This document shows positions 1 through 64,000 of a DNA stretch of 64,000 nt, piece after piece. Origin of the DNA: Daucus carota subsp. sativus (Eukaryota; Streptophyta; Magnoliopsida; Apiales; Apiaceae); the NCBI RefSeq assembly GCF_001625215.2, contig NC_030381.2, positions 3,249,131 through 3,313,130 on the forward strand. The letters run 5' to 3'. Position 1 is the stretch's first letter; each line of letters begins with the position of its first letter. A program made the translations under genes and the position numbers. Below the pieces are notes generated by a model that was given only the letters and a program-made list of their open reading frames with translations, ran no database searches and was not told the origin of the DNA.

Positions 1-99
1 TTACATATACGTCAAGTGAGTAGCATGTAAACTATGAATTTTTTTTACAAAGTGCTGAATCGATCCTCTGTCATCACACAAACGTATTATATACATTAT

Positions 100-2630
100 A
101 TAGGTAAATAAATAAACAGACAAATATAAAAACTACTTGAGTAACTTAGATTTTAAGTCTTTTGAGCATTGATGTTACATAGAAATAAGCATAAGACAAT
201 ATGGTAAGGAATACATTGGTAGGTTCAACTACTTGGAAAAAAATCATCTACATTGCCAGCTTTTAACTTAGTTCTTGCAATTTCAAAAGTTCCCGATATG
301 TCGCGTTGCTTTATCTTCAACGAAATAACCAAGTAGACAAGCAGCAGCTTCTTAATAGCAGATAAGTAGCAGATTAGCCAGCCTTAGTTACTGTTTTCCA
401 TCTTTTTGGAGCATCATCTTCATTGTTTACTGCAAGAAGAAATTTGAAAACCAGTGAATTGAATACTAGAAAACTTAATAGATTTTCAAGTACATTATAA
501 CTATATAACAAGCATACCTTCACCATCTCAGAGCCATACGTATCCTGGATATTAAACAAGATAATCTTCACGTGAAAAAGATTGCACTGAGTTTGTTTTA
601 CAATACCTCAAAGTGTGTACGAAAACATACCTTTAAAAAGAAGTAAAGATATATCACAAACTAATAACTTTCAACCAAACTATACAATATACTACGACAG
701 AAAGTTTAATATTCCCTCTGTCCCGGTTACATTTTAACCGACTTTGACTTTTTAACACGTATATTGAGATGCAAAAAAATAATATCTACACTGAATAAAA
801 AAATTCAATTCTTATACCAAATAATAGTTTAGATTCTAAACGTTTAATCTTGTTACAGCTCCTTTTCCAAATGAGTTATTAATGTCATTCATAGCTGCTT
901 CCAATGCTTTAATTTCGCCTGTAACAAAATATTTACATCAATTATGGACATTAGATTAGTTTTGATTATGGTCCATGAAATAAATTGTAACATTCCTCAT
1001 TTCCACATTGTTTGACTTATGAGCTAATTTATTTTTAGACATCCATCTTCTTCTTAAATTGTATAATATCCTATCAAGTTGATTAATCCAAGAACTGTAC
1101 TAGTCTGTAGGTGTTTCCCGTAAGAACCTGAGGCATATTTGACATCTTACGTTCTTTCCTAATCACGGTGCTTCTTAAAGAATAATATTACCTGACAAGA
1201 TTATGAAACTCAGAAAGTAAAGCACCGCATATTATATCACTATTTAAGGACTCACCTTCTTTCAAAACTCCACCCAGCTCTATCAATTTAGGGTATAATA
1301 TATGATGAATGCAATCCCTGTTTACGACTCCTAATAATAATAACAATGCCGATGCCTTCTACACCAAGAGTGTGGGATAGTTCATAGGAAGTGAATCATA
1401 TACAGTGAATCCAATTCCGTACATATCAGACTACTTCAGATAAACTGGCACAAGCACGGATATAGTTGCAACTTTATCATTGGAGTACTTTTAACTAAAT
1501 CATCCCTTGCACTATAAGACATAATAACAAATTACTTGCCAACAAGTTAGAATCTCCACAATGCACCATTCCAAATAACTAAAATAAGAGCAAAATTATA
1601 TACTTCAACAACAAATTAACGACCAAAAAATTATGGCTAGGAACAAAACACAGTAAACAGAATACACAAAATAACAAATATATATCACATTTCCACAATA
1701 ACAATTAACATAAGCTGATTACATTACCGTAAAAAAACACATAAAACCCTTCCAACTCTAATATACTTCTACTTCTATACCTGTCAAACAACACCTCAAA
1801 TGTTCTTCGCATATAATTCCTACACCGTGTATTGGGATGAGGATGAAAAGAACATCATCGGTGTGTATCAGTTTCTTTCAAGACAAAAGTGGAAGCGTTA
1901 AGCTCCTTTAATAGGTCTTAGCAGAAATGTAATTAAAAAATAACTGGGATATACTTGTCATTTCACAAGTATTATTTAGGCATATTTTTCCCGTGGTTGG
2001 CTTATTATATATAGAAGTAGATTGTTCTCGCCAATTCAGTGGTGCGGATAAAAATGTTTGATTCTTCTACATACATACCAAAATTTAATATTTTTATATT
2101 AATTCCTAATTTTTCTAAATTAATATATTTATCAATTCGCAGTTTCAGACAGATACCGGAAGGATATAATAATAAAATTTTCATTTTATAAATTTCTTGT
2201 ACATTAATCAATACTATGTTCTCTGTTCTTCCACCAATAACTTCATGAAAACATTAACTTTGGCACCTAAGCAAATCCTACAGAAATCTGTAGACAACTG
2301 GTAAACTAAGAAAAATCATTCCAAAGTACAGACTCGATCTTGGGTTAACAAACACATATTATACATCGTTCAGCTCAATAAATAAATAGACAAATATAAA
2401 AACTACTTCAAGTAACTTGCACGTGCTGAACATCATCGATTTTAAGTCTTTTGAGCCCTGATTTTACATGGGAATAAGTATAAGACAATATTGTAAAGAA
2501 TACATATGCAGAACTGCATGGAAGAAGGTTATCACTTTTAACTCGGTTCTTGCGATTTCAAAAGTTCCACGATGTGCTGCTTCGTTCCTTTTATCTTTCT
2601 CTTTGTAGAAGCCAGTTTAATTTTCATATT
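100..2630. repeat. Diverged direct repeat (about 250 bp, two copies)
   Basis: Sequence around 110-350 is repeated around 2380-2620 with substitutions and small indels. Shared stretches include the AAATATAAAAACTACTT and TTTTAAGTCTTTTGAGC segments and a later TTTCAAAAGTTCC segment. The rest of 430-2900 holds no gene that I can support; it is AT-rich, intron- or UTR-like sequence with scattered short frames. Confidence 0.55.
374..429 (-). pseudogene. Short terminal exon of an unrecognised repeated family
   Basis: On the minus strand an acceptor-like CTTGCAG is followed by a short open frame reading VNNEDDAPKRWKTVTKAG and a stop. The same acceptor plus VNNEE-type start recurs near 4295, 11658 and 24091, with related intron sequence upstream of it each time. 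This looks like the last coding exon of a small gene family present four times in the first 24 kb. I do not recognise the protein. No complete gene could be assembled, so it may be a relic or a non-coding exon. Confidence 0.3.
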
Positions 2631-2902
2631 ACCTTCTTGGTTATCTTTTGTACAAGTGGTATTGCAAGTGTTTTCAGATTAAAAGCTAAGAGAAAACACC
2701 TTTAAAGTTAAATTCTCAAATTTTTAATATTTAATCAATGATGGACAACAAAAACCAATATGATGATTAATTCCTAACAACAATCTTATCATGTCTTTTT
2801 AGAAATAAAATGATATACAGGTATGGGAAAAAAGACGCAAGAACTACATGTTAAACTAATATATTTGGGTCAATGCATAATTATAGGGAAATTATTTATA
2901 TG

Positions 2903-3274
2903 TTAATGAATTAAGTAAGAAGTAGATCTACCTTCAGCAATTGTGTGCTCTTCTGATGTTCTCTCGCACACAGTTGGCCGAGTCACAAGGAATCCCTCGC
3001 AGTGGTCACAAATTATCTCCCATTTAATAGGTGCAATTTCATTAAATGGGTTGCCAGCCTTTGGGTTCTTTTGCCTCATATCAGCTGCATGACCACTGGT
3101 CACAAAGAGTACATTGGACATATAAAGCTTGTTAGAGAGATAAAGATTGAATGTCACGATTTTGCATATATTGTATGAAGTTTGTACATGTAACAAATAA
3201 TTTTTGTTAGTCTTACAAATATCAAGCAAAGTGGGAATTCCGCAACGAAAATGTTGGCATTTCTCGTTGTCCAC
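2903..3274 (-). CDS. Unrecognised open frame, possible exon
   Basis: A 123-codon minus-strand frame contains a Cys/His-bearing segment (WEIICDHCEG) and the less biased stretch GHAADMRQKNPKAGNPFNE. Its composition is less AT-driven than its surroundings, so part of it may be a real exon, perhaps ending at the frame's 3' end where AAGGTAGATC resembles a donor. The N-terminal part is hydrophobic and low quality. I do not recognise the family and cannot join it to other exons. It may also be chance coding capacity in a decayed gene. Confidence 0.25.
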   Translation of the reverse strand: MDNEKCQHFRCGIPTLLDICKTNKNYLLHVQTSYNICKIVTFNLYLSNKLYMSNVLFVTSGHAADMRQKNPKAGNPFNEIAPIKWEIICDHCEGFLVTRPTVCERTSEEHTIAEGRSTSYLIH

Positions 3275-3562
3275 TTTGAGGCGGGTTTGGTAGAACTACT
3301 GTTTTCCCTTGCCAACCTGACATAAGTCACATAATGAATTTCAATATTTCACGAATTACATATTCTATGCATTAATTAAAAAATTGACAGATATGAGAGT
3401 ACTTAAATATTAATATATGTGCTCTTAGATATCACAACAAATAAAGTTCATATCATATGGAAACCTATAAAAGTAAATACACAACATACATATATAATTG
3501 ATCCCAATTGCACGATAGCGCTGATTCAAATGGATCCTCCCTCGATGTTTTAATTTAAATAA

Positions 3563-3745
3563 GAGGCCGTTTGGAGACATGCATTTCATTTCAAATGACA
3601 AGATTTAAGTTGTCATTTCAAACACTCAAATTTATACAAATATTTGAATGTTTGGATTTCAAATGAAATCCAAATCCACATTCTCAAACAGATTATTTGA
3701 TCAAATCCAAACTTTCAAATGAAATCCAATTTCCCAAACAGGCCA
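3563..3745. mobile_element. Tourist-like MITE
   Basis: The element has imperfect terminal inverted repeats (GAGGCCGTTTGG at the left, CCCAAACAGGCCA at the right). It is flanked by the trinucleotide TAA on both sides (3560-3562 and 3746-3748), and the interior is partly palindromic (repeated TTTCAAATGAAATCC-type words). A 3-bp TAA duplication with this terminus is typical of PIF/Harbinger Tourist-like elements. It has no coding capacity. Confidence 0.6.
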
Positions 3746-4261
3746 TAAATGTAATCCAACAAGATACAATAAAATCTTATCAACAATATCTGCATTCTTA
3801 ATGACCATTAATCGTTCAATTTCGAGATTATGGCTTCCCATTATCATCTCTCCAATAAGAGAAAGTATTTTCATAGATAGAGATCGAAATGTGGTTTAGT
3901 TTTTCAATTACCTTCCATATTATAGTACAAGAAAAAGGGCGCTCAAAACTAACACAAATTACCCACTTATGTTATGACAAAATATTCCGATACAGCTAAC
4001 CAACACAACCAAGGGCACAATATATCATAGGGTTAGTTACCAGCATTCAAAACCCATCAATAAATCTGACAACGTATATGTTCAAAACAGACCACAAAAA
4101 ATTCCGATCAAGGACACGATCTATCATCAGCATAAAGCCGACCACTACCAATTGTCACATATATGTTCAAAACAGACCACAATTAAATGGCATTTAGCTA
4201 GTCCATTAAACAAGCCTTTCATTACAAGTATCAGAATGTTACCCAATCAGGCAGATCATTG

Positions 4262-4295
4262 TTTTGTTTTTCTGGAGCATCTTCTTCATTGTTTA
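4262..4295 (-). pseudogene. Second copy of the VNNEE-type terminal exon
   Basis: Minus strand: an acceptor CTTGCAG is followed by a frame reading VNNEEDAPEKQNNDLPDWVTF and then a stop that lies below the listed interval, near 4240. Intron sequence next to it matches that beside the copies at 429 and 11658. The product is unrecognised. Confidence 0.3.
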
Positions 4296-4656
4296 CTGCA
4301 AGAAGAAATCTGATAATTAGTGTATTTCAAATTAGATAAATTAACTATTAAACAATCAGAATTGAGAAATCTAGGGCTTAAAAACACAACATATATACCT
4401 GTTTTTGGACTTCGAAACAGATAGCATCACGAAATGATTCAGCACTTTACACTCAAATAGATACATACACACACGATTATCATAGATCGTTGCGGTGTTG
4501 CCCTAGCCGCCGCCTTAACCTACACGACGAGTGATTTTATACCTAAAAATAAATTGGGTTAACTAAAAGGCCTGGGCTTTCTTACGAGTAATGGACTTTT
4601 CCGTGAGTTATTTTATAAAATGGGTTCAGGTCCCTCGCATATATAAGTTAGATATA

Positions 4657-5556
4657 CTAGCTTATAGCCCGTGTAAGGCACGAGAGCTTTTTAATTATTT
4701 ATAAAATTTTTAAATATATTGTAAATGGTTTGAAAGAATTTAATTTATTGATAATAAATTAAAATTTTCAATTAAATAAAATTTGAAATTATTATTTGTT
4801 TGTAAGTCAGAACTATTATAAATATATATAAGTTCTACTTTTCAGACTTGTTTCTGTAAAAAAAACTGGTCACACATGTTGGATCATCCGACAGTGGCGA
4901 TGCAGTATAAAATACACTATCACAGTCATTAATGGCTTCAAATAAACTATTGTAATCAAGCCATAACTTTTCTCTTATGTATCATTCCAAAGTATTAAAT
5001 TTTTTCTCTAAAATTTTAATATATATTGAGTAGAATATTTGACGTCAACTTCCATTAGATTATATTTATAAATGTCTTTTATATTAGAATTATTATAATA
5101 TGATTTAAGTTTGGCTTACTAATTTTAAAATATATTAGATAAAAATAATTTTGTGACGGTGCAATTTATATGATTCTACAATTAAAACTGGTAGGAAATA
5201 TTTATTTTGGATTAAAATATCCAGCTTAACAATTTTAAAATATATTAGATAAAAATAATTTTGTGACGGTACGATTTATATTATTCCACAATTAAAGTTG
5301 GTAAGAAATATTTATTTTCGATTAAAAAATCATAAACATGTGAAAGACAGAATTTGTTTTGGATTCAAAAAAGGAATTATAAACATCGAGTAGATATTAG
5401 TTGCCTTATAGAATTAGAAATTAATTTTATTCCAATCTAACGGTGCTTATTTGTTCAATATACGATCTAACGGATGATAAGATTTTGGACAATGTGACCA
5501 TGCGACCAAATTATCTACCTTATGCTTATTATATATAAGTATATAATAAGTTAGGA
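4657..5556 (-). mobile_element. Candidate small non-autonomous Helitron
   Basis: Read on the minus strand, the right end has a short hairpin (CGTG-CCTTA-CACG) followed by GGGCTATAAGCTAG and then T. This is the canonical Helitron 3' end: hairpin, about 10 nt, CTRR, inserted before T. The proposed left end starts TCCTAAC after an A, followed by a TATAATAAGC-like word that also occurs at the 5' end of the large Helitron at 12122. There are no open frames. The 3' end is convincing; the 5' end is an inference from the A/T insertion rule and the shared word. Confidence 0.5.
5121..5340. repeat. Tandem repeat, two units of 110 bp
   Basis: AATTTTAAAATATATTAGAT begins both at 5121 and at 5231, and the following 90 bp match with few differences (TTTTGTGACGGT, AATATTTATTTT). 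It lies inside the candidate Helitron. From 5560 to 6590 I see no gene, only AT-rich sequence. Confidence 0.7.
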
Positions 5557-6595
5557 TAGGACCATTTATGTAACATAAAGCTTTTTGGCCGTTGGATGAA
5601 TATCTAGCGATGAGGATTATAACAAAAGTTTAATATGTCCCGCGCAAGAAAAATGACGCTCAACGCTTTTTAATTGCTGGACAGGAAAAATGATCTTGTC
5701 CCGCGATTAAAAACCGCTGGACATAACCTATCCCGTGCTTAAAAAATATTGTCCCGGCTTCTGAATATTCATCGAATGGTCATAAAGTGTCCAAAATTTG
5801 TTCCTATATTTTTTCTCAAATCTATTGGATAATGTGTAATTGATTACATATATAATAATAAATATTCATATAAATCACTCATTTAAAATCCGTCATGTGG
5901 TTTGAGAAAAAAAAAATTGAGGACGAATTTTGAGGTATATAGTATTTTTCCAAACAAAATGTCTTTATTAAATCAATGACAAGGAATTTTTATCCTCTTA
6001 TATCAAGGTTTATAGCATATTTTTATAAATTTACACATAATAATTATATATATTTTTTATACTTTTTACGAAATATAAAGAGTCGCGAATATTTTTTGTC
6101 AAAAAATAGTACTCACCGCAGTTTAACACCCCCATCACAAACAGAAATATCACATGAGTCAATATCCACAAATTATGGTTAAATTATACGCATTTTAACT
6201 AGTCTTAATAATTTAAAATTTATTATATATAATAATATTGATCCAAGCCACTTAAGATGATTTTGGTAGCATGTTGAATAATATCAAATCATGTTAAAGA
6301 ATAACATAGAAAAAAAATTACGTATTCAATTATAATTTTTAAATAGAAAATACCCGAATATCATGTACTTCGAATCATAATCTAATTCGGGTAAATATTT
6401 ATTTGGATATAATTGATTACAGATTATCAAAAATCTAGTATTTCAATTTTATTTGGGTTAAATTTCCGATTCACATATTTTTTTTATCAAATTAAATCGA
6501 TTTTCGAATTCTAATCAAATGTGGTTATATTATATTTGATATTAGTTTTCATGTGATTCTAATCAGATTTGGTTTAGATGGGATTCACTATATTA

Positions 6596-7076
6596 GAGCA
6601 TCTCCATTATAGTCCCACTAGGTTCCCTAAATCTGTAATAAACAATTCAAATTCTAAAAACAGGGATCCTATATTGATTGATAGCTCCAACAATGATCCC
6701 TATTTATGTTCCCTATTATTAGTATAGTATTAAATTCAGTTTCTTTTAACAAAAAAATATTAAGAAAAATATGGGAAAGAGTGTCCAAACAGTGAAAGTT
6801 GAATATTTAATCATTAAAAAACAAATAAGGAATGAGTTAGGGGTTACCTATTTATGAGGAATGAAGAGTGGATGCTAAAATTTAGGAAATGAGTAAAGAT
6901 TCTGCTGGAATGAATTTTAGTGAATGAGTAAGGATTTTGCTGGAGTGAATTTTTGTCCATATTCCTTAAATTTTTTAGCTTAGGACATGATAAGGATTCT
7001 GCTGGAGTGAATTTTTGTCCATATTCCTCAAATTTTTAACTTAGGACATGATATAGGTAATCTGCTGGAGATGCTC
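6596..7076. mobile_element. PIF/Harbinger-like MITE
   Basis: The terminal inverted repeat GAGCATCTCC / GGAGATGCTC is flanked by TTA on both sides (6593-6595 and 7077-7079). The element is 481 bp and non-coding. Inside it, a segment of about 70 bp with the core GCTGGAGTGAATTTTTGTCC occurs twice (around 6940 and 7000). The left flank (GTGATTCTAATCAG) resembles the right flank (GCGATTCTAATAAG), so the element sits inside an older repeat. Confidence 0.65.
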
Positions 7077-7599
7077 TTAGTTTATATGCGATTCTAATAA
7101 GATATGAATTATTATATATTAATATAAAAATTTTATTATCCCATTTTTGATCACTCAATGAAATAACAGTACTATACCACAAAATTTATGGATATATGTA
7201 AACAAGCAAATTAGCTAAAATATCTTTGTTCTTTTCTTTTGTGAAAAGTTTGATATTGCCGAATACAAAATTTTACAACATTATTTGGGAAGATTTACTT
7301 AGATTAACAGTTTTGTTGATTAATTCACAACACCAAAATCATAATAAATTAAGATCATTTTTGACAATTTAAAAAACCTTCCATTTTCTTAATATCGGTT
7401 AAAATCAACATTGCCGTGAATAAAAATATTAAATGATAAATATTTGGCACAGTTAACACAATATACATACGTGCATAAATGAATGTATATACAAATTTCA
7501 CTAGAAGATCATATCCATAGTGGCATCACTCGTTAGCCTGATAGATATCAATACAAGGACTCACACATATTTGAAAAAAAAACTTGCATCTAAGTTGTA

Positions 7600-9470
7600 C
7601 TTCTGAGCAGCTTTGGTTGGGCTGATTTGCGAAGCTACCTTTCGAAACTTCTTGATTCCGAAGTTATATTTTCCTCGGGCATTCCATGACAGCAACATTC
7701 CAAAGACAGAAAAAATGCAGACCTTGCAACTGGGAATCACGGCCTTTATTATCTCCGCTGCTGTTATGGGCCTCTTGAATTCTTTTTACAGTATGTCTTA
7801 CAATATTTTTGGGCAACTAATCATCGGCAAGAACATTTTGTGCTCGACAAACACTGATTTACTGAGATATGATGGTATCTCTGACACCTGAGAGTTCAAT
7901 ATTTGGGAAGTCGGGTATCAGTTCGATAATTAATACCTTACTATAGAATGCGGAACAGACAGTCTTAATGATCTGTAAAGACTTATACCACACAAAATTG
8001 AGAGAGCAAAACATGACCATTTACATTACAGTATGCAGAGTAACAAGGACAACATAAATATCCAGCATGCTAAAGTGAAATACAAATTTGTGAAAGAAAC
8101 AAGGTAGTACGGACTATGAAGCAATAATCCAATTATTATGCAAAGAAACTCATACATAATCTTCTGGTGGAAGATTATCAACTTAACTCAATACAAAATC
8201 TCATTCGTAAAAGCCGCTTTATCCCAAAAACCAATGCAAAATATAAATTCACTCAGAATCTTCCAGTTAGAGGACTGATTAGACAAGACTCCAGGACTGA
8301 TTAGACAAGACTACAGAAATATGCCTGTAAGAGAAAGGAAGGGAAGGGTAGGCTTACTCATTTAGCTTAAAAACATCAACTGCTTGGTAATGCATATGAG
8401 CCATCTGGAGTAGCCATTAACATAGATATTGGGCTACCGGTTGGAGGTTTCACCTTTTCAACACCCTAACTCCATTTGTAGGATAATGGAAGCATATTAA
8501 CATCCAACATTAGAGCAAAAATAAGCATAATAGAGCACAGACAAGCATAATCCGCATATCAATATTTCAAATAGGTGATCTGTTTTTCATCTTCATTGCT
8601 ACATCAAGTAAAGATCACCTCCCATCCTTCAAATGCATTATTAAGCAACAATATGGTAAACACCTAAGAGATTTAATCCAACCAACCTCATTAGTCTGTG
8701 CATTGCCGACAACAAAGTCAAAGTCCGTCCTATTGCCCATTAAAATATTTTGAGTGTCATAATCTATGAATGCATTAACAGATAAGAGAATATTAAAATA
8801 TTAAATTTTGTCCATTAAGATATCACATTGAATAAATTTCATAGGGAAACCTATACATGTAAATGCAATGGCATGCATATATAACTCCATCGTAGATCAC
8901 GTGCGTCAGAGCAAGTTTTATTTTAAACAAATTCATTATTCAACAAGATACAATGCAGTGTTTGTTAGCTTACATGTTCCCTGATCCTTTTATTTGCCTA
9001 TCCTGAATCTACATACTCCATAAGCATTTTTCGTAAGTTATGAATTAGGCTAATGACATTAAAATAGTCACAGTATGTATAGTAGAATTTGTGTGTTTTA
9101 GTATATGATATTCAATCAACAAGCTTCCTAAATTCGTGGAGAACTAGTGAGCATAAATTTTCTGTTCTTATTTAATATCCTAACTAGCTAATTGTTACCG
9201 GTAAAATATGAACAGATCTGGATTTCCTTTACTCAGATGTTTTGGTAGATTGAATAAACTAGTTGATGTTTAATGGTTTCTATATCTCATTGGTTCATGT
9301 TAGTTTTTTAATATGAGTGTATTTGTGTTTATTTTGATTATGATCTTTACATTTGTTTCTCTATTTGTATATTAATAAATATGTACATTTGTATCTCTAT
9401 TGTGTTGCCACACAACACATGCATTTATTACTGCTGCCTGTACAAAATCCATGTGGTCTTGTATTAAGAT
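7600..9470 (-). other. Region 3' of the PIWI pseudogene; no recognised gene
   Basis: This stretch is carried in both duplication copies. It contains short open frames on both strands (for example a 92-codon plus frame at 7613-7891 and its partner at 19751-20038), but none resembles a known family. The terminal Argonaute exons that should follow on the minus strand (alanine-rich AYYAHLAAFRAR-type segment) were not seen. I treat it as non-coding or decayed. Confidence 0.4.
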
Positions 9471-9476
9471 GATTAC

Positions 9477-10221
9477 CTGTATACCAGCATGGCTACACAA
9501 ATAAAAGTCAAACTCAGTGGGATGGCAGATGGTCATATCTACAACAGTACCTGGTATACAAAAGCCAGTTATTTGCTAATCAGAATAATAAAGATTTTTA
9601 AAGATACAATAGAACAATATGTAACCAGGTGATATGTTGCCACTCCGATCAGTTGATTTCCTGCCATTGTAAATAATTTGATTGCAGCGCCTGGCAGACC
9701 TTAAAAACAGATATATCTTCCAATTCATCAAACTTGAACTATAGGGGTAACAACTAACAAGTGAAGGTAGTAATTACTTACAAAAAATAAAACACATCAA
9801 CCGTCCTAATGGCATCCATCTCTTTCAGCAAGACCTGATTAAACTGACCTTCACTGACTCCATCCCTGAAGAAAGAGAAACCCATACGATATATGCAGTG
9901 CAAAATAAGTAATGATTAAACACGCTTAATGTGCCACAGATCATGCCTAACCTGTAGAATATGATCCGTTTAGGTCGGAGTTCTGTTTGCTGGTAGAATG
10001 CCATCAAATAGTCCCTACAAAAACAATGAAAGATTAGAGAACATAGGTGGTTAAATTAATTATATAAAACCACAATTTTTGAACCTGGTCATGCCACTAG
10101 CAACAACACCCCTTTCAGTTTCACAAGTGCAGTAGAGATTCCTTAATATTTCCTCTCACTGACCATGTGTGTAGAGTTCTCTGTATGTGGTGACCTCAGG
10201 CCAGTCCATTGATGCCACTAC
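9477..10221 (-). pseudogene. ARGONAUTE (AGO1/AGO5-like) PIWI-domain pseudogene, copy 1
   Basis: Five consecutive minus-strand exon-like blocks with GT-AG borders match the plant Argonaute PIWI domain in order. 10085-10221 contains VASMDWPEVTTY. 9952-10014 contains FYQQTELRPKRIIFYR. 9805-9865 contains DGVSEGQFNQVLLKEMDAIR. 9626-9699 contains LQSNYL, then RSGNISPG in another frame. 9477-9550 contains [18 protein letters not shown]. Damage is clear. An in-frame TGA follows THGQ in the first block. In the fourth block a deletion with a frameshift removes the segment that normally carries QKRHHTRLF. Upstream PAZ/MID exons and the final PIWI exons were not found. Splice phases fit the family, so it descends from a genomic copy, not a retrocopy. 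The VASMDWPEV wording favours an AGO5/AGO1 clade source. Confidence 0.85.
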
Positions 10222-11639
10222 CTAAAAGGAGAGAATTACTTTTAAAGGTACATATACAAATTTTAGGAGGGCAAACTTAAAAAAATATACTGCTGCAAAT
10301 TATCTTTGAAACCAACACCAACAAGAACCATCTCATTTATTTAAACAACGAGTATAATGATGTACCTGTCTAGAATCATCTACCTAGGTTTAAAATATGT
10401 GTGCAATTTAAACTGTGATTTGTTTTTTTTGAATCATATCCAACAGCGAGTTTAGCATCCAGCACTCTCATTCCAGAAATTTCATTTAGCACATGCACTT
10501 TATCCAAACAAGACAAAACATAAAAGATGGCTACTAACTGTCTTGCACCGCTGGTAGAATGGTTGGATAACGTACTGGTATTATTTCCTTTTTCTCTCGA
10601 GCACTTCTTCAAATACTTTGGGACTCAAATATTCTTGGTGCCCTGAGAACTCTAGTCTCATCCATGTTAACTAATTTATAGCAAGAATTTAATGAGCACG
10701 TAGCCCATGACTATACTCTCAACATATTCACAGTGACTGAGGTTAGAATAGTAGTCATTAAAGTACCTCATGTCAGTATATTTCAGATATCCAATTCAGC
10801 AAAAACATACTCTAGACTATATATACAAATGATGACATTCCAACGTCCCATCAAGACAACAACATCTAATTTCCACTATTTTATGCATTTACTCATACTA
10901 AAGACTGGAATTTATCTTCATGAAATCAAGAACTCTCGGAAATATAGCCAGAATAATAAAAAGGGAATCAACAGCAAACAAAAAACCACAGTGACTGTTG
11001 CATGCAACTTCAGGAGTTTTCTCCGGAAATCCATGGTTAAACGGAAAAAAAACCGTAATAATAAATTAACGAAATACCATGCAACTAGCTAGTCCTTGCA
11101 TTCATCTTCAAAATGAAAGTTGGAAATCTATCAAAAATGTAAATATTATTTGATACTTAATGAGATTTGTGGTGATTATAAAGGTGTCCATCCAAATTAG
11201 CAAAAATAATTAACAAGTGTTTGAAGTGCACATATATACCTTTTTAACAATACATGGCATGTAGTTTAATTTCTCCACATCAAAACAACTCTCCAAAAAA
11301 ATATTAATTTTTTCCGATTTATATGTGCTTGATTCGATGTTCGATTATTGACCCCCACCGGGGAACATATTCGGTAAGCGAACAACATTCATTAATACAT
11401 CTTCCGTGTGGCTTCACTAAAAGAAGAGCCACCACTAATCAAACACACTCGAATTTTGGCAAGTTTAATTGCCGATCCAGAAGATCTAAACCTAACTAAT
11501 CACAATTTTATCAATCTTACAGATTTATTCAAAACATTAATTAAACAAGCCTTTTCCAAACATACTAAAATATAAATGAGTGAGATACCTTATTTATTAA
11601 TTAAGCGCTTTCTTCGACCATTCTTATCGGCTTCCTGAA

Positions 11640-11897
11640 GCACTTTCTTCATTGTTTACTGCAACAACGAACGTGATTAGAGCTTCAATACCAGAAAATT
11701 AGATAGATCAAGTATAAATTTGATATCATCGTTCGAAAAAATACTTTTTGATTCAGAGAAATAATTAATTGAAGATCTGGAAGGAAACTGCTTACAAATT
11801 TGAGAGTGGAAGCGATAGAAACAAGTATCATAACAATGTAGAGTGTGAGAATTGATCTTAAATCTTTGGAATCGCCATTGATTCATCCTCATCTCAC
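11640..11897 (-). pseudogene. Decayed two-exon piece with a membrane-helix-like frame, copy 1
   Basis: On the minus strand, roughly 11811-11897, a frame reads GDSKDLRSILTLYIVM and continues as a hydrophobic helix to a GTAAGC donor. Copy 2 (24233-24320) keeps the same frame with mild replacements (D/E, Y/C, L/V). Neither copy has an ATG in this frame, and copy 1 has a TGA just upstream. A second exon starts at the acceptor near 11658 (VNNEE). The protein family is not recognised; the piece is most likely a relic. Confidence 0.3.
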
Positions 11898-12789
11898 ACG
11901 TATACGTACATATACACACAAGCAGCGGAGAAAACAATGACTAACTGGGCTTGGGCCTGAACCTGAATGAAGATGGATTGTGCGGGTACAGATGGCATTT
12001 TAGAGTTACAGCTGTCCTAATTAATACGATGGTAGTTTGACATTTATTACTCCTCAGTCCCACAATACAAGTATACCTCTCTCCCAAAATATTTGTCTCT
12101 TTTCAAGATAATTTATCTTTATCTATACTATACTATAATAAGCCGTATAATTGTAGTCCTATGTTTTGTTCTTATTTTTTGGTTTGATCATATTTTTATA
12201 GTCTCGTGAATCGTCTCTTGCTATACTAAAACTTAATAATATTGTCATGTTACAACTCTATCTCCTTAAGTCCGCGTCCCAGCAGAGGTTAGTTTTACAA
12301 ACAAAAACAAATACTACACAAGCCACTGTCATCATCGCCCTTTGTCTCTCTCCTCTCGGCGACTTCTGTACTATACTCCATATTCTCCCCAACTCTTTGA
12401 TTCTTTCAGCCTCAATCCCCAACTCTTTCTCAACGAGATTTTCAATGGAGTCGACGATTTAGTCAATGGCGCCTTCTATTGCTTTCATCAGTCTCTCTCT
12501 CTCACACACACTCAAACACAAACGCTTTCAACACAGCTTTGCCTAATTTTATGTCTAATTTTCATTTTCTTGATTATATGTTTAGGGAGGCTTCAACTGT
12601 ACTCAAAATTGAGGGCACTGATAGAGCAGATGAGCCGAAGAAAGTGAGATTTTACTTCATATTCTCAATTTTTTTCTACTTTTTACTGCTTTCGATGTCA
12701 ATTAGCTATACGTATACGGGCTAGTGTTCTTTTTTTCTGGTTTTTGTTGGGAGTTATGAGTTCTCATAGGTGTTTGTTTTGATTTTTAG

Positions 12790-14066
12790 GGTGTAGTTTA
12801 TTTGCAGAACAGGATTCATTCGACTTTTGATAGACCGTTAACAATGTAGGAAAAGTACTGTCTGCGCCATTGTTTTGCTCTTCCGCTAGGATTCACGCTT
12901 CCCCCAAATGTGAGTTGTTTTGTGATTTAAGTTGTTATGGATTTCATGCTCTTTTTTTGTATATGGTCTTGCTGATCTGAATGCAAATGAAGTTATTGCT
13001 GGAGTAACTTTGATTCTATATTTAAGACATATTTTTGGAGTTGTTTAGAAGTTAATTTGTGGTTCCTTAGATTTTTTTGGCGTTGGTGGTGGTGAAGGCG
13101 GTTTGTATGAATATGAAAGTGGAGCTGCGATGACAAGAGATCCCAAGCCAAGGCTGAGGTGGACTAGTGATCTTCATGATCGGTTTGTTCATGTTGTCAC
13201 TAAGCTTGGTGGCCCTGACAGTGAGTCTATTCCTCTGTTTCATTCATTTTCTATATTACTTCTGTAAGTTCATTTTTACTGATTATTTGAAATCAGTTGG
13301 GTTTTGTCATTTATGCGAAGAACTCTGCTAATTTTTAAAAATAACATGACTGAGAACAAGAAATTTCGTTGAATTTGTGATTCATCAGTGTTTCCCTCAA
13401 ATTAAAATAGCCATTCCACTTCTAGTGGCTTTTGAATCTGTGGATTAATTATTGTATCTCCGTAATGCAGAAGCAACTCCCAAGTCAATGCTGAGACTCA
13501 TATGCTTTAAGGGATTAACATTGTACCATTTAAAGAGCCATTTGCAGGTATACATGTTCATATGTTTTACACTATAATCCTGTTTCCTTCTATAAAAATT
13601 TGATGTGACAAGGTCCTGAAAGTTCTTAATTCCTTCCATGTGCAGAAATACAGACTCGGGCAGCAGGCTTCCAGGAAACAGGATACGGTAGAGCAAAACA
13701 TTGAGAACAGTGGTAAGTCTGTACCATAGTATAGGGTCTGTACAGCTTGCGGAAAAACATGAATGAATTATCAAACACCTCCATTAGATGATTAAGAAAT
13801 GCAATTCAGATATTCCAGAAGTAAAATAAGAAAACTTGCAATAGGTTCTGATAATTTTGGTTTGAATTACCTATTGTGTTCAGTCGGCTAGAAGTTCCTG
13901 TCACATTACCTCTGCATGATCATTTATTTTTAATATCTTTTATGGAGCTGGACTTTTCTCAGTTTAATTTGTATCTGTTTTATTTTCTAGGGGATTCCCA
14001 TGGACGTTACAATATGCATTCTATGTGCACGACTGAGAACACATCAAAACTGAATGGCAAAAGAGG
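12790..14066 (+). pseudogene. GARP/MYB-CC (PHR1-like family) transcription factor fragment
   Basis: Five exon-like blocks with GT-AG borders lie at 12790-12909, 13071-13220, 13471-13547, 13646-13712 and 13991-14066. Blocks two to four spell a GARP DNA-binding domain: DPKPRLRWTSDLHDRF, TKLGGPD, ATPKSMLRL, LTLYHLKSHLQ, then KYRLGQQASRKQ. The SHLQKYR signature is intact, but the usual MG[LV]KG is replaced by ICFKG. Block one carries a TAG after PLTM. The coiled-coil (LHEQLE) exons that should follow NGKR are absent. It lies wholly inside the Helitron, and I read it as captured, truncated and non-functional. Members of this family bind DNA in nutrient and vascular regulation; I cannot assign the exact parent. 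Confidence 0.85.
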
Positions 14067-14275
14067 GTATGTGATCCTAGAACTCATGTTTTTCAAGTAC
14101 TAATAATAATAATAGCCTGAAAATAGCATTAAACGCTATTGCTTAATAATCCCTTAAATCATAAATCCTGGTTCCAAATTCAATGGCTTTTTACATCCCC
14201 CGTCCCAATTCTTCATACCTAATTATAAAAAATGCCATCCAAAAAAATTATTCTGGCCTTGACTGTTGACTAAAA

Positions 14276-15550
14276 TATTGAGCTATCTCACTACGCTTGC
14301 TATTTCCGGCTTTTTCAATTGAGTTGTGTTTTGGAGCCATTTGATATCACGTGATGCTGTCTGATTTCTTCCTACTTCACATCACTTTCCACCGCAGTGG
14401 TTTAGACAGTTTCGGCAAAGAGACAACAAGCTCATGGCTCCAAAATCCCCACGAGCTGAATCTTTTCCTCTTCAATCCATTTCTTACAGGTCAGTTTGAA
14501 TTTTTGTTCAATTTGAATTCAAAACCACATATTACATACAACATGAATCTCTTCACAGTGAAACAAACATTTTACAGGCGATGAAGGAGGTTCTCTCGAC
14601 GACCTGCTATTTTTATGTTTCTTATTTATGCATTTGTTTACCACTCGGTTTGTAATGCTGATTTTGGTTCTGATATTTCTTTTGTTTATTTGTTTTTTGG
14701 ATGGATTTTAGGGGTTTTTCAATCATCTCAAACTGGATAGTTTCCCTGCGTTGAGGGGGGATTGTTCTGGTGAATTCATGGCCTGTGTTTTCTGTTTCGT
14801 AATTAAATCTGACTCAATCTTATTCCGACCTTTTTCAATTTTGTTGGGAGACTTAGGTTCTAAATCAAAAAGAAAAAGGACAAATGTGGAACAAGATAAA
14901 GAAAATATCAAACCAACAGAAGAGGGGAGTCCCACCCCTGGTGAGTTCTCTTAAGGCCTGTTTGATAAAAGTGTTACCCTCATAGGAGTTTGATATTATC
15001 AGTGAGCATGCAAGCATTTATAAATTAATGTCACTCATTTATGTACCCTCATTTTGTGTATTGTATGTGTTTTTCATTGTTTTGCTTTTTAAGGTGGTCT
15101 CCAGAGCTTAATCCATCATTCCCTCCTATATAACATATAACATATATTATTCAATCCACTTAATTTTCCACTTAATTGAGCTACTTCACTGCACTTGCTA
15201 TTTCCAGCTTTCAAGTAAGCTGTGTTTTGGAGCCATTTGATATCATGTGATGCTGTCTAATCTCTTTCTACTTCGCGTAGCTTTCCATCGCAGTGGTTTA
15301 GATAGTTTCGGCAAAGAGACAAAAAGCTCATGGCTGCAAAATCTCCAGGAGCTGAATATTTTCCTCAACTCATTTCTTACATGTCAGTTTGAATTATTGT
15401 TCAATTTGAATTCAAAACCCCAAATTACATACAACACAAATCTTTGCACACTGAATCAAACATTAGGAAGGCGATGAAGGAGGTTGTCAGGATGAGCTTC
15501 AGTTTTTATGTTTCTTATTTCTACATTTGTTTAGTACTCGGTTTGTAATG
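14276..15550 (+). repeat. Direct repeat of about 380 bp inside the Helitron (14276-14660 and 15175-15550)
   Basis: The two segments are offset by about 899 bp and share long words such as GTGTTTTGGAGCCATTTGAT, CAGTTTCGGCAAAGAGAC (TAGTTTCGGC in the second) and GGCGATGAAGGAGGTT. Differences are scattered and each frame is interrupted, so neither looks coding. Between them, 14863-14945 has a lysine-rich open stretch (KSKRKRTNVEQDKENIK) ending at a GTGAGT donor; it may be an exon of an unidentified captured gene. Confidence 0.75.
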
Positions 15551-16463
15551 ATCGACCTCCGCTGTCAAATTTGACCAATCAGAGTTTAAGAGATTTTAAC
15601 TTTACACAATATAAAAACTTATCTCCAGAGATCATTTATTATATAATTAAAAATGTTGGAGCTGTTATAACTCTTATTTGTGTTGGGTGCTGCTATATTA
15701 TTTTACAGATATTGAGGTCAAGTAGATGTTGGTGCCCCGTCTCTCAGAAAGCTCAAATTTTAACAAGGTTTATTAGATATCAGAATGCACGACTTTGTCG
15801 GCCGGACTGCATAAGAGAGGTGCATCTCGCCCTCAAAAATATATAGTAGACAAGGCACTTTTTCAATTCTTTAGATATCTATTTTTTTTTCTGCTATTGT
15901 AAGAGTATATCAGTGTCAATATCTACTTAAGTACATTTGTACTTTACCACACATACATCATTAGATAATCTAATCAAATCAGAGAGATACGATGGTAGGA
16001 GGAAAATGAGATAATTAAGATATTTTGCAAGAAACTATTAACAATTATTTGCATAATGGCATGATCTCCCATTATCTTACTTATCTTACAAGCAATGAAC
16101 ATTGACGACTTGCTGCTTCCAAATTTCCTGAGTTCTTTTTGCAAATAAAAGAATATAAAAAAAAGTGAAATTCTAAATTTCAGGAGGATGGTATTGGAAA
16201 TTATTTATGGCAAGAGATCAAAGGGTACAAGTGAATAGGAGTGTAGTTGTGGACTTGCATTTTTATATTCAGATTATATGTTAAGGCCTACTGGGAAAGG
16301 TTGTTCAAATTTTGGTGAATGAATCCGAGTCACTAATTTAAATTAGTGGAGTCTTAGGCCAAGTATTATGTGTGTCATTCTATTCTTCCTCCAATTTACC
16401 CTGTCTATAAATATAAAACAGATAATATGACAATAATATTAGAATTTTAAAGTTAGGAAGGGA

Positions 16464-16512
16464 GTTCAAGGAGCACAACTTCTTGACTGGATGCATCGTT
16501 TACGAATAGCTA
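16464..16512 (+). pseudogene. Probable receptor-like kinase exon fragment
   Basis: The plus strand reads GAQLLDWMHRLRIAIDA followed by GTAAGG, matching the segment LDWxxRLxIAIDAAxGLxYLH, where plant receptor-like kinases commonly have this wording. Nothing else of the kinase domain is next to it. The short frame near 16186 (MVLEIIYGKRSKG) resembles a later kinase subdomain but is in the wrong order. It is inside the Helitron and too short to name a parent. Confidence 0.45.
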
Positions 16513-17107
16513 TTGATGCAGTAAGGGAGTTCAAATAAGAGCTTCTGTATTCTTTCCTTTTCATATCCATGATCTACATTCGAGTTTGGGTAGTTTAGCT
16601 TATGTATTCTTTCTTCTTCTTGCCTGGTACTCGCTAATATTTAGCGTTTTGCCAATATGTGCACCTTTTGAGCAGTTATGAACTTTGCTAATTAATAAGA
16701 AATCACTATGAATATTTTTGTATGCTGATTTAGATTGGCACTTGAAAATATATTCTGTGTTGTTATATTTTGTGCAGAGATTAACTATTAATTTCTTTTT
16801 GAAGTTCTGTTCCAGTGAGTAATTGTATTAGTAAAGATGTGGGAGCAGAGAATACATAGAACTCAAGTTTGCATTCAATACCTCATGAACCAAAGGATTA
16901 ACCATGCATGTTGATTTTGAATTTGTCCATGGTTAGACTCTCTAAATAATTTTGGAAATTTGTCTATACATGATATCCTCTCCTCAAAACTTGCACATCT
17001 GGATCCTCAATTGGGGTTATGTATGTTTTTTATCTAAATAACATCACTTGGCTTATTTTAAAAAGCTTTTATCATACTAATATATGTGGTTACACGAAAT
17101 CATAGAT

Positions 17108-17306
17108 AGTAGCTGCATTCCACCTCTTATATACGCCTTCATGGGTAGTTCAAAAGACATTGCCATAGGATAAGTGGCAGTGGTCTCTCTTTTGATGGGC
17201 ACATTGCTACAAAATGAACTTGATCCTGAAACAAACAAACTTGAATTTCAACGCCTTGCACTTACTGCGATATTCTTTGCTGGTGTTGCTTAAACTACAT
17301 TTCAGG
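17108..17306 (+). pseudogene. Sulfate transporter (SULTR) exon fragment
   Basis: The translation reads CIPPLIYAFMGSSKDIAIG, stop, VAVVSLLMGTLLQNELDP, then LALTAIFFAGVA, stop, TTFQ and a GTACAA donor. This is the membrane segment of plant SLC26/SULTR1-type sulfate transporters (YAFMGSSRDIAIGPVAVVSLLLG). Two stops (at the GP position and at the GVTQ position) disable it. It is cargo of the Helitron. The rest of 17310-18983 shows no recognised gene. Confidence 0.8.
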
Positions 17307-19215
17307 TACAAGAAAATCTAACAATATAAAACAATGTGATCACAAAGGCACTAAGATCTTCCCCCTCATTGTCTATAACTATATTATATGCAAACTATTT
17401 TTTTTGTATGGATTGTACATATCTGATGCCCATACATATTAAAGTGTGTGTGATTTTAGTGATTTGTGTTTATATTCATGTGTAGATGTAGAGACACAGG
17501 AATTCTGGATGAAAGAAATTGCAAGGTAGACCAGACGTAGAAGCTCTGGTTGATCAATTGTCCAGAGTATGGTACGCGGAGGTTGTGTTGCTTAACACGT
17601 GCTGTTTTCAAATGGACCAAAACAACAGACTTTTGGCATAGATTGATCTCCTGCAATTGCTTTATCAGTTCAACAGATCAAACTCTTCTCTTGCTACGTG
17701 TACATCAATGGATGCTGGCATGCATTATTGTAGCCGGAGGGAATTTGTCGATTTTGTGGAGGTTTATCTTATTCTGTTAACAGACAGATGAAAAAGATAG
17801 CCATAGGAAATGAGGAACTCATTCTTTCTCTAGGCTATGACTATTATGGTGATATGTGGATGTGCATATGTGATGTCCGGCTATTTAATGTCTAGGCTCT
17901 GTCTTCCCAGTAAGATTCATATTTTGCTACTGCTGTTTAATTTGTAGAAACTTAATGTGATATTTCTTGCCATGGTGTAATACATATTTCAGTCATGGAT
18001 ATTACCTAGGAATTTAGCTGCAGCTTATAGAGGGCTCCAGTACTCTGTGGCTCACAGAAAAGTGTAAAAATGGAGAACAAGTGAATATTTGTTATGTTTC
18101 GTGAGAGTGGACCTCAGTTTTCAAAAACATTTTTGATTGAGATGTAAATAAAATTAATAAAAAGGATAGTATGTATCAATATTTTGAATCTGTAAATTCA
18201 AATTTCAAGTAAAGTTAAATGAAAAATGACCATGTACCCGTCACTTTTTTAAAAAAAATTAATTCAAATTCTAGGTATAAATGTTTATATCACATTTTTA
18301 AAATTTTTAATTTAAATTTAACGTGAAGTTGAATAATAAACGACGGTATACCTAGAAATGATGAAAAGTGTGGCAAATTAATATTTATTCGGTATGAGGT
18401 TCATGATTAATAATTAATAAATCGAGAAAAGTTGACAAAAATAATGTAAGATTTTCTTTTATAGTATATTGAAGAAATCAAAAATTTTAAGTTCAAATAC
18501 AATTCAGAGGAACCTCTCACAAAAAATGTAAAAAAAATAGAGAACAACACTTCTTTATCAAAATAACAAAAGTGGACATTTCTTATGTTTCTCCTAAAAT
18601 GAAATGTTATTTTTCATAAGTATATTTGATCGAGATGTAAATAAAGCGTAATAAAATGAATAGTATGGTTAAAATTAAAATATAACAATAAAAATGTATA
18701 TCACATTTTCTTTTGAATTTTTTAATTCAAATTTTAAGTGGGATTGAAAAAAATTATTTAAACATTCACATATGGAAAAAAAATTATTGTTTATACTACT
18801 ATTTTATAATATAATAAAATTTGTACAAGACAAACTTTCAAAAGTGCATAAAAACAATCGATTAATATAATTTAATATAATTTTATTTAATTAATAGAAA
18901 ACACTAATAAAATAATACTAAGCTTATAAATAATCAAATTAAAATTATATAGTCGCCCGTGCTTCGTACGGGTTATAGGCTAGTATTAATTGTGATTTTT
19001 TTAAAATTTAACATTATTCTCATTTTTCAATGCACTAAATATTTATATTTATTATGATTTTTTGGAAACTCAACTCTATTCTCATTTATCAATGCAATAA
19101 TTAATAATACATGAGATAAAATTATATCTAATCAATATTTTTCTTAGTATGCGTGTTTTTTTTTTGCAAAAAGAACATGTAAATTAAGACGGGGGGAGTA
19201 TTTTTTTAGGAAGAT

Positions 19216-21620
19216 ATTTTATGCGATTCTAATAAGATATTAATTATTATATATTAATATAAAAATTTTATTATCCCATTTTTGATCACTCAATGAAATC
19301 ACAGTACTATACCACAAAATTTATGGATATATGTAAACAAGCAAATTAGCTAAAATATCTTTGTTCTTTTCTTTTTTGAAAAGTTTGATATTGCCAAATA
19401 CAAAATTTTACAACATTATTTGGTGAGATTTACTTAGATTAACAGTTTTGTTGATTAAATCACAACACCAAAATCATAATAAATTAAGGTCATTTTTGAC
19501 AATTTAAAAAACCTTTCATTTTCTTAATATCGGTTAAAACCAACATTTCCGTGAATAAAAATATTAAATGATAAATATTTGGTACAGTTAACACATTAAT
19601 ATACATACGTGCATAAATGAATGTATATATAAATTTCACTACAAGATCATATCCATAGTGGCATCACTCGTTAGCCTGATAGATATCAATACAAGGACTC
19701 ACACATATTTGAAAAAACAACTTGTATCTAAGTTGTACTTCTGAGCAGCTTTGGTTGGGCTGATTTGCCAAGCTACCTTTCGAAACTTCTTGATTCCGAA
19801 GTTATATTTTCCTGGGGTATTCCATAACAGCAACATTCCAAAGACTCGAAGACAGAAAAAATTGCAGACCTTGCAACTGGGAATCACGGCCTTTATTATC
19901 TCCGCTGCTGTTATCGGCCTCTTGAATTCTTTATACAGTATGTCTTACAGTATTTTTGGGCAACTAATCATCGGCAAGAACAATTTGTGCTCGACAAACA
20001 CTGATTTACTGAGATATGATGGTATCTCTGACACCTGAGAGTTCAATATTTGGGAAGTCGGGTATCAGTTCGATAATTAATACCTTACTATAGAATGCGG
20101 AACAGACAGTCTTAATGATCTGTAAAGACTTATACCACACAAAATTGATAGAGCAAAACATGACCATTTACATTACAGTATGCAGAGTAACAAGGACAAC
20201 ATAAATATCCAGCATGCTAAAGTGAAATACAAATTTGTGAAAGAAACAAGGTAGTACGGACTATGAAGCAATAATCCAATTATTATGCAAAGAAACTCAT
20301 ACATAATCTTCTGGTGGAAGATTATCAACTTAACTCAATACAAAATCTCATTCGTAAAAGCCGCTTTATCCCAAAAACCAATGCAAAATATAAATTCACT
20401 CAGAATCTTCCAGTTAGAGGACTGATTAGACGAGACTCCAGGACTGATTAGACAAGACTACAGAAATATGCCCGTAAGAGAAAGGAAGGGAAGGATAGGC
20501 TTACTCATTTAGCTTAAAAACATCAACTGCTTGGTAATGCATATGAGCCATCTGGAGTAGCCATTAACATAGATATTGGGCTACCGGTTGGAGGTTTCAC
20601 CTTTTCAACACCCTAACTCCATTTGTAGGATAATGGAAGCATATTAACATCCAACATTAGAGCAAAAATAAGCATAATAGAGCACAGACAAGCATAATCC
20701 GCATATCAATATTACAAATAGGTGATCTGTTTTTCATCTTCATTGCTACATCAAGTAAAGATCACCTCCCATCCTTCAAATGCATTATTAAGCAACAATA
20801 TGGTAAACACCTAAGAGATTTAATCCAACCAACCTCATTAGTCTGTGCATTGCCGACAACAAAGTCAAAGTCCGTCCTATTGCCCATTAAAATATTTTGA
20901 GTGTCATAATCTATGAATGCATTAACAGATAAGAGAATATTAAAATATTAAATTTTGTCCATTAAGATATCACATTAAATAAAGTTCATAGGGAAACCTA
21001 TACATGTAAATGCAATGGCATGCGTATATAACTCCATCGTAGATCACGTGCGTCAGAGCAAGTTTTATTTTAAACAAATTCATTATTCAACAAGATACAA
21101 TGCAGTGTTTGTTAGCTTACATGTTCCCTGATCCTTTTATTTACCTATCCTGAATCTACATACTCCATAAGCATTTTTCGTAAGTTATGAATTAGGCTAA
21201 TGACATTAAAATAGTCACAGTATGTATAGTAGAAATTGTGTGTTTTAGTATATGATATTCAATCAACAAGCTTCCTAAATTCGTGGAGAACTAGTGAGCA
21301 TAAATTTTCTGTTCTTATTTAATATCCTAACTAGCTAATTGTTACCGGTAAAATATGAACAGATCTGGATTTCCTTTACTTAGATGTTTTGGTAGATTGA
21401 ATAAACTAGTTGATTTTTAATGGTTTCTATATCTCATTGGTTCATGTTAGTTTTTTAATATGAGTGTATTTGTGTTTATTTTGATTAAGATCTTTACATT
21501 TGTTTCTCTATTTGTATATTAATAAATATGTACATTTGTATCTCTATTGTGTTGCCACACAACACATGCATTTATTACTGCTGCCTGTACAAAATCCATG
21601 TAGTCTTGTATTAAGATGAT
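19216..21620 (-). other. Copy 2 counterpart of 7080-9470
   Basis: Collinear with the same stretch of copy 1. It contains the same unrecognised short frames, including one of 95 codons at 19751-20038 on the plus strand and one of 62 codons at 19699-19887 on the minus strand. No family is recognised. Confidence 0.45.
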
Positions 21621-21623
21621 TAC

Positions 21624-22368
21624 CTGTATACCAGCATGGCTACACAAATAAAAGTCAAACTCAGTGGGATGGCAGATGGTCATATTTACAACAGTACCTG
21701 GTATACAAAAGCCAGTTATTTGCTAATCAGAATAATAAAGATTTTTAAAGATACAATAGAACAATATGTAACCAGGTGATATGTTGCCACTCCGATCAGT
21801 TGATTTCCTGCCATTGTAAATAATTTGATTGCAGCGCCTGGCAGACCTTAAAAACAGATATATCTTCCCATTCATCAAACTTGAACTATAGGGGTAACAA
21901 CTAACAAGTGAAGGTAGTAATTACTTACAAAAAATAAAACACATCAACCGTCCTAATGGCATCCATCTCTTTCAGCAAGACCTGATTAAACTGACCTTCA
22001 CTGACTCCATCCCTGAAGAAAGAGAAACCCATACGATATATGCAGTGCAAAATAAGTAATGATTAAACACGCTTAATGTGCCACAGATCATGCCTAACCT
22101 GTAGAATATGATCCGTTTAGGTCGGAGTTCTGTTTGCTGGTAGAATGCCATCAAATAGTCCCTACAAAAACAATGAAAGATTAGAGAACATAGGTGGTTA
22201 AATTAATTATATAAAACCACAATTTTTGAACCTGGTCATGCCACTAGCAACAACACCCCTTTCAGTTTCACAAGTGCAGTAGAGATTCCTTAATATTTCC
22301 TCTCACTGACCATGTGTGTAGAGTTCTTTGTATGTGGTGACCTCGGGCCAGTCCATTGATGCCACTAC
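21624..22368 (-). pseudogene. ARGONAUTE PIWI-domain pseudogene, copy 2
   Basis: The same five blocks as in copy 1 lie at a constant offset of 12147: 22232-22368, 22099-22161, about 21952-22012, 21773-21846 and 21624-21697. It carries the same TGA after THGQ and the same deletion and frameshift in the fourth block. The lesions therefore predate the duplication. The splice borders and the FYRDGVSEGQF core are still recognisable. If transcribed in either direction it could be a source of small RNA against related Argonaute genes, but that is speculation. Confidence 0.85.
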
Positions 22369-23592
22369 CTAAAAGGAGAGAATTATTTTTAAAGGTACAT
22401 ATACAAATTTTAGGAGGGCAAACTTAAAAAAATATACTGCTGCAAATTATCTTTGAAACCAACACCAACAAGAACCATCTCATTTATTTAAACAACGAGT
22501 ATAATGATGTACCTGTCTAGAATCATCTACCTAGGTTTAAAATATGTGTGCAATTTAAACTGTGATTTGTTTTTTTTGAATCATATCCAACAGCGAGTTT
22601 AGCATCAGGACTCTCATTCCAGAAATTTCATTTAGCACATGCACTTTATCCAAACAAGACAAAACATAAAAGATGGCTACTAACTGTCTTGCACCGCTGG
22701 TAGAATGGTTGGATAACGTACTGGTATTATTTCCTTTTTCTCTCGAGCACTTCTTCAAATACTTTGGGACTCAAATATTCTTGGTGCCCTGAGAACTCTA
22801 GTCTCATCCATGTTAACTAATTTATAGCAAGAATTTAATGAGCACGTAGCCCATGACTATACTCTCAACATATTCACAGTGACTGAGGTTAGAATAGTAG
22901 TCATTAAAGTACCTCATGTCAATATATTTCAGATATCCAATTCAGCAAAAACATACTCTAGACTATATATACAAATGATGACATTCCAACATCCCATCAA
23001 GACAACAACATCTAATTTCCACTATTTTATGCATTTACTCATACTAAAGACTGGAATTTATCTTCATGAAATCAAGAACTCTCGGAAATATAGTCAGAAT
23101 AATAAAAAGGGAATCAACAGCAAACAAAAAACCACAGTGACTGTTGCATGCAACTTCAGGAGTTTTCTCCGGAAATCCATGGTTAAACGGAAAAAAAAAC
23201 CTTAATATTAAATTAACGAAATACCATGTAACTAGCTAGTCCTTGCATTCATCTTCAAAATGAAAGTTGGAAATGTATCAAAAATGTAAATATTATTTGA
23301 TACTTAATGAAATTTGTGGTGATTATAAAGGTGTCCATCCAAATTAGCAAAAATAATTAACAAGTGTTTGAAATGCACATATATACCTTTTTAACATACA
23401 TGGCATGTAGTTTAATTTCTCCACATCAAAACAACTCTCCAAAAAAATATTAATTTTTTCCGATTTATATGTGCTTGATTCCATGTTCGATTATTGACCC
23501 CCACCGGGGAACATATCCGGTAAGCGAACTACATTCATTAATACATCTTCCGTGTCAGCTTCACTAAATCGAGCGCCACCGCTAATCAAACA

Positions 23593-24021
23593 CACTCGAA
23601 TTTTGGCAAGTTTAATTGCCGATTAAGAAGATCTAAACCTAACTAATCACAATTTTATCAATCTTACTGATTTATTCAAAACATTAATTAAACAAGCCTT
23701 TTCTAAACATACTAAAATATAAATGAGTGAGATACCACTCGAATTTTGGCAAGTTTAATTGCCGATCAAGAAGATCTAAACCTAACCAATCACAATTTTA
23801 TCAATCTTACAGATTTATTCAAAACATTAATTAAACAAGCCTTTTCTAAACATACTAAAATATAAATGAGTGAGATACCACTCGAATTTTGGCAAGTTTA
23901 ATTGCCGATCAAGAAGATCTAAACCTAACCAATCACAATCTTATCAATCTTACTGATTTATTCAAAACATTAATTAAACAAGCCTTTTCTAAACATACTA
24001 AAATATAAATGAGTGAGATAC
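23593..24021. repeat. 143-bp tandem repeat, three units
   Basis: Units start at 23593, 23736 and 23879, each beginning CACTCGAATTTTGGCAAG and ending GAGTGAGATAC. Copy 1 of the large duplication has a single unit at about 11448-11590. The units differ from each other at only a few positions, so the expansion is recent. Confidence 0.92.
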
Positions 24022-24059
24022 CTTATTTATTAATTAAGCGCTTTCTTCGACCATTCTTA

Positions 24060-24320
24060 TCGGCTTTCTGAAGCATTTTCTTCATTGTTTACTGCAACAA
24101 CGAACGTGATTAGAGCTTCAATACCAGAAAATTAGATAGATCCAGTATAAATTTGATATCATCGTTCGAAAAAATACTTTTTGATTCAGAGAAATAATTA
24201 ATTGAAGATCTGGAAGGAAATTACTTACAAATTTGAGAGTAAAAGCAATAGAAACAACTATCATAACAATGCAGAGTGTGAGAATTGATCTTAATTCTTT
24301 GGAATCGCCATTGATTCTTC
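24060..24320 (-). pseudogene. Copy 2 of the membrane-helix-like/VNNEE relic
   Basis: Counterpart of 11640-11897. The frame GDSKELRSILTLCIVM runs through a hydrophobic helix into a GTAAGT donor, and the second exon begins at the acceptor near 24091. No ATG is present in this frame. The family is unrecognised. Confidence 0.3.
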
Positions 24321-24506
24321 CTCATCTCACACGTATACGTACATATACACACAGGCAGCGGAGAAAACAATGACTAACTGGGCTTGGGCCTGAAGCTGAA
24401 TGAAGATGGACTGTGCGGGTACAGATGGCATTTTGGAGTTACAGCTGTCCTAATTAATACGGTGGCATTTTGACATTTATTACTCCTCGGTCCCACGATA
24501 CAAGTA

Positions 24507-25332
24507 TTCCCTCTCTTCCAAAATATTTGTCTCTTTTCAAAACAATTTATCTCTATATTAATTGTGATTTTCTCAAAACTCAACATTATTCTCATTTCTT
24601 AATGCACTAAATCTACTATATTTATTATGATTTTTTTGAAACTTAACTCTTTTCTCATTTATCAATGCACTAATTAATAGGGTTAATTATCAAGTTGATC
24701 ACTGAAGTGGGCTTAATGTATCAAGTTGGTCACTGAACTCAAAACGGTATCAAGATGGTCACTTAAGTCACCATAAATATCAAACAAGTACCTTAAAATA
24801 TGAGTTCAAGCAATAAAAATGTTATTTATAAAGTTTTACACATTATTTTTATATGTTATCACAACCAACTATAAGGTTATGACTTATAGTATTTAAAATA
24901 ATATATTTATATTTTATCAAATTTATTTATTATTTATATTTTATTATATAGTTATTTTCTTTGTTTTAATTAAAAATAAATAATAAATAAACTTGATAAA
25001 ATCTAAATATATTATCATAAATATTAGAAGTCATAACCTTTTACTTGGTTTTGGTAACATTCAAAAATAATGTGTAAAACTTTATAAATAATATTTTGAC
25101 TGCTTGAATTCATATCTCAAGGTACTTGTTTGATATTTATGGCCACTTCAGTGACCATCTTGATACCGTTTTGAGTTCAGTGACCAACTTGATACATTTA
25201 GCCCACTTCAGTGACCAACTTGATAATTAACCCCCTAATTAATAATATATGAGATAAAATTATATCTGACCAACTTTCTTCTTAGTATGCGTGTTTTTTT
25301 CAAAAAGGACATGTAAATTGAGATGGAAGGAG
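24507..25332. mobile_element. Stowaway MITE in copy 2, split by a MULE-like MITE
   Basis: Left end near TTCCCTCTCTTCCAAAATA after TA; right end GATGGAAGGAG before TA at 25333-25334. Without the insert at 24680-25234 it is the counterpart of the MITE at 12076 in copy 1. Confidence 0.6.
24680..25234. mobile_element. Mutator-like MITE with 10-bp target duplication
   Basis: The terminal inverted repeat is at least 30 bp (GGGTTAATTATCAAGTTG... to its complement) with a second inner inverted word (CACTGAACTCAAAACGGTAT). The 10-bp duplication CTAATTAATA flanks it (24670-24679 and 25235-25244). The site is uninterrupted in duplication copy 1 near 19093. Non-coding. A second family member is at 61355-62092. 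Confidence 0.85.
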
Positions 25333-25625
25333 TATTTTTTTGGAATTTTTTTTTTTACTCTTAGTTTCTTATGCAAATATATTACTATTATTATAAAATT
25401 ACCTTTTTGAAAGTTGTATAACAATTCATGAGAAAGGAATAAGAGTCTACATTCATGCATTTATTAGAGGTACAAGTGAGAAAATATTATCTCAATAATG
25501 TTTGAATGTTACATATCCCAAAATTCGTTCCCGAAATCTTTTCCCAAATGACGTGACAGACATGTGGTTATTTTTAATTGGGTGATTGACGTACATACAA
25601 GGGTCCCATTATTATTAATGTGATA

Positions 25626-26472
25626 CTCCCTCCATCTAGGGGTGGCAAAATCTGACACGACCCGAAACCCGACTCGAAAAAATACGAATTAGGGTCGGGA
25701 TTTTTATATTTCGGGTCGGGTAATTTTTGACCCGAAAAACTCGGGTCGGGTTCGGGTTGACCCAGTGTACCCGAACCTGATCCGAAATATTAATATATAA
25801 AATATATTATATTAATTATATATATATATTTAAAATTACATTTATTTATAATATATTTATATATTATTAAGAATATTTTTGTTCACATATAACTCATTAA
25901 ATTATTATTTATATATCTTTAATATATTATAATTAATATAATTAAAATAATTAAATTTTAATAAATGTCGGGTCAAAATGGGTCATTTTCAGGTCAATCG
26001 GGTACTGAACAGGTCGGGTTTGGGTTGAAATTTTCAACCCGTTTCGGGTTCGGGTCGAGTTCGGGTTGACCCAAAAACTGGACCAGGTAAAACAACCCGA
26101 CCCGAACCCGGCCCATTACCCGAAATTGCCACCCCTACCTCCATCCTATTTTAAGTGTCCACTTTGCAATTTTCACACATATTAAGAAACAATTAATGTA
26201 ATGTTTTAATCATCATCTTTCAACAACTAATCAGCTTAGTTTTCATACATATTAATTACGTATCTCATTAATTATTGTGTATTGGACCTTCTCTCACTTC
26301 AAATTACACTATACATTCATAATGCTTCTAAATATATTTATGAGGGGTTGTTGATTGTATTTAATACTATATTGGAAAATAGTATAAATTTTACATGGGT
26401 TAAAGAATATGACACATAATTTGAATTTTTTTTTTGTTGATAAAATGGACATTTAAAATAAGATGGAGGAAG
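25626..26472. mobile_element. Stowaway MITE carrying a hAT element
   Basis: After TA the left end reads CTCCCTCCATC, and the right end reads GATGGAGGAAG before TA. Internal words match as inverted repeats (CTATTTTAAGTGTCCA near 26150 and TGGACATTTAAAATA near 26450). The hAT element at 25637-26137 is inserted within the left terminal repeat, 11 bp from the end. Confidence 0.75.
25637..26137. mobile_element. hAT-type non-autonomous element (501 bp)
   Basis: The termini are TAGGGGTGGCAA and TTGCCACCCCTA, a perfect 12-bp inverted repeat, flanked by the 8-bp duplication CCTCCATC (25629-25636 and 26138-26145). The interior is rich in CGGGT/ACCCG words (GGGTCGGGTTCGGGTT). No transposase frame. Confidence 0.9.
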
Positions 26473-26624
26473 TAGTAATCAATATTACAATGTTACTTGT
26501 ATTTTTAATTGAGTGATTGGTGCGCTTGTTTCGACCGCGGCTAATTAAAGCCTAGAAATTGGATTTAGGTGACTCCCACCGGCCCACGCGGAGATGGTGA
26601 AGTCTTTCGACACTTATCAATATA

Positions 26625-26904
26625 CTTCTTCGGTCTTCATTTATGAAAAAAACACGTATATTAAGAAAAAAGTTGATTAGATATTATAATCTCACCTATC
26701 ATTAATTAGTGTATTGATAAATGAGAACAGAGTTAAGTTTCAAAAAAATCACCATAAATATAGAGAGTTAACGAGAGATGAAATTAATGTTGAGTTTCAG
26801 AAAAATCACAATTAATATAGAAATACATATTTGTTAAAAGAAGAGAGATACAACTATTTTGAGACAATTTTTTCTTCAAAAGAGACATTTTGAAACGGAG
26901 GGAG
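26625..26904. mobile_element. Stowaway MITE
   Basis: TA, CTTCTTCGGTCTTCATTTATG at the left and AGACATTTTGAAACGGAGGGAG, TA at the right. The ends are imperfect inverted repeats of the CTCCCTCCGT type. Non-coding. Confidence 0.55.
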
Positions 26905-27037
26905 TACTCTACAGCATGTTTTAGTTGTCATACTCGTAATGCGAGGATTCTTTCTAATGCAAGCTTGTGACAAATTCATTTATTTTGTTGGAACATCTTT
27001 GAAGTTTTATTTACCCTTCCCGTTCTGCACATATTTA

Positions 27038-27264
27038 GGGGCTGTTTGGGTTAGCTTAAAAGAAGTGACTTCTTACTTATAGTAAAGAAGTGGAGTAGAA
27101 GTGATAAGTAAATAAGTTAATAAAGTGTTTGGAAAAGAAGCAGAAGCTGTGAGAGAGAAGCTAGCATTCTCAACTTCTTAAAAGTGCTTCTACTTCTTTA
27201 CACAAACGGGTCAAAAGAAGTAGAAGCTAGAAGGAGAAACTGATTCTCCAAAACAAACACCACC
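27038..27264. mobile_element. Tourist-like MITE
   Basis: Left end GGGGCTGTTTGG, right end CAAACACCACC, flanked by TTA (27035-27037 and 27265-27267). The interior has repeated AGAAGTAGAAG-type words in inverted arrangement. From 27270 to 28070 no gene is seen. Confidence 0.55.
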
Positions 27265-28073
27265 TTAAATGCTGCATTTTTAAGATGAGTTCTTCAACGT
27301 CAGGTTCCACTGCATTATTTCCCTTAAAATCTGCGGCTCCATATTATGATTACAGAAGCATTGCTTTAGAGTTTATTGTTTTTGATTGCATGAAATGGTA
27401 GGCCTGGAAAATTAGTGCACCACTATTATCATTAAGCATGATTACACTTGCAGAAATGATGAAACATGAACAAAAAGATAATCTATTTGGCTTCAGTACT
27501 TATCATCTGTAGATTCATATTTTAATTTTAATTTTTATTCCAATATTTTTATATAAACATATCTTTATTCCTAGAGATAATAATAAATTATGTGTACATA
27601 TTATCTTCGAACACTGACTATCATTGTTCTAATAAATCTGATGATGAACGACAATCACAGGAATCGAATTGAAACTTTTTGAAAATGATACGAGATAAGT
27701 CTTTATCATTAAGTTTTTTTTTTTTTTGAGAATGATCTTTATCATCAAGTTATTCCATCAAATCGATTCTCAATTTAATTGACTTACAGTTTACAAGTAA
27801 GATAATATTTTTAATAGCAGTGTGTAATGTGTGGTGTTTTAGAAAAATTCGCTTCATTGAAGGATTTACGATTAATTTTTAAAAATATTTTACCGATTAA
27901 ATTTTAATTTAATTAAAATTAATAATTTATCTTAAAAATTCGAAAAAATCTCGACGGATCAATTAATTAACTCTGATTTATTATTTCTACGAATATGTGA
28001 TTTGCCATCTAACAAAGTGTTGAAACGCACAGCCCTGAAAAGTGAAAAGGCCCAAAAGGAAATGTAAGCAGTA

Positions 28074-28644
28074 CTCCCTCAATTCCTTTTTAAGTGTCAT
28101 TTTTTGACTAAGGGGCTGTTTAGCTGGACTTAAAAGAAGTGACTTATTGCTTAAAATAAATAAGTAAATTATAAGTGAAAAGTTGATTTGGACTTATAAG
28201 TTATTAAAAGTGTTTGGATATATATTGATTATAAGTGATAGAAGAAGCTAAATCCCCAAAATAAGCTAGGTTTCCTAACTTCTTTTTTGGGGCTTTTAAG
28301 CTTCAATATAAGTGCTTCTCATAATTAGCCAAACACCTCCATTTAAGCAGAAGTCGATGTTAAAAAAGCCCAGAAGTCGGTTTGCCAAACACCCACTAAG
28401 TTTGAATTCCAAATTAAGTGTCACATTTATATTTTCAAGACAATTACTTATGTTCTCAATACAAGTGTATATTCTTTTTACTTCAATACCCTTACCTTTG
28501 AACTCTCATTAAAAGTTATTCATGGTAGTTTGATGGACAAAATTGGAAAATAAAACTTATATTAATGATAGTATAGTCTAATAATTGCATATCTTAATAG
28601 TTGTGCCAAGTCAAAAAATGACACTTAAAACGGAATGGAGGGAG
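28074..28644. mobile_element. Stowaway MITE with a nested Tourist-like MITE
   Basis: TA, CTCCCTCAATTCC...TTTTTAAGTGTCATTTTTTG at the left. The inverse (CAAAAAATGACACTTAAAA...GGAATGGAGGGAG, TA) is at the right. Terminal repeats are long and well conserved. The nested element is at 28112-28396. Confidence 0.85.
28112..28396. mobile_element. Tourist-like MITE nested in the Stowaway
   Basis: Left end GGGGCTGTTTAGCTGGACTT, right end CCAAACACCCAC, flanked by TAA (28109-28111 and 28397-28399). It interrupts the left arm of the surrounding Stowaway element. Confidence 0.65.
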
Positions 28645-28899
28645 TATCTCACTTTGGTTAGTGACAATGGACCCTGGTCATCATGAAGCCCGCGGCTCGA
28701 GAATTACTAATCGACTCTCTTTATGGCTTTATATTGGTGATTTTTTTTTCTTCCTTTTTTGTCGTAGCTTTATATTGGTGACTTTTATATGTACAAGTAT
28801 GTATAAAGATTAAAGCACTTCTGCAATAGAGTACGGAGAACAAACACAAATATACCAGGAATTAACGTGGGTGTTTGACAACATGGATTTATGATTTAT

Positions 28900-29300
28900 T
28901 TACAAAATGAGTGGGTTTTAGTTATTTTGGAACCGTATTTCAGAAGCAAAAAAGTCTATCAAACCTATTTTTTCTGGTTTGGAGCTTCTTTATAACTTAT
29001 AAGTGACGAATATCCAAACAAGTCGTGTTTTTTAAGTCCAGCTAAACGAGTCCAATATTTATTTGCTGGTAAACGTGACATTGTGATTGTTATTTTAGTT
29101 ATTTTGGGATGCTTTGGCTAAGTACTTGAAATCGTATTTCATAAGCCAAAAAAACCTACTAAACCTAGTTTTTTTGGTTTGGAGCTTTTTTGTAACTTAT
29201 AAGTGACGAATATCCAAACAAGTCGTTTTTTTTTAAGTCCAGCTAAATGAGTCAAATATTTGTTTGCCGGTAAAACGTAACATTGTGATTGTGGTTTCCA
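28900..29300. repeat. Two direct repeats of about 200 bp
   Basis: GGAGCTTC/GGAGCTTT, ACTTATAAGTGACGAATATC and AAGTCCAGCTAAA recur with an offset of 200 bp (for example 28981 and 29181). The words resemble internal parts of the Tourist-like MITEs nearby, so this may be a duplicated MITE fragment. 29300-29860 shows no gene apart from likely upstream sequence of the next gene. Confidence 0.65.
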
Positions 29301-30064
29301 TCTCACAAAAATTTGTGATCGGCGTGAGCTAAATTATATCCTTTTATCATCATTCTTACTCAATTATTTATTTTTCTTAGTTTTTACGTTTTTATGTGAA
29401 TCTGATTTTCACGTAAAACTGTATAGAGTTTCATGATTCATATTCAAATTCATACTATTTTTGATTAATAAATTTGACGCACTTTGTATTTGTTGGTTTA
29501 CTCGTGAAACCTAAGAAAATTGGCGTTATGTCTTGATTCATAAATTTGACGCACCTCTTTATATATGTTTGTGAGTGTAGGATTATGTGATTCATTACTT
29601 AAGACGCCATATTATGTGTTTCGTGTATTTTGAATAGATTTTCCATCATTCTAGACTATTTCACTATATTTATATTTTATGAGAAACGGGATCTATCATA
29701 AAAATATTTTTTTATTTGAGTTTCTTGCATTTGGAGAAAAGAAATTTCAAACTAGAACAAGTGTTTACATGTAAATTTGTCTTGCTAAATTTTCAAAACA
29801 GTACAGTACTAGAATTAGTACCATGAACTCTTATTAAACCACCAATCTCAACAGATTTCATGCACTCTGGTTTCCTTTCTTTTCTCTTTCCCTCTTCTAT
29901 TTTCCTTGACAAAGCACTTTAAGTTGTCCTCTTCACTCCCTCTTTTCTTCAGCTTTCCCTCTTTTTCTGCATCTTTGCATGCAAGACTTCCCATTTTTAT
30001 ATACATTCAACAAAAATTCTCCCCTTGTTCTACATCTTTTTGCCACCCTCATCACAAAGCCAAA

Positions 30065-32710
30065 AGTAAGTTCTCAAATTTTCAATAAAACTGAAGAACA
30101 ATCTGCATGATAACTACTCTTTAGCTCTGTCTTTTTAATGTTGTTATATAAATGTTACAGTGTCTTCAGGGTCGAAAAATAAGCTCCAGAACATAAAAGA
30201 AGAGGATGTTCCTGCAACTTGGACATGTCCACCACCAGAAACTCCCACAAAATCCATGGAGTTTCTTGCCAGATCATGGAGTCTCTCAGCCATGGAGCTC
30301 AGTAAGGCTCTTTCTCACACAGATTACGCGGTCAGAGATGCAGAAAAGTTCCCTTTATTTCCTCTTGGTGGTGCTGATTCTACAAGCTTTATGGCCTCAA
30401 GTGAAGCAGTAAGGCTTGCACTTAATTGCCTGCAAACCAGAAAAGTTTACTTTAGTTTCCACTATCTTTAAACTTGAGTTTCGTCTTTGTGATCATATCG
30501 TATGATGCTAATCATTTTCCTTTTCGTAAATTCCCAATATTTACAGCAACAGCAACCATCACAGCAGCCTGATAGGCCCCCAACTCCTCCAAGAGGAAGC
30601 GATGATACAAAGGTTTATACATATTTACTGTTAATTATTTCATGAAATGAAATGGTTTGATAATCATATCTAATCTATATTTAACCCTCTAGATTACAAG
30701 CCATCTAAAAGTATGATTAATTTTCCCCGTCTGTTAGAATACAATATGATCCTAGCCCTCCACCGTCATATAAGAGATTAGTTTTAGAAAATGCTTCATG
30801 CACAAAATTAAATACAAAATCTTTCACAAAATATATGTGTTAACTTTTGATTGAAATAGGCCCTCTGTATAGGCATTAATAGCGTCAATTAAAACATCCT
30901 GCCTAAATTGACATGTCGTTTTCTGCCAAATTTTGTGCATGTAGCACTACTGGTTGGTTTTTGAACCTAAAAAGAGTCAGATGCAGGCTTAATTAAATCA
31001 CAAGTGCCTTGAGCAGTATGTGTCTTATAATTTCTGAAGCAAGATTTACCTGAACAGGAATTGTTTTTACTTCATCAAGCTCTCAACCCTGAATTTCTTT
31101 CGAATCAGCAGCTGCTGAGGAATGGGGTAAGTATTTACCTATCATATTTATAGTTAGCTTAACAGTATTTTAGTTTCCAATCTCTTCTCACTTGTGATCA
31201 ATGTCATTGTTATCTATGTAGCTCTACAGAAATCTCATGAGGGGGAAGACGATGGGTAGATGGATAAAAGATCAAAAAGAACGAAGGAAACATGAGCTTA
31301 GAACTCAGAATGCACAATTGCATGCAGCAGTTTCAGTGGCAGGGGTTGCTGCTGCTGTGGCTGCACTTGTAGCCTCTCTGTCGACATCTCCAGAGACATC
31401 AGTTACCCAACCGAAAGCAACGTCTAAGACATCTACTGCACTTGCAACTGCAGCAGCATTAGTAGCATCACATTGCATTGAGATTGCAGAAGATTTGGGA
31501 GCGGATAATGAGCAAATATTAACAGCGGTCACCTCTGCAATCAATGCAAAGACTAATGGCGATATCATGACTCTAACTGCTGGAGCAGCCACTGGTAATA
31601 CTTTAACTACTTCCAGCAAACACGTAAAATTCAAAACTTCAATTCCAAGCTAAATTTGGTCTTCCTTGAGTAATTAAACTTGATGATGCTTTATATAAAG
31701 AAATTTAGGCCTCAAACTGGCAAATCTTGTAACATCTAAATGTTACTCATATAAACAATCAATAATTACCAAAATTCCAATTATAGCTCGACAATTATAA
31801 TTGCAGCCCTGAGAGGAGCTGCTACCCTAAGGGCAAGACTTCAGAAGAGAGCTGCAACTGTTTCCCTGCTCGAGGAGCAAGCAGATGAAGGCAAAGACCA
31901 GAACTATTCACCTGCATTGAACTTTGTTTCTAGGGGAGGTGAACTTCTTAAACGCACCAGAAAAGGTAACTATTCCTCGTAAATTTTATGGTACTTGTGC
32001 AAAAGTATTTAGCAGTTAGCATTACAAACTTCTAATAACATCTTGATGCAGGGGATCTTCACTGGAAACAAGTCTCTTTCAAAATAAGCTCAAATTGGCA
32101 GGTAACCTCATATTCAGACACTTCTAGTAAGATAATGGGGACACATGCCCCCCCCCCCCCCCCCCCCCCCCCTGAAAATTTCTTGACACTTTTTCGCCAT
32201 TCTAAATTTTACAAAATTATAAAAATGCCCCTAGAAATCCCATGTTAGATCCGTCCCTGCCTGTAGTTATATCTTATGTCGTGTTATGGTATAATGCACT
32301 TGTTCGGACAATGTATTCCTTACTATTTACAAATTAACAGAACTCCATATCGATATACTGACAAAAAAAACAGGTGATTGCCAAAATGAAAAGTAAGCAC
32401 ATGGCAGGAACATTCACAAAGAAAAAGAAATGTAAGCAAAACCCGAAAATTTAATTTATTCACGACGAATAAGGTACTACCTCAGTAGACTCTAAACCGA
32501 GCATTTGTGTCTGCAGTCGTGGTCTCTGCGGTCTACTATGACATTCCAGCATGGCCTGGAAGGGAGAGAGAAGACAGCGATGAGCGGAGGGCTTACTTTG
32601 GCATAAAAGCTTCAGAGAGGATAATCGAATTCGAATGCAGAAACAAAGGTGACAAGCTGGTATGGATTGAGGGGATCCAGAATATGTTAGATTGTCGTGC
32701 CAATGTATAA
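30065..32710 (+). CDS. VAN3-binding / FORKED-like protein (DUF828 + PH-like domain)
   Basis: Exons: an untranslated exon ending at 30065, then 30161-30408, 30547-30612, 31058-31126, 31222-31594, 31807-31965, 32052-32101, 32374-32431 and 32517-32710. All join in frame to about 405 residues. Features in order: a Met-Ser-Ser-Gly start, the DUF828 signature (TPTKSMEFLARSWSLSAMEL) near residues 30-50, a Pro-rich linker (RPPTPPRG), MGRWIKDQKERRK, an Ala-rich helix region, then a C-terminal PH-like domain (DIPAWPGRERED, RRAYFGIKA, LVWIEGIQNML). Relatives in this family act with the ARF-GAP VAN3 in trans-Golgi/endosomal trafficking, auxin transport and vein patterning. The ATG appears to be made by splicing: exon 1 ends in A (30065) and exon 2 begins TG after the acceptor at 30160. 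No earlier in-frame ATG is seen in exon 2. The length suits the shorter family members. No damage seen. Confidence 0.88.
32135..32270. repeat. hAT-like fragment with a 25-C run in an intron
   Basis: A homopolymer of C occupies 32148-32172. Downstream, CATTCTAAATTTTACAAAAT and TAGATCCGTCCCTG match the hAT-type element at 32840-33024. It is a partial copy inside an intron of the VAN3-binding-like gene; length errors in the C run are likely. Confidence 0.6.
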
Positions 32711-32839
32711 ATGTAAATTGGAATGTTGCAGACTTGCAGTGGCTTAATGGAAATAAATTTAGTTTTTGAACATTTCAGAGTATTGATGTTAGATTGATGC
32801 TGCACTGTAAGAGGAAAGATCAGTGACCTCGTCTGTATG

Positions 32840-33024
32840 CAAGGGCGGATGTAGGAAGAGACACGGGGGATAGGTGTCCCCTCTAAAAATTTTATTTACA
32901 TTTTTTCACCATTCTAAATTTCATAAAATTATAAAAATGCCCCCCAAAATTTTAAATATATATAGGTATTTTCCGAAAATTTGCTTCGTGCCCTCCTAAC
33001 ATTCGTGGGCTAGATCCGCGCCTG
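32840..33024. mobile_element. hAT-type MITE downstream of the VAN3-binding-like gene
   Basis: Termini CAAGGGCGGATGTAG and CTAGATCCGCGCCTG form an imperfect inverted repeat. Flanks TCTGTATG and TCTGTATA form a near-perfect 8-bp target duplication. It lies about 130 bp after the stop codon and may be near the polyadenylation region. Confidence 0.7.
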
Positions 33025-33029
33025 TCTGT

Positions 33030-34130
33030 ATAGTCTATGATTTGAAGAAAACTCAATCTTCTGAAGAGCAAAATTGAATCGTGAACACTAAAATTTCATA
33101 CAAAAATACAGTGATGAAATTCTCAATACCAAAGTACAAGATTATGGGTAACAGGTGCTTATTGAGAGTACTCCCTCCGTCCAAGGCGGGTGAAGTGGCG
33201 GGAGCTATTGATTTTTAATGTATAAAAGAGAAATATTCAGAGAATGTTTTCTTGTTTTTAAAAGAAGAATTTATTTTCCCAAAATTAACAATTTCTTCTT
33301 AAAAAACTTTCTTTTCTTGAAATATATTTTATTTTCTGAAAATTCAAATAAATATTGCAGAATCCGGAATTTTTAATACATGTCGCATGTGGACGACTTG
33401 TCGTTGTCTACGCAACTAGTGCGAGTCTCGTTGTCGGCGGGCGCGCTGGGCTGAGAATATATTTATGTCAACAACGGGGTCGATCCACTTTTCACGAGCA
33501 TAGACCATAGTAATAATTCTCTATATCTTCGCGTTTATAGTGTTGTCCAAATATTAATTTAAATATAATCAATTTTGATTATAAAAGTAATAACACACAC
33601 GTTACATACTTATAAGTTTAGATGTTCGAGTCCTCGATATTTATTAGATGCAAATTTAAATAATTTTTTAATAAAACAAATTATGCTTGTAGAAATTTAA
33701 GAGAACTAATCCGTTAAATTATTGATTCAAGATTTATAGTCCTCTCTGCATGTCCGAGAATTAGATAGTAAACTTTTTTGAACGAAAGAGATGTTGTGGC
33801 TACTGTACTTGGTATACGAGAAAGTATCTTGTGACAAAAAAAAAGAAAGAAGATTTATATGAGATTTATTAGGACAAATTGATATTTTGGTCAAATTGAA
33901 ATGTAATTAATAAGTTGGAGAGTTGTTATTTGAAATTAATTTATAATTTTTAATAAATCAAAAAAATTTACACGCAAAAAAATAGATTTGAAATTCACTT
34001 AAATCTAAGCCTATCTTATAACAAAATCATAAAAACATGCTTTCATTATGCACACAGCACACGCAAGTTAATTTGTGCTTGCTGGTAAAAATGGGGAATC
34101 AAGAATCTGTCATATGATGTTTGCGTGATT
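33030..34130. other. Intergenic; no gene seen
   Basis: It contains one Stowaway-like end near 33171 (CTCCCTCCGTCCAAGG) without a clear partner. The rest is AT-rich sequence. Upstream regulatory sequence of the next gene probably begins towards 34000, but no defined element can be supported. Confidence 0.4.
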
Positions 34131-35184
34131 GAAGAGACTGGTAGTATATTTCGTTGCCAAACACTGCCTTGACTTTTCAGCTTTCTCTGCATTTTCAAGG
34201 GTATGTATGTGCTGCTCTGCTGTATCTCAACTTCTTAGCTAGCTTGATCAAGTAATTAATCACCCCTTTTTGAATTTACGAATTGGGTCTTGTTTATTTT
34301 CTGCTAATGTTTATTGATTCCATGGCTTAGTTACTTGAGTTCTTGATGTGGGGTGGGGGGTTCTTGGGGTTTTTTGATCTGGGGTGTTCTTGACTTGAAT
34401 TCTGATTCTTGATTGACTCATGGTTTTTTATCTTTTTTTTGAGTTGGTAGATGTTTTCTGGTTGAATTAGCTGATTTTTGTGATATTAGTGCTTCTGGTG
34501 CTGCTAATTTTGTGGTAGAATTTGGCTGGTAGGAAAATGGTGCTGGCTAATAGGAATTGACCGTGTGTGAACTGAATTAGTATACATGTTTCGATGTCGG
34601 AGACTTGTTTTTGGTAAAAATGAAATATGCCTTAGATTGATGTTCGATTTTGCGGTGGACATTTGGGCCCTTGTAACTTAATCTAGCAGGATCAGACCTA
34701 TCCTTTTAGGATGAAATAAAATGTAGAGAGGAAGTATGACTCGGTGTAAGTGATTTAAGAGCAATTATATCCTTTTGAAATGTGGTGGTTGTCCCTGGGC
34801 CCTGTAAGGCAAGTTATATGATTGTACCTTAATGATTAGGAGACTAATGCAACAGTAAGATGTATCCCTACGTTTTATGAAAAGAACCTTTTAAACGATA
34901 ATGATATTGACAATAATTTTTTAGGGGTGATTAATTGTTTGAATATTTACGTTTTGACAGGTTTTCTGGAAGAGTACCTTTATTTAGTATCTTTTTTTGC
35001 TTACTAATAAAAATGAACCCCTTGTCACTGCTGCTGAAGTATAATTTTCTTATATGCAAACTGAGTAAACTCAATCTTGATATTCACATAATGCTGCTAA
35101 TGATTAATTTTGTTGTTTGACCAGGAATTTTGTAGGCTTGTAAATATCAGCAGTTCTTACAGCTTGCTTCATCAGTTTCTGATT

Positions 35185-38100
35185 ATGAGTAGTGAATTAG
35201 GCCGTATATGCCAGGTGGAAACAAGGAGATGGCTTTGGTTGATTGGCCTAGTTTTTGCCTTTGTGTTAATGGCTCAGTATGTGGAACTTCCATATGGTAA
35301 TATTATATCGTCTGTACTTCCCGACGGTAGGACTCAAGTATCTGAAAAGAGCAGTCCCCTGCCTGCTAATCTATCTAGTGACACTAGCAAGTCTGGCAAC
35401 ACTGCAGATCTTGATAACCTGAACTCTACTCGGACACCATTGTCCAATGTGCAAACTGATACTGCTAAAAGTAATGAGGTAAAGAATTTGACCCAAGAAA
35501 GTGACTCTTCCTTGGTATCCAATTCTGCATCAGATAATCCTTCACTGACTACTAAACCAGAAGATAATGTTGTCCTGACACAAGAGAATGAGATTTTAGG
35601 TGACATTCCTATGTCCCCTTCATCTGCATCACCTGTAATGTCTCCAACAGGTGTGAACTTGACGACGAGTGCTGTTATATCTAGTGGTCCAAGCATATCA
35701 CCAGTGAGCAATGAGGCACAGGAAAAAGTTCACAACACTGATGGACCTGGTACTTCAGAAAGCATTAATAACTCTTCTGTGAAGAAAAGGCCGAAGAGTC
35801 AAGAAGTTCCTGTTTTATCTGTATCTGAGATGAATGATATGTTGAAAAAAATTCGTGCTTCATCCAGTTCAACGGTATGCTAATAGTTAGAAGACCAATC
35901 GAGTTTTATAAAAGAACAAATAGTGTACACTTGTTGATGATATATAATGTAAATTTGTTTATGTGGATTTGGTCTGGTTCTGATTTATCTTCTTTTCCCT
36001 GGGTTTTAGGTACCAAGATGGTCATCAGCAGTTGATCAGAGACTACTTGATGCAAAATCACAGATTGAGAGTGCTCCCATCAATAAGAATGACCAAGGCC
36101 TATATTCCCCTCTTTACCGGAATGCATCTATGTTTCGGAGGTATATATCTTAACCAATTTATATTATTTTCTTAACTAGTGAGAATGGCCTGATTATGTA
36201 TGACCAGCAAGTGAAATGTGTAAATAGTCCCCCCTCCCCCCTTCACACTCACGAAGATGTAGATTGTAGACACAAAAGGATAGCAAGGGATGGTTTTGGA
36301 CCAACTGATCCTAAATCAGTTCTAAACATATATATGTGACAAAAGAACATTAGATTAGCATGGTATGAGGATGGTGACGATGTTCATGCATAATGATATT
36401 GAAATCCATCACGTTAGACGGAAAACCATTTTTGAAATTATGAATAGCTTATTCGCTTATTCCTGTAAGTTCAAATTATCTATTTGTATAATTATATGCA
36501 CAAAGATATAGAAGACAACCAGGGCCGTCTCCAGGATTTCGGAGGCCCTAGTATTTTTGAACCAAAATCTAAAATTTGATGAACTAAAATCACGTGAAAA
36601 ATTTGCAGTAGTAAAAATAATTCTCAACTAAGAAACAGAGCATAAAAATGATTGTTACTCTTTATTCTATTACACGGGCCTAAAGTTAAAGTACTGTCCA
36701 TATTCCTAAACTGGTGTAAACGGGAGAAGAATAGATATTATTTTAATAATTTTATTAAATATAATTAATAACTAATAATTATAAATATTAATACTACATG
36801 TATGTATATATATTGGAGGCCCCTGTACTGCTGGAGGCCCCAGGCAAATAACTGGGGAGACTCCCCTTGAAGCCGGCTCTGAAGACAACGAATAGTTACA
36901 TACTGACATTTACCTAGTAAATACAAATATTTTCATTTGGAGTCAGGTATACTATAGAGTATAGATTCATGCACATAGTATTCTCCAGCTGACAAATTTT
37001 GAGAAATTATTTCTTGTGCTATAAGGTTGCCCCGGAAGCAACAACAGTATGTGGTTAGGACGGTTCAACTCTCTGCCTAGTTTTTGAGATTAAGCTACCA
37101 TTTATCAAATCCATGTTTTAATGTTTTCTCCGGTCTTCTCTGATTTTTTACTAGTTTATTTATTAAGGATTTAAGCTAAATAGAAAATTTGCAACTGAGG
37201 CACAAATTAATGGTATCTTAATTGCAAACAATGTTGGTCACGGCACTTGCTTAAATGATTATATTTTGTTATCAAGTGTAGGAGCTATGAATTAATGGAA
37301 CAGACTCTGAAAGTATACATCTACAAGGAAGGCAAAAAACCAATTTTCCATCATCCACCGCCAGTACTCGCTGGAATATACGCTTCTGAGGGATGGTTTA
37401 TGAAGCTACTGCAGGAAAATAAGCAATATGTTACTAAAAACCCAAAAGAAGCACACCTCTTTTACTTGCCTTTCAGTTCACGTACTCTAGAAGAAGCTTT
37501 GTACGTTCCTGATTCTCACAGTCGCACAAACTTGATCAAATACTTGGACAAGTACCTTGACCTGATTGTCGCGAAGTACCCCTTCTGGAACAGAACTGGT
37601 GGAACTGATCACTTTTTTGTTGCCTGCCATGACTGGGTATGTCACATATAGCTTATGTTTCGATGGTAGCAAACCTTTTATATCTGAAGAGTATGCATTG
37701 TCTGTTTTTTGGTGTGAAAACATTACTGCATGTTACATTTAAGATTGCCAAATGCCATCATTGATTACAAGTTTGTTCATTGCAATAACATAAATTGTGA
37801 AGGAGATGCTAACAATATCGTCATATGTCATATTTTCAGGCGCCAGCTGAAACACGGATACGTTTCAACAATTGCATTAAAGCTCTGTGCAATGCCGATA
37901 TCAAAGAAGGCTTTAGATTGGGAAAGGATGTGTCTCTTCCAGAAACAATGGTTCGTTCAAAGAAGAATCCCTTAAGAGACCTTGGAGGCAATGCTCCTCG
38001 CCAACGACCCATACTTGCCTTCTTTGCCGGCCAGATGCATGGATATCTCCGTCCCCTGTTATTACAACAATGGCAAGACAAAGACCCCGACATCAAGATC

Positions 38101-38496
38101 TTCAAAAAACTGCCCAAGTCCAAGAAAAACAGAGTCTACACCGAGTACATGAAAAGTAGCAAGTACTGTTTATGTCCAAAAGGCTATGAAGTCAACAGTC
38201 CTAGAGTAGTGGAAGCAATCTACTTCGAATGTGTGCCTGTAATAATATCCGATAACTTTGTGCCACCATTCTTCGAAATTTTGAACTGGGAGTCATTCGC
38301 TGTTTTCATACAAGAGAAGGATCTTCCAAATCTGAAGAACATTCTTCTCTCGATCTCAGACAGAAGATATCAAATACTGCAACAGAGAGTGAAGCAGGTA
38401 CAACAACATTTTCTTTGGCATTCCCAGCCTATAAAATACGACATATTTCATATGATACTCCACTCTGTGTGGTACAATAGAGTTTTTCAGGGATAG
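35185..38496 (+). CDS. GT47 exostosin-type glycosyltransferase, type II Golgi membrane protein
   Basis: Coding exons 35185-35874, 36010-36140, 37282-37636 and 37840-38496 join in frame to about 610 residues. The N-terminus has a short basic cytoplasmic tail and a membrane anchor around residues 15-36 (WLWLIGLVFAFVLMAQYV). A Ser/Thr-rich stem of about 190 residues follows, then the exostosin domain: VYIYKEGKKPIFH, GGTDHFFVACHDW, LAFFAGQMHG-YLRPLL, and CLCPKGYEVNSPRVVEAIYF-ECVPVIISDNFVPPFFEIL. These are the hallmarks of plant GT47 proteins that act in the Golgi on wall polysaccharides; the acceptor sugar cannot be told from sequence. An upstream in-frame ATG at 35110 lies before the acceptor of this exon, so I prefer 35185. 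The region 34190-35120 probably holds a 5'UTR exon and intron. A hAT element sits in intron 2. No lesions seen. Confidence 0.9.
36520..36881. mobile_element. hAT-type element in intron 2 of the glycosyltransferase gene
   Basis: Termini CAGGGCCGTCTCCAGG and AGCCGGCTCTG are imperfect inverted repeats, flanked by the perfect 8-bp duplication AAGACAAC (36512-36519 and 36882-36889). Non-coding, 362 bp. Confidence 0.82.
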
Positions 38497-38499
38497 ATG

Positions 38500-39960
38500 T
38501 GCATGAATATTTCATGTACAATATGTGTTTTTTAGGATGTGATGAAGTAGATGACAGAAGGGTTTACAATCAAATATCAATAGAAAGGTACAAATTTGTG
38601 TTTTTGTTGTTTTGTTTAACATTCATGTTTTTAAGCCATCTCAGAAACTAAATAATGGTCCAACTTCAGTCATAATTATCATGTATATAATATATATTCA
38701 ATTACTGTCATGTTTTGCCGGACCTTTTCGATTTGTGATTTTTTTATATAGTATTCTAATTAAATTAATATTTAACATGTGTTTAATATTTTTATTTAAT
38801 AAAGTAAGTCTAATTTTTAAAAAAGAGGTGCTCTAAGAAAAGCACGGTGTGTGTTTTTTTTAAGTGACTTAGTTTTGAAGAATAAGATTAACAGAATTGA
38901 TGAAAATGATGATGGTAATAAATAGAAGATTGTCATTGCATGAGAGTTGCATAATTATTTAAATAACGTGATTATGGTGTATAAGTAATTATTTTATTCA
39001 GATTATATAATTGCTTTATTACCGTTAAAAGTTATGTCAAAGTTCTGTGCAATTAATAAAAGCCAGGAGTTTGGATTTTAAGAGAAATAAGAAATAGGAG
39101 AAAACTTGGTTATTATATATGTTGCATGTGATTATTATATATGTATTTAATTGACTGCGTGTATATATTATATGTTTCCAATGTGTTTTTATCAAGCATT
39201 TATTATTACAAAATATTTATAATATTATTGTCTATATTCTCGAAAGTAGGGGTTTTATGAATATTTTTTTTAATTTGAATGCATCAATTTTTTATATTCA
39301 ATATAAAATTAAATTTGCAAAAGTTATAATTATTCAACCAAGGTTTCTGTTCTTTTAACTACTTTTTGTTAATCAATCAAAATCTATCCTTATAATATTC
39401 AATATATACATTTCCATTAAAAATTATTTTTATTAGTCATATATAATATTATAAAAGAAGATAATCAAACTTAATTGGTGTATAATTATTGTTAAATACT
39501 GAGTTTGACCACCAAAATCTAGGAAACACTCTCAATGAAGTTATGGGTTAGGAGTGGCTGGTATTTGACGGTGGATAGAGCTCTCAAGATACAGAAGCAA
39601 CCAAAGAAGTAACTAAGTCATGATTTTCTAATAAAAACTTTGTTATTTATGAAGCTGTAAACACGTGTGGCATGATTATGTGATTATGCATGCTCCCATC
39701 CTTTTTATTTGCAATTTCGGTATAACAAAAATGGAAGTTTAGAACAAAATGGAAGTTCAGAAATTGGAAAAAATTTAAAGTGGGAAAAAACCCGAACAAC
39801 TGAACAAGACAGTCGTTGTGATTTGTGATAATTACGTGTATCCTATATTTCTTATCGGAAAAGAATATTGCTCCGTCATACTAAATTCTAAGAACTAAAC
39901 CAACTGTTTAATAAACTTGTTACAATCCCAACAGGATTCGGGTATACAATCCGGATGAAT
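38500..39960. other. Intergenic; no gene seen
   Basis: After the glycosyltransferase stop codon the sequence is a likely 3'UTR up to roughly 38600-38700, then AT-rich with no recognised gene, repeat or element. Confidence 0.4.
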
Positions 39961-39964
39961 ATGA

Positions 39965-40195
39965 TACTCTCTCTGATCCTTATTATAAGTCACCAACACT
40001 TTTTGCACACACTTTTAGGTGCTTTGATCACACACTTAAAATTATTTTTTTTAAAATTTTCTTTTTCTGAATTAAAATATATATCAAATATTTTAATTCA
40101 GAAAAAGAAAAATTAAAAAAAAATAATTTTAAGTAGATGGTCAAAGACCTAGAATTGTGTGCAAAAAGTCTCGGTGTCTTATATTAAGGACCAGA
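39965..40195. mobile_element. Stowaway-like foldback MITE
   Basis: The arms are inverted repeats: CTTATTATAAGTCACC and TTTTTGCACAC on the left match GTGTGCAAAAAG and the GGTGTCTTATATTAAGG on the right. The centre is palindromic (TTTTTCTGAATTAAAATA / TATTTTAATTCAGAAAAA). The termini are degenerate and no target duplication is certain. Confidence 0.55.
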
Positions 40196-41700
40196 CAACC
40201 TAATTTGTGTGCAACTTCAAACACTACTATACTTCACTAATTCAGCTAAATACTCCACTAGTAAAAGCCATGCAGTCAAGATAATGAATCAAGTACAGCA
40301 CTTAAACGAGTAACAATCGTCTCTGTTTGTAATTTGTACTCTGGTGTCTCCGTTTGCATGTCCTTATTAGCATTTGTTTTCATCGGAACTTTTGGTCTCT
40401 TATTATAAGGCTACAAGCTCGTTCCAAGAATCATATCATATGGTAATGCTTCACATCACAAAGGTTGAGGATGACCTTACTGGCCAGTGGCCAGATCCCT
40501 CATCATAGTCACTGAGAACTCCACTTTCTTTCCTCTTGTTTTATTTTTATGTAGTCATTAAATATTATACCAGTCTGGTTTACACTTTGCAGAAATGAAA
40601 GTGGATGACTGCATCATGATTTTAAAACCTTCCCTCTCCAGCTTTCAATCAATAATGATGGAAGACAAAGTTCCGAAAATAAATTTTACAGAAAAAGTAG
40701 CAATGCAGGTGTTAACTTTAGGCTAATTTGCTCCGGTTTCTTACTTGCAGGATTGAGATATTCTGTTGCTAACGGATCATTATGCTTATGCAGAAGAAGA
40801 TGTTGCACCAACGTAAACTGTTTAACAAATATAATGTGGCTATAATTCTCACGGTAAACTTCAAAATACATGATTATCCAACTGAGTCTAATAGTTGACA
40901 AATTGGAAAAAATTTAAACATTCTGGTAAACTTCGATCACAACTAATATTCCTCTTTAGAAAACTCATCACTTGTTCTTCCTCATCTTTAAAAACTCATC
41001 ACTTGTTCTTCCTCATCATTGTTAAATTTTATAACAAAGTCAGATCCATATTATATCCGCAATTGTTTTGAAATCTCTTTACTATCATACTTTTTCTACA
41101 TGAAATTGCATAGCCATAACCCAACCGTTTGAAAAACTTTTTCCAGTGACTTGATTCTTTTAAATTTTTTTCTTTATAAAAAATCACTTTTATTTTTATT
41201 ATTACATTTTTAATAACCCACAAATCATTAGTAAGTCAAACTTAGCCAAACAAATAATCCAAACTCCTCGCTTATCACATTAAATCATCTTAACTCATAA
41301 GTCATAATTTTAAACTTAGCCAACCAGCTCTAATTCATGTAACTAAGTAATCTTTGCCTTAGAGCACAGTTGGATAGTTGATTAAGAGTTTTTCCTCCAT
41401 CATCCCAGGTTCTGGGTTGGACTCGGCTCATCTCGAAAATTCTTAGAACATATATTTAAATAAATGAAGTCGAACAAGTATCTTGTAACCAGAATCTAGA
41501 ACTATTTTTCTCAATAAACTCCAGCAGACATGTTTGTATCAAATATTCCATAGAAAAGGATAATTCCTTCTACCCCGTAAATAATCAAATCTTAAGTAAA
41601 TTGCTAGTTGAACTTATAATATATGAAAAAACACTTAGGTTAAGCTAAGCAGAGTAAACCAGAGCTCCCACAATAACCAGCCCCCAACGCCCATTATCAG

Positions 41701-43906
41701 TTATAGAATCGCCACATTAACACGACTTTGTGTTCCTTGAATTCGTTTCACAAGATGCTTTATGACACTCCTCTTAGTTGTCATTCGATCCCCATATTCA
41801 GACGTACAAACTGTGCGTGGGTTTTCTATTGTCTCAGGCCGACGAGTATAAAAAACAAACCTCTGAAGATTGGGAGCATGTTGAGCGAGGCAAATGGCAA
41901 GCTCTGCAGCAATCGCACATCCAGCATATCCACGATACTCTACAGTCTTAAGTTGCTCGTGGCAACGTATTGCATTTTCTTGAGCATTGTCCGGGGCTAC
42001 AATTTGCTGAGTATGGGACGGCCAAATTCGTCTTGCCTGGTCGTGATACATCAGCTGCAAACCAACATAAATTCATGTCAAACACTGCCTGCCCTGCCAA
42101 CTTATATCAAAACAATCCAACTTATAAGAATTGAGACCATACAATCATTACATGGCAAAATTAATAAAAAAAAGTAAAATTAAATATAAAAGGTGCATTA
42201 AACCTTCAACTTGAATGTGTGCAACAGGGGACACGCCTCTATTAAGGAGGTCGATAGAATAAGGTCATAATCCTGTTGCCAAAGAACTATCTCTAATTGC
42301 TGAAGATTAGCAAAAGTTGGGAATCCACTAAATGCAGAGCGGAGCTACAAAATTAGAAAGGTGCAAAAGCATCAAGATTGTGCACAGAGTACAGAATAAA
42401 CTTATTAGGAATTTAAGAAACCAGCAGAACATATGACATTATAGCAGGTATTGAACTAACCTTGTACCAGTTAACCGACAGTTTTTCAAGCTGAGAAGCC
42501 ATGCCAGATAGGGTATCCGAATCAGGAAGATACGCCCCTACAAAAGTAGCATCCACAAGTGAAGGAATGCTACGATATTCCACATCAATATCAGCCTCAC
42601 CAAATATAAAGGAAGTAAGATTTGGAGCAAATACACGGAGAATTCTGAACTTAAGAGGCCACAAGCTTTGAAAAAACTCCAAGTGTTTCAGCCCAAGGGA
42701 TGACACAACAAGTTCCCGGGAGTGTTCTGAAGAGGCAGCAAGTTTCCGGGAGTGTTCTGAAGAGGCAGCATCATCATCACTGCTCCAGTTGTGAAGCGAC
42801 AGATGTTGAAGATTAAGACAATTAGTTAAAACCCATTGGATTAAAGGTCCTTTTATAATCACTGTGTCCAAGTGAAGAGATTTGAGTGCAGTATTGAGAA
42901 TTAAGGCAGGATTGGTGGAAAAAATGTCGGAAAAATTGATTCTGGGACAATTGTTATGATATTCGTAATCAGGTCCAAAGTTGAGTTCCAAATGGTGAAC
43001 CTCTTTGACAAAGGCATATTGGACCCAATTGTGAATATGAGAGCCATAACAAGTATTGAGGGGCATATGTATTCTGAGGCTATCAAGATATGGAGCTCGG
43101 TTTGCACTCATCACGCGGTTAACCCATTCAACAAACTTGTCCATTTCAGGTTGGGGATAAGATGCTAATTTTAGATATTCAGCAAACTTGTACATTTCAG
43201 GTTGGGGATAAGATGCTAATTTTAGAGAGGCAATAGTTTCAGGATCGATACTGAAATCTAGATCCATGAGGTGAGTCCAAACATGTTTCCACCTCTTGGA
43301 AAGAATGCTGGTTCTCCCTGCTGTTTTCATATCACCAGTTAAGATGAGCACGTAAATCAGCACATCATCAGGTAAACCGCTTATCAAATCAACACCATGA
43401 TCATAGTCTTCAGTGAGATCAGTCTTGTGAAACAGCCTTCTCTTCTTTATACTCACATATGTTTTATATTCCTGACAGACATCTCGGAGACGTGCCCAAG
43501 CATCCATAGCATTAGTAATACGATGCAATTTTATTCGGGCAAGTAAATAGGGGGAGATAGTGGCATAAATCCACGTAAGAAGAAGTGCATCTTGTCGACG
43601 CCAAAGAAAGGTGTCATCATCGTCAACACGTCTAGTGACTATAGTGTTATCAGCAAGTGATGGAGCACGAATGGTTGGATCGATATGATGGAGAAGATTA
43701 TGATCCCGAGCAGCATTGCGGAAAAGAGCAGACCAGGTGCTGTAATCGACTTGAATAAGATCAAGAACAACAGGAATTAGCTTCTTAATGGAGGAGTATT
43801 GCCGAGGAACAAAATTCTTGTCCTCCTTCTTTTTAATTCTTGGTGCATATAACTTTTCATGTATGTAATTAAGGGTGTCCCGGTCTAGAACTTTCGATGC
43901 AGCCAT
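41701..43906 (-). CDS. Gag-like/F-box/LRR-FBD fusion protein, paralog 1
   Basis: Exons 42461-43906, 42204-42344 and 41701-42054 encode about 646 residues, all joins in frame. Residues about 40-150 resemble the Gag region of Copia-type retroelements (UBN2-like): VVLDLIQVDYSTW, ARDHNLLHHI, ALLLTWIYATISPYLL, MDAWARLRDVCQEY. Residues about 172-212 are an F-box: DLISGLPDDVL, RTSILSKRWKHVWTHL. The rest is leucine-rich (HLELNF, LKSLHLDTVII, LNLQHLSLHNW) and ends in an FBD-like region (CPLLHTFKLK, LKTVEYRGYAGC). F-box proteins act as substrate receptors of SCF ubiquitin ligases; here the Gag-like part would be an extra binding or assembly domain (inference). Compared with its paralogs it has two in-frame internal duplications, around residues 228-250 (KLASYPQPEM twice) and around 385-402 (AASSEHSR twice). 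Start ATG is at 43904-43906; a telo-box-like motif lies 38 bp upstream. Confidence 0.85.
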
Positions 43907-43943
43907 GAGAATTCAGACTTGAGAATACTCTGCTTCTGACTTT

Positions 43944-43964
43944 TAGGGTTAGGGATTAGGGTTT
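43944..43964 (-). promoter_or_regulatory. Telo-box-like motif upstream of paralog 1
   Basis: On the minus strand AAACCCTAATCCCTAACCCT lies about 40-60 bp upstream of the ATG. AAACCCTAA telo-box motifs are known in promoters and 5' leaders of plant growth- and ribosome-related genes. Here it may sit in the leader. Confidence 0.5.
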
Positions 43965-46041
43965 ACTTTATATATCCTCGAGCTTGGAGTTTTTGCAAGA
44001 GGGTTATTATGTTTCTTCAATTTTTTTCTTAATAAAATCTTAATATTTATATTTTTGTTGAATTTTTCTTTGAAAAATAACGGGTGAAAATATAAGTATT
44101 GTCTCAAAATACTTACAAAAAGTCAAAATTATTATTATAAGATATTTTAGGTGAGAGAATATTGTTGAATCAGATATCATATCACAGACTTTAAATATTT
44201 TTAAAATGATTTTAAAAATATATTTTATAAAATTTTAGATCAAATGTTATAAAATTTTATTAACTTATATGTGTTCGTACCTGAAATTAAGGCCAGTCCA
44301 TTTTGCAAATTATTCAACTTACATAAAACAGATATTTTTGCAATGCCAATAGGGTCATTATCAATTAATTAACATATCCATTCATTTATGAATATAATAT
44401 AATTTAAAAAGTTAATATCTTGTAAAAATTTGCATGATATGTGTATCAATATTTATCATATAATAATCAACCGTTTTGAAATTTTTTCATAATTTTAATT
44501 TTTTACTATATAATAGTTATGTGATTTTGGGGACCTCTTTGAAATTCGAAAAATCTATTTAAAATATGATATTATTTTGATTCAAATCGTAAATAACTTT
44601 TCATTCTTACAATTTTTTTGAAGAGATCGCAAATATTAAATATTATTTTATAAATTAATATAAAAAAAATTCAATACATAATTCGATACTAAGATATGAT
44701 GAAATCAAAACTGTCAGATTATAATTTTTACGACATTAAGTATAGATAAAATCGAACCAAATCGATTTCGATGATCAGATCAACGCCGCTGTCAACATTA
44801 TTAACCCCATCCCCTCCCCGACTAAATTAGAGACAAAACCGTGTCTGCATTGATTAAGTCAAATTAGAACAAGATTTTCTCTCCAAATTTAAGCCACGTC
44901 GATAGCTTGGGGCCTGTTTAGGACATCTATAAGTTCAACTCAAATTATAGATACATGAGAGTATAGTTGAAATTTGATATTTTAATGAGATTATCAATAT
45001 TTTTTATTTTTTTTTGTTAAGGATTTTTTGATGGTCGGAGTTGCTCTAGAAATTTGGTAATTCACCTGAAAGAGTTGGAAAGAATGGGAGCAGAACACCT
45101 CTACAGTTATACTGCTCTAGTAATGTGTAGCAAAATTTTACGATCCATAAACAAATTTTCTGTTGCAGCAGATTATTTTGCTTATGAAGAAGAAATGCTG
45201 TGCCAATGTATATTGGTTAACAGCTACTGTGTGGCTACTTCCTGGTTATAAGCTTCATGTACTTTGAAGTTAAAATGAATAAAGTACATCTCTTAAACGG
45301 GTAACAATGGTTCTCTGTTTGTATGTCCTTATAAGCATTTATTTTCACCGGAACTTGTGGTCTCTTATATGGTGTATCAGCATTTGTTTTCATCGGAATT
45401 TGTGGTCTCTTATAAGGCTACAAGCTTGGTTTAAGAATCATATGGCGACGCTTCACATCTCAAATTTTAAGCTCCATACTCAAATTTTTTGTTTAAAAGA
45501 ATAATCATGCTCATAAAAGTCTTCTGAAGAAATGTGTGTTCTTAAAGTCATCAAAATCAATCTTGATACACACATTCTAAACAGGTACTGCTTGGATTAC
45601 TCTATCTTAACTAGTCAGACAACTGCAAACTGTTTGAACTTGAAGATCTTTAAGCATTTTTATATTCAGCTCACGTCCAATGTAAAAGATGTGCCTACTT
45701 ATGTTTATAGCAGAAGCTCAATATATGAATAAATCGATCTATAGAGGAGTTCTCTGGTCTAGCCATATAAAAGTGAGGAAAAAGAAAATATATAAGAAAT
45801 GAAGTTGAACAAGTATATTAAACAGAATCCAAAACTATTTTTCTTCATCAGGCAGACAGGTTTGTATCAAATATTCCATAGAAGACGATAATAACTTTTA
45901 ACCCGTAAATAATCAAATCTTAAGTAAATTGCTAGCTGGACCACGTAATATATGAAAAACACTTAAGTTGTGCTAAGCAGAGTAAACAAGTTATATTAAG
46001 CAAAAGTTCCCACAATAACCAACCCCCAACGCCATGATAAA

Positions 46042-48181
46042 TTATAGGATCACTACATTAACACGAATTTGGGTTTCTTGAATTCGTTCCACAAGATCCT
46101 CTAGGACACTCCTCTCAATTCTCATTCGATCCTCATATTCAGAGGTCCAAACTGCGCGTGGGTTTTCTATGGTCTCAGGCCGACGAGTATAAAAAACAAA
46201 CCTCTGAAGATTGGGAGCATGTTGAGCGAGGCAAATGGCAAGCTCTGCAGCAATCGCACATCCAGCATATCCACGATACTCTACAGTCTTAAGTTGCTCG
46301 TGGCAACGTATTGCATTTTCTTGAGCATTGTCCGGGGCTACAATTTGCTGAGGATTGGACGGCGAAATTCGTCTTGCCTGGTCGTGATACATCAGCTGCA
46401 AACCAACATAAATTCATGTCAAACACTGCCTGCCCTGCCAACTTATATCAAAACAATCCAACTTATAAGAATTGAGACCATACAATCATTACATGGCAAA
46501 ATTAATAAAAAAAAGTAAAATTAAATATAAAAGGTGCATTAAACCTTCAACTTGAATGTGTGCAACAGGGGACATGCCTCTATTAAGGAGGTCGATAGAA
46601 TAAGGTCATAATCCTGTTGCCAAAGAACTATCTCTAATTGCTGAAGATTAGGAAAAGTCGGGAATCCACTAAATGCAGAGCGGAGCTACAAAATTAGAAA
46701 GGTGCAAAAGCATCAAGATTGTGCACAAAGTACAGAATAAACTTATTATGAATTTAAGAAACCAGCAGAACATATGACATTATAGAAGGTATTAAACTAA
46801 CCTTGTACCAGTTAACTGACAGTTTTTCAAGCTGAGAAGCCATGCCAGATAGGGTATCTGAATCAGGAAGATACGCCCCTACAAAAGTAGCATCCACAAG
46901 TGAAGGAATGCTACGATATTCCACATCAATATTAGCCTCACCATTTATAAAGGAAGTAAGATTTGGAGCAAATACACGGAGTATTTGGAAGTTAAGAGGC
47001 CACAAGCTTCGGAAAAACTCCAAGTGTTTCAGCTCAGGGGATGACACAACAAGTTCCCGGGAGTGTTCTGAAGAGGCATCATCATTATAATAATCAGTGC
47101 TAGCCCTACAGTCGTGAACCGACAGACGTTGAAGATTCAGACAATTAGTTAAAACCCATTGGATCAAAGGTCCTTCTATAATCACTGTTTCCAAGTGAAG
47201 AGATTTGAGTGCAGTACTGAGAATTAAGGCACGATTGGTGGAAAGGATGTCGGAAAAATTGATTCTGGGATAATTTTTACGATGTCCATAATGATGAGGT
47301 CCAAAGTTGAGTTCCAAATGGTGAACCTCTTTAGCAAAGGCAAATTGGACCCAATTGTGAATATGAGCGCCATAACAAGTACTGAGGGGCATATGTATTC
47401 TGAGGCTATCAAGATATGGAGCTCGGTTTGCACTTATCACGCCGTTAACCCATTCAACAAACTTCTCCATTTCAGGTTGGGGATAAGATGTTAATCTTAA
47501 AGAGGCAATAGTTTCAGGATCGTTCCTGAAATCTAGATCCATGAGGTGAGTCCAAACATGTTTCCACCTCTTCGACAGAATGCTGGTTCTCCCAGCTGTT
47601 TTCATATCACCCATTAGGATCAGCACGTGAATCAGTACATCATCAGGTAAACCGCTTATCAAATCAACACCATGATCATAATCTTCAGCGAGATTAACCT
47701 TGTGAAACAGCCTTCTCTTCTTTTTAATCACATTGGTGTTATATTCTTGACAAATATCTCGGAGATGTGCCCAAGCATCCATAGCACTAGTAATACGATG
47801 CAATTTTATTCGGGCAAGTAAATAGGGGGAAATAGTGGCATAAATCCACGTAAGAAGGACTGCATTTTGTCGACGCCAAGGAATGGTGTCATCATCACCA
47901 ATACGTCTAGTGACTATAGTTTTATCAGCAAGTGATGGAGCAGGAATGGTTGGATCGATATGATGGAGAAGATTATGATCTCGAGCAGCATTGTTGAAAA
48001 CAGAACACCAGGTGTTGTAATTGACTTGAATAAGATCAAGAACAACAGGTATCAACTTCTTGATGGAGGAGTATTGCCGAGGAACAAAATTCATGTCATC
48101 CATCTTTTTAATTCTTGGGACATATAACTTTTCATTGATGTAGGCAAGGGAGTCCAGGTCTAGAACTTTCGATGAAGCCAT
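46042..48181 (-). CDS. Gag-like/F-box/LRR-FBD fusion protein, paralog 2
   Basis: Exons 46802-48181, 46545-46685 and 46042-46395 encode about 624 residues. The layout is as in paralog 1: Gag-like region (VVLDLIQVNYNTW, AVLLTWIYATISPYLL, MDAWAHLRDICQEY), F-box (DLISGLPDDVLIHVL, RTSILSKRWKHVWTHL), leucine-rich repeats and FBD-like tail (LKTVEYRGYAGC). It lacks the two internal duplications of paralog 1. The middle exon is exactly 141 bp in all three paralogs. Replacements against the others are mostly mild, and no stop or frameshift is seen over 1.87 kb of coding sequence, which argues for maintained function or recent duplication. The start is at 48181, conserved with paralogs 1 and 3 (M-x-[AS]-SKVLD). 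Confidence 0.85.
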
Positions 48182-48218
48182 GAGAAATTGAGATTTGAGG
48201 ATACTCTGTTTCTGATTT

Positions 48219-48239
48219 CTAGGGTTAGGGGTTAGGGTT
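48219..48239 (-). promoter_or_regulatory. Telo-box-like motif upstream of paralog 2
   Basis: Minus strand AACCCTAACCCCTAACCCTA about 40-58 bp upstream of the start codon, in the same position as in paralog 1. Confidence 0.45.
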
Positions 48240-48783
48240 CGCTTTATTTATTCGTGCAGCTTGGAGTTCTGGCAAGCGGGTTATAATTTGAATATGATCG
48301 GACTTTAGCTAAATAATTTATAATTTATATTGAATATCATTTGATTTTGGATCATAATTTAAAATCAGGATTGAAAAACATCAAATTTTATATTTTAATT
48401 TTTAATTCTAATTAAATATCACAAAATTTTTGATACATTTTTTTGAGCTATTTCACAATATAAATTTCTTAAAATTTCAATTAGATACAACTATTAGACT
48501 TCCAAAGTTCATATTAAGCTTAAATTGGCCAAGATCCAAATGAGAACAATTTAACGTCAGTTTCTATCAGAACTGTTACTAAATACTCGACTTTTTGACA
48601 CACAATTCTAAATTTTTTTATCGTACAATTAAAATTATTATTTTTATAATTTATTTTTTGAATAAAAATATATAATTAATATTATATTTTAGAAAAAAAT
48701 TTTAAAAATAATAATTTTAGATATACGGTCAAAAGATTTAGAAATATGTACCGAAAAGTCAAACGACCAATATCGAGGGAGTA

Positions 48784-48987
48784 CTCTATCTGTCCTTTTT
48801 AGTTTCATTCTGACTTTTTACACTCAATTTAAGGTACATAAAAATAAAAATTTAATTTATTATTTTTAAAATTTTTTTTTATGAAATTTAGATTTTATCT
48901 TTTAAAAATAATAGGTGAAAATATGTTTTTTAATCACATTAAATACGTGTAAAAGTCAAAATAACAGCTTAAAAAGGGCTGAGGTAG
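48784..48987. mobile_element. Stowaway MITE between paralogs 2 and 3
   Basis: TA, CTCTATCTGTCCTTTTTAG at the left; CTTAAAAAGGGCTGAGGTAG, TA at the right, with matching GACTTTTTACAC / GTGTAAAAGTC arms. A related partial element precedes it (48590-48780, with GACTTTTTGACACACAATTC). Non-coding. Confidence 0.7.
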
Positions 48988-50586
48988 TAACATAATTAAC
49001 GAGAAGACTATTTTTTGCTTCTGTCACGAGTCTAATTGGTACCGTCTAGATACTGATGTGTACAAAATTTTGTAGATAATGACATGTGATGGGTTTTAAT
49101 TGAAATTAGCCCTTATTTATATCAACAAATCTAATTAAAATCCATCATATACAGATTTTCTGTACACAATTTTGTGCTCTAGCACTACTTTTTAAGTTAT
49201 AATATAAGGAAATATTGTTTTTGATAAAATTTGATATTAAAATCTAAGACAGATTTCTGCAAAAACTGAAAATAATTTTTTCCAAAAGTATGGGAGCACT
49301 TATTTTCCCTAAAAGCAACTTCAAAGAAAATATTCAGAAAAACTGCTTTTAGATTTATGAAAGAATTTTTAATCTGTCTTTTTAACAAAAATTGTGTGTT
49401 ATTTGAAACAACAATACCAAACAATGTCATAGAATAGGTCCAGACGTCAAACTGCTTATACTCACACAAATGAGATAAAGAGAAAAATAGAATAATTTAC
49501 GGGCACATTTTACTCTGTTACGAGGGAGGAAATAAATTAAAAAGATTTAGGGATAAAAATAAAATTAAAATACAGGGACAAAGTTCAAAATGATGGGCTT
49601 AATTCCGAATGTTGAATATGCTACCAGAACTGCTGGAATTAAAGTGTGCTCTTTCAGAAAATATAAATGGCATATATTTGATTGTAGAATCAGGCACAAA
49701 ATTTTAATTCGTCTGAGATTTCCTGTATGCACCCAGTTGAATTAGTAGCTCTGAGTTTAATGCGGCTATTTTTCCACCATAAGCTTCATGTATGTTGAAT
49801 TGTAAACGTTTATTTGGTTTAACAGAGAGATGGAGCTCAACACAAAATACATGAGTGTCCTACTGAGTCTGGCATTGTAGATAGCATGATATTTTCATTA
49901 TGTGATTCTGTGATATAATTACATTTTTCTATTTGAAAGTTAAATGAAAAAAGTTCAATATCTACTGAACTTTTTAGATAGCATTGTAGATAGCATGATG
50001 CTTCACCCCATGTTTGTATGTCCTTATCGGCATTTGTTTCCGGAACCTGAGGTCTCTTATATGGAGTCTCTGTTTTCATGTCCTCATCGGCATTTGTTTT
50101 CACTGGAACTTGTGGTCTCTTATAAGGCTACAAACTCGATCCAAGAATCATATCATACGGTGATGCTTCACATCACAAAGATCCCTCATCATAGTCACCG
50201 AGAACTCCATTTTCTTAACTGGATTACTGCATCATGATTTTAAAACCTTCCATCTCTAGCCTTCCAATCAATAATAATGATATGGAAGACAAAGTTCCGA
50301 AAATGAATTTTACAGAAAAAGTAGCAATGCAGGTGTTAACTTTTCCTGAAAGCCTACATGGTCATTATGCTTATGCAGAAGAAAATGTTGCCTACATGGT
50401 CACAGCGGCAAACTGTTTGAATTTGAAGATGTTTAAGCATTTTAATATTCCATGGAAAAAGATAAGTTCAATAATCAAATGTTAAGTAATTGCTAGCTCA
50501 ACTACGTAATACATGAAAAACACTAAAGTTGTGCTAAGCAGAGTAAACAAGCTCCCACAACAACCAATTCCCCAGGCCATTATCAA

Positions 50587-52798
50587 TTATAGAATCACCA
50601 CATTAACACGACTTTTTGTTCCTTGAATTCGTTCCGCAAGATGCTCTATGACACTCCTCTTCATTGTCATTCGATCCTCACATTCAGAGGTACAAACTCT
50701 GCGTGGATTTTCTATTTTCTCAGGCCGACGAGTATAAAAAACAAACCTCTGAAGATTGGGAGCATGTTGAGCGAGGCAAATGGCAAGCTCTGCAGCAATC
50801 GCACATCCAGCATATCCGCGGTACTCCACAGTCTTCAGTTGCTCATGGCAACGTATTGCATTTTCTTGAGCATTGTCCGGGGCTACAATTTGCTGAGTAT
50901 TGGACCGTGAAATTCGCCTTGCCTGGTCGTGATACATCAGCTGCAAACCAACATAAATTCATGTCAAACACTGCCTGTCCTGCCAACTTCATAAGGGAAA
51001 GTGCGAAATTCCAACAATATTAAAAAGTAGAACATAAAAACTGACAACTGTTCAACTTAAATAAAAACAATCCAACTTATAAGAATTGACACCATACAAT
51101 CATTATATGGCAAAATTAATATTCAAAAGTAAAACTGGATATAAAAGGTGCATTAAACCTTCAACTTGAATGTGTGCAACAGGGGACACGCCTCTATTAA
51201 GGAGGTCGATAGAATAAGGTCATAATCCCGTTGCCAAAGAACTATCTCTAATTGCTGAAGATTAACAAAAGTCGGGAATCCACTAAATGCAGAGCGGAGC
51301 TGCATAATTAGAAAGGTGCAAAAGCATCAAGATTGTGCACAAAGTACACAATAAACTTATTATGAATTTAAGAAACCAGCAGAACATATGACATTATAGC
51401 AGGTATTGAACTAACCTTGTCCCAGTTAACCGACAGTTTTTCAAGCTGAGAAGCCATGCGAGATAGGGTATCCGAATGAGGAAGATACCACCCTAAAAAA
51501 GTAGCATCCACAAGTGATGGAATGCTACCATATTCCACATCAATACCATCGGCCTCACCAAATATAAAGGAAGTAAGATTTGGAGCAAATACACGGAGTA
51601 TTTGGAACTTAAGAGGCCACATCCTTCCACAGAACTCCAAGTGTTTCAGCTCAAGGGATGACACAGCAAGTTCCCCGCGGGAGTGTTCTGAATAGGCAGC
51701 ATCATCATCATCAGCGCTGATACTGCAGTTGTGAAGCGACAGACGTTGAAGATTAAGACAATTAGTTAAAACCCATTGGATCAAAGGTCCTTCTATAATC
51801 ACTGTTTCCAAGTGAAGAGATTTGAGTGCAGTAGTGCGAACTAAGGCACGATTGGTGGAAAGGATGTCGGAAAAATTGATTCTGGGATAATTTTTATGAC
51901 GTTCATAATGATCAGGTCCAAAGTTGAGTTCCAAATGGTGAACCTCTTTAACAAAGACAAATTGGACCCAATTTTGAATATGAGGGCCATAACAAGTATT
52001 GAGGGGCATATGTATTCTAAGGCTATCAAGATATGGAGCTCGGTTTGCACTTATCACGCGGTTAACCCATTCAACAAACTTCTCCATTTCAGGTTGGGGA
52101 TAAGATGTTGATCTTAGAGAGGCAATCGTTTCAGGATCGATCTTGAAATCTAGATCCATGAGGTGAGTCCAAACATGTTTCCACCTCTTGGAAAGAATGC
52201 TGGTTCTCCCTGCTGTTTTCATATCACCAGTTAAGATGAGCACGTAAATCAGCACATCATCAGGTAAACCGCTTATCAAATCAACACCAAGATCATAGTC
52301 TTCAGTGAGATCAGTCTTGTGAAACAGCCTTCTCTTCTTTTTACTCACATATGTTTTATATTCCTGACAGACATCTCGGAGACGTGCCCAAGCATCCATA
52401 GCATTAGTAATACGATGCAATTTTATTCGGGCAAGTAAATAGGGGGAAATAGTGGCATAAATCCACGTAAGAAGGACTGCATTTTGTCGACGCCAAGGAA
52501 TGGTGTCATCATCACCAATACGTCTAGTGACTATAGTTTTATCAGCAAGTGATGGAGCAGGAATGGTTGGATCGATATGATGGAGAAGATTATGATCTCG
52601 AGCAGTGTTGCGGAAAAGAGTAGACCAGGTGTTGTAATCGACTTGAATAAGATCAAGAACAACAGGAATTAGCTTCTTAATGGAGGAGTATTGCCGAGGA
52701 ACAAAATTCTTGTCCTCCTTCTTTTTAATTCTTGGTGCATATAACTTTTCATGTATGTAATTAAGGGTGTCCCGGTCTAGAACTTTCGATGCAGTCAT
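50587..52798 (-). CDS. Gag-like/F-box/LRR-FBD fusion protein, paralog 3
   Basis: Exons 51416-52798, 51159-51299 and 50587-50940 encode about 625 residues with the same order of domains: Gag-like (VVLDLIQVDYNTW, AVLLTWIYATISPYLL), F-box (GLPDDVLIYVLILTGDM, RTSILSKRWKHVW), leucine-rich and FBD-like. It is mosaic: the first ~40 residues and the F-box match paralog 1 more closely, while the central IPWRRQNAVLLTWIY matches paralog 2, suggesting gene conversion. The ORF is open throughout. A foldback Mutator-like element (52819-53715) begins 20 bp upstream of the ATG and separates the gene from its ancestral leader and telo-box at about 53743, so its expression may differ from the other two. Confidence 0.85.
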
Positions 52799-52818
52799 GA
52801 GAAATTGAGATTTGAGAA

Positions 52819-53715
52819 GAGTCCGGATCTTCTGTCCCCTTAATTGTATCTCCTACTATGTCCCCTTTCTTCTATTGGTTAGTTCTTAACACGTGGCCTA
52901 TGATTTCTCTTATATTCTTTGGTCTCTATTCTTTTTTCATGAGAGTTTAAAATCTGTTAATTTTTTTCAATTTATACAACATATGTTTTAATTATTAAAT
53001 ATTCTTTTCATAGTACATAATCAACTAAAAATATTTTTCATATGATATCATATAGTATATATTTTATTTTGTATTTTTTATATTAAATAGTTAAATAATT
53101 TTTTGAAAACATATTTTTAATATTTTATATTATAAAAGTCAATTTTATATTTTCTCACTAATTTTTTTTACGTAATATATTAACTTCAGTATGTACATTT
53201 TTTTTATCAAAAAATTTAGTAATAATTGCTCTCTCAAATGTACTGGTGAATTTCTTCATATATCAATATATTTGCTTTTTAGGAAAAAAGTCATTATACA
53301 AAAATTTAATTTTAGTAGATTAAATATTAAATAAAAAATATTTCTATATTTTAATATAATCTTTGTTATAAAAGTATTTTTTTTGCTTTTTAATTTAACC
53401 ATATTAAAAATTTATTTTCAAAATTTTATTTAACTATTTAATATAGAAAATATAAAATAAAATATACTATATGATATCATATTAAAAATATTTTTAGTTG
53501 ATTATATACTATATGAAAAGAATATTTTATAATTAAGACATATGTTATATAAATTTGAAAAAAATAAACAGACTTTAAATTCTGATGAAACTATCGAAGA
53601 AAGAATAGAGACGAAAGGATAAAGGAAAATTTATAGATGACGTGTTAAGAACTGACCAATAGAATAAACGGGACATATTAGGGGATACAGATAAGGGGAC
53701 AGAGGATCCTGACTC
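52819..53715. mobile_element. Foldback Mutator-like element in the 5' region of paralog 3
   Basis: Ends GAGTCCGGATCTTCTGTCCC and GGGGACAGAGGATCCTGACTC are inverted repeats that continue nearly to the centre of the 897-bp element (for example TTGGTTAGTTCTTAACACG at 52877 and CGTGTTAAGAACTGACCAA at 53641; ATGATATCATAT on both arms). The 9-bp duplication ATTTGAGAA flanks it (52810-52818 and 53716-53724). The pre-insertion sequence is seen upstream of paralog 1 (CTTGAGAATACTCTGC). No open frame. Confidence 0.9.
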
Positions 53716-53742
53716 ATTTGAGAATACTCTGCTTCTGACTTT

Positions 53743-53759
53743 TAGGGTTAGGGGTTAGG
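53743..53759 (-). promoter_or_regulatory. Displaced telo-box-like motif of paralog 3
   Basis: CCTAACCCCTAACCCTA on the minus strand corresponds to the motif directly upstream of paralogs 1 and 2, but here it lies about 950 bp from the ATG because of the foldback element. Confidence 0.45.
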
Positions 53760-53964
53760 AGGGTTCACTTTATATCTCGTGTTGCACCTTGCACGGAGTT
53801 TCTGCAAGCGGGTTATTAGTTGCAAGCGGGTTATTAGTTTTCAAATTTTTTCTCTGACTAAAAAATTTAATATTTATATTTTCATTAAAAACGGAAAATT
53901 TTAAAAATATGAGTAGATATATGTTTTTTTTTGTTAATCTCACCATTACATACAAAAAGTCAAA

Positions 53965-54205
53965 GTCATTACTTCCTCTGCCTCCACTTTTATAATATAC
54001 TTTTGGCAAGCATTTTGAAAATCTATAAAATATAAAGTGTAGTTTTATAATATTTTTTTTAAAAAAATTTCAGAATAAAAATTTGATATTTATTTTTTTT
54101 CAAAAAAATAATTAGAAAACGTTATTGAGTCATACTTTATAAGAGTATCAAAATGCATGTACACCGTGACGTAAACAACGTGCTGGGACAAAGAGAGTAG
54201 TATTT
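53965..54205. mobile_element. Possible degenerate Stowaway-like MITE
   Basis: TACTTCCTCTGCCTCCACTTTTATAATATAC at the left is loosely inverted at the right (GCTGGGACAAAGAGAGTAGTA; GTATATTATA-like words are missing). The match is weak. 54210-54690 holds no gene. Confidence 0.25.
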
Positions 54206-54701
54206 TAGGAGGGAGTAAAGAAGTATTATGTTAATTTTTTCGCATATAATTATTTTTAGATTTAATTTAATAATAAAATATATTTAATATCCATTATGAA
54301 TTCATTATTCTATATTTAATTTTATTAGTTATATATTTCTATTTTATATTTTAAATACAAACATATTAGCAAAATAATAGGATCTTATTTTTCTATACTT
54401 CATGAACTCTATCTTTACTTTTATAAATATACATATTATAAAATATAAGAATACTACTCCATATAATATCTATTTATCTATTTTTTTTATTGAAAGTCAT
54501 TTAGATTTTTATTTAACTCTAATATTTATACTAATAGGACGGTGCCCGCTGCCGCGAGCTTACATAGTAAAGAAATATATTTTAGTTACTCCTTTATATA
54601 TTTTAATAAATTTTTTTATTTTTGGTGATTTGATAAGTAATTATATTTACACGTTAAAATTTAATTACGAATTATGTATAGTATAATTCAGATAAATGTT
54701 T

Positions 54702-55209
54702 TTTTTTTTGAAATAAAAGGTTGATTTCATTCAATAATCAAGCATCCGACAAGATTGTCTCCAACAAATAGGATGGAGGAGACGAGATAACAACATAACT
54801 ATTAGGTACACATGAAATTTTAGCCAAATCATGAGCTACTTTATTTGCTTGTTTTCTAATAAAATTAACCGAGATATCACCTCGATTTCTAAGCAGATCC
54901 TTGCATTGCTGCACTAAAGTTCCCAGCTCCATGTAGTTCAGGAAGTCCTTGTTTACAGCAGTAACTCCAAGAAGCAAATCACTCTCAACAACTACTTCAG
55001 TCACGCGCAGATCTTCTGCCCATTTCAGTCCTTCATAAATGGCCACTATCTCTGCTTCTACAACACTCGAAGAGCCCTGAAATCTCGATGTCTTCCCTGA
55101 GATATAGTGTCCTTCATGATTCCTAAGCACCATTCCTGTAGCGAAAGAATTCTGGCCTTGCTTAACAGATGCATCCACATTTAGCTTAAGGGTACCCAAC
55201 TTAGCGAAA
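54702..55209 (-). mobile_element. 5'-truncated LINE (RNase H end) with 11-bp target duplication
   Basis: The minus strand ends in a poly-A tail (poly-T at 54702-54710). The 11-bp GATAAATGTTT flanks it (54691-54701 and 55210-55220). The body is the 3' end of a non-LTR element, including an open frame at 54738-55199. Target-primed reverse transcription commonly gives such 5' truncations. Confidence 0.88.
54738..55199 (-). CDS. LINE-derived RNase H-like domain fragment
   Basis: A 153-residue frame with the plant RVT_3/RNase H-like fold: LKLNVDAS (Asp9), VVEAEIVAIYEGLKWA (Glu near 48-50), VVESDLL (Asp74) and ANKVAHDLAK (His123/Asp124). The acidic catalytic set looks preserved. It is the C-terminal part of a LINE polyprotein whose reverse-transcriptase portion was lost on insertion, so it is not a host gene. 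The Met start is probably incidental. Confidence 0.85.
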   Translation of the reverse strand: MGTLKLNVDASVKQGQNSFATGMVLRNHEGHYISGKTSRFQGSSSVVEAEIVAIYEGLKWAEDLRVTEVVVESDLLLGVTAVNKDFLNYMELGTLVQQCKDLLRNRGDISVNFIRKQANKVAHDLAKISCVPNSYVVISSPPSYLLETILSDA

Positions 55210-55224
55210 GATAAATGTTTGTTA

Positions 55225-56990
55225 TCCTATAAAATATGTTTAAGACTTAGGGCTCATTTGATAAATCTTAACAATTAATATATGAATGAATAATATATCT
55301 ACTGGTCTGAATAAGTAAAAAATCTGAACCCTGAATGAATAATATTATTTGATAATTTTTTAAAATATCTGAATGACAAACTTTTTAATAAAAACACAAA
55401 TAAATTAAAAATCATTTGATTAAATTTATATGTAATAACTATAGAAATCTTATAAGTACTTAATATAAAATATATTTAAAATTCTTAAATATGATATAAT
55501 GATTGATTTCAAGGTGGTATATATATGCATGATTCGTTCCGCCAAAGTTTTTGATATGTGCGGGTCAGCACAAGTTAAGATCCGGCCAGCCGCAACAAGT
55601 GCGTCCCCAAACAAGTTGAATGAGATTTTTCGGTCAGCACCTTATTCAGCTCTGTTTAGAAGTAAAAAAATGGGCTCTTAAACTATTGATTTCTATTATT
55701 GACTTGATACATTGAATTTAAAATATCAATTTAAATATGAAATAGAAGTTCAATTCAGATATACTATCATCGTTTATCAATATGATTGACTTTCCAAGCA
55801 TCCGAATTTTTAAACATACTCAGTCACCACACTGGTCTCTTGGTCTTTTGTTGCAACAGCCTGAAGTAAATAACAAAAAGATCTGAAAATTAGAGAATAA
55901 AACTACTGAACTAAAACTTGACGAATTCAACAATGCAATGACGGACTCATGATTTAGTATCTTAATCTGAGGCACCCAAATGGTGCAACTTTGTATCTTC
56001 TAAGCAAAATGCATACAATAACTAAAAATGTCTAAAAAACTGAAGATCTACTTTACAAAGCTAACGGTTTATTTGAGCCGGTACTTGATGTCCAACTTTT
56101 TCCTCCCATTAAAAACTGCAAATAAGAAATCAATTCCTTAAAGTACCAAACAAAGACACCAATAATAATTTCAAAGTATCCTCAATCACATTGGACTCCT
56201 GTGCTAGCTCTGTCTTTCATAAAACTTTAGAAATTAAGCGAGCTAAAAAGATAAAACTTCAGCAGCAATTCCTCTGATTCAGTTTTAAAATTTTCTTACA
56301 CGATTCCAGTCAGAATGAAAGCTTTCAGGGATTTCACTACATTCTTGCTGCAATATCTAAACTTCATTGTGGAAATATCTATGGTAAAATCTTTCTTTTT
56401 TTTTCTTTCAAAAGGCTATCACTTTATGGTTCTTTATCACTGATGGATGTTGAAAAACATGTCACATTTAAATTGATTAAATCTATTAGCCTATCAACTC
56501 AATTAGATAAGGCCTGCAGTTAAAGAATAAAAGAAATAGCCACAAAAAGAATTAAAAATACCTAAAATGACAACATTGGGATTTGAATCTGAAATTGAAT
56601 TTGAAATTCAGAAATAAGCAAAGAATGGCCGGAGAGAGAGTAAAATTTCTTTTGAATTTTAGAATGAAATGGAATGGGTTGTTTTTGGGGGAAGCAGCAG
56701 CTTCTCTTAGAAGCTCAACAAAATTAGTAAACGTAGTGTAGTCAACACCGTATAAATCTCTCGAGTCAAGTGACAGTAAACAGAAATAAGCAAGAATGTA
56801 GAGGGACATTTTGTAGCCAAAAAGGCAACAGGATTTATAAAGTAAAGAGATAAAAATACCATGTTAAGTGTTAACACACACTAATGCTTGTTGTTAAAAA
56901 TGGAAGGAACTCACAAGTCACAACTGAATAGATAAACAAAACAGACCAATGCAATCAATTATTGTAGACACTAACTAAGAAACAAAAACA
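55225..56990. other. No recognised gene
   Basis: AT-rich sequence with short frames only. A 60-codon plus frame at 55499-55681 and an 85-codon minus frame at 56552-56809 match nothing that I know; the latter is next to UTR-like sequence and may be a decayed first exon. Confidence 0.35.
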
Positions 56991-57059
56991 GAAATACGTA
57001 AGGCCTGTGACATGAGTGCAATCAATCGACATATACATTAACGAAGAAACAAACACGGA

Positions 57060-57415
57060 AATACATACAGCCTGTGACATCGACTTCCATTTCTCACCCC
57101 CAGCTTTAGAGCCTGTTTAAAATTCAATTAGTAATAATTATAAACGCAACAGTCAGAGTTACAACAATAGAAACCAGTTACTTACAGCACCAACAGGCTG
57201 ATTTACATTTCCAGGATTATTTTCCTCAAACTCAGCTCAAAAAGTATCCCTGCAGCAAGCACAAGTTGACTTGAACCATACACATCAAAAGAACAGTAAA
57301 CAGAAAGCTGGATAGCAATGCTGAAAAGTCACGTACATGAAAATGAAAAAAGCAGTTGCAGGACTCTTAGGCTTGTTAGGATCCTTAGAAACCTTGTCCT
57401 TAACGATTGATTTTG
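57060..57415 (-). pseudogene. HMG-box (HMGB-type) protein fragment
   Basis: Three minus-strand pieces follow the order of a plant HMGB box: SKDPNKPKSPATAFFIFM (about 57345-57415), EFEENNPGNVNQPVGA (about 57187-57240) and LKAGGEKWKSMSQAV (about 57068-57115). These correspond to the KDPNKPKRPxSAFFVFM, EENPxNKSVAAVGKA and GGxKWKSLSDAEKAP segments. The wording is degraded (NVNQPVGA, SQAV), a stop sits just before the second piece, and the basic N-terminus and acidic tail were not found. I call it a relic. Confidence 0.65.
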
Positions 57416-57814
57416 TAAGGCCTGTTAGGCTGTAGATCATTTCCTAACAAAAAATTAGTAGTCATAAATTTGTCTTGAAAGCAGTTGTATACTTCATTTG
57501 AGGAGAATAATAGCAACATCTTTCAACATCAACAGCCTACAAACTTCAATTATGAAAACAATTAAATTATTACTAAATCCGATAGCACAGTATGAAGTGG
57601 AGTTCCTAAGACTCTTTAAGAATTCAGACCACTGTTTGCATTGGGGATTTATTTCGGTGAGAATTTTTTCCGGAAGCTTCAATTTATTTATAGTAAGGAT
57701 TCTGATTCAATTAATCTTAGCAAGCCATATCAATAGCTCAAGTAAGATACATCACCAAAGGTGTAAATGGAATTTACACTATGAAATGGAAGCAAGCTTA
57801 CTTGATTGATTGCA

Positions 57815-58085
57815 GAAGGAATCCTGGCAAATGGCAGAACATCACCAATCTCCTTGCAACTGAAATTACTGAGAATGATTGATTTTATAAGGCTGGGACT
57901 TTGGCACTCCTACATTGCTGTCCAAACAAATTTGATATCCTGTAACCAAGCTCAATCGCGTCAAGCACAACTTTCTTCGTATTATTCATAACTTATGGTG
58001 TTAGATCAGGAACTCCTAATCCCAGTCCCATAATTGGCATAGCTTTCGCATCGGCGGAGCTCAAACAAATTTCTGGAATAGGCAT
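57815..58085 (-). pseudogene. Aldo-keto reductase fragment, copy A
   Basis: The minus strand reads IPEICLSSADAKAMPIMGLG, a stop after LTP, KKVVLDAIELGYR, then a jump to TKSIxVSNFSCKEIADVLAF and PSAINQ in other frames. These are the N-terminal strand, the AIELGYRHFDTA helix and the SIGVSNFS segment of plant NADPH-dependent aldo-keto reductases (codeinone reductase-like clade). The catalytic Asp-Tyr-Lys-His region between them is deleted. Non-functional. Confidence 0.72.
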
Positions 58086-59071
58086 CTTTTACTTAAAATT
58101 TCTGTACAACTTAGTATGTCTTGGATTTTCTTTGATTGCATTTAAAAGATCAACAAAACTATATATAAAATGTAAAACTAAAATATCAGGAATCATAACT
58201 AAAGCATGCACCAGGGATAAACTTCAAGATATGTAGTAATTTGGAGTAGATACCTGAATATTTCTTCTAGTTATATTATCATAGTTATTGCAGAGACTGG
58301 ACACCTGCAAGAAGATATAAACATACATGAGCAAACATAATAAAATCTCGATGAAAGATAGCAGTGATAGAGATAAAGTAAGAGAGAAGATTTGCAAATA
58401 GAAGATTCAAATTTCAAACTGAGTAGATATATGAAAGAGCAACAAAAAGGCACACACATCTGCAGGAAAGTTTTTATTTTTCATTGATTTCAAAAATACC
58501 AACTAATTCACTCACTTCTATACGGCACTGCATTCACTGCTACATTAGGTCCACTGCTCCTTTTACTTCTATTACATAATTCAGAATATTCCACAATAAA
58601 AAAGAAAGAAATACTAATTGTACTAAATTAACATGGATAATAATTGTACTAAGCAATATATATTCCCTTTTATTAGGAAAAACCTGTTCATAACCTGCAA
58701 CATACATGATCGATTCAATGTTTTACTTTTGCTCTTTTCAGATGAGAATAAACCAAGACTTGGAAGACGGACATTAGCCTATGAGAGTAAATGATCGGTG
58801 AACAGAAATAAATATAAGCAAGTAGATAATTATTATTAAACGTATAATGTTAAAAACACCTTCTCAAGAACAATGTTTGTGGAACGAAATCTCCCAATAC
58901 AATCATTGCATGCAGCAGCCAATCATTCTTTAGTTATCACATTAGAGTTATCTGTTAAAGGAGGGAAAAAACCAAACCAAATCATATAACTGAATAAAGC
59001 TAGAAAAAAGAATCAAAGCCAAATGCTATAAGGTAAAAAAGAACAGCAACTCCTTAACAGTAGTCTCCCTG

Positions 59072-59944
59072 TAGCAACACGGGTTTGTTTCTATAGCAAC
59101 ACAAGTTTGTTTCTGACAGCAACTCCTTAATTGGGCCATATGACCTCAATGCAATTTCTTCTGGAAAGTGTGTTCTAAAGAAACTTGCCACAGATTTTCT
59201 TGGACCAATTTTCTGTGCCAACACTCTGTGATTTACACTCTTGAATTTGTCGTTGGTTGTGAGCTGCACAGATACTGAAATTCATCATCTTATAACATGA
59301 AGCATTGCAGATTTCCAATTTATGTCGCAGAACTAAGTAGGATACTACTTCTTTAACAGTAACAAATGACATGATAGAGTGACGAAGGAAGCCTTACTTG
59401 TAAGAAGTCACCAATGTTGACGATTAAAGCTCCACGAACAGGAGAAACATCGACCCACTGGTTCTTATGCATGACTTGGACTCTTGGAGGCCGCCAATAT
59501 GATTTTGCAAAAGTATGGTAATGAAACCACTATCAGAATGGTTGCCTGTAGCTAGAGTAAGTTCGGGTTCAGGGCATGAAGGATAGTAGTGACCAATTCG
59601 GAAAAGCCCTTCAGCACAATCCATATCTTTCAAGTAATTGGGAGCAAGTCCAAGAGCCTCAGAGATCAGTTCCAGCACACTAATCCCCATGTCAATTATG
59701 TACTTTGAATAAGTAAATATAACATCTCTGAAATTTAGAGTATCACAAAAATGTAAAATAAGTGCGGATTTTGCAGCTTTGTGATGCTCAATATCAGAAA
59801 CAAACCATTTATATGGAATAATTGTTCGCATCAGGCAATAAAATTATATAAGATCTACTGTACATATAGCCAAGAACAGCGAAAACAGAGTTTAAAGTTG
59901 TGAATACCTGCACACCGCTGGCAAATCAGGCGAAGTCGATTGTC
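59072..59944 (-). pseudogene. 2-oxoglutarate/Fe(II) dioxygenase pseudogene (ACC-oxidase-homolog-like)
   Basis: Minus-strand exons: 59908-59944 (SPDLPAVC), 59398-59727 ([48 protein letters not shown]) and about 59040-59263 (LTTNDKFKSVNHRVLAQ, GPRKSVASFF, YGPIKELLSE). The Fe ligands (HSD and the later NHR histidine) and the 2-oxoglutarate RxS motif are all visible, and the splice phases fit. It is broken by an 8-bp insertion after GGLQ (about 59480, where CTCCAAG is followed by AGTCCAAG) and by a 22-bp tandem duplication near the C-terminus (59072-59093 and 59094-59115). The N-terminal exon was not found. The family is the DOXC class with many specialised-metabolism members. Confidence 0.82.
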
Positions 59945-60489
59945 CTAAGAAGGAGATAACAACATTGGGTAATTGTAATTAATCAAGCAGTTGGAAGACG
60001 CAAGAATTTATCATATTCAACCACAAGCAAATCGATTACTCACCCTTTCCATGTTTGTTTGAAGAACCAGCAACAAAAGAAACAGGAGACCCCTCTCTAA
60101 CTTGATAAAACTACCACAGACAAAGAAAAAATTGAGGGAAAAATCTTCTTTAGACAACAATCATGTAAAAGAACATAGTAATATAAAGAGAAACATAGGT
60201 AAAATCAGAATATAAACTAACCTCATCCACTGAATGGGGAAGGGATTCCTACACAATCAGTGTATAAAACTGTATGAATGAAGAAAAAAGAACTCTTTGA
60301 GGGTTTCAATTCAAATTCAAATGATATTGTGATATAAGAAATATACAATATTGGTGTATAGAAGAATCTAAGCAATATTAAATTATCAAATGATATTCTG
60401 ATTCAATTGATCTTAGCAAGCCATATCAATAGCTCAAGTAAGATACTTCACCAAAGGTGTAAATGGAATTTACACTATGAAATGGAAGC

Positions 60490-60785
60490 AAGCTTACTTG
60501 ATTGATTGCAGAAGGAATCCTGGAAAATGCCAGAACATCAGCAATCTCCTTGCAACTGAAATTACTGACAATGATTGATTTTGTAAGGCCGGGACTTTGG
60601 CCCTCCTACATTGCTGTCCAAACAGATTTGACATTCTGTAACCAAGCTCAATCGCGTCAAGCACAACCTTCTTCATATTATTCATAACTTATGGTGTTAG
60701 ATCAGGAACTCCTAATCCCAGTCCCATAATTGGCATAGCTTTCGCATCTCCGGAGCTCACACAAAATTCTGGAATAGCTATCTTT
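60490..60785 (-). pseudogene. Aldo-keto reductase fragment, copy B
   Basis: The same arrangement as copy A: IPEFCVSSGDAKAMPIMGLG, the identical stop after LTP, NMKKVVLDAIELGYR, then the joined TKSI-VSNFSCKEIADVLAF-SRIPSAINQ end with a GTAAGC-like donor. It shares the internal deletion with copy A, so the damage predates the duplication. Confidence 0.72.
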
Positions 60786-61009
60786 TACTTAAAATTTCTG
60801 TACAACTTAGTATGTCTTGGATTTTCTTTGATTGCATTTAAAAGATCAACAGAACTATATATAAAATGTAAAACTAAAATATCAGGAATCATAACTAAAG
60901 CATGCACCAGGGATAAACTTAAAGATATGTAGTAACTTGGAGTAGATACCTTAGACCTGTGTATTTAAAGACCACATTAGTACTAAGCTCAGGGATAACC
61001 AGTTCGATT

Positions 61010-61225
61010 CACAGCTCAGGGATAACCAGTTTACTGGAATACTCCCTCCTTGACTGAGCTTCCTAAATTGATCAACATTTCTCTCCAGAACAATAAGTTT
61101 CAGGGTCAGTTTCCGCAGTTCAAAAGTGGTGTTACAGCTACCCTCTGGGACACTGATAGCTTCTGTAGGAGTACCACTGGCCCTTGTGATCCTCAGGTAA
61201 ACGTTCTTCTTGCTGCTGATCTACA
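61010..61225 (+). pseudogene. TMK-like receptor kinase ectodomain fragment
   Basis: The plus strand reads DNQFTGILP, then after a one-base frameshift LTELPKLINISLQNNKFQGQ, FPQFKSGVTATL, DSFCRSTTGPCDPQV. This matches the second LRR block and the cysteine-containing end of TMK-type receptor kinases (NISLQNNKLQGPxPxF, GxNSFCxxxPGPCDPxV). The word CTCAGGGATAACCAGTT is duplicated just upstream. No kinase domain follows. Relic. Confidence 0.75.
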
Positions 61226-61354
61226 GTCTATGCACACATTAATAATGATAACATATAGAATGCACAATTCCTAGCAGCAGAGTACAACATATTAGTTATA
61301 CGGACATCCTCTATATCAGCATAAGATATTAATGCAAGCTATCATTTTCTAGGC

Positions 61355-62092
61355 GGGTTAATTATCAAGTTGGTCACTGAAGTGGGCATAATGTATCAAG
61401 TTGGTCACTGAACTCAAAACAGTATCAAGATAGTCACTGAAGTGGCCATAAATATCAAACAAGTATCTTGAAATATGAATTCAAGCACTAAAAATATTAT
61501 TTATAAAGTTTCACACATTATTTTTGAATGTTACCGAAACCAAGTTAAAGGTTATGACTTCTAATATTTATGATAATATATTTAGATTTTATCGAGTTTA
61601 TTTATTATTTATTTTCAATTAAAACAAAGAAAATAACTATATAATAAAATATAAATAATAAATAAACTTAATAAAATATAAATATATTATTTTAAATTCT
61701 AGAAATCATAACCTTGTAGTTGGTTGTGGTAACATTTAATAATAATGTGTAAAATTTTATAAATAATATTTTTATTATTTGAACTCGTATTTCAAGGTAC
61801 TTTTTTTTTTTTTTTTGCTAAATTAAAATTTTATAAAAGGAAGAAAGAAAACAGAGGGAGCAGTCCAACAGAGGGTGGCAACAAGCTCACCACCAAAAGC
61901 AGAACTACAAGATCCTAACAATCATGTCAACAGGACAACCTAACTACTAGCTAGTCACTGAGTCTAACATGACTTTTAAGGTACTTGTTTGATACTTATG
62001 GTGACTTTAGTGACCATCTTGATACCGTTTTGAGTTCAGTGACCAACTTGATACATTAGGCCCACTTTAGTGACTAACTTGATAATTAACCC
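61355..62092. mobile_element. Second Mutator-like MITE of the same family, with a nested LINE tail
   Basis: Ends GGGTTAATTATCAAGTTGG and CAACTTGATAATTAACCC-type inverted repeats, flanked by the 10-bp duplication TTTTCTAGGC (61345-61354 and 62093-62102). The interior matches the element at 24680-25234 apart from the inserted LINE tail. Confidence 0.87.
61803..61977 (-). mobile_element. Very short 5'-truncated LINE tail
   Basis: On the minus strand a GC-balanced 150-bp segment ends in TTTATAAAATTTTAATTTAG and a poly-A run. AAGGTACTT (61794-61802 and 61978-61986) flanks it as a target duplication. No open frame. Confidence 0.7.
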
Positions 62093-62129
62093 TTTTCTAG
62101 GCTAAAGGCACCGAGAAAAGAAGGAAATT

Positions 62130-62130
<1 letters not shown>

Positions 62131-62168
<38 letters not shown>
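62131..62168. repeat. Poly-G tract (38 bp)
   Basis: An uninterrupted run of G. Its true length is uncertain because such runs are hard to sequence. Confidence 0.95.
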
Positions 62169-62169
<1 letters not shown>

Positions 62170-62463
62170 TCAATGTCGATAAAAACTTTACTTACAGAGC
62201 ATAAACTCTCTCCAAAGAATATGAACACCAGTAAGGTCGTCCAAGAATTCCAAAATTTGAGAACTGGAAGTTTGAAACTGATCTAGATGTCTTATCGAGT
62301 TTTAACAGTCGCTGACCAACTTCAAATTACATTCTTATTAGAACTCATAGATACATGCAATGTGATAAGAAAAGAACAGAGTAATGTATAAATGAATTGA
62401 ACCTGTATCACAGACAACTACATGGTCCTGAAATGTGGCCACTGACGACATTAGACTCGCATA

Positions 62464-62745
62464 TTAAACACCCTCTAGTGGACAGTTAGGTCCAACCTGC
62501 TGCTGCAACCATTCTACTGGCACCTTATTCAAGAGGGCTGACTTCTTTGGATCATCGGTCCACATATCTCCCATATTTTTGGAAATCCTTCAGGGATGTG
62601 AAAAGTTACACAGTTCAAAATTGACATTACATAAGCAGATGCCAGCCATAAAAAGAGACAAATTTTATACCTTTGACAACATCTTTGATAGCCCCAGAAG
62701 CCAGATCCGTAATCCATAGAGTTTGCAAGCTGCAAATGATCTAGT
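62464..62745 (-). CDS. Possible 3' exons of an unrecognised gene
   Basis: On the minus strand a frame with MGDMWTDDPKKSALLNKVPV, then EWLQQQVGPNCPLEGV and a TAA at 62464-62466, has non-random, protein-like composition. Upstream at about 62680-62745 another frame reads LQTLWITDLASGAIKDVVKG. They could be terminal exons of a gene entering from beyond 63000. The exon borders are unsure and I do not recognise the family. 62750-64000 contains no other supportable gene. Confidence 0.3.
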
Positions 62746-64000
62746 ATTTGTAAGTATCAATGGGAAAATTAAATATCAGTAAAAGCACAGTAAATGCTAA
62801 TTGCTCCATATCAAAATACATATTTGTAATTTATGACAGATGTGAAGAGCCCAAACAATGCCTCCATTAGATTTCCATTAGATTTATGTTATATAAAATG
62901 TGTAAATATGATTCGCTTTTCGCTTACTTTTCTCGAACTCATAAATGAGGGTGAATAGCACAGAAATTCAAAATTAATATACTGAGCAACTCTAAGTCTT
63001 GTTAACATCAGAATTACTTGATTACACATGTGTACCAACCAAAAACTTTCAGATAGTACGTAGATAACAACTCATGCAGTTTCCCCGCAATGCAATGAGG
63101 AGTTTTTGACAAATAAAATTTCATTACAACTGTGCATTACTTTTTCGAGGATTTAATACCATCTTCGTTCTTCGCTGGGGTCTTTTCTCTTTCTGATCAA
63201 ATAAAAGACCGTACTTGAGAATGCTAAGTATTTAATATTAAGGTTATGATAAGCCAGTATTTGTCAATGCTAGGTTTAATGGTCTCCCTGTGCACCTTGA
63301 CACAAATTAAACAAAATAAACTACTATACCTAACCTAGACAAAGTGACAGAGTTTTGAAACAGGATTACTAAAACAACCACAAAATTAAATATCTGTAAC
63401 CCCAAACCTGTTTTGTATTTCATGTGAACAGTGACTGTAAGTTGGCTGATATATTAAATGTCATGCTAACCTGAATTAAATGAACATATCGTCAAAGATT
63501 GAACAATAACCTTTCTCCTAAAGCAACAATAAAATCCAAGTTTATGAGAAGCAGTGTCCAAAAAGAGGCAAATCATGATTAACATTCTCTCACTGTCTCT
63601 GTGTAAGATACACCTAAAATACACATTCTTTTAAATTCATAATGTCAAACCATATTTATAAAATGTACTGAGCGCTATGGTTACCTGGACTCAAGTGCAG
63701 GAGTCGAAGACATGTATTTAGAATTTTAGAATCTCATTCCCAAAATCATTAGAATACTGATGAAGATCCAGTATTGAACACAGGGCTCGTGTTATATAGA
63801 GACTCTTATTCATTCTTAAATTTCATCTCAACTTCAATATGAACATTTATGTGAATCTAAAAAAACCTAAACATAATTGAACTGGCATATATGTGAATCT
63901 AAAATGTCTTTCATATAATTACATAAATACATACACATGAATCGTTTATAAATTAAATCAAAGAGAGAAGGTACCAAGAACTATAGGAGAAAGTACCTGC

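Follow-up and report, generated by a model that had tools for sequence, protein, structure and literature searches.

The window analyzed here, a stretch of 64,000 nucleotides of the carrot genome, contains three intact paralogous genes (g1, g2 and g3), all on the minus strand, which extend from the g1 stop codon at 41701 to the g3 ATG at 52798, exactly as had been claimed for a tandem family of three in an earlier note on this DNA (Table 1). Over exon 1, g3 shares 85% identity with g2 and 88% with g1. The exon–intron structure was predicted from the DNA sequence (GT..AG), not from transcripts, and the removal of the two predicted introns would extend the open frames from the 497, 475 and 476 codons of a single exon to 646, 624 and 625 codons in g1, g2 and g3, respectively; the previously claimed length of more than 600 open codons in each gene thus does not hold for one exon and would hold after splicing. 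The Gag-like part and the F-box do share one uninterrupted exon, as claimed, with the homology to Gag ending at approximately residue 148 and the Pfam F-box match starting at residue 175, and the gap of approximately 26 residues agrees with the 20 to 30 estimated before. The leucine-rich repeat (LRR) part follows in the same exon, whereas the FBD part, which had been placed with it, is located in exon 3. An inverted-repeat (hairpin) element begins 21 bases upstream of the g3 ATG and appears to split the g3 leader, and the family leader motif picks up again at 53718–53737, beyond the element.

Table 1. Features of the three paralogous genes and the adjacent hairpin element (positions in the window).
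Feature	Positions	Strand	Basis
g1 exon 1 (482 codons; Gag-like domain, F-box, LRR part)	42461..43906	-	open frame and GT donor
g1 exon 2	42204..42344	-	GT..AG splicing
g1 exon 3 (FBD part, stop)	41701..42054	-	GT..AG splicing
g1 Copia capsid N-terminal-like domain, residues 38-148	43463..43795	-	homology
g1 F-box, residues 175-213	43268..43384	-	Pfam F-box E 0.016, below cut-off
g2 exon 1 (460 codons)	46802..48181	-	open frame, GT..AG splicing
g2 exon 2	46545..46685	-	GT..AG splicing
g2 exon 3 (FBD part, stop)	46042..46395	-	GT..AG splicing
g2 Copia capsid N-terminal-like domain, residues 38-148	47738..48070	-	Retrotran_gag_2 E 0.069, below cut-off; homology
g2 F-box, residues 175-213	47543..47659	-	Pfam F-box E 0.00038, 20.7 bits, cut-off 20.5
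g3 exon 1 (461 codons)	51416..52798	-	open frame, GT..AG splicing
g3 exon 2	51159..51299	-	GT..AG splicing
g3 exon 3 (FBD part, stop)	50587..50940	-	GT..AG splicing; FBD E 0.0045 at 50737-50847
g3 Copia capsid N-terminal-like domain, residues 38-148	52355..52687	-	genome Copia Gag match, hhalign, AlphaFold2 model, fold match
g3 F-box, residues 175-213	52160..52276	-	Pfam F-box E 0.0086, below cut-off
Inverted-repeat (hairpin) element	52819..53715	.	arms 52819-52938 / 53596-53715, 83% complementary

The region downstream of the capsid-like domain resembles plant F-box/LRR/FBD proteins of the LRR_At5g56370 and LRR_At1g61320 type, in that the models for the F-box, LRR and FBD give weak matches, in the right order, in a three-exon gene. 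The Pfam F-box cut-off was exceeded by g2 only, and the FBD match, for which g3 alone was scanned, scored 17.3 bits, the cut-off being 22. Among four other exon-1 proteins of the family, an F-box-type match was found in three, the exception being that of L028, and the single 55-Mb copy scanned gave no F-box match up to an E-value of 10. No NB-ARC match was present in the three exon-1 frames. Typical F-box/LRR/FBD proteins start with the F-box, unlike the present ones, in which a capsid-containing part of 170 residues precedes it.

The N-terminal domain was matched by a Copia Gag of the same genome (L036, in which Gag and reverse transcriptase are both Pfam-positive) with an E-value of 2.4e-14 in a whole-genome search, and profile–profile comparison by hhalign with Copia Gag resulted in an E-value of 5.5e-22. 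The homology to the Gag of L036, L035, L040 and L038 covers approximately 100 residues and includes both core tryptophans. An AlphaFold2 model was obtained from a 26-row alignment (the three window rows alone gave a pLDDT of 40), and its best match among solved folds was the Drosophila Copia capsid (8vvw, 8s41), over approximately the first 100 residues of the latter, so that the model predicts a capsid N-terminal fold. The structure of yeast Drt2 (9rxy) was also present in the list of fold matches. When PDB sequences were searched with a profile of the three window rows, no matches were obtained, and a BFVD fold search gave none with an E-value of 0.001 or less, its top-ranked entry (probability 0.99, E 0.087) being an uncharacterised protein of a giant virus. 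The viral collection was scanned twice with the domain, and neither scan yielded a relative. A DNA pattern for the Copia reverse transcriptase had no matches in the viral collection and none in the window with up to three mismatches allowed; it occurred in 15 contigs among prokaryote genomes (L001–L015), which were set aside.

Chance resemblance to Gag is ruled out by the E-values and the fold. The proteins nevertheless differ from Copia Gag, because the homology ends at approximately residue 148, the F-box comes at residue 175, and the C-terminal half of the capsid and the polymerase are absent downstream, indicating a Gag-derived domain and not a Gag gene. The Pfam Retrotran_gag_2 cut-off (27 bits) was not reached by g2 (13.0 bits) or by the gene at 3.316 Mb (13.6 bits), and g1, g3 and four other family proteins scanned had no match. 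Thus, the profile and structural match to Gag that the earlier note had called for was found, and its assignment to a UBN2-type Copia Gag domain stands as to origin, although the domain corresponds to the capsid N-terminal half only and misses the Pfam cut-off. Taken together, the sequence comparisons support the view that the domain derives from Copia Gag and was fused to an F-box/LRR/FBD protein in a tandem family.

The family extends beyond the window and comprises at least 10 loci with 14 domains in this genome; the window genes carry one domain each, whereas four loci elsewhere carry two N-terminal domains. The products are F-box/LRR/FBD proteins whose one or two N-terminal domains share homology with the N-terminal half of the Copia capsid. 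The capsid-like domains tested form one clade with a support of 98/97, to be read with the tree tool's warning of long branches that meet, and this disfavors a separate capture for each gene while leaving room for several captures from a Copia lineage that has since been lost. The tandem group and the pairing of F55 with FC3 are recovered in both the Gag tree and the F-box tree; the placement of the 1.8-Mb gene is unsettled in the F-box tree. The frames are open in all 10 loci, provided that C3 is assumed to contain an intron. The possibility that C3 is a broken gene, having its two Gag domains in different frames, was set aside because visual inspection of its spacer revealed a candidate GT..AG intron in phase 0, to which the frame difference is attributed.

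The introns of the trio are 93–100% identical, compared with 91–95% for exon 1, and are therefore as conserved as the coding sequence, so that DNA conservation by itself was dropped as a sign of selection and only codon-level tests were counted. Within the trio, the dN/dS of the Gag part was 0.44–0.68 with all intervals including 1 (single-pair tests, p = 0.07–0.33), and that of the LRR part was 0.85–0.97. Across most deep family pairs, the Gag part gave 0.22–0.45, and the pair F55B–FC3B gave 0.67 with an interval up to 1.68. When post-fusion pairs were pooled, the pN/pS of the Gag part was 0.48–0.53, with p < 0.001 whichever of the five sets of pairs was used. The dN/dS check suggested earlier for the domain accordingly yields values below 1 in the wider family and the pooled pairs, but not clearly so in the trio. 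The capsid-derived domains tested evolve under purifying selection, and we regard it as almost certain that the fusion exists and is kept by selection.

With respect to function, the Gag-like domain may act as a decoy or sensor, in degradation or in self-assembly, as had been proposed. It is quite possible, if a little short of an even chance, that the protein is an SCF receptor that recognizes Copia Gag through its capsid-derived domain. The F-box would dock on SKP1/CUL1, the capsid-derived domain would bind Copia Gag via the contacts that Gag subunits make among themselves, and Gag or assembling particles would be ubiquitinated and removed, or their assembly poisoned; binding of a second partner, or specificity, may be the task of the LRR/FBD part. 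The protein would then act like a capsid-recognizing restriction factor, but one built as an SCF receptor. The homology, the F-box/LRR/FBD models, the selection and the family expansion argue for this reading, as does the presence of mobile Copia elements: L036, of the nearest Gag type, has recently moved, with 186-bp repeats 100% identical around an open frame of 1437 codons, and Alex1 and Alex3 are described as mobile in carrot callus in the available text of PMC9324142. A precedent is yeast Drt2, for which the available part of PMC10951436 describes both restriction of Ty1' and association with the Ty1' particles. Against this reading, the capsid C-terminal half, which the yeast factors use according to the same part of that source, is absent, the F-box scores are weak, and the dN/dS of the trio and of F55B–FC3B is not clearly below 1. 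In addition, the identity of the domain to the nearest Copia Gag is only approximately 45%, so that co-assembly at present is not assured.

The dN/dS of the LRR part in the trio would instead fit a choice of substrate by that part. The capsid-derived domain could then be a self-association module that clusters the SCF receptor, either as a single copy or as a tandem pair, with the LRR/FBD part selecting an ordinary host substrate and no retroelement being targeted. Capsid folds self-associate by nature, the four loci with two tandem copies fit such a module, and the LRR would be expected to be the fast-evolving part if its partner changes; however, retention of the N-terminal half alone speaks against this explanation, which also leaves the choice of a Copia capsid unaccounted for, and we consider it rather unlikely. 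It is improbable, in our estimation, that the Gag piece was fused by accident and is translated and tolerated as a passenger with no role beyond perhaps solubility or localization. The indistinguishability of the Gag-part dN/dS from 1 in all three pairs of the trio, the varying loop lengths in two of the 10 alignment rows and a 6-base deletion in the 3.331-Mb gene are consistent with such tolerance, but the pooled pN/pS and the open frames in 10 of 10 loci (C3 with its assumed intron) are not.

Slightly less probable still is an integrated decoy, in which the Gag-like domain serves as bait for foreign proteins, such as pathogen effectors, that bind Gag-like proteins of the host, and the F-box protein responds by signaling or by degrading the bound protein. 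Tandem clustering is common among immune gene families. The available text of PMC4759884 describes plant NLRs, from four species in as many families, that contain Copia Gag (UBN2) as an integrated domain, and lists an Arabidopsis protein with UBN2_2 and a zinc knuckle as an interactor of the ATR1 effector group; its authors, however, report lacking evidence on a role of transposon activity and state that the fusions may include annotation errors, and the carrot proteins have no NLR part. It is highly improbable that the true protein starts at or near the F-box, which would leave the Gag-like frame as a mere upstream remnant without translation: two tandem sisters outside the window (3.316 and 3.331 Mb) do have a Met just before the F-box, but g1, g2 and g3 have no ATG from residue 134 to the F-box, a start codon at residue 193 would break the F-box, and both the codon-level purifying selection and the exon 1 gaps, whose lengths are divisible by three in the compared genes, point to translation.

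Mammals have TRIM5, a RING ligase that couples capsid binding to a ubiquitin ligase through a recognition domain not derived from Gag, and Fv1, a Gag-derived capsid restriction factor without a ligase part; by analogy, the carrot proteins would unite the Gag-derived capsid domain of the latter with the ligase link of the former. Like Drt2, they represent host genes built from a piece of a Copia-superfamily (Pseudoviridae) Gag and here kept by selection, but Drt2 consists of the capsid C-terminal half without a ligase part and its restriction is demonstrated, whereas the carrot proteins combine the N-terminal half with an F-box and are putative restriction factors (PMC10951436, available part). 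They also resemble the plant NLRs with integrated UBN2/Gag, in which a Copia Gag domain is carried by a host protein of an often-defensive class (PMC4759884, PMC8832786, available parts), except that they are F-box proteins and form a clade in which selection is evident. In the available literature text, no description of an F-box fusion was found under the terms Gag, UBN2, Copia or capsid, and the accessible portion of an Arabidopsis review names domesticated transposases and no domesticated Gag.

As a tentative and somewhat doubtful extension of the Gag-targeting reading, a plant lineage may have built protein-level immunity to retrotransposons, in which a Copia capsid subunit serves as the recognition head of a ligase, joins the growing particle singly or as a tandem pair and leads to particle degradation, the family having spread by duplication. 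Control of plant retrotransposons is thought to occur mostly by DNA methylation and small RNAs. A selected capsid–ligase fusion, if true, would suggest control after translation and aimed at the particle, as in yeast and mammals. Carrot would be a tractable test case, its Copia elements being mobile in callus culture according to the available text of PMC9324142. Should the target be something other than Gag, the retention of a capsid fold as a functional element of an F-box protein, with doubling in four loci, would still be a new use of this fold.

The three tandem paralogs of the window (g1, g2 and g3), each joining a Copia Gag-like N-terminal region (Gag part, residues 38-148) to an F-box and LRR/FBD region, exactly fit the span 41701..52798 proposed in the earlier note, which runs from the stop of g1 to the ATG of g3. 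Splice sites were examined in these three genes; GT..AG introns, one of 116 bases and the other of 149, 149 and 218 bases, led to two more exons. The spliced predicted proteins have 646, 624 and 625 residues (g1, g2 and g3), and the more than 600 open codons previously claimed are true of the spliced product but not of the first exon (460-482 codons).

Features of the window
Feature	Position	Strand	Remarks
g1 open frame	42413-43906	minus	497 codons
g2 open frame	46754-48181	minus	475 codons
g3 open frame	51368-52798	minus	476 codons
Inverted repeat	52819-53715		~0.9 kb; its 120-base outer arms are 83% complementary
Open frame, RNase H-like RVT_3	54738-55226	minus	162 codons; E 2e-21; 2 kb upstream of g3
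Direct duplication	7081-11589 and 19217-23736		4.5 kb, 98% identical
Auxin_canalis-type gene pieces and exostosin GT47 gene pieces	30139-31653 and 37813-38496
Direct repeat	57699-58255 and 60395-60951		557 bases, 96% identical
2OG-Fe(II) oxygenase-like frame	59424-59843		between the two 557-base repeats

The inverted repeat appears to lie inside the g3 leader, 21 bases before the ATG, and the family leader motif picks up again beyond it at 53718; the expression of g3 may be disturbed by this repeat.

The Gag part matches Copia Gag in sequence and in fold. Its resemblance to Gag, as claimed in the earlier note, was not settled by Pfam alone, because residues 38-153 gave a sub-threshold match to Retrotran_gag_2 in g2 (E 0.069) and none in g1 and g3; the 3.316-Mb sister gene gave E 0.046. 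The claim was borne out by comparison with Copia loci of the same genome. A search of the assembly (441,086,747 bases, 11 contigs), in which the window occupies C1:3249131-3313130, with the g3 domain yielded at least 25 matches at E <= 0.001, with 14 in family F-box genes, 1 in a broken C9 family member and 10 in other frames, and Retrotran_gag_2 was found in all four of the other frames taken into the Pfam scan (L036, L035, L040 and L038; E 1.2e-12 to 1.7e-25). The Gag of L036, to which the g3 domain is 45% identical (E 2.4e-14), lies in a 1437-codon open frame that also contains RVT_2 (Pfam E 6.4e-68). Furthermore, hhalign analysis of the 10-domain family profile against 16 Copia-type Gag pieces gave a probability of 99.4 and an E of 5.5e-22 over 100 columns. 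The 16 pieces were chosen from 23 fetched loci (L035-L042, L044-L058), of which L044-L058 had been taken for their match to the L036 Gag and not by their own Pfam check; L037, L039, L041, L042, L055, L056 and L058 were omitted as near-copies, broken or weak, and L058 gave none at E <= 10 in a profile search.

The F-box at residues 175-213 was matched by Pfam with E 0.016, 0.00038 and 0.0086 in g1, g2 and g3, respectively, reaching the cut-off in g2 only; LRR models matched weakly, and an FBD match in g3 exon 3 (E 0.0045) was under the cut-off. The Pfam F-box match was lacking in the one 55-Mb family copy scanned, so that F-box function in that copy is doubtful.

The fusion has multiplied to at least 10 loci. 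Five stand in tandem, namely g1-g3 and two sister genes at 3.316 and 3.331 Mb; a single gene lies at 1.809 Mb, another three at about 55.6-55.8 Mb and one on C3 at 60.96 Mb. Exon 2 and exon 3 matches were present at 10 of 10. Two consecutive Gag domains (A and B) precede the F-box in the three 55-Mb genes and the C3 gene, and those of the C3 gene look, when read by eye, to be parted by a phase-0 GT..AG intron. Near F-box/LRR relatives without the Gag part were only stop-containing fragments on C9 (L032, L033), the remaining F-box matches in the genome having E 4e-9 or worse. Broken relatives on C9 lie at 13.57 (L032), 13.92 (L033) and 43.79 Mb (L034); L034 retains Gag and LRR pieces, and the others LRR pieces only. 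In a tree of 26 domains, the 10 family rows, from 8 loci (two near-identical 55-Mb copies, with 4 domains between them, were excluded), formed one clade with support of 98/97; the tree singled out no Copia sister for it, and the tool flagged long branches. The A domain of C1 paired with that of C3, as did the B domains, indicating that the Gag doubling is older than the C1-C3 duplication. The two sisters (L024, L025) have identical F-box/LRR parts, as used in the tree, yet a Gag-part dS of 0.11, which suggests gene conversion inside the tandem cluster.

Two rival readings deny the Gag part a role of its own: it could be an untranslated remnant or a passenger. Both sisters, the 3.316-Mb and the 3.331-Mb gene, have an ATG immediately ahead of the F-box; in g1-g3, none occurs from residue 134 up to the F-box. 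Exon 1 gaps in the trio are multiples of three; across all five tandem genes, the gaps within the initial 480 bases are of 6 bases. Tandem identity is 90-96% in these 480 bases and drops to 49-75% over the 300 bases that precede the ATG; because introns are 93-100% identical, this drop reflects the end of the duplicated segment no less than it reflects selection. The dN/dS of the Gag part, which the earlier note had proposed to check for values near 1, was 0.53, 0.68 and 0.44 in the trio, with all intervals including 1 (single-pair p 0.076, 0.33 and 0.071), whereas most deep pairs and the pooled pairs were clearly below 1. Values were 0.41-0.45 for window genes versus the 1.8-Mb gene, 0.22-0.24 for A versus B domains, 0.40 for the A domains of the 55-Mb and C3 genes and 0.30-0.43 for the remaining deep pairs, the pN/pS interval staying under 1 in every case; the B domains of the 55-Mb and C3 genes gave 0.67 (interval up to 1.68). 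The C1-C3 pairs had p of 0.007 and 0.29. Among tandem genes, g3 versus the two sisters (g4, g5) gave 0.35 and 0.37, with intervals past 1, and g4 versus g5 gave 0.30 (upper limit 0.94). Four disjoint post-fusion pairs, pooled, gave a ratio of 0.52 (Fisher p 0.0005), and five alternative sets of four gave 0.48-0.53 (p 0.0009 to 0.00016). For the rest of the trio proteins, dN/dS was 0.09 for the F-box in two pairs (upper limits < 0.4; g1 versus g3 had zero changes), 0.85-0.97 for the LRR part and 0.40-0.96 for the C-terminal part. From these sequence comparisons, we conclude that the Gag part is under selection and probably translated.

As a mechanism, the F-box protein would dock on SKP1 and its Gag part would bind Gag, which would then be degraded and the element restricted. 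A possible target exists: the L036 open frame is flanked by 186-base direct repeats, 100% identical, and L037 has repeats of 188 bases, 98.9% identical, and this near-identity indicates recent movement of the L036 family; no such pair > 80 bases turned up in the sequence examined around L040 and L035. The carrot Copia elements Alex1 and Alex3 (DcAle) are described as making new insertions in callus (PMC9324142). The Gag part could alternatively serve as a self-association module or as an effector decoy. Precedents are Drt2, a Gag piece turned against its own element (PMC10951436), and plant immune receptors that have Copia Gag as an integrated part (PMC4759884). No paper on an F-box-Gag fusion was found in the literature searched, outside subscription journals and protein databases, and such proteins may have entries among automatic annotations; domesticated Gag and integrated domains are already known kinds.

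The F-box-part dS among the tandem, 1.8-Mb and 55-Mb groups was 0.49-0.60, suggesting an age of about 35-43 My if substitutions accrue at 7e-9 per site per year. The Gag-part dS of deep pairs was higher (0.71-1.17); in the deep pairs of L027, L028 and L031, it was about 1.5 to 2 times the F-box-part dS. If this age is right, the fusion would be expected in other Apiaceae.
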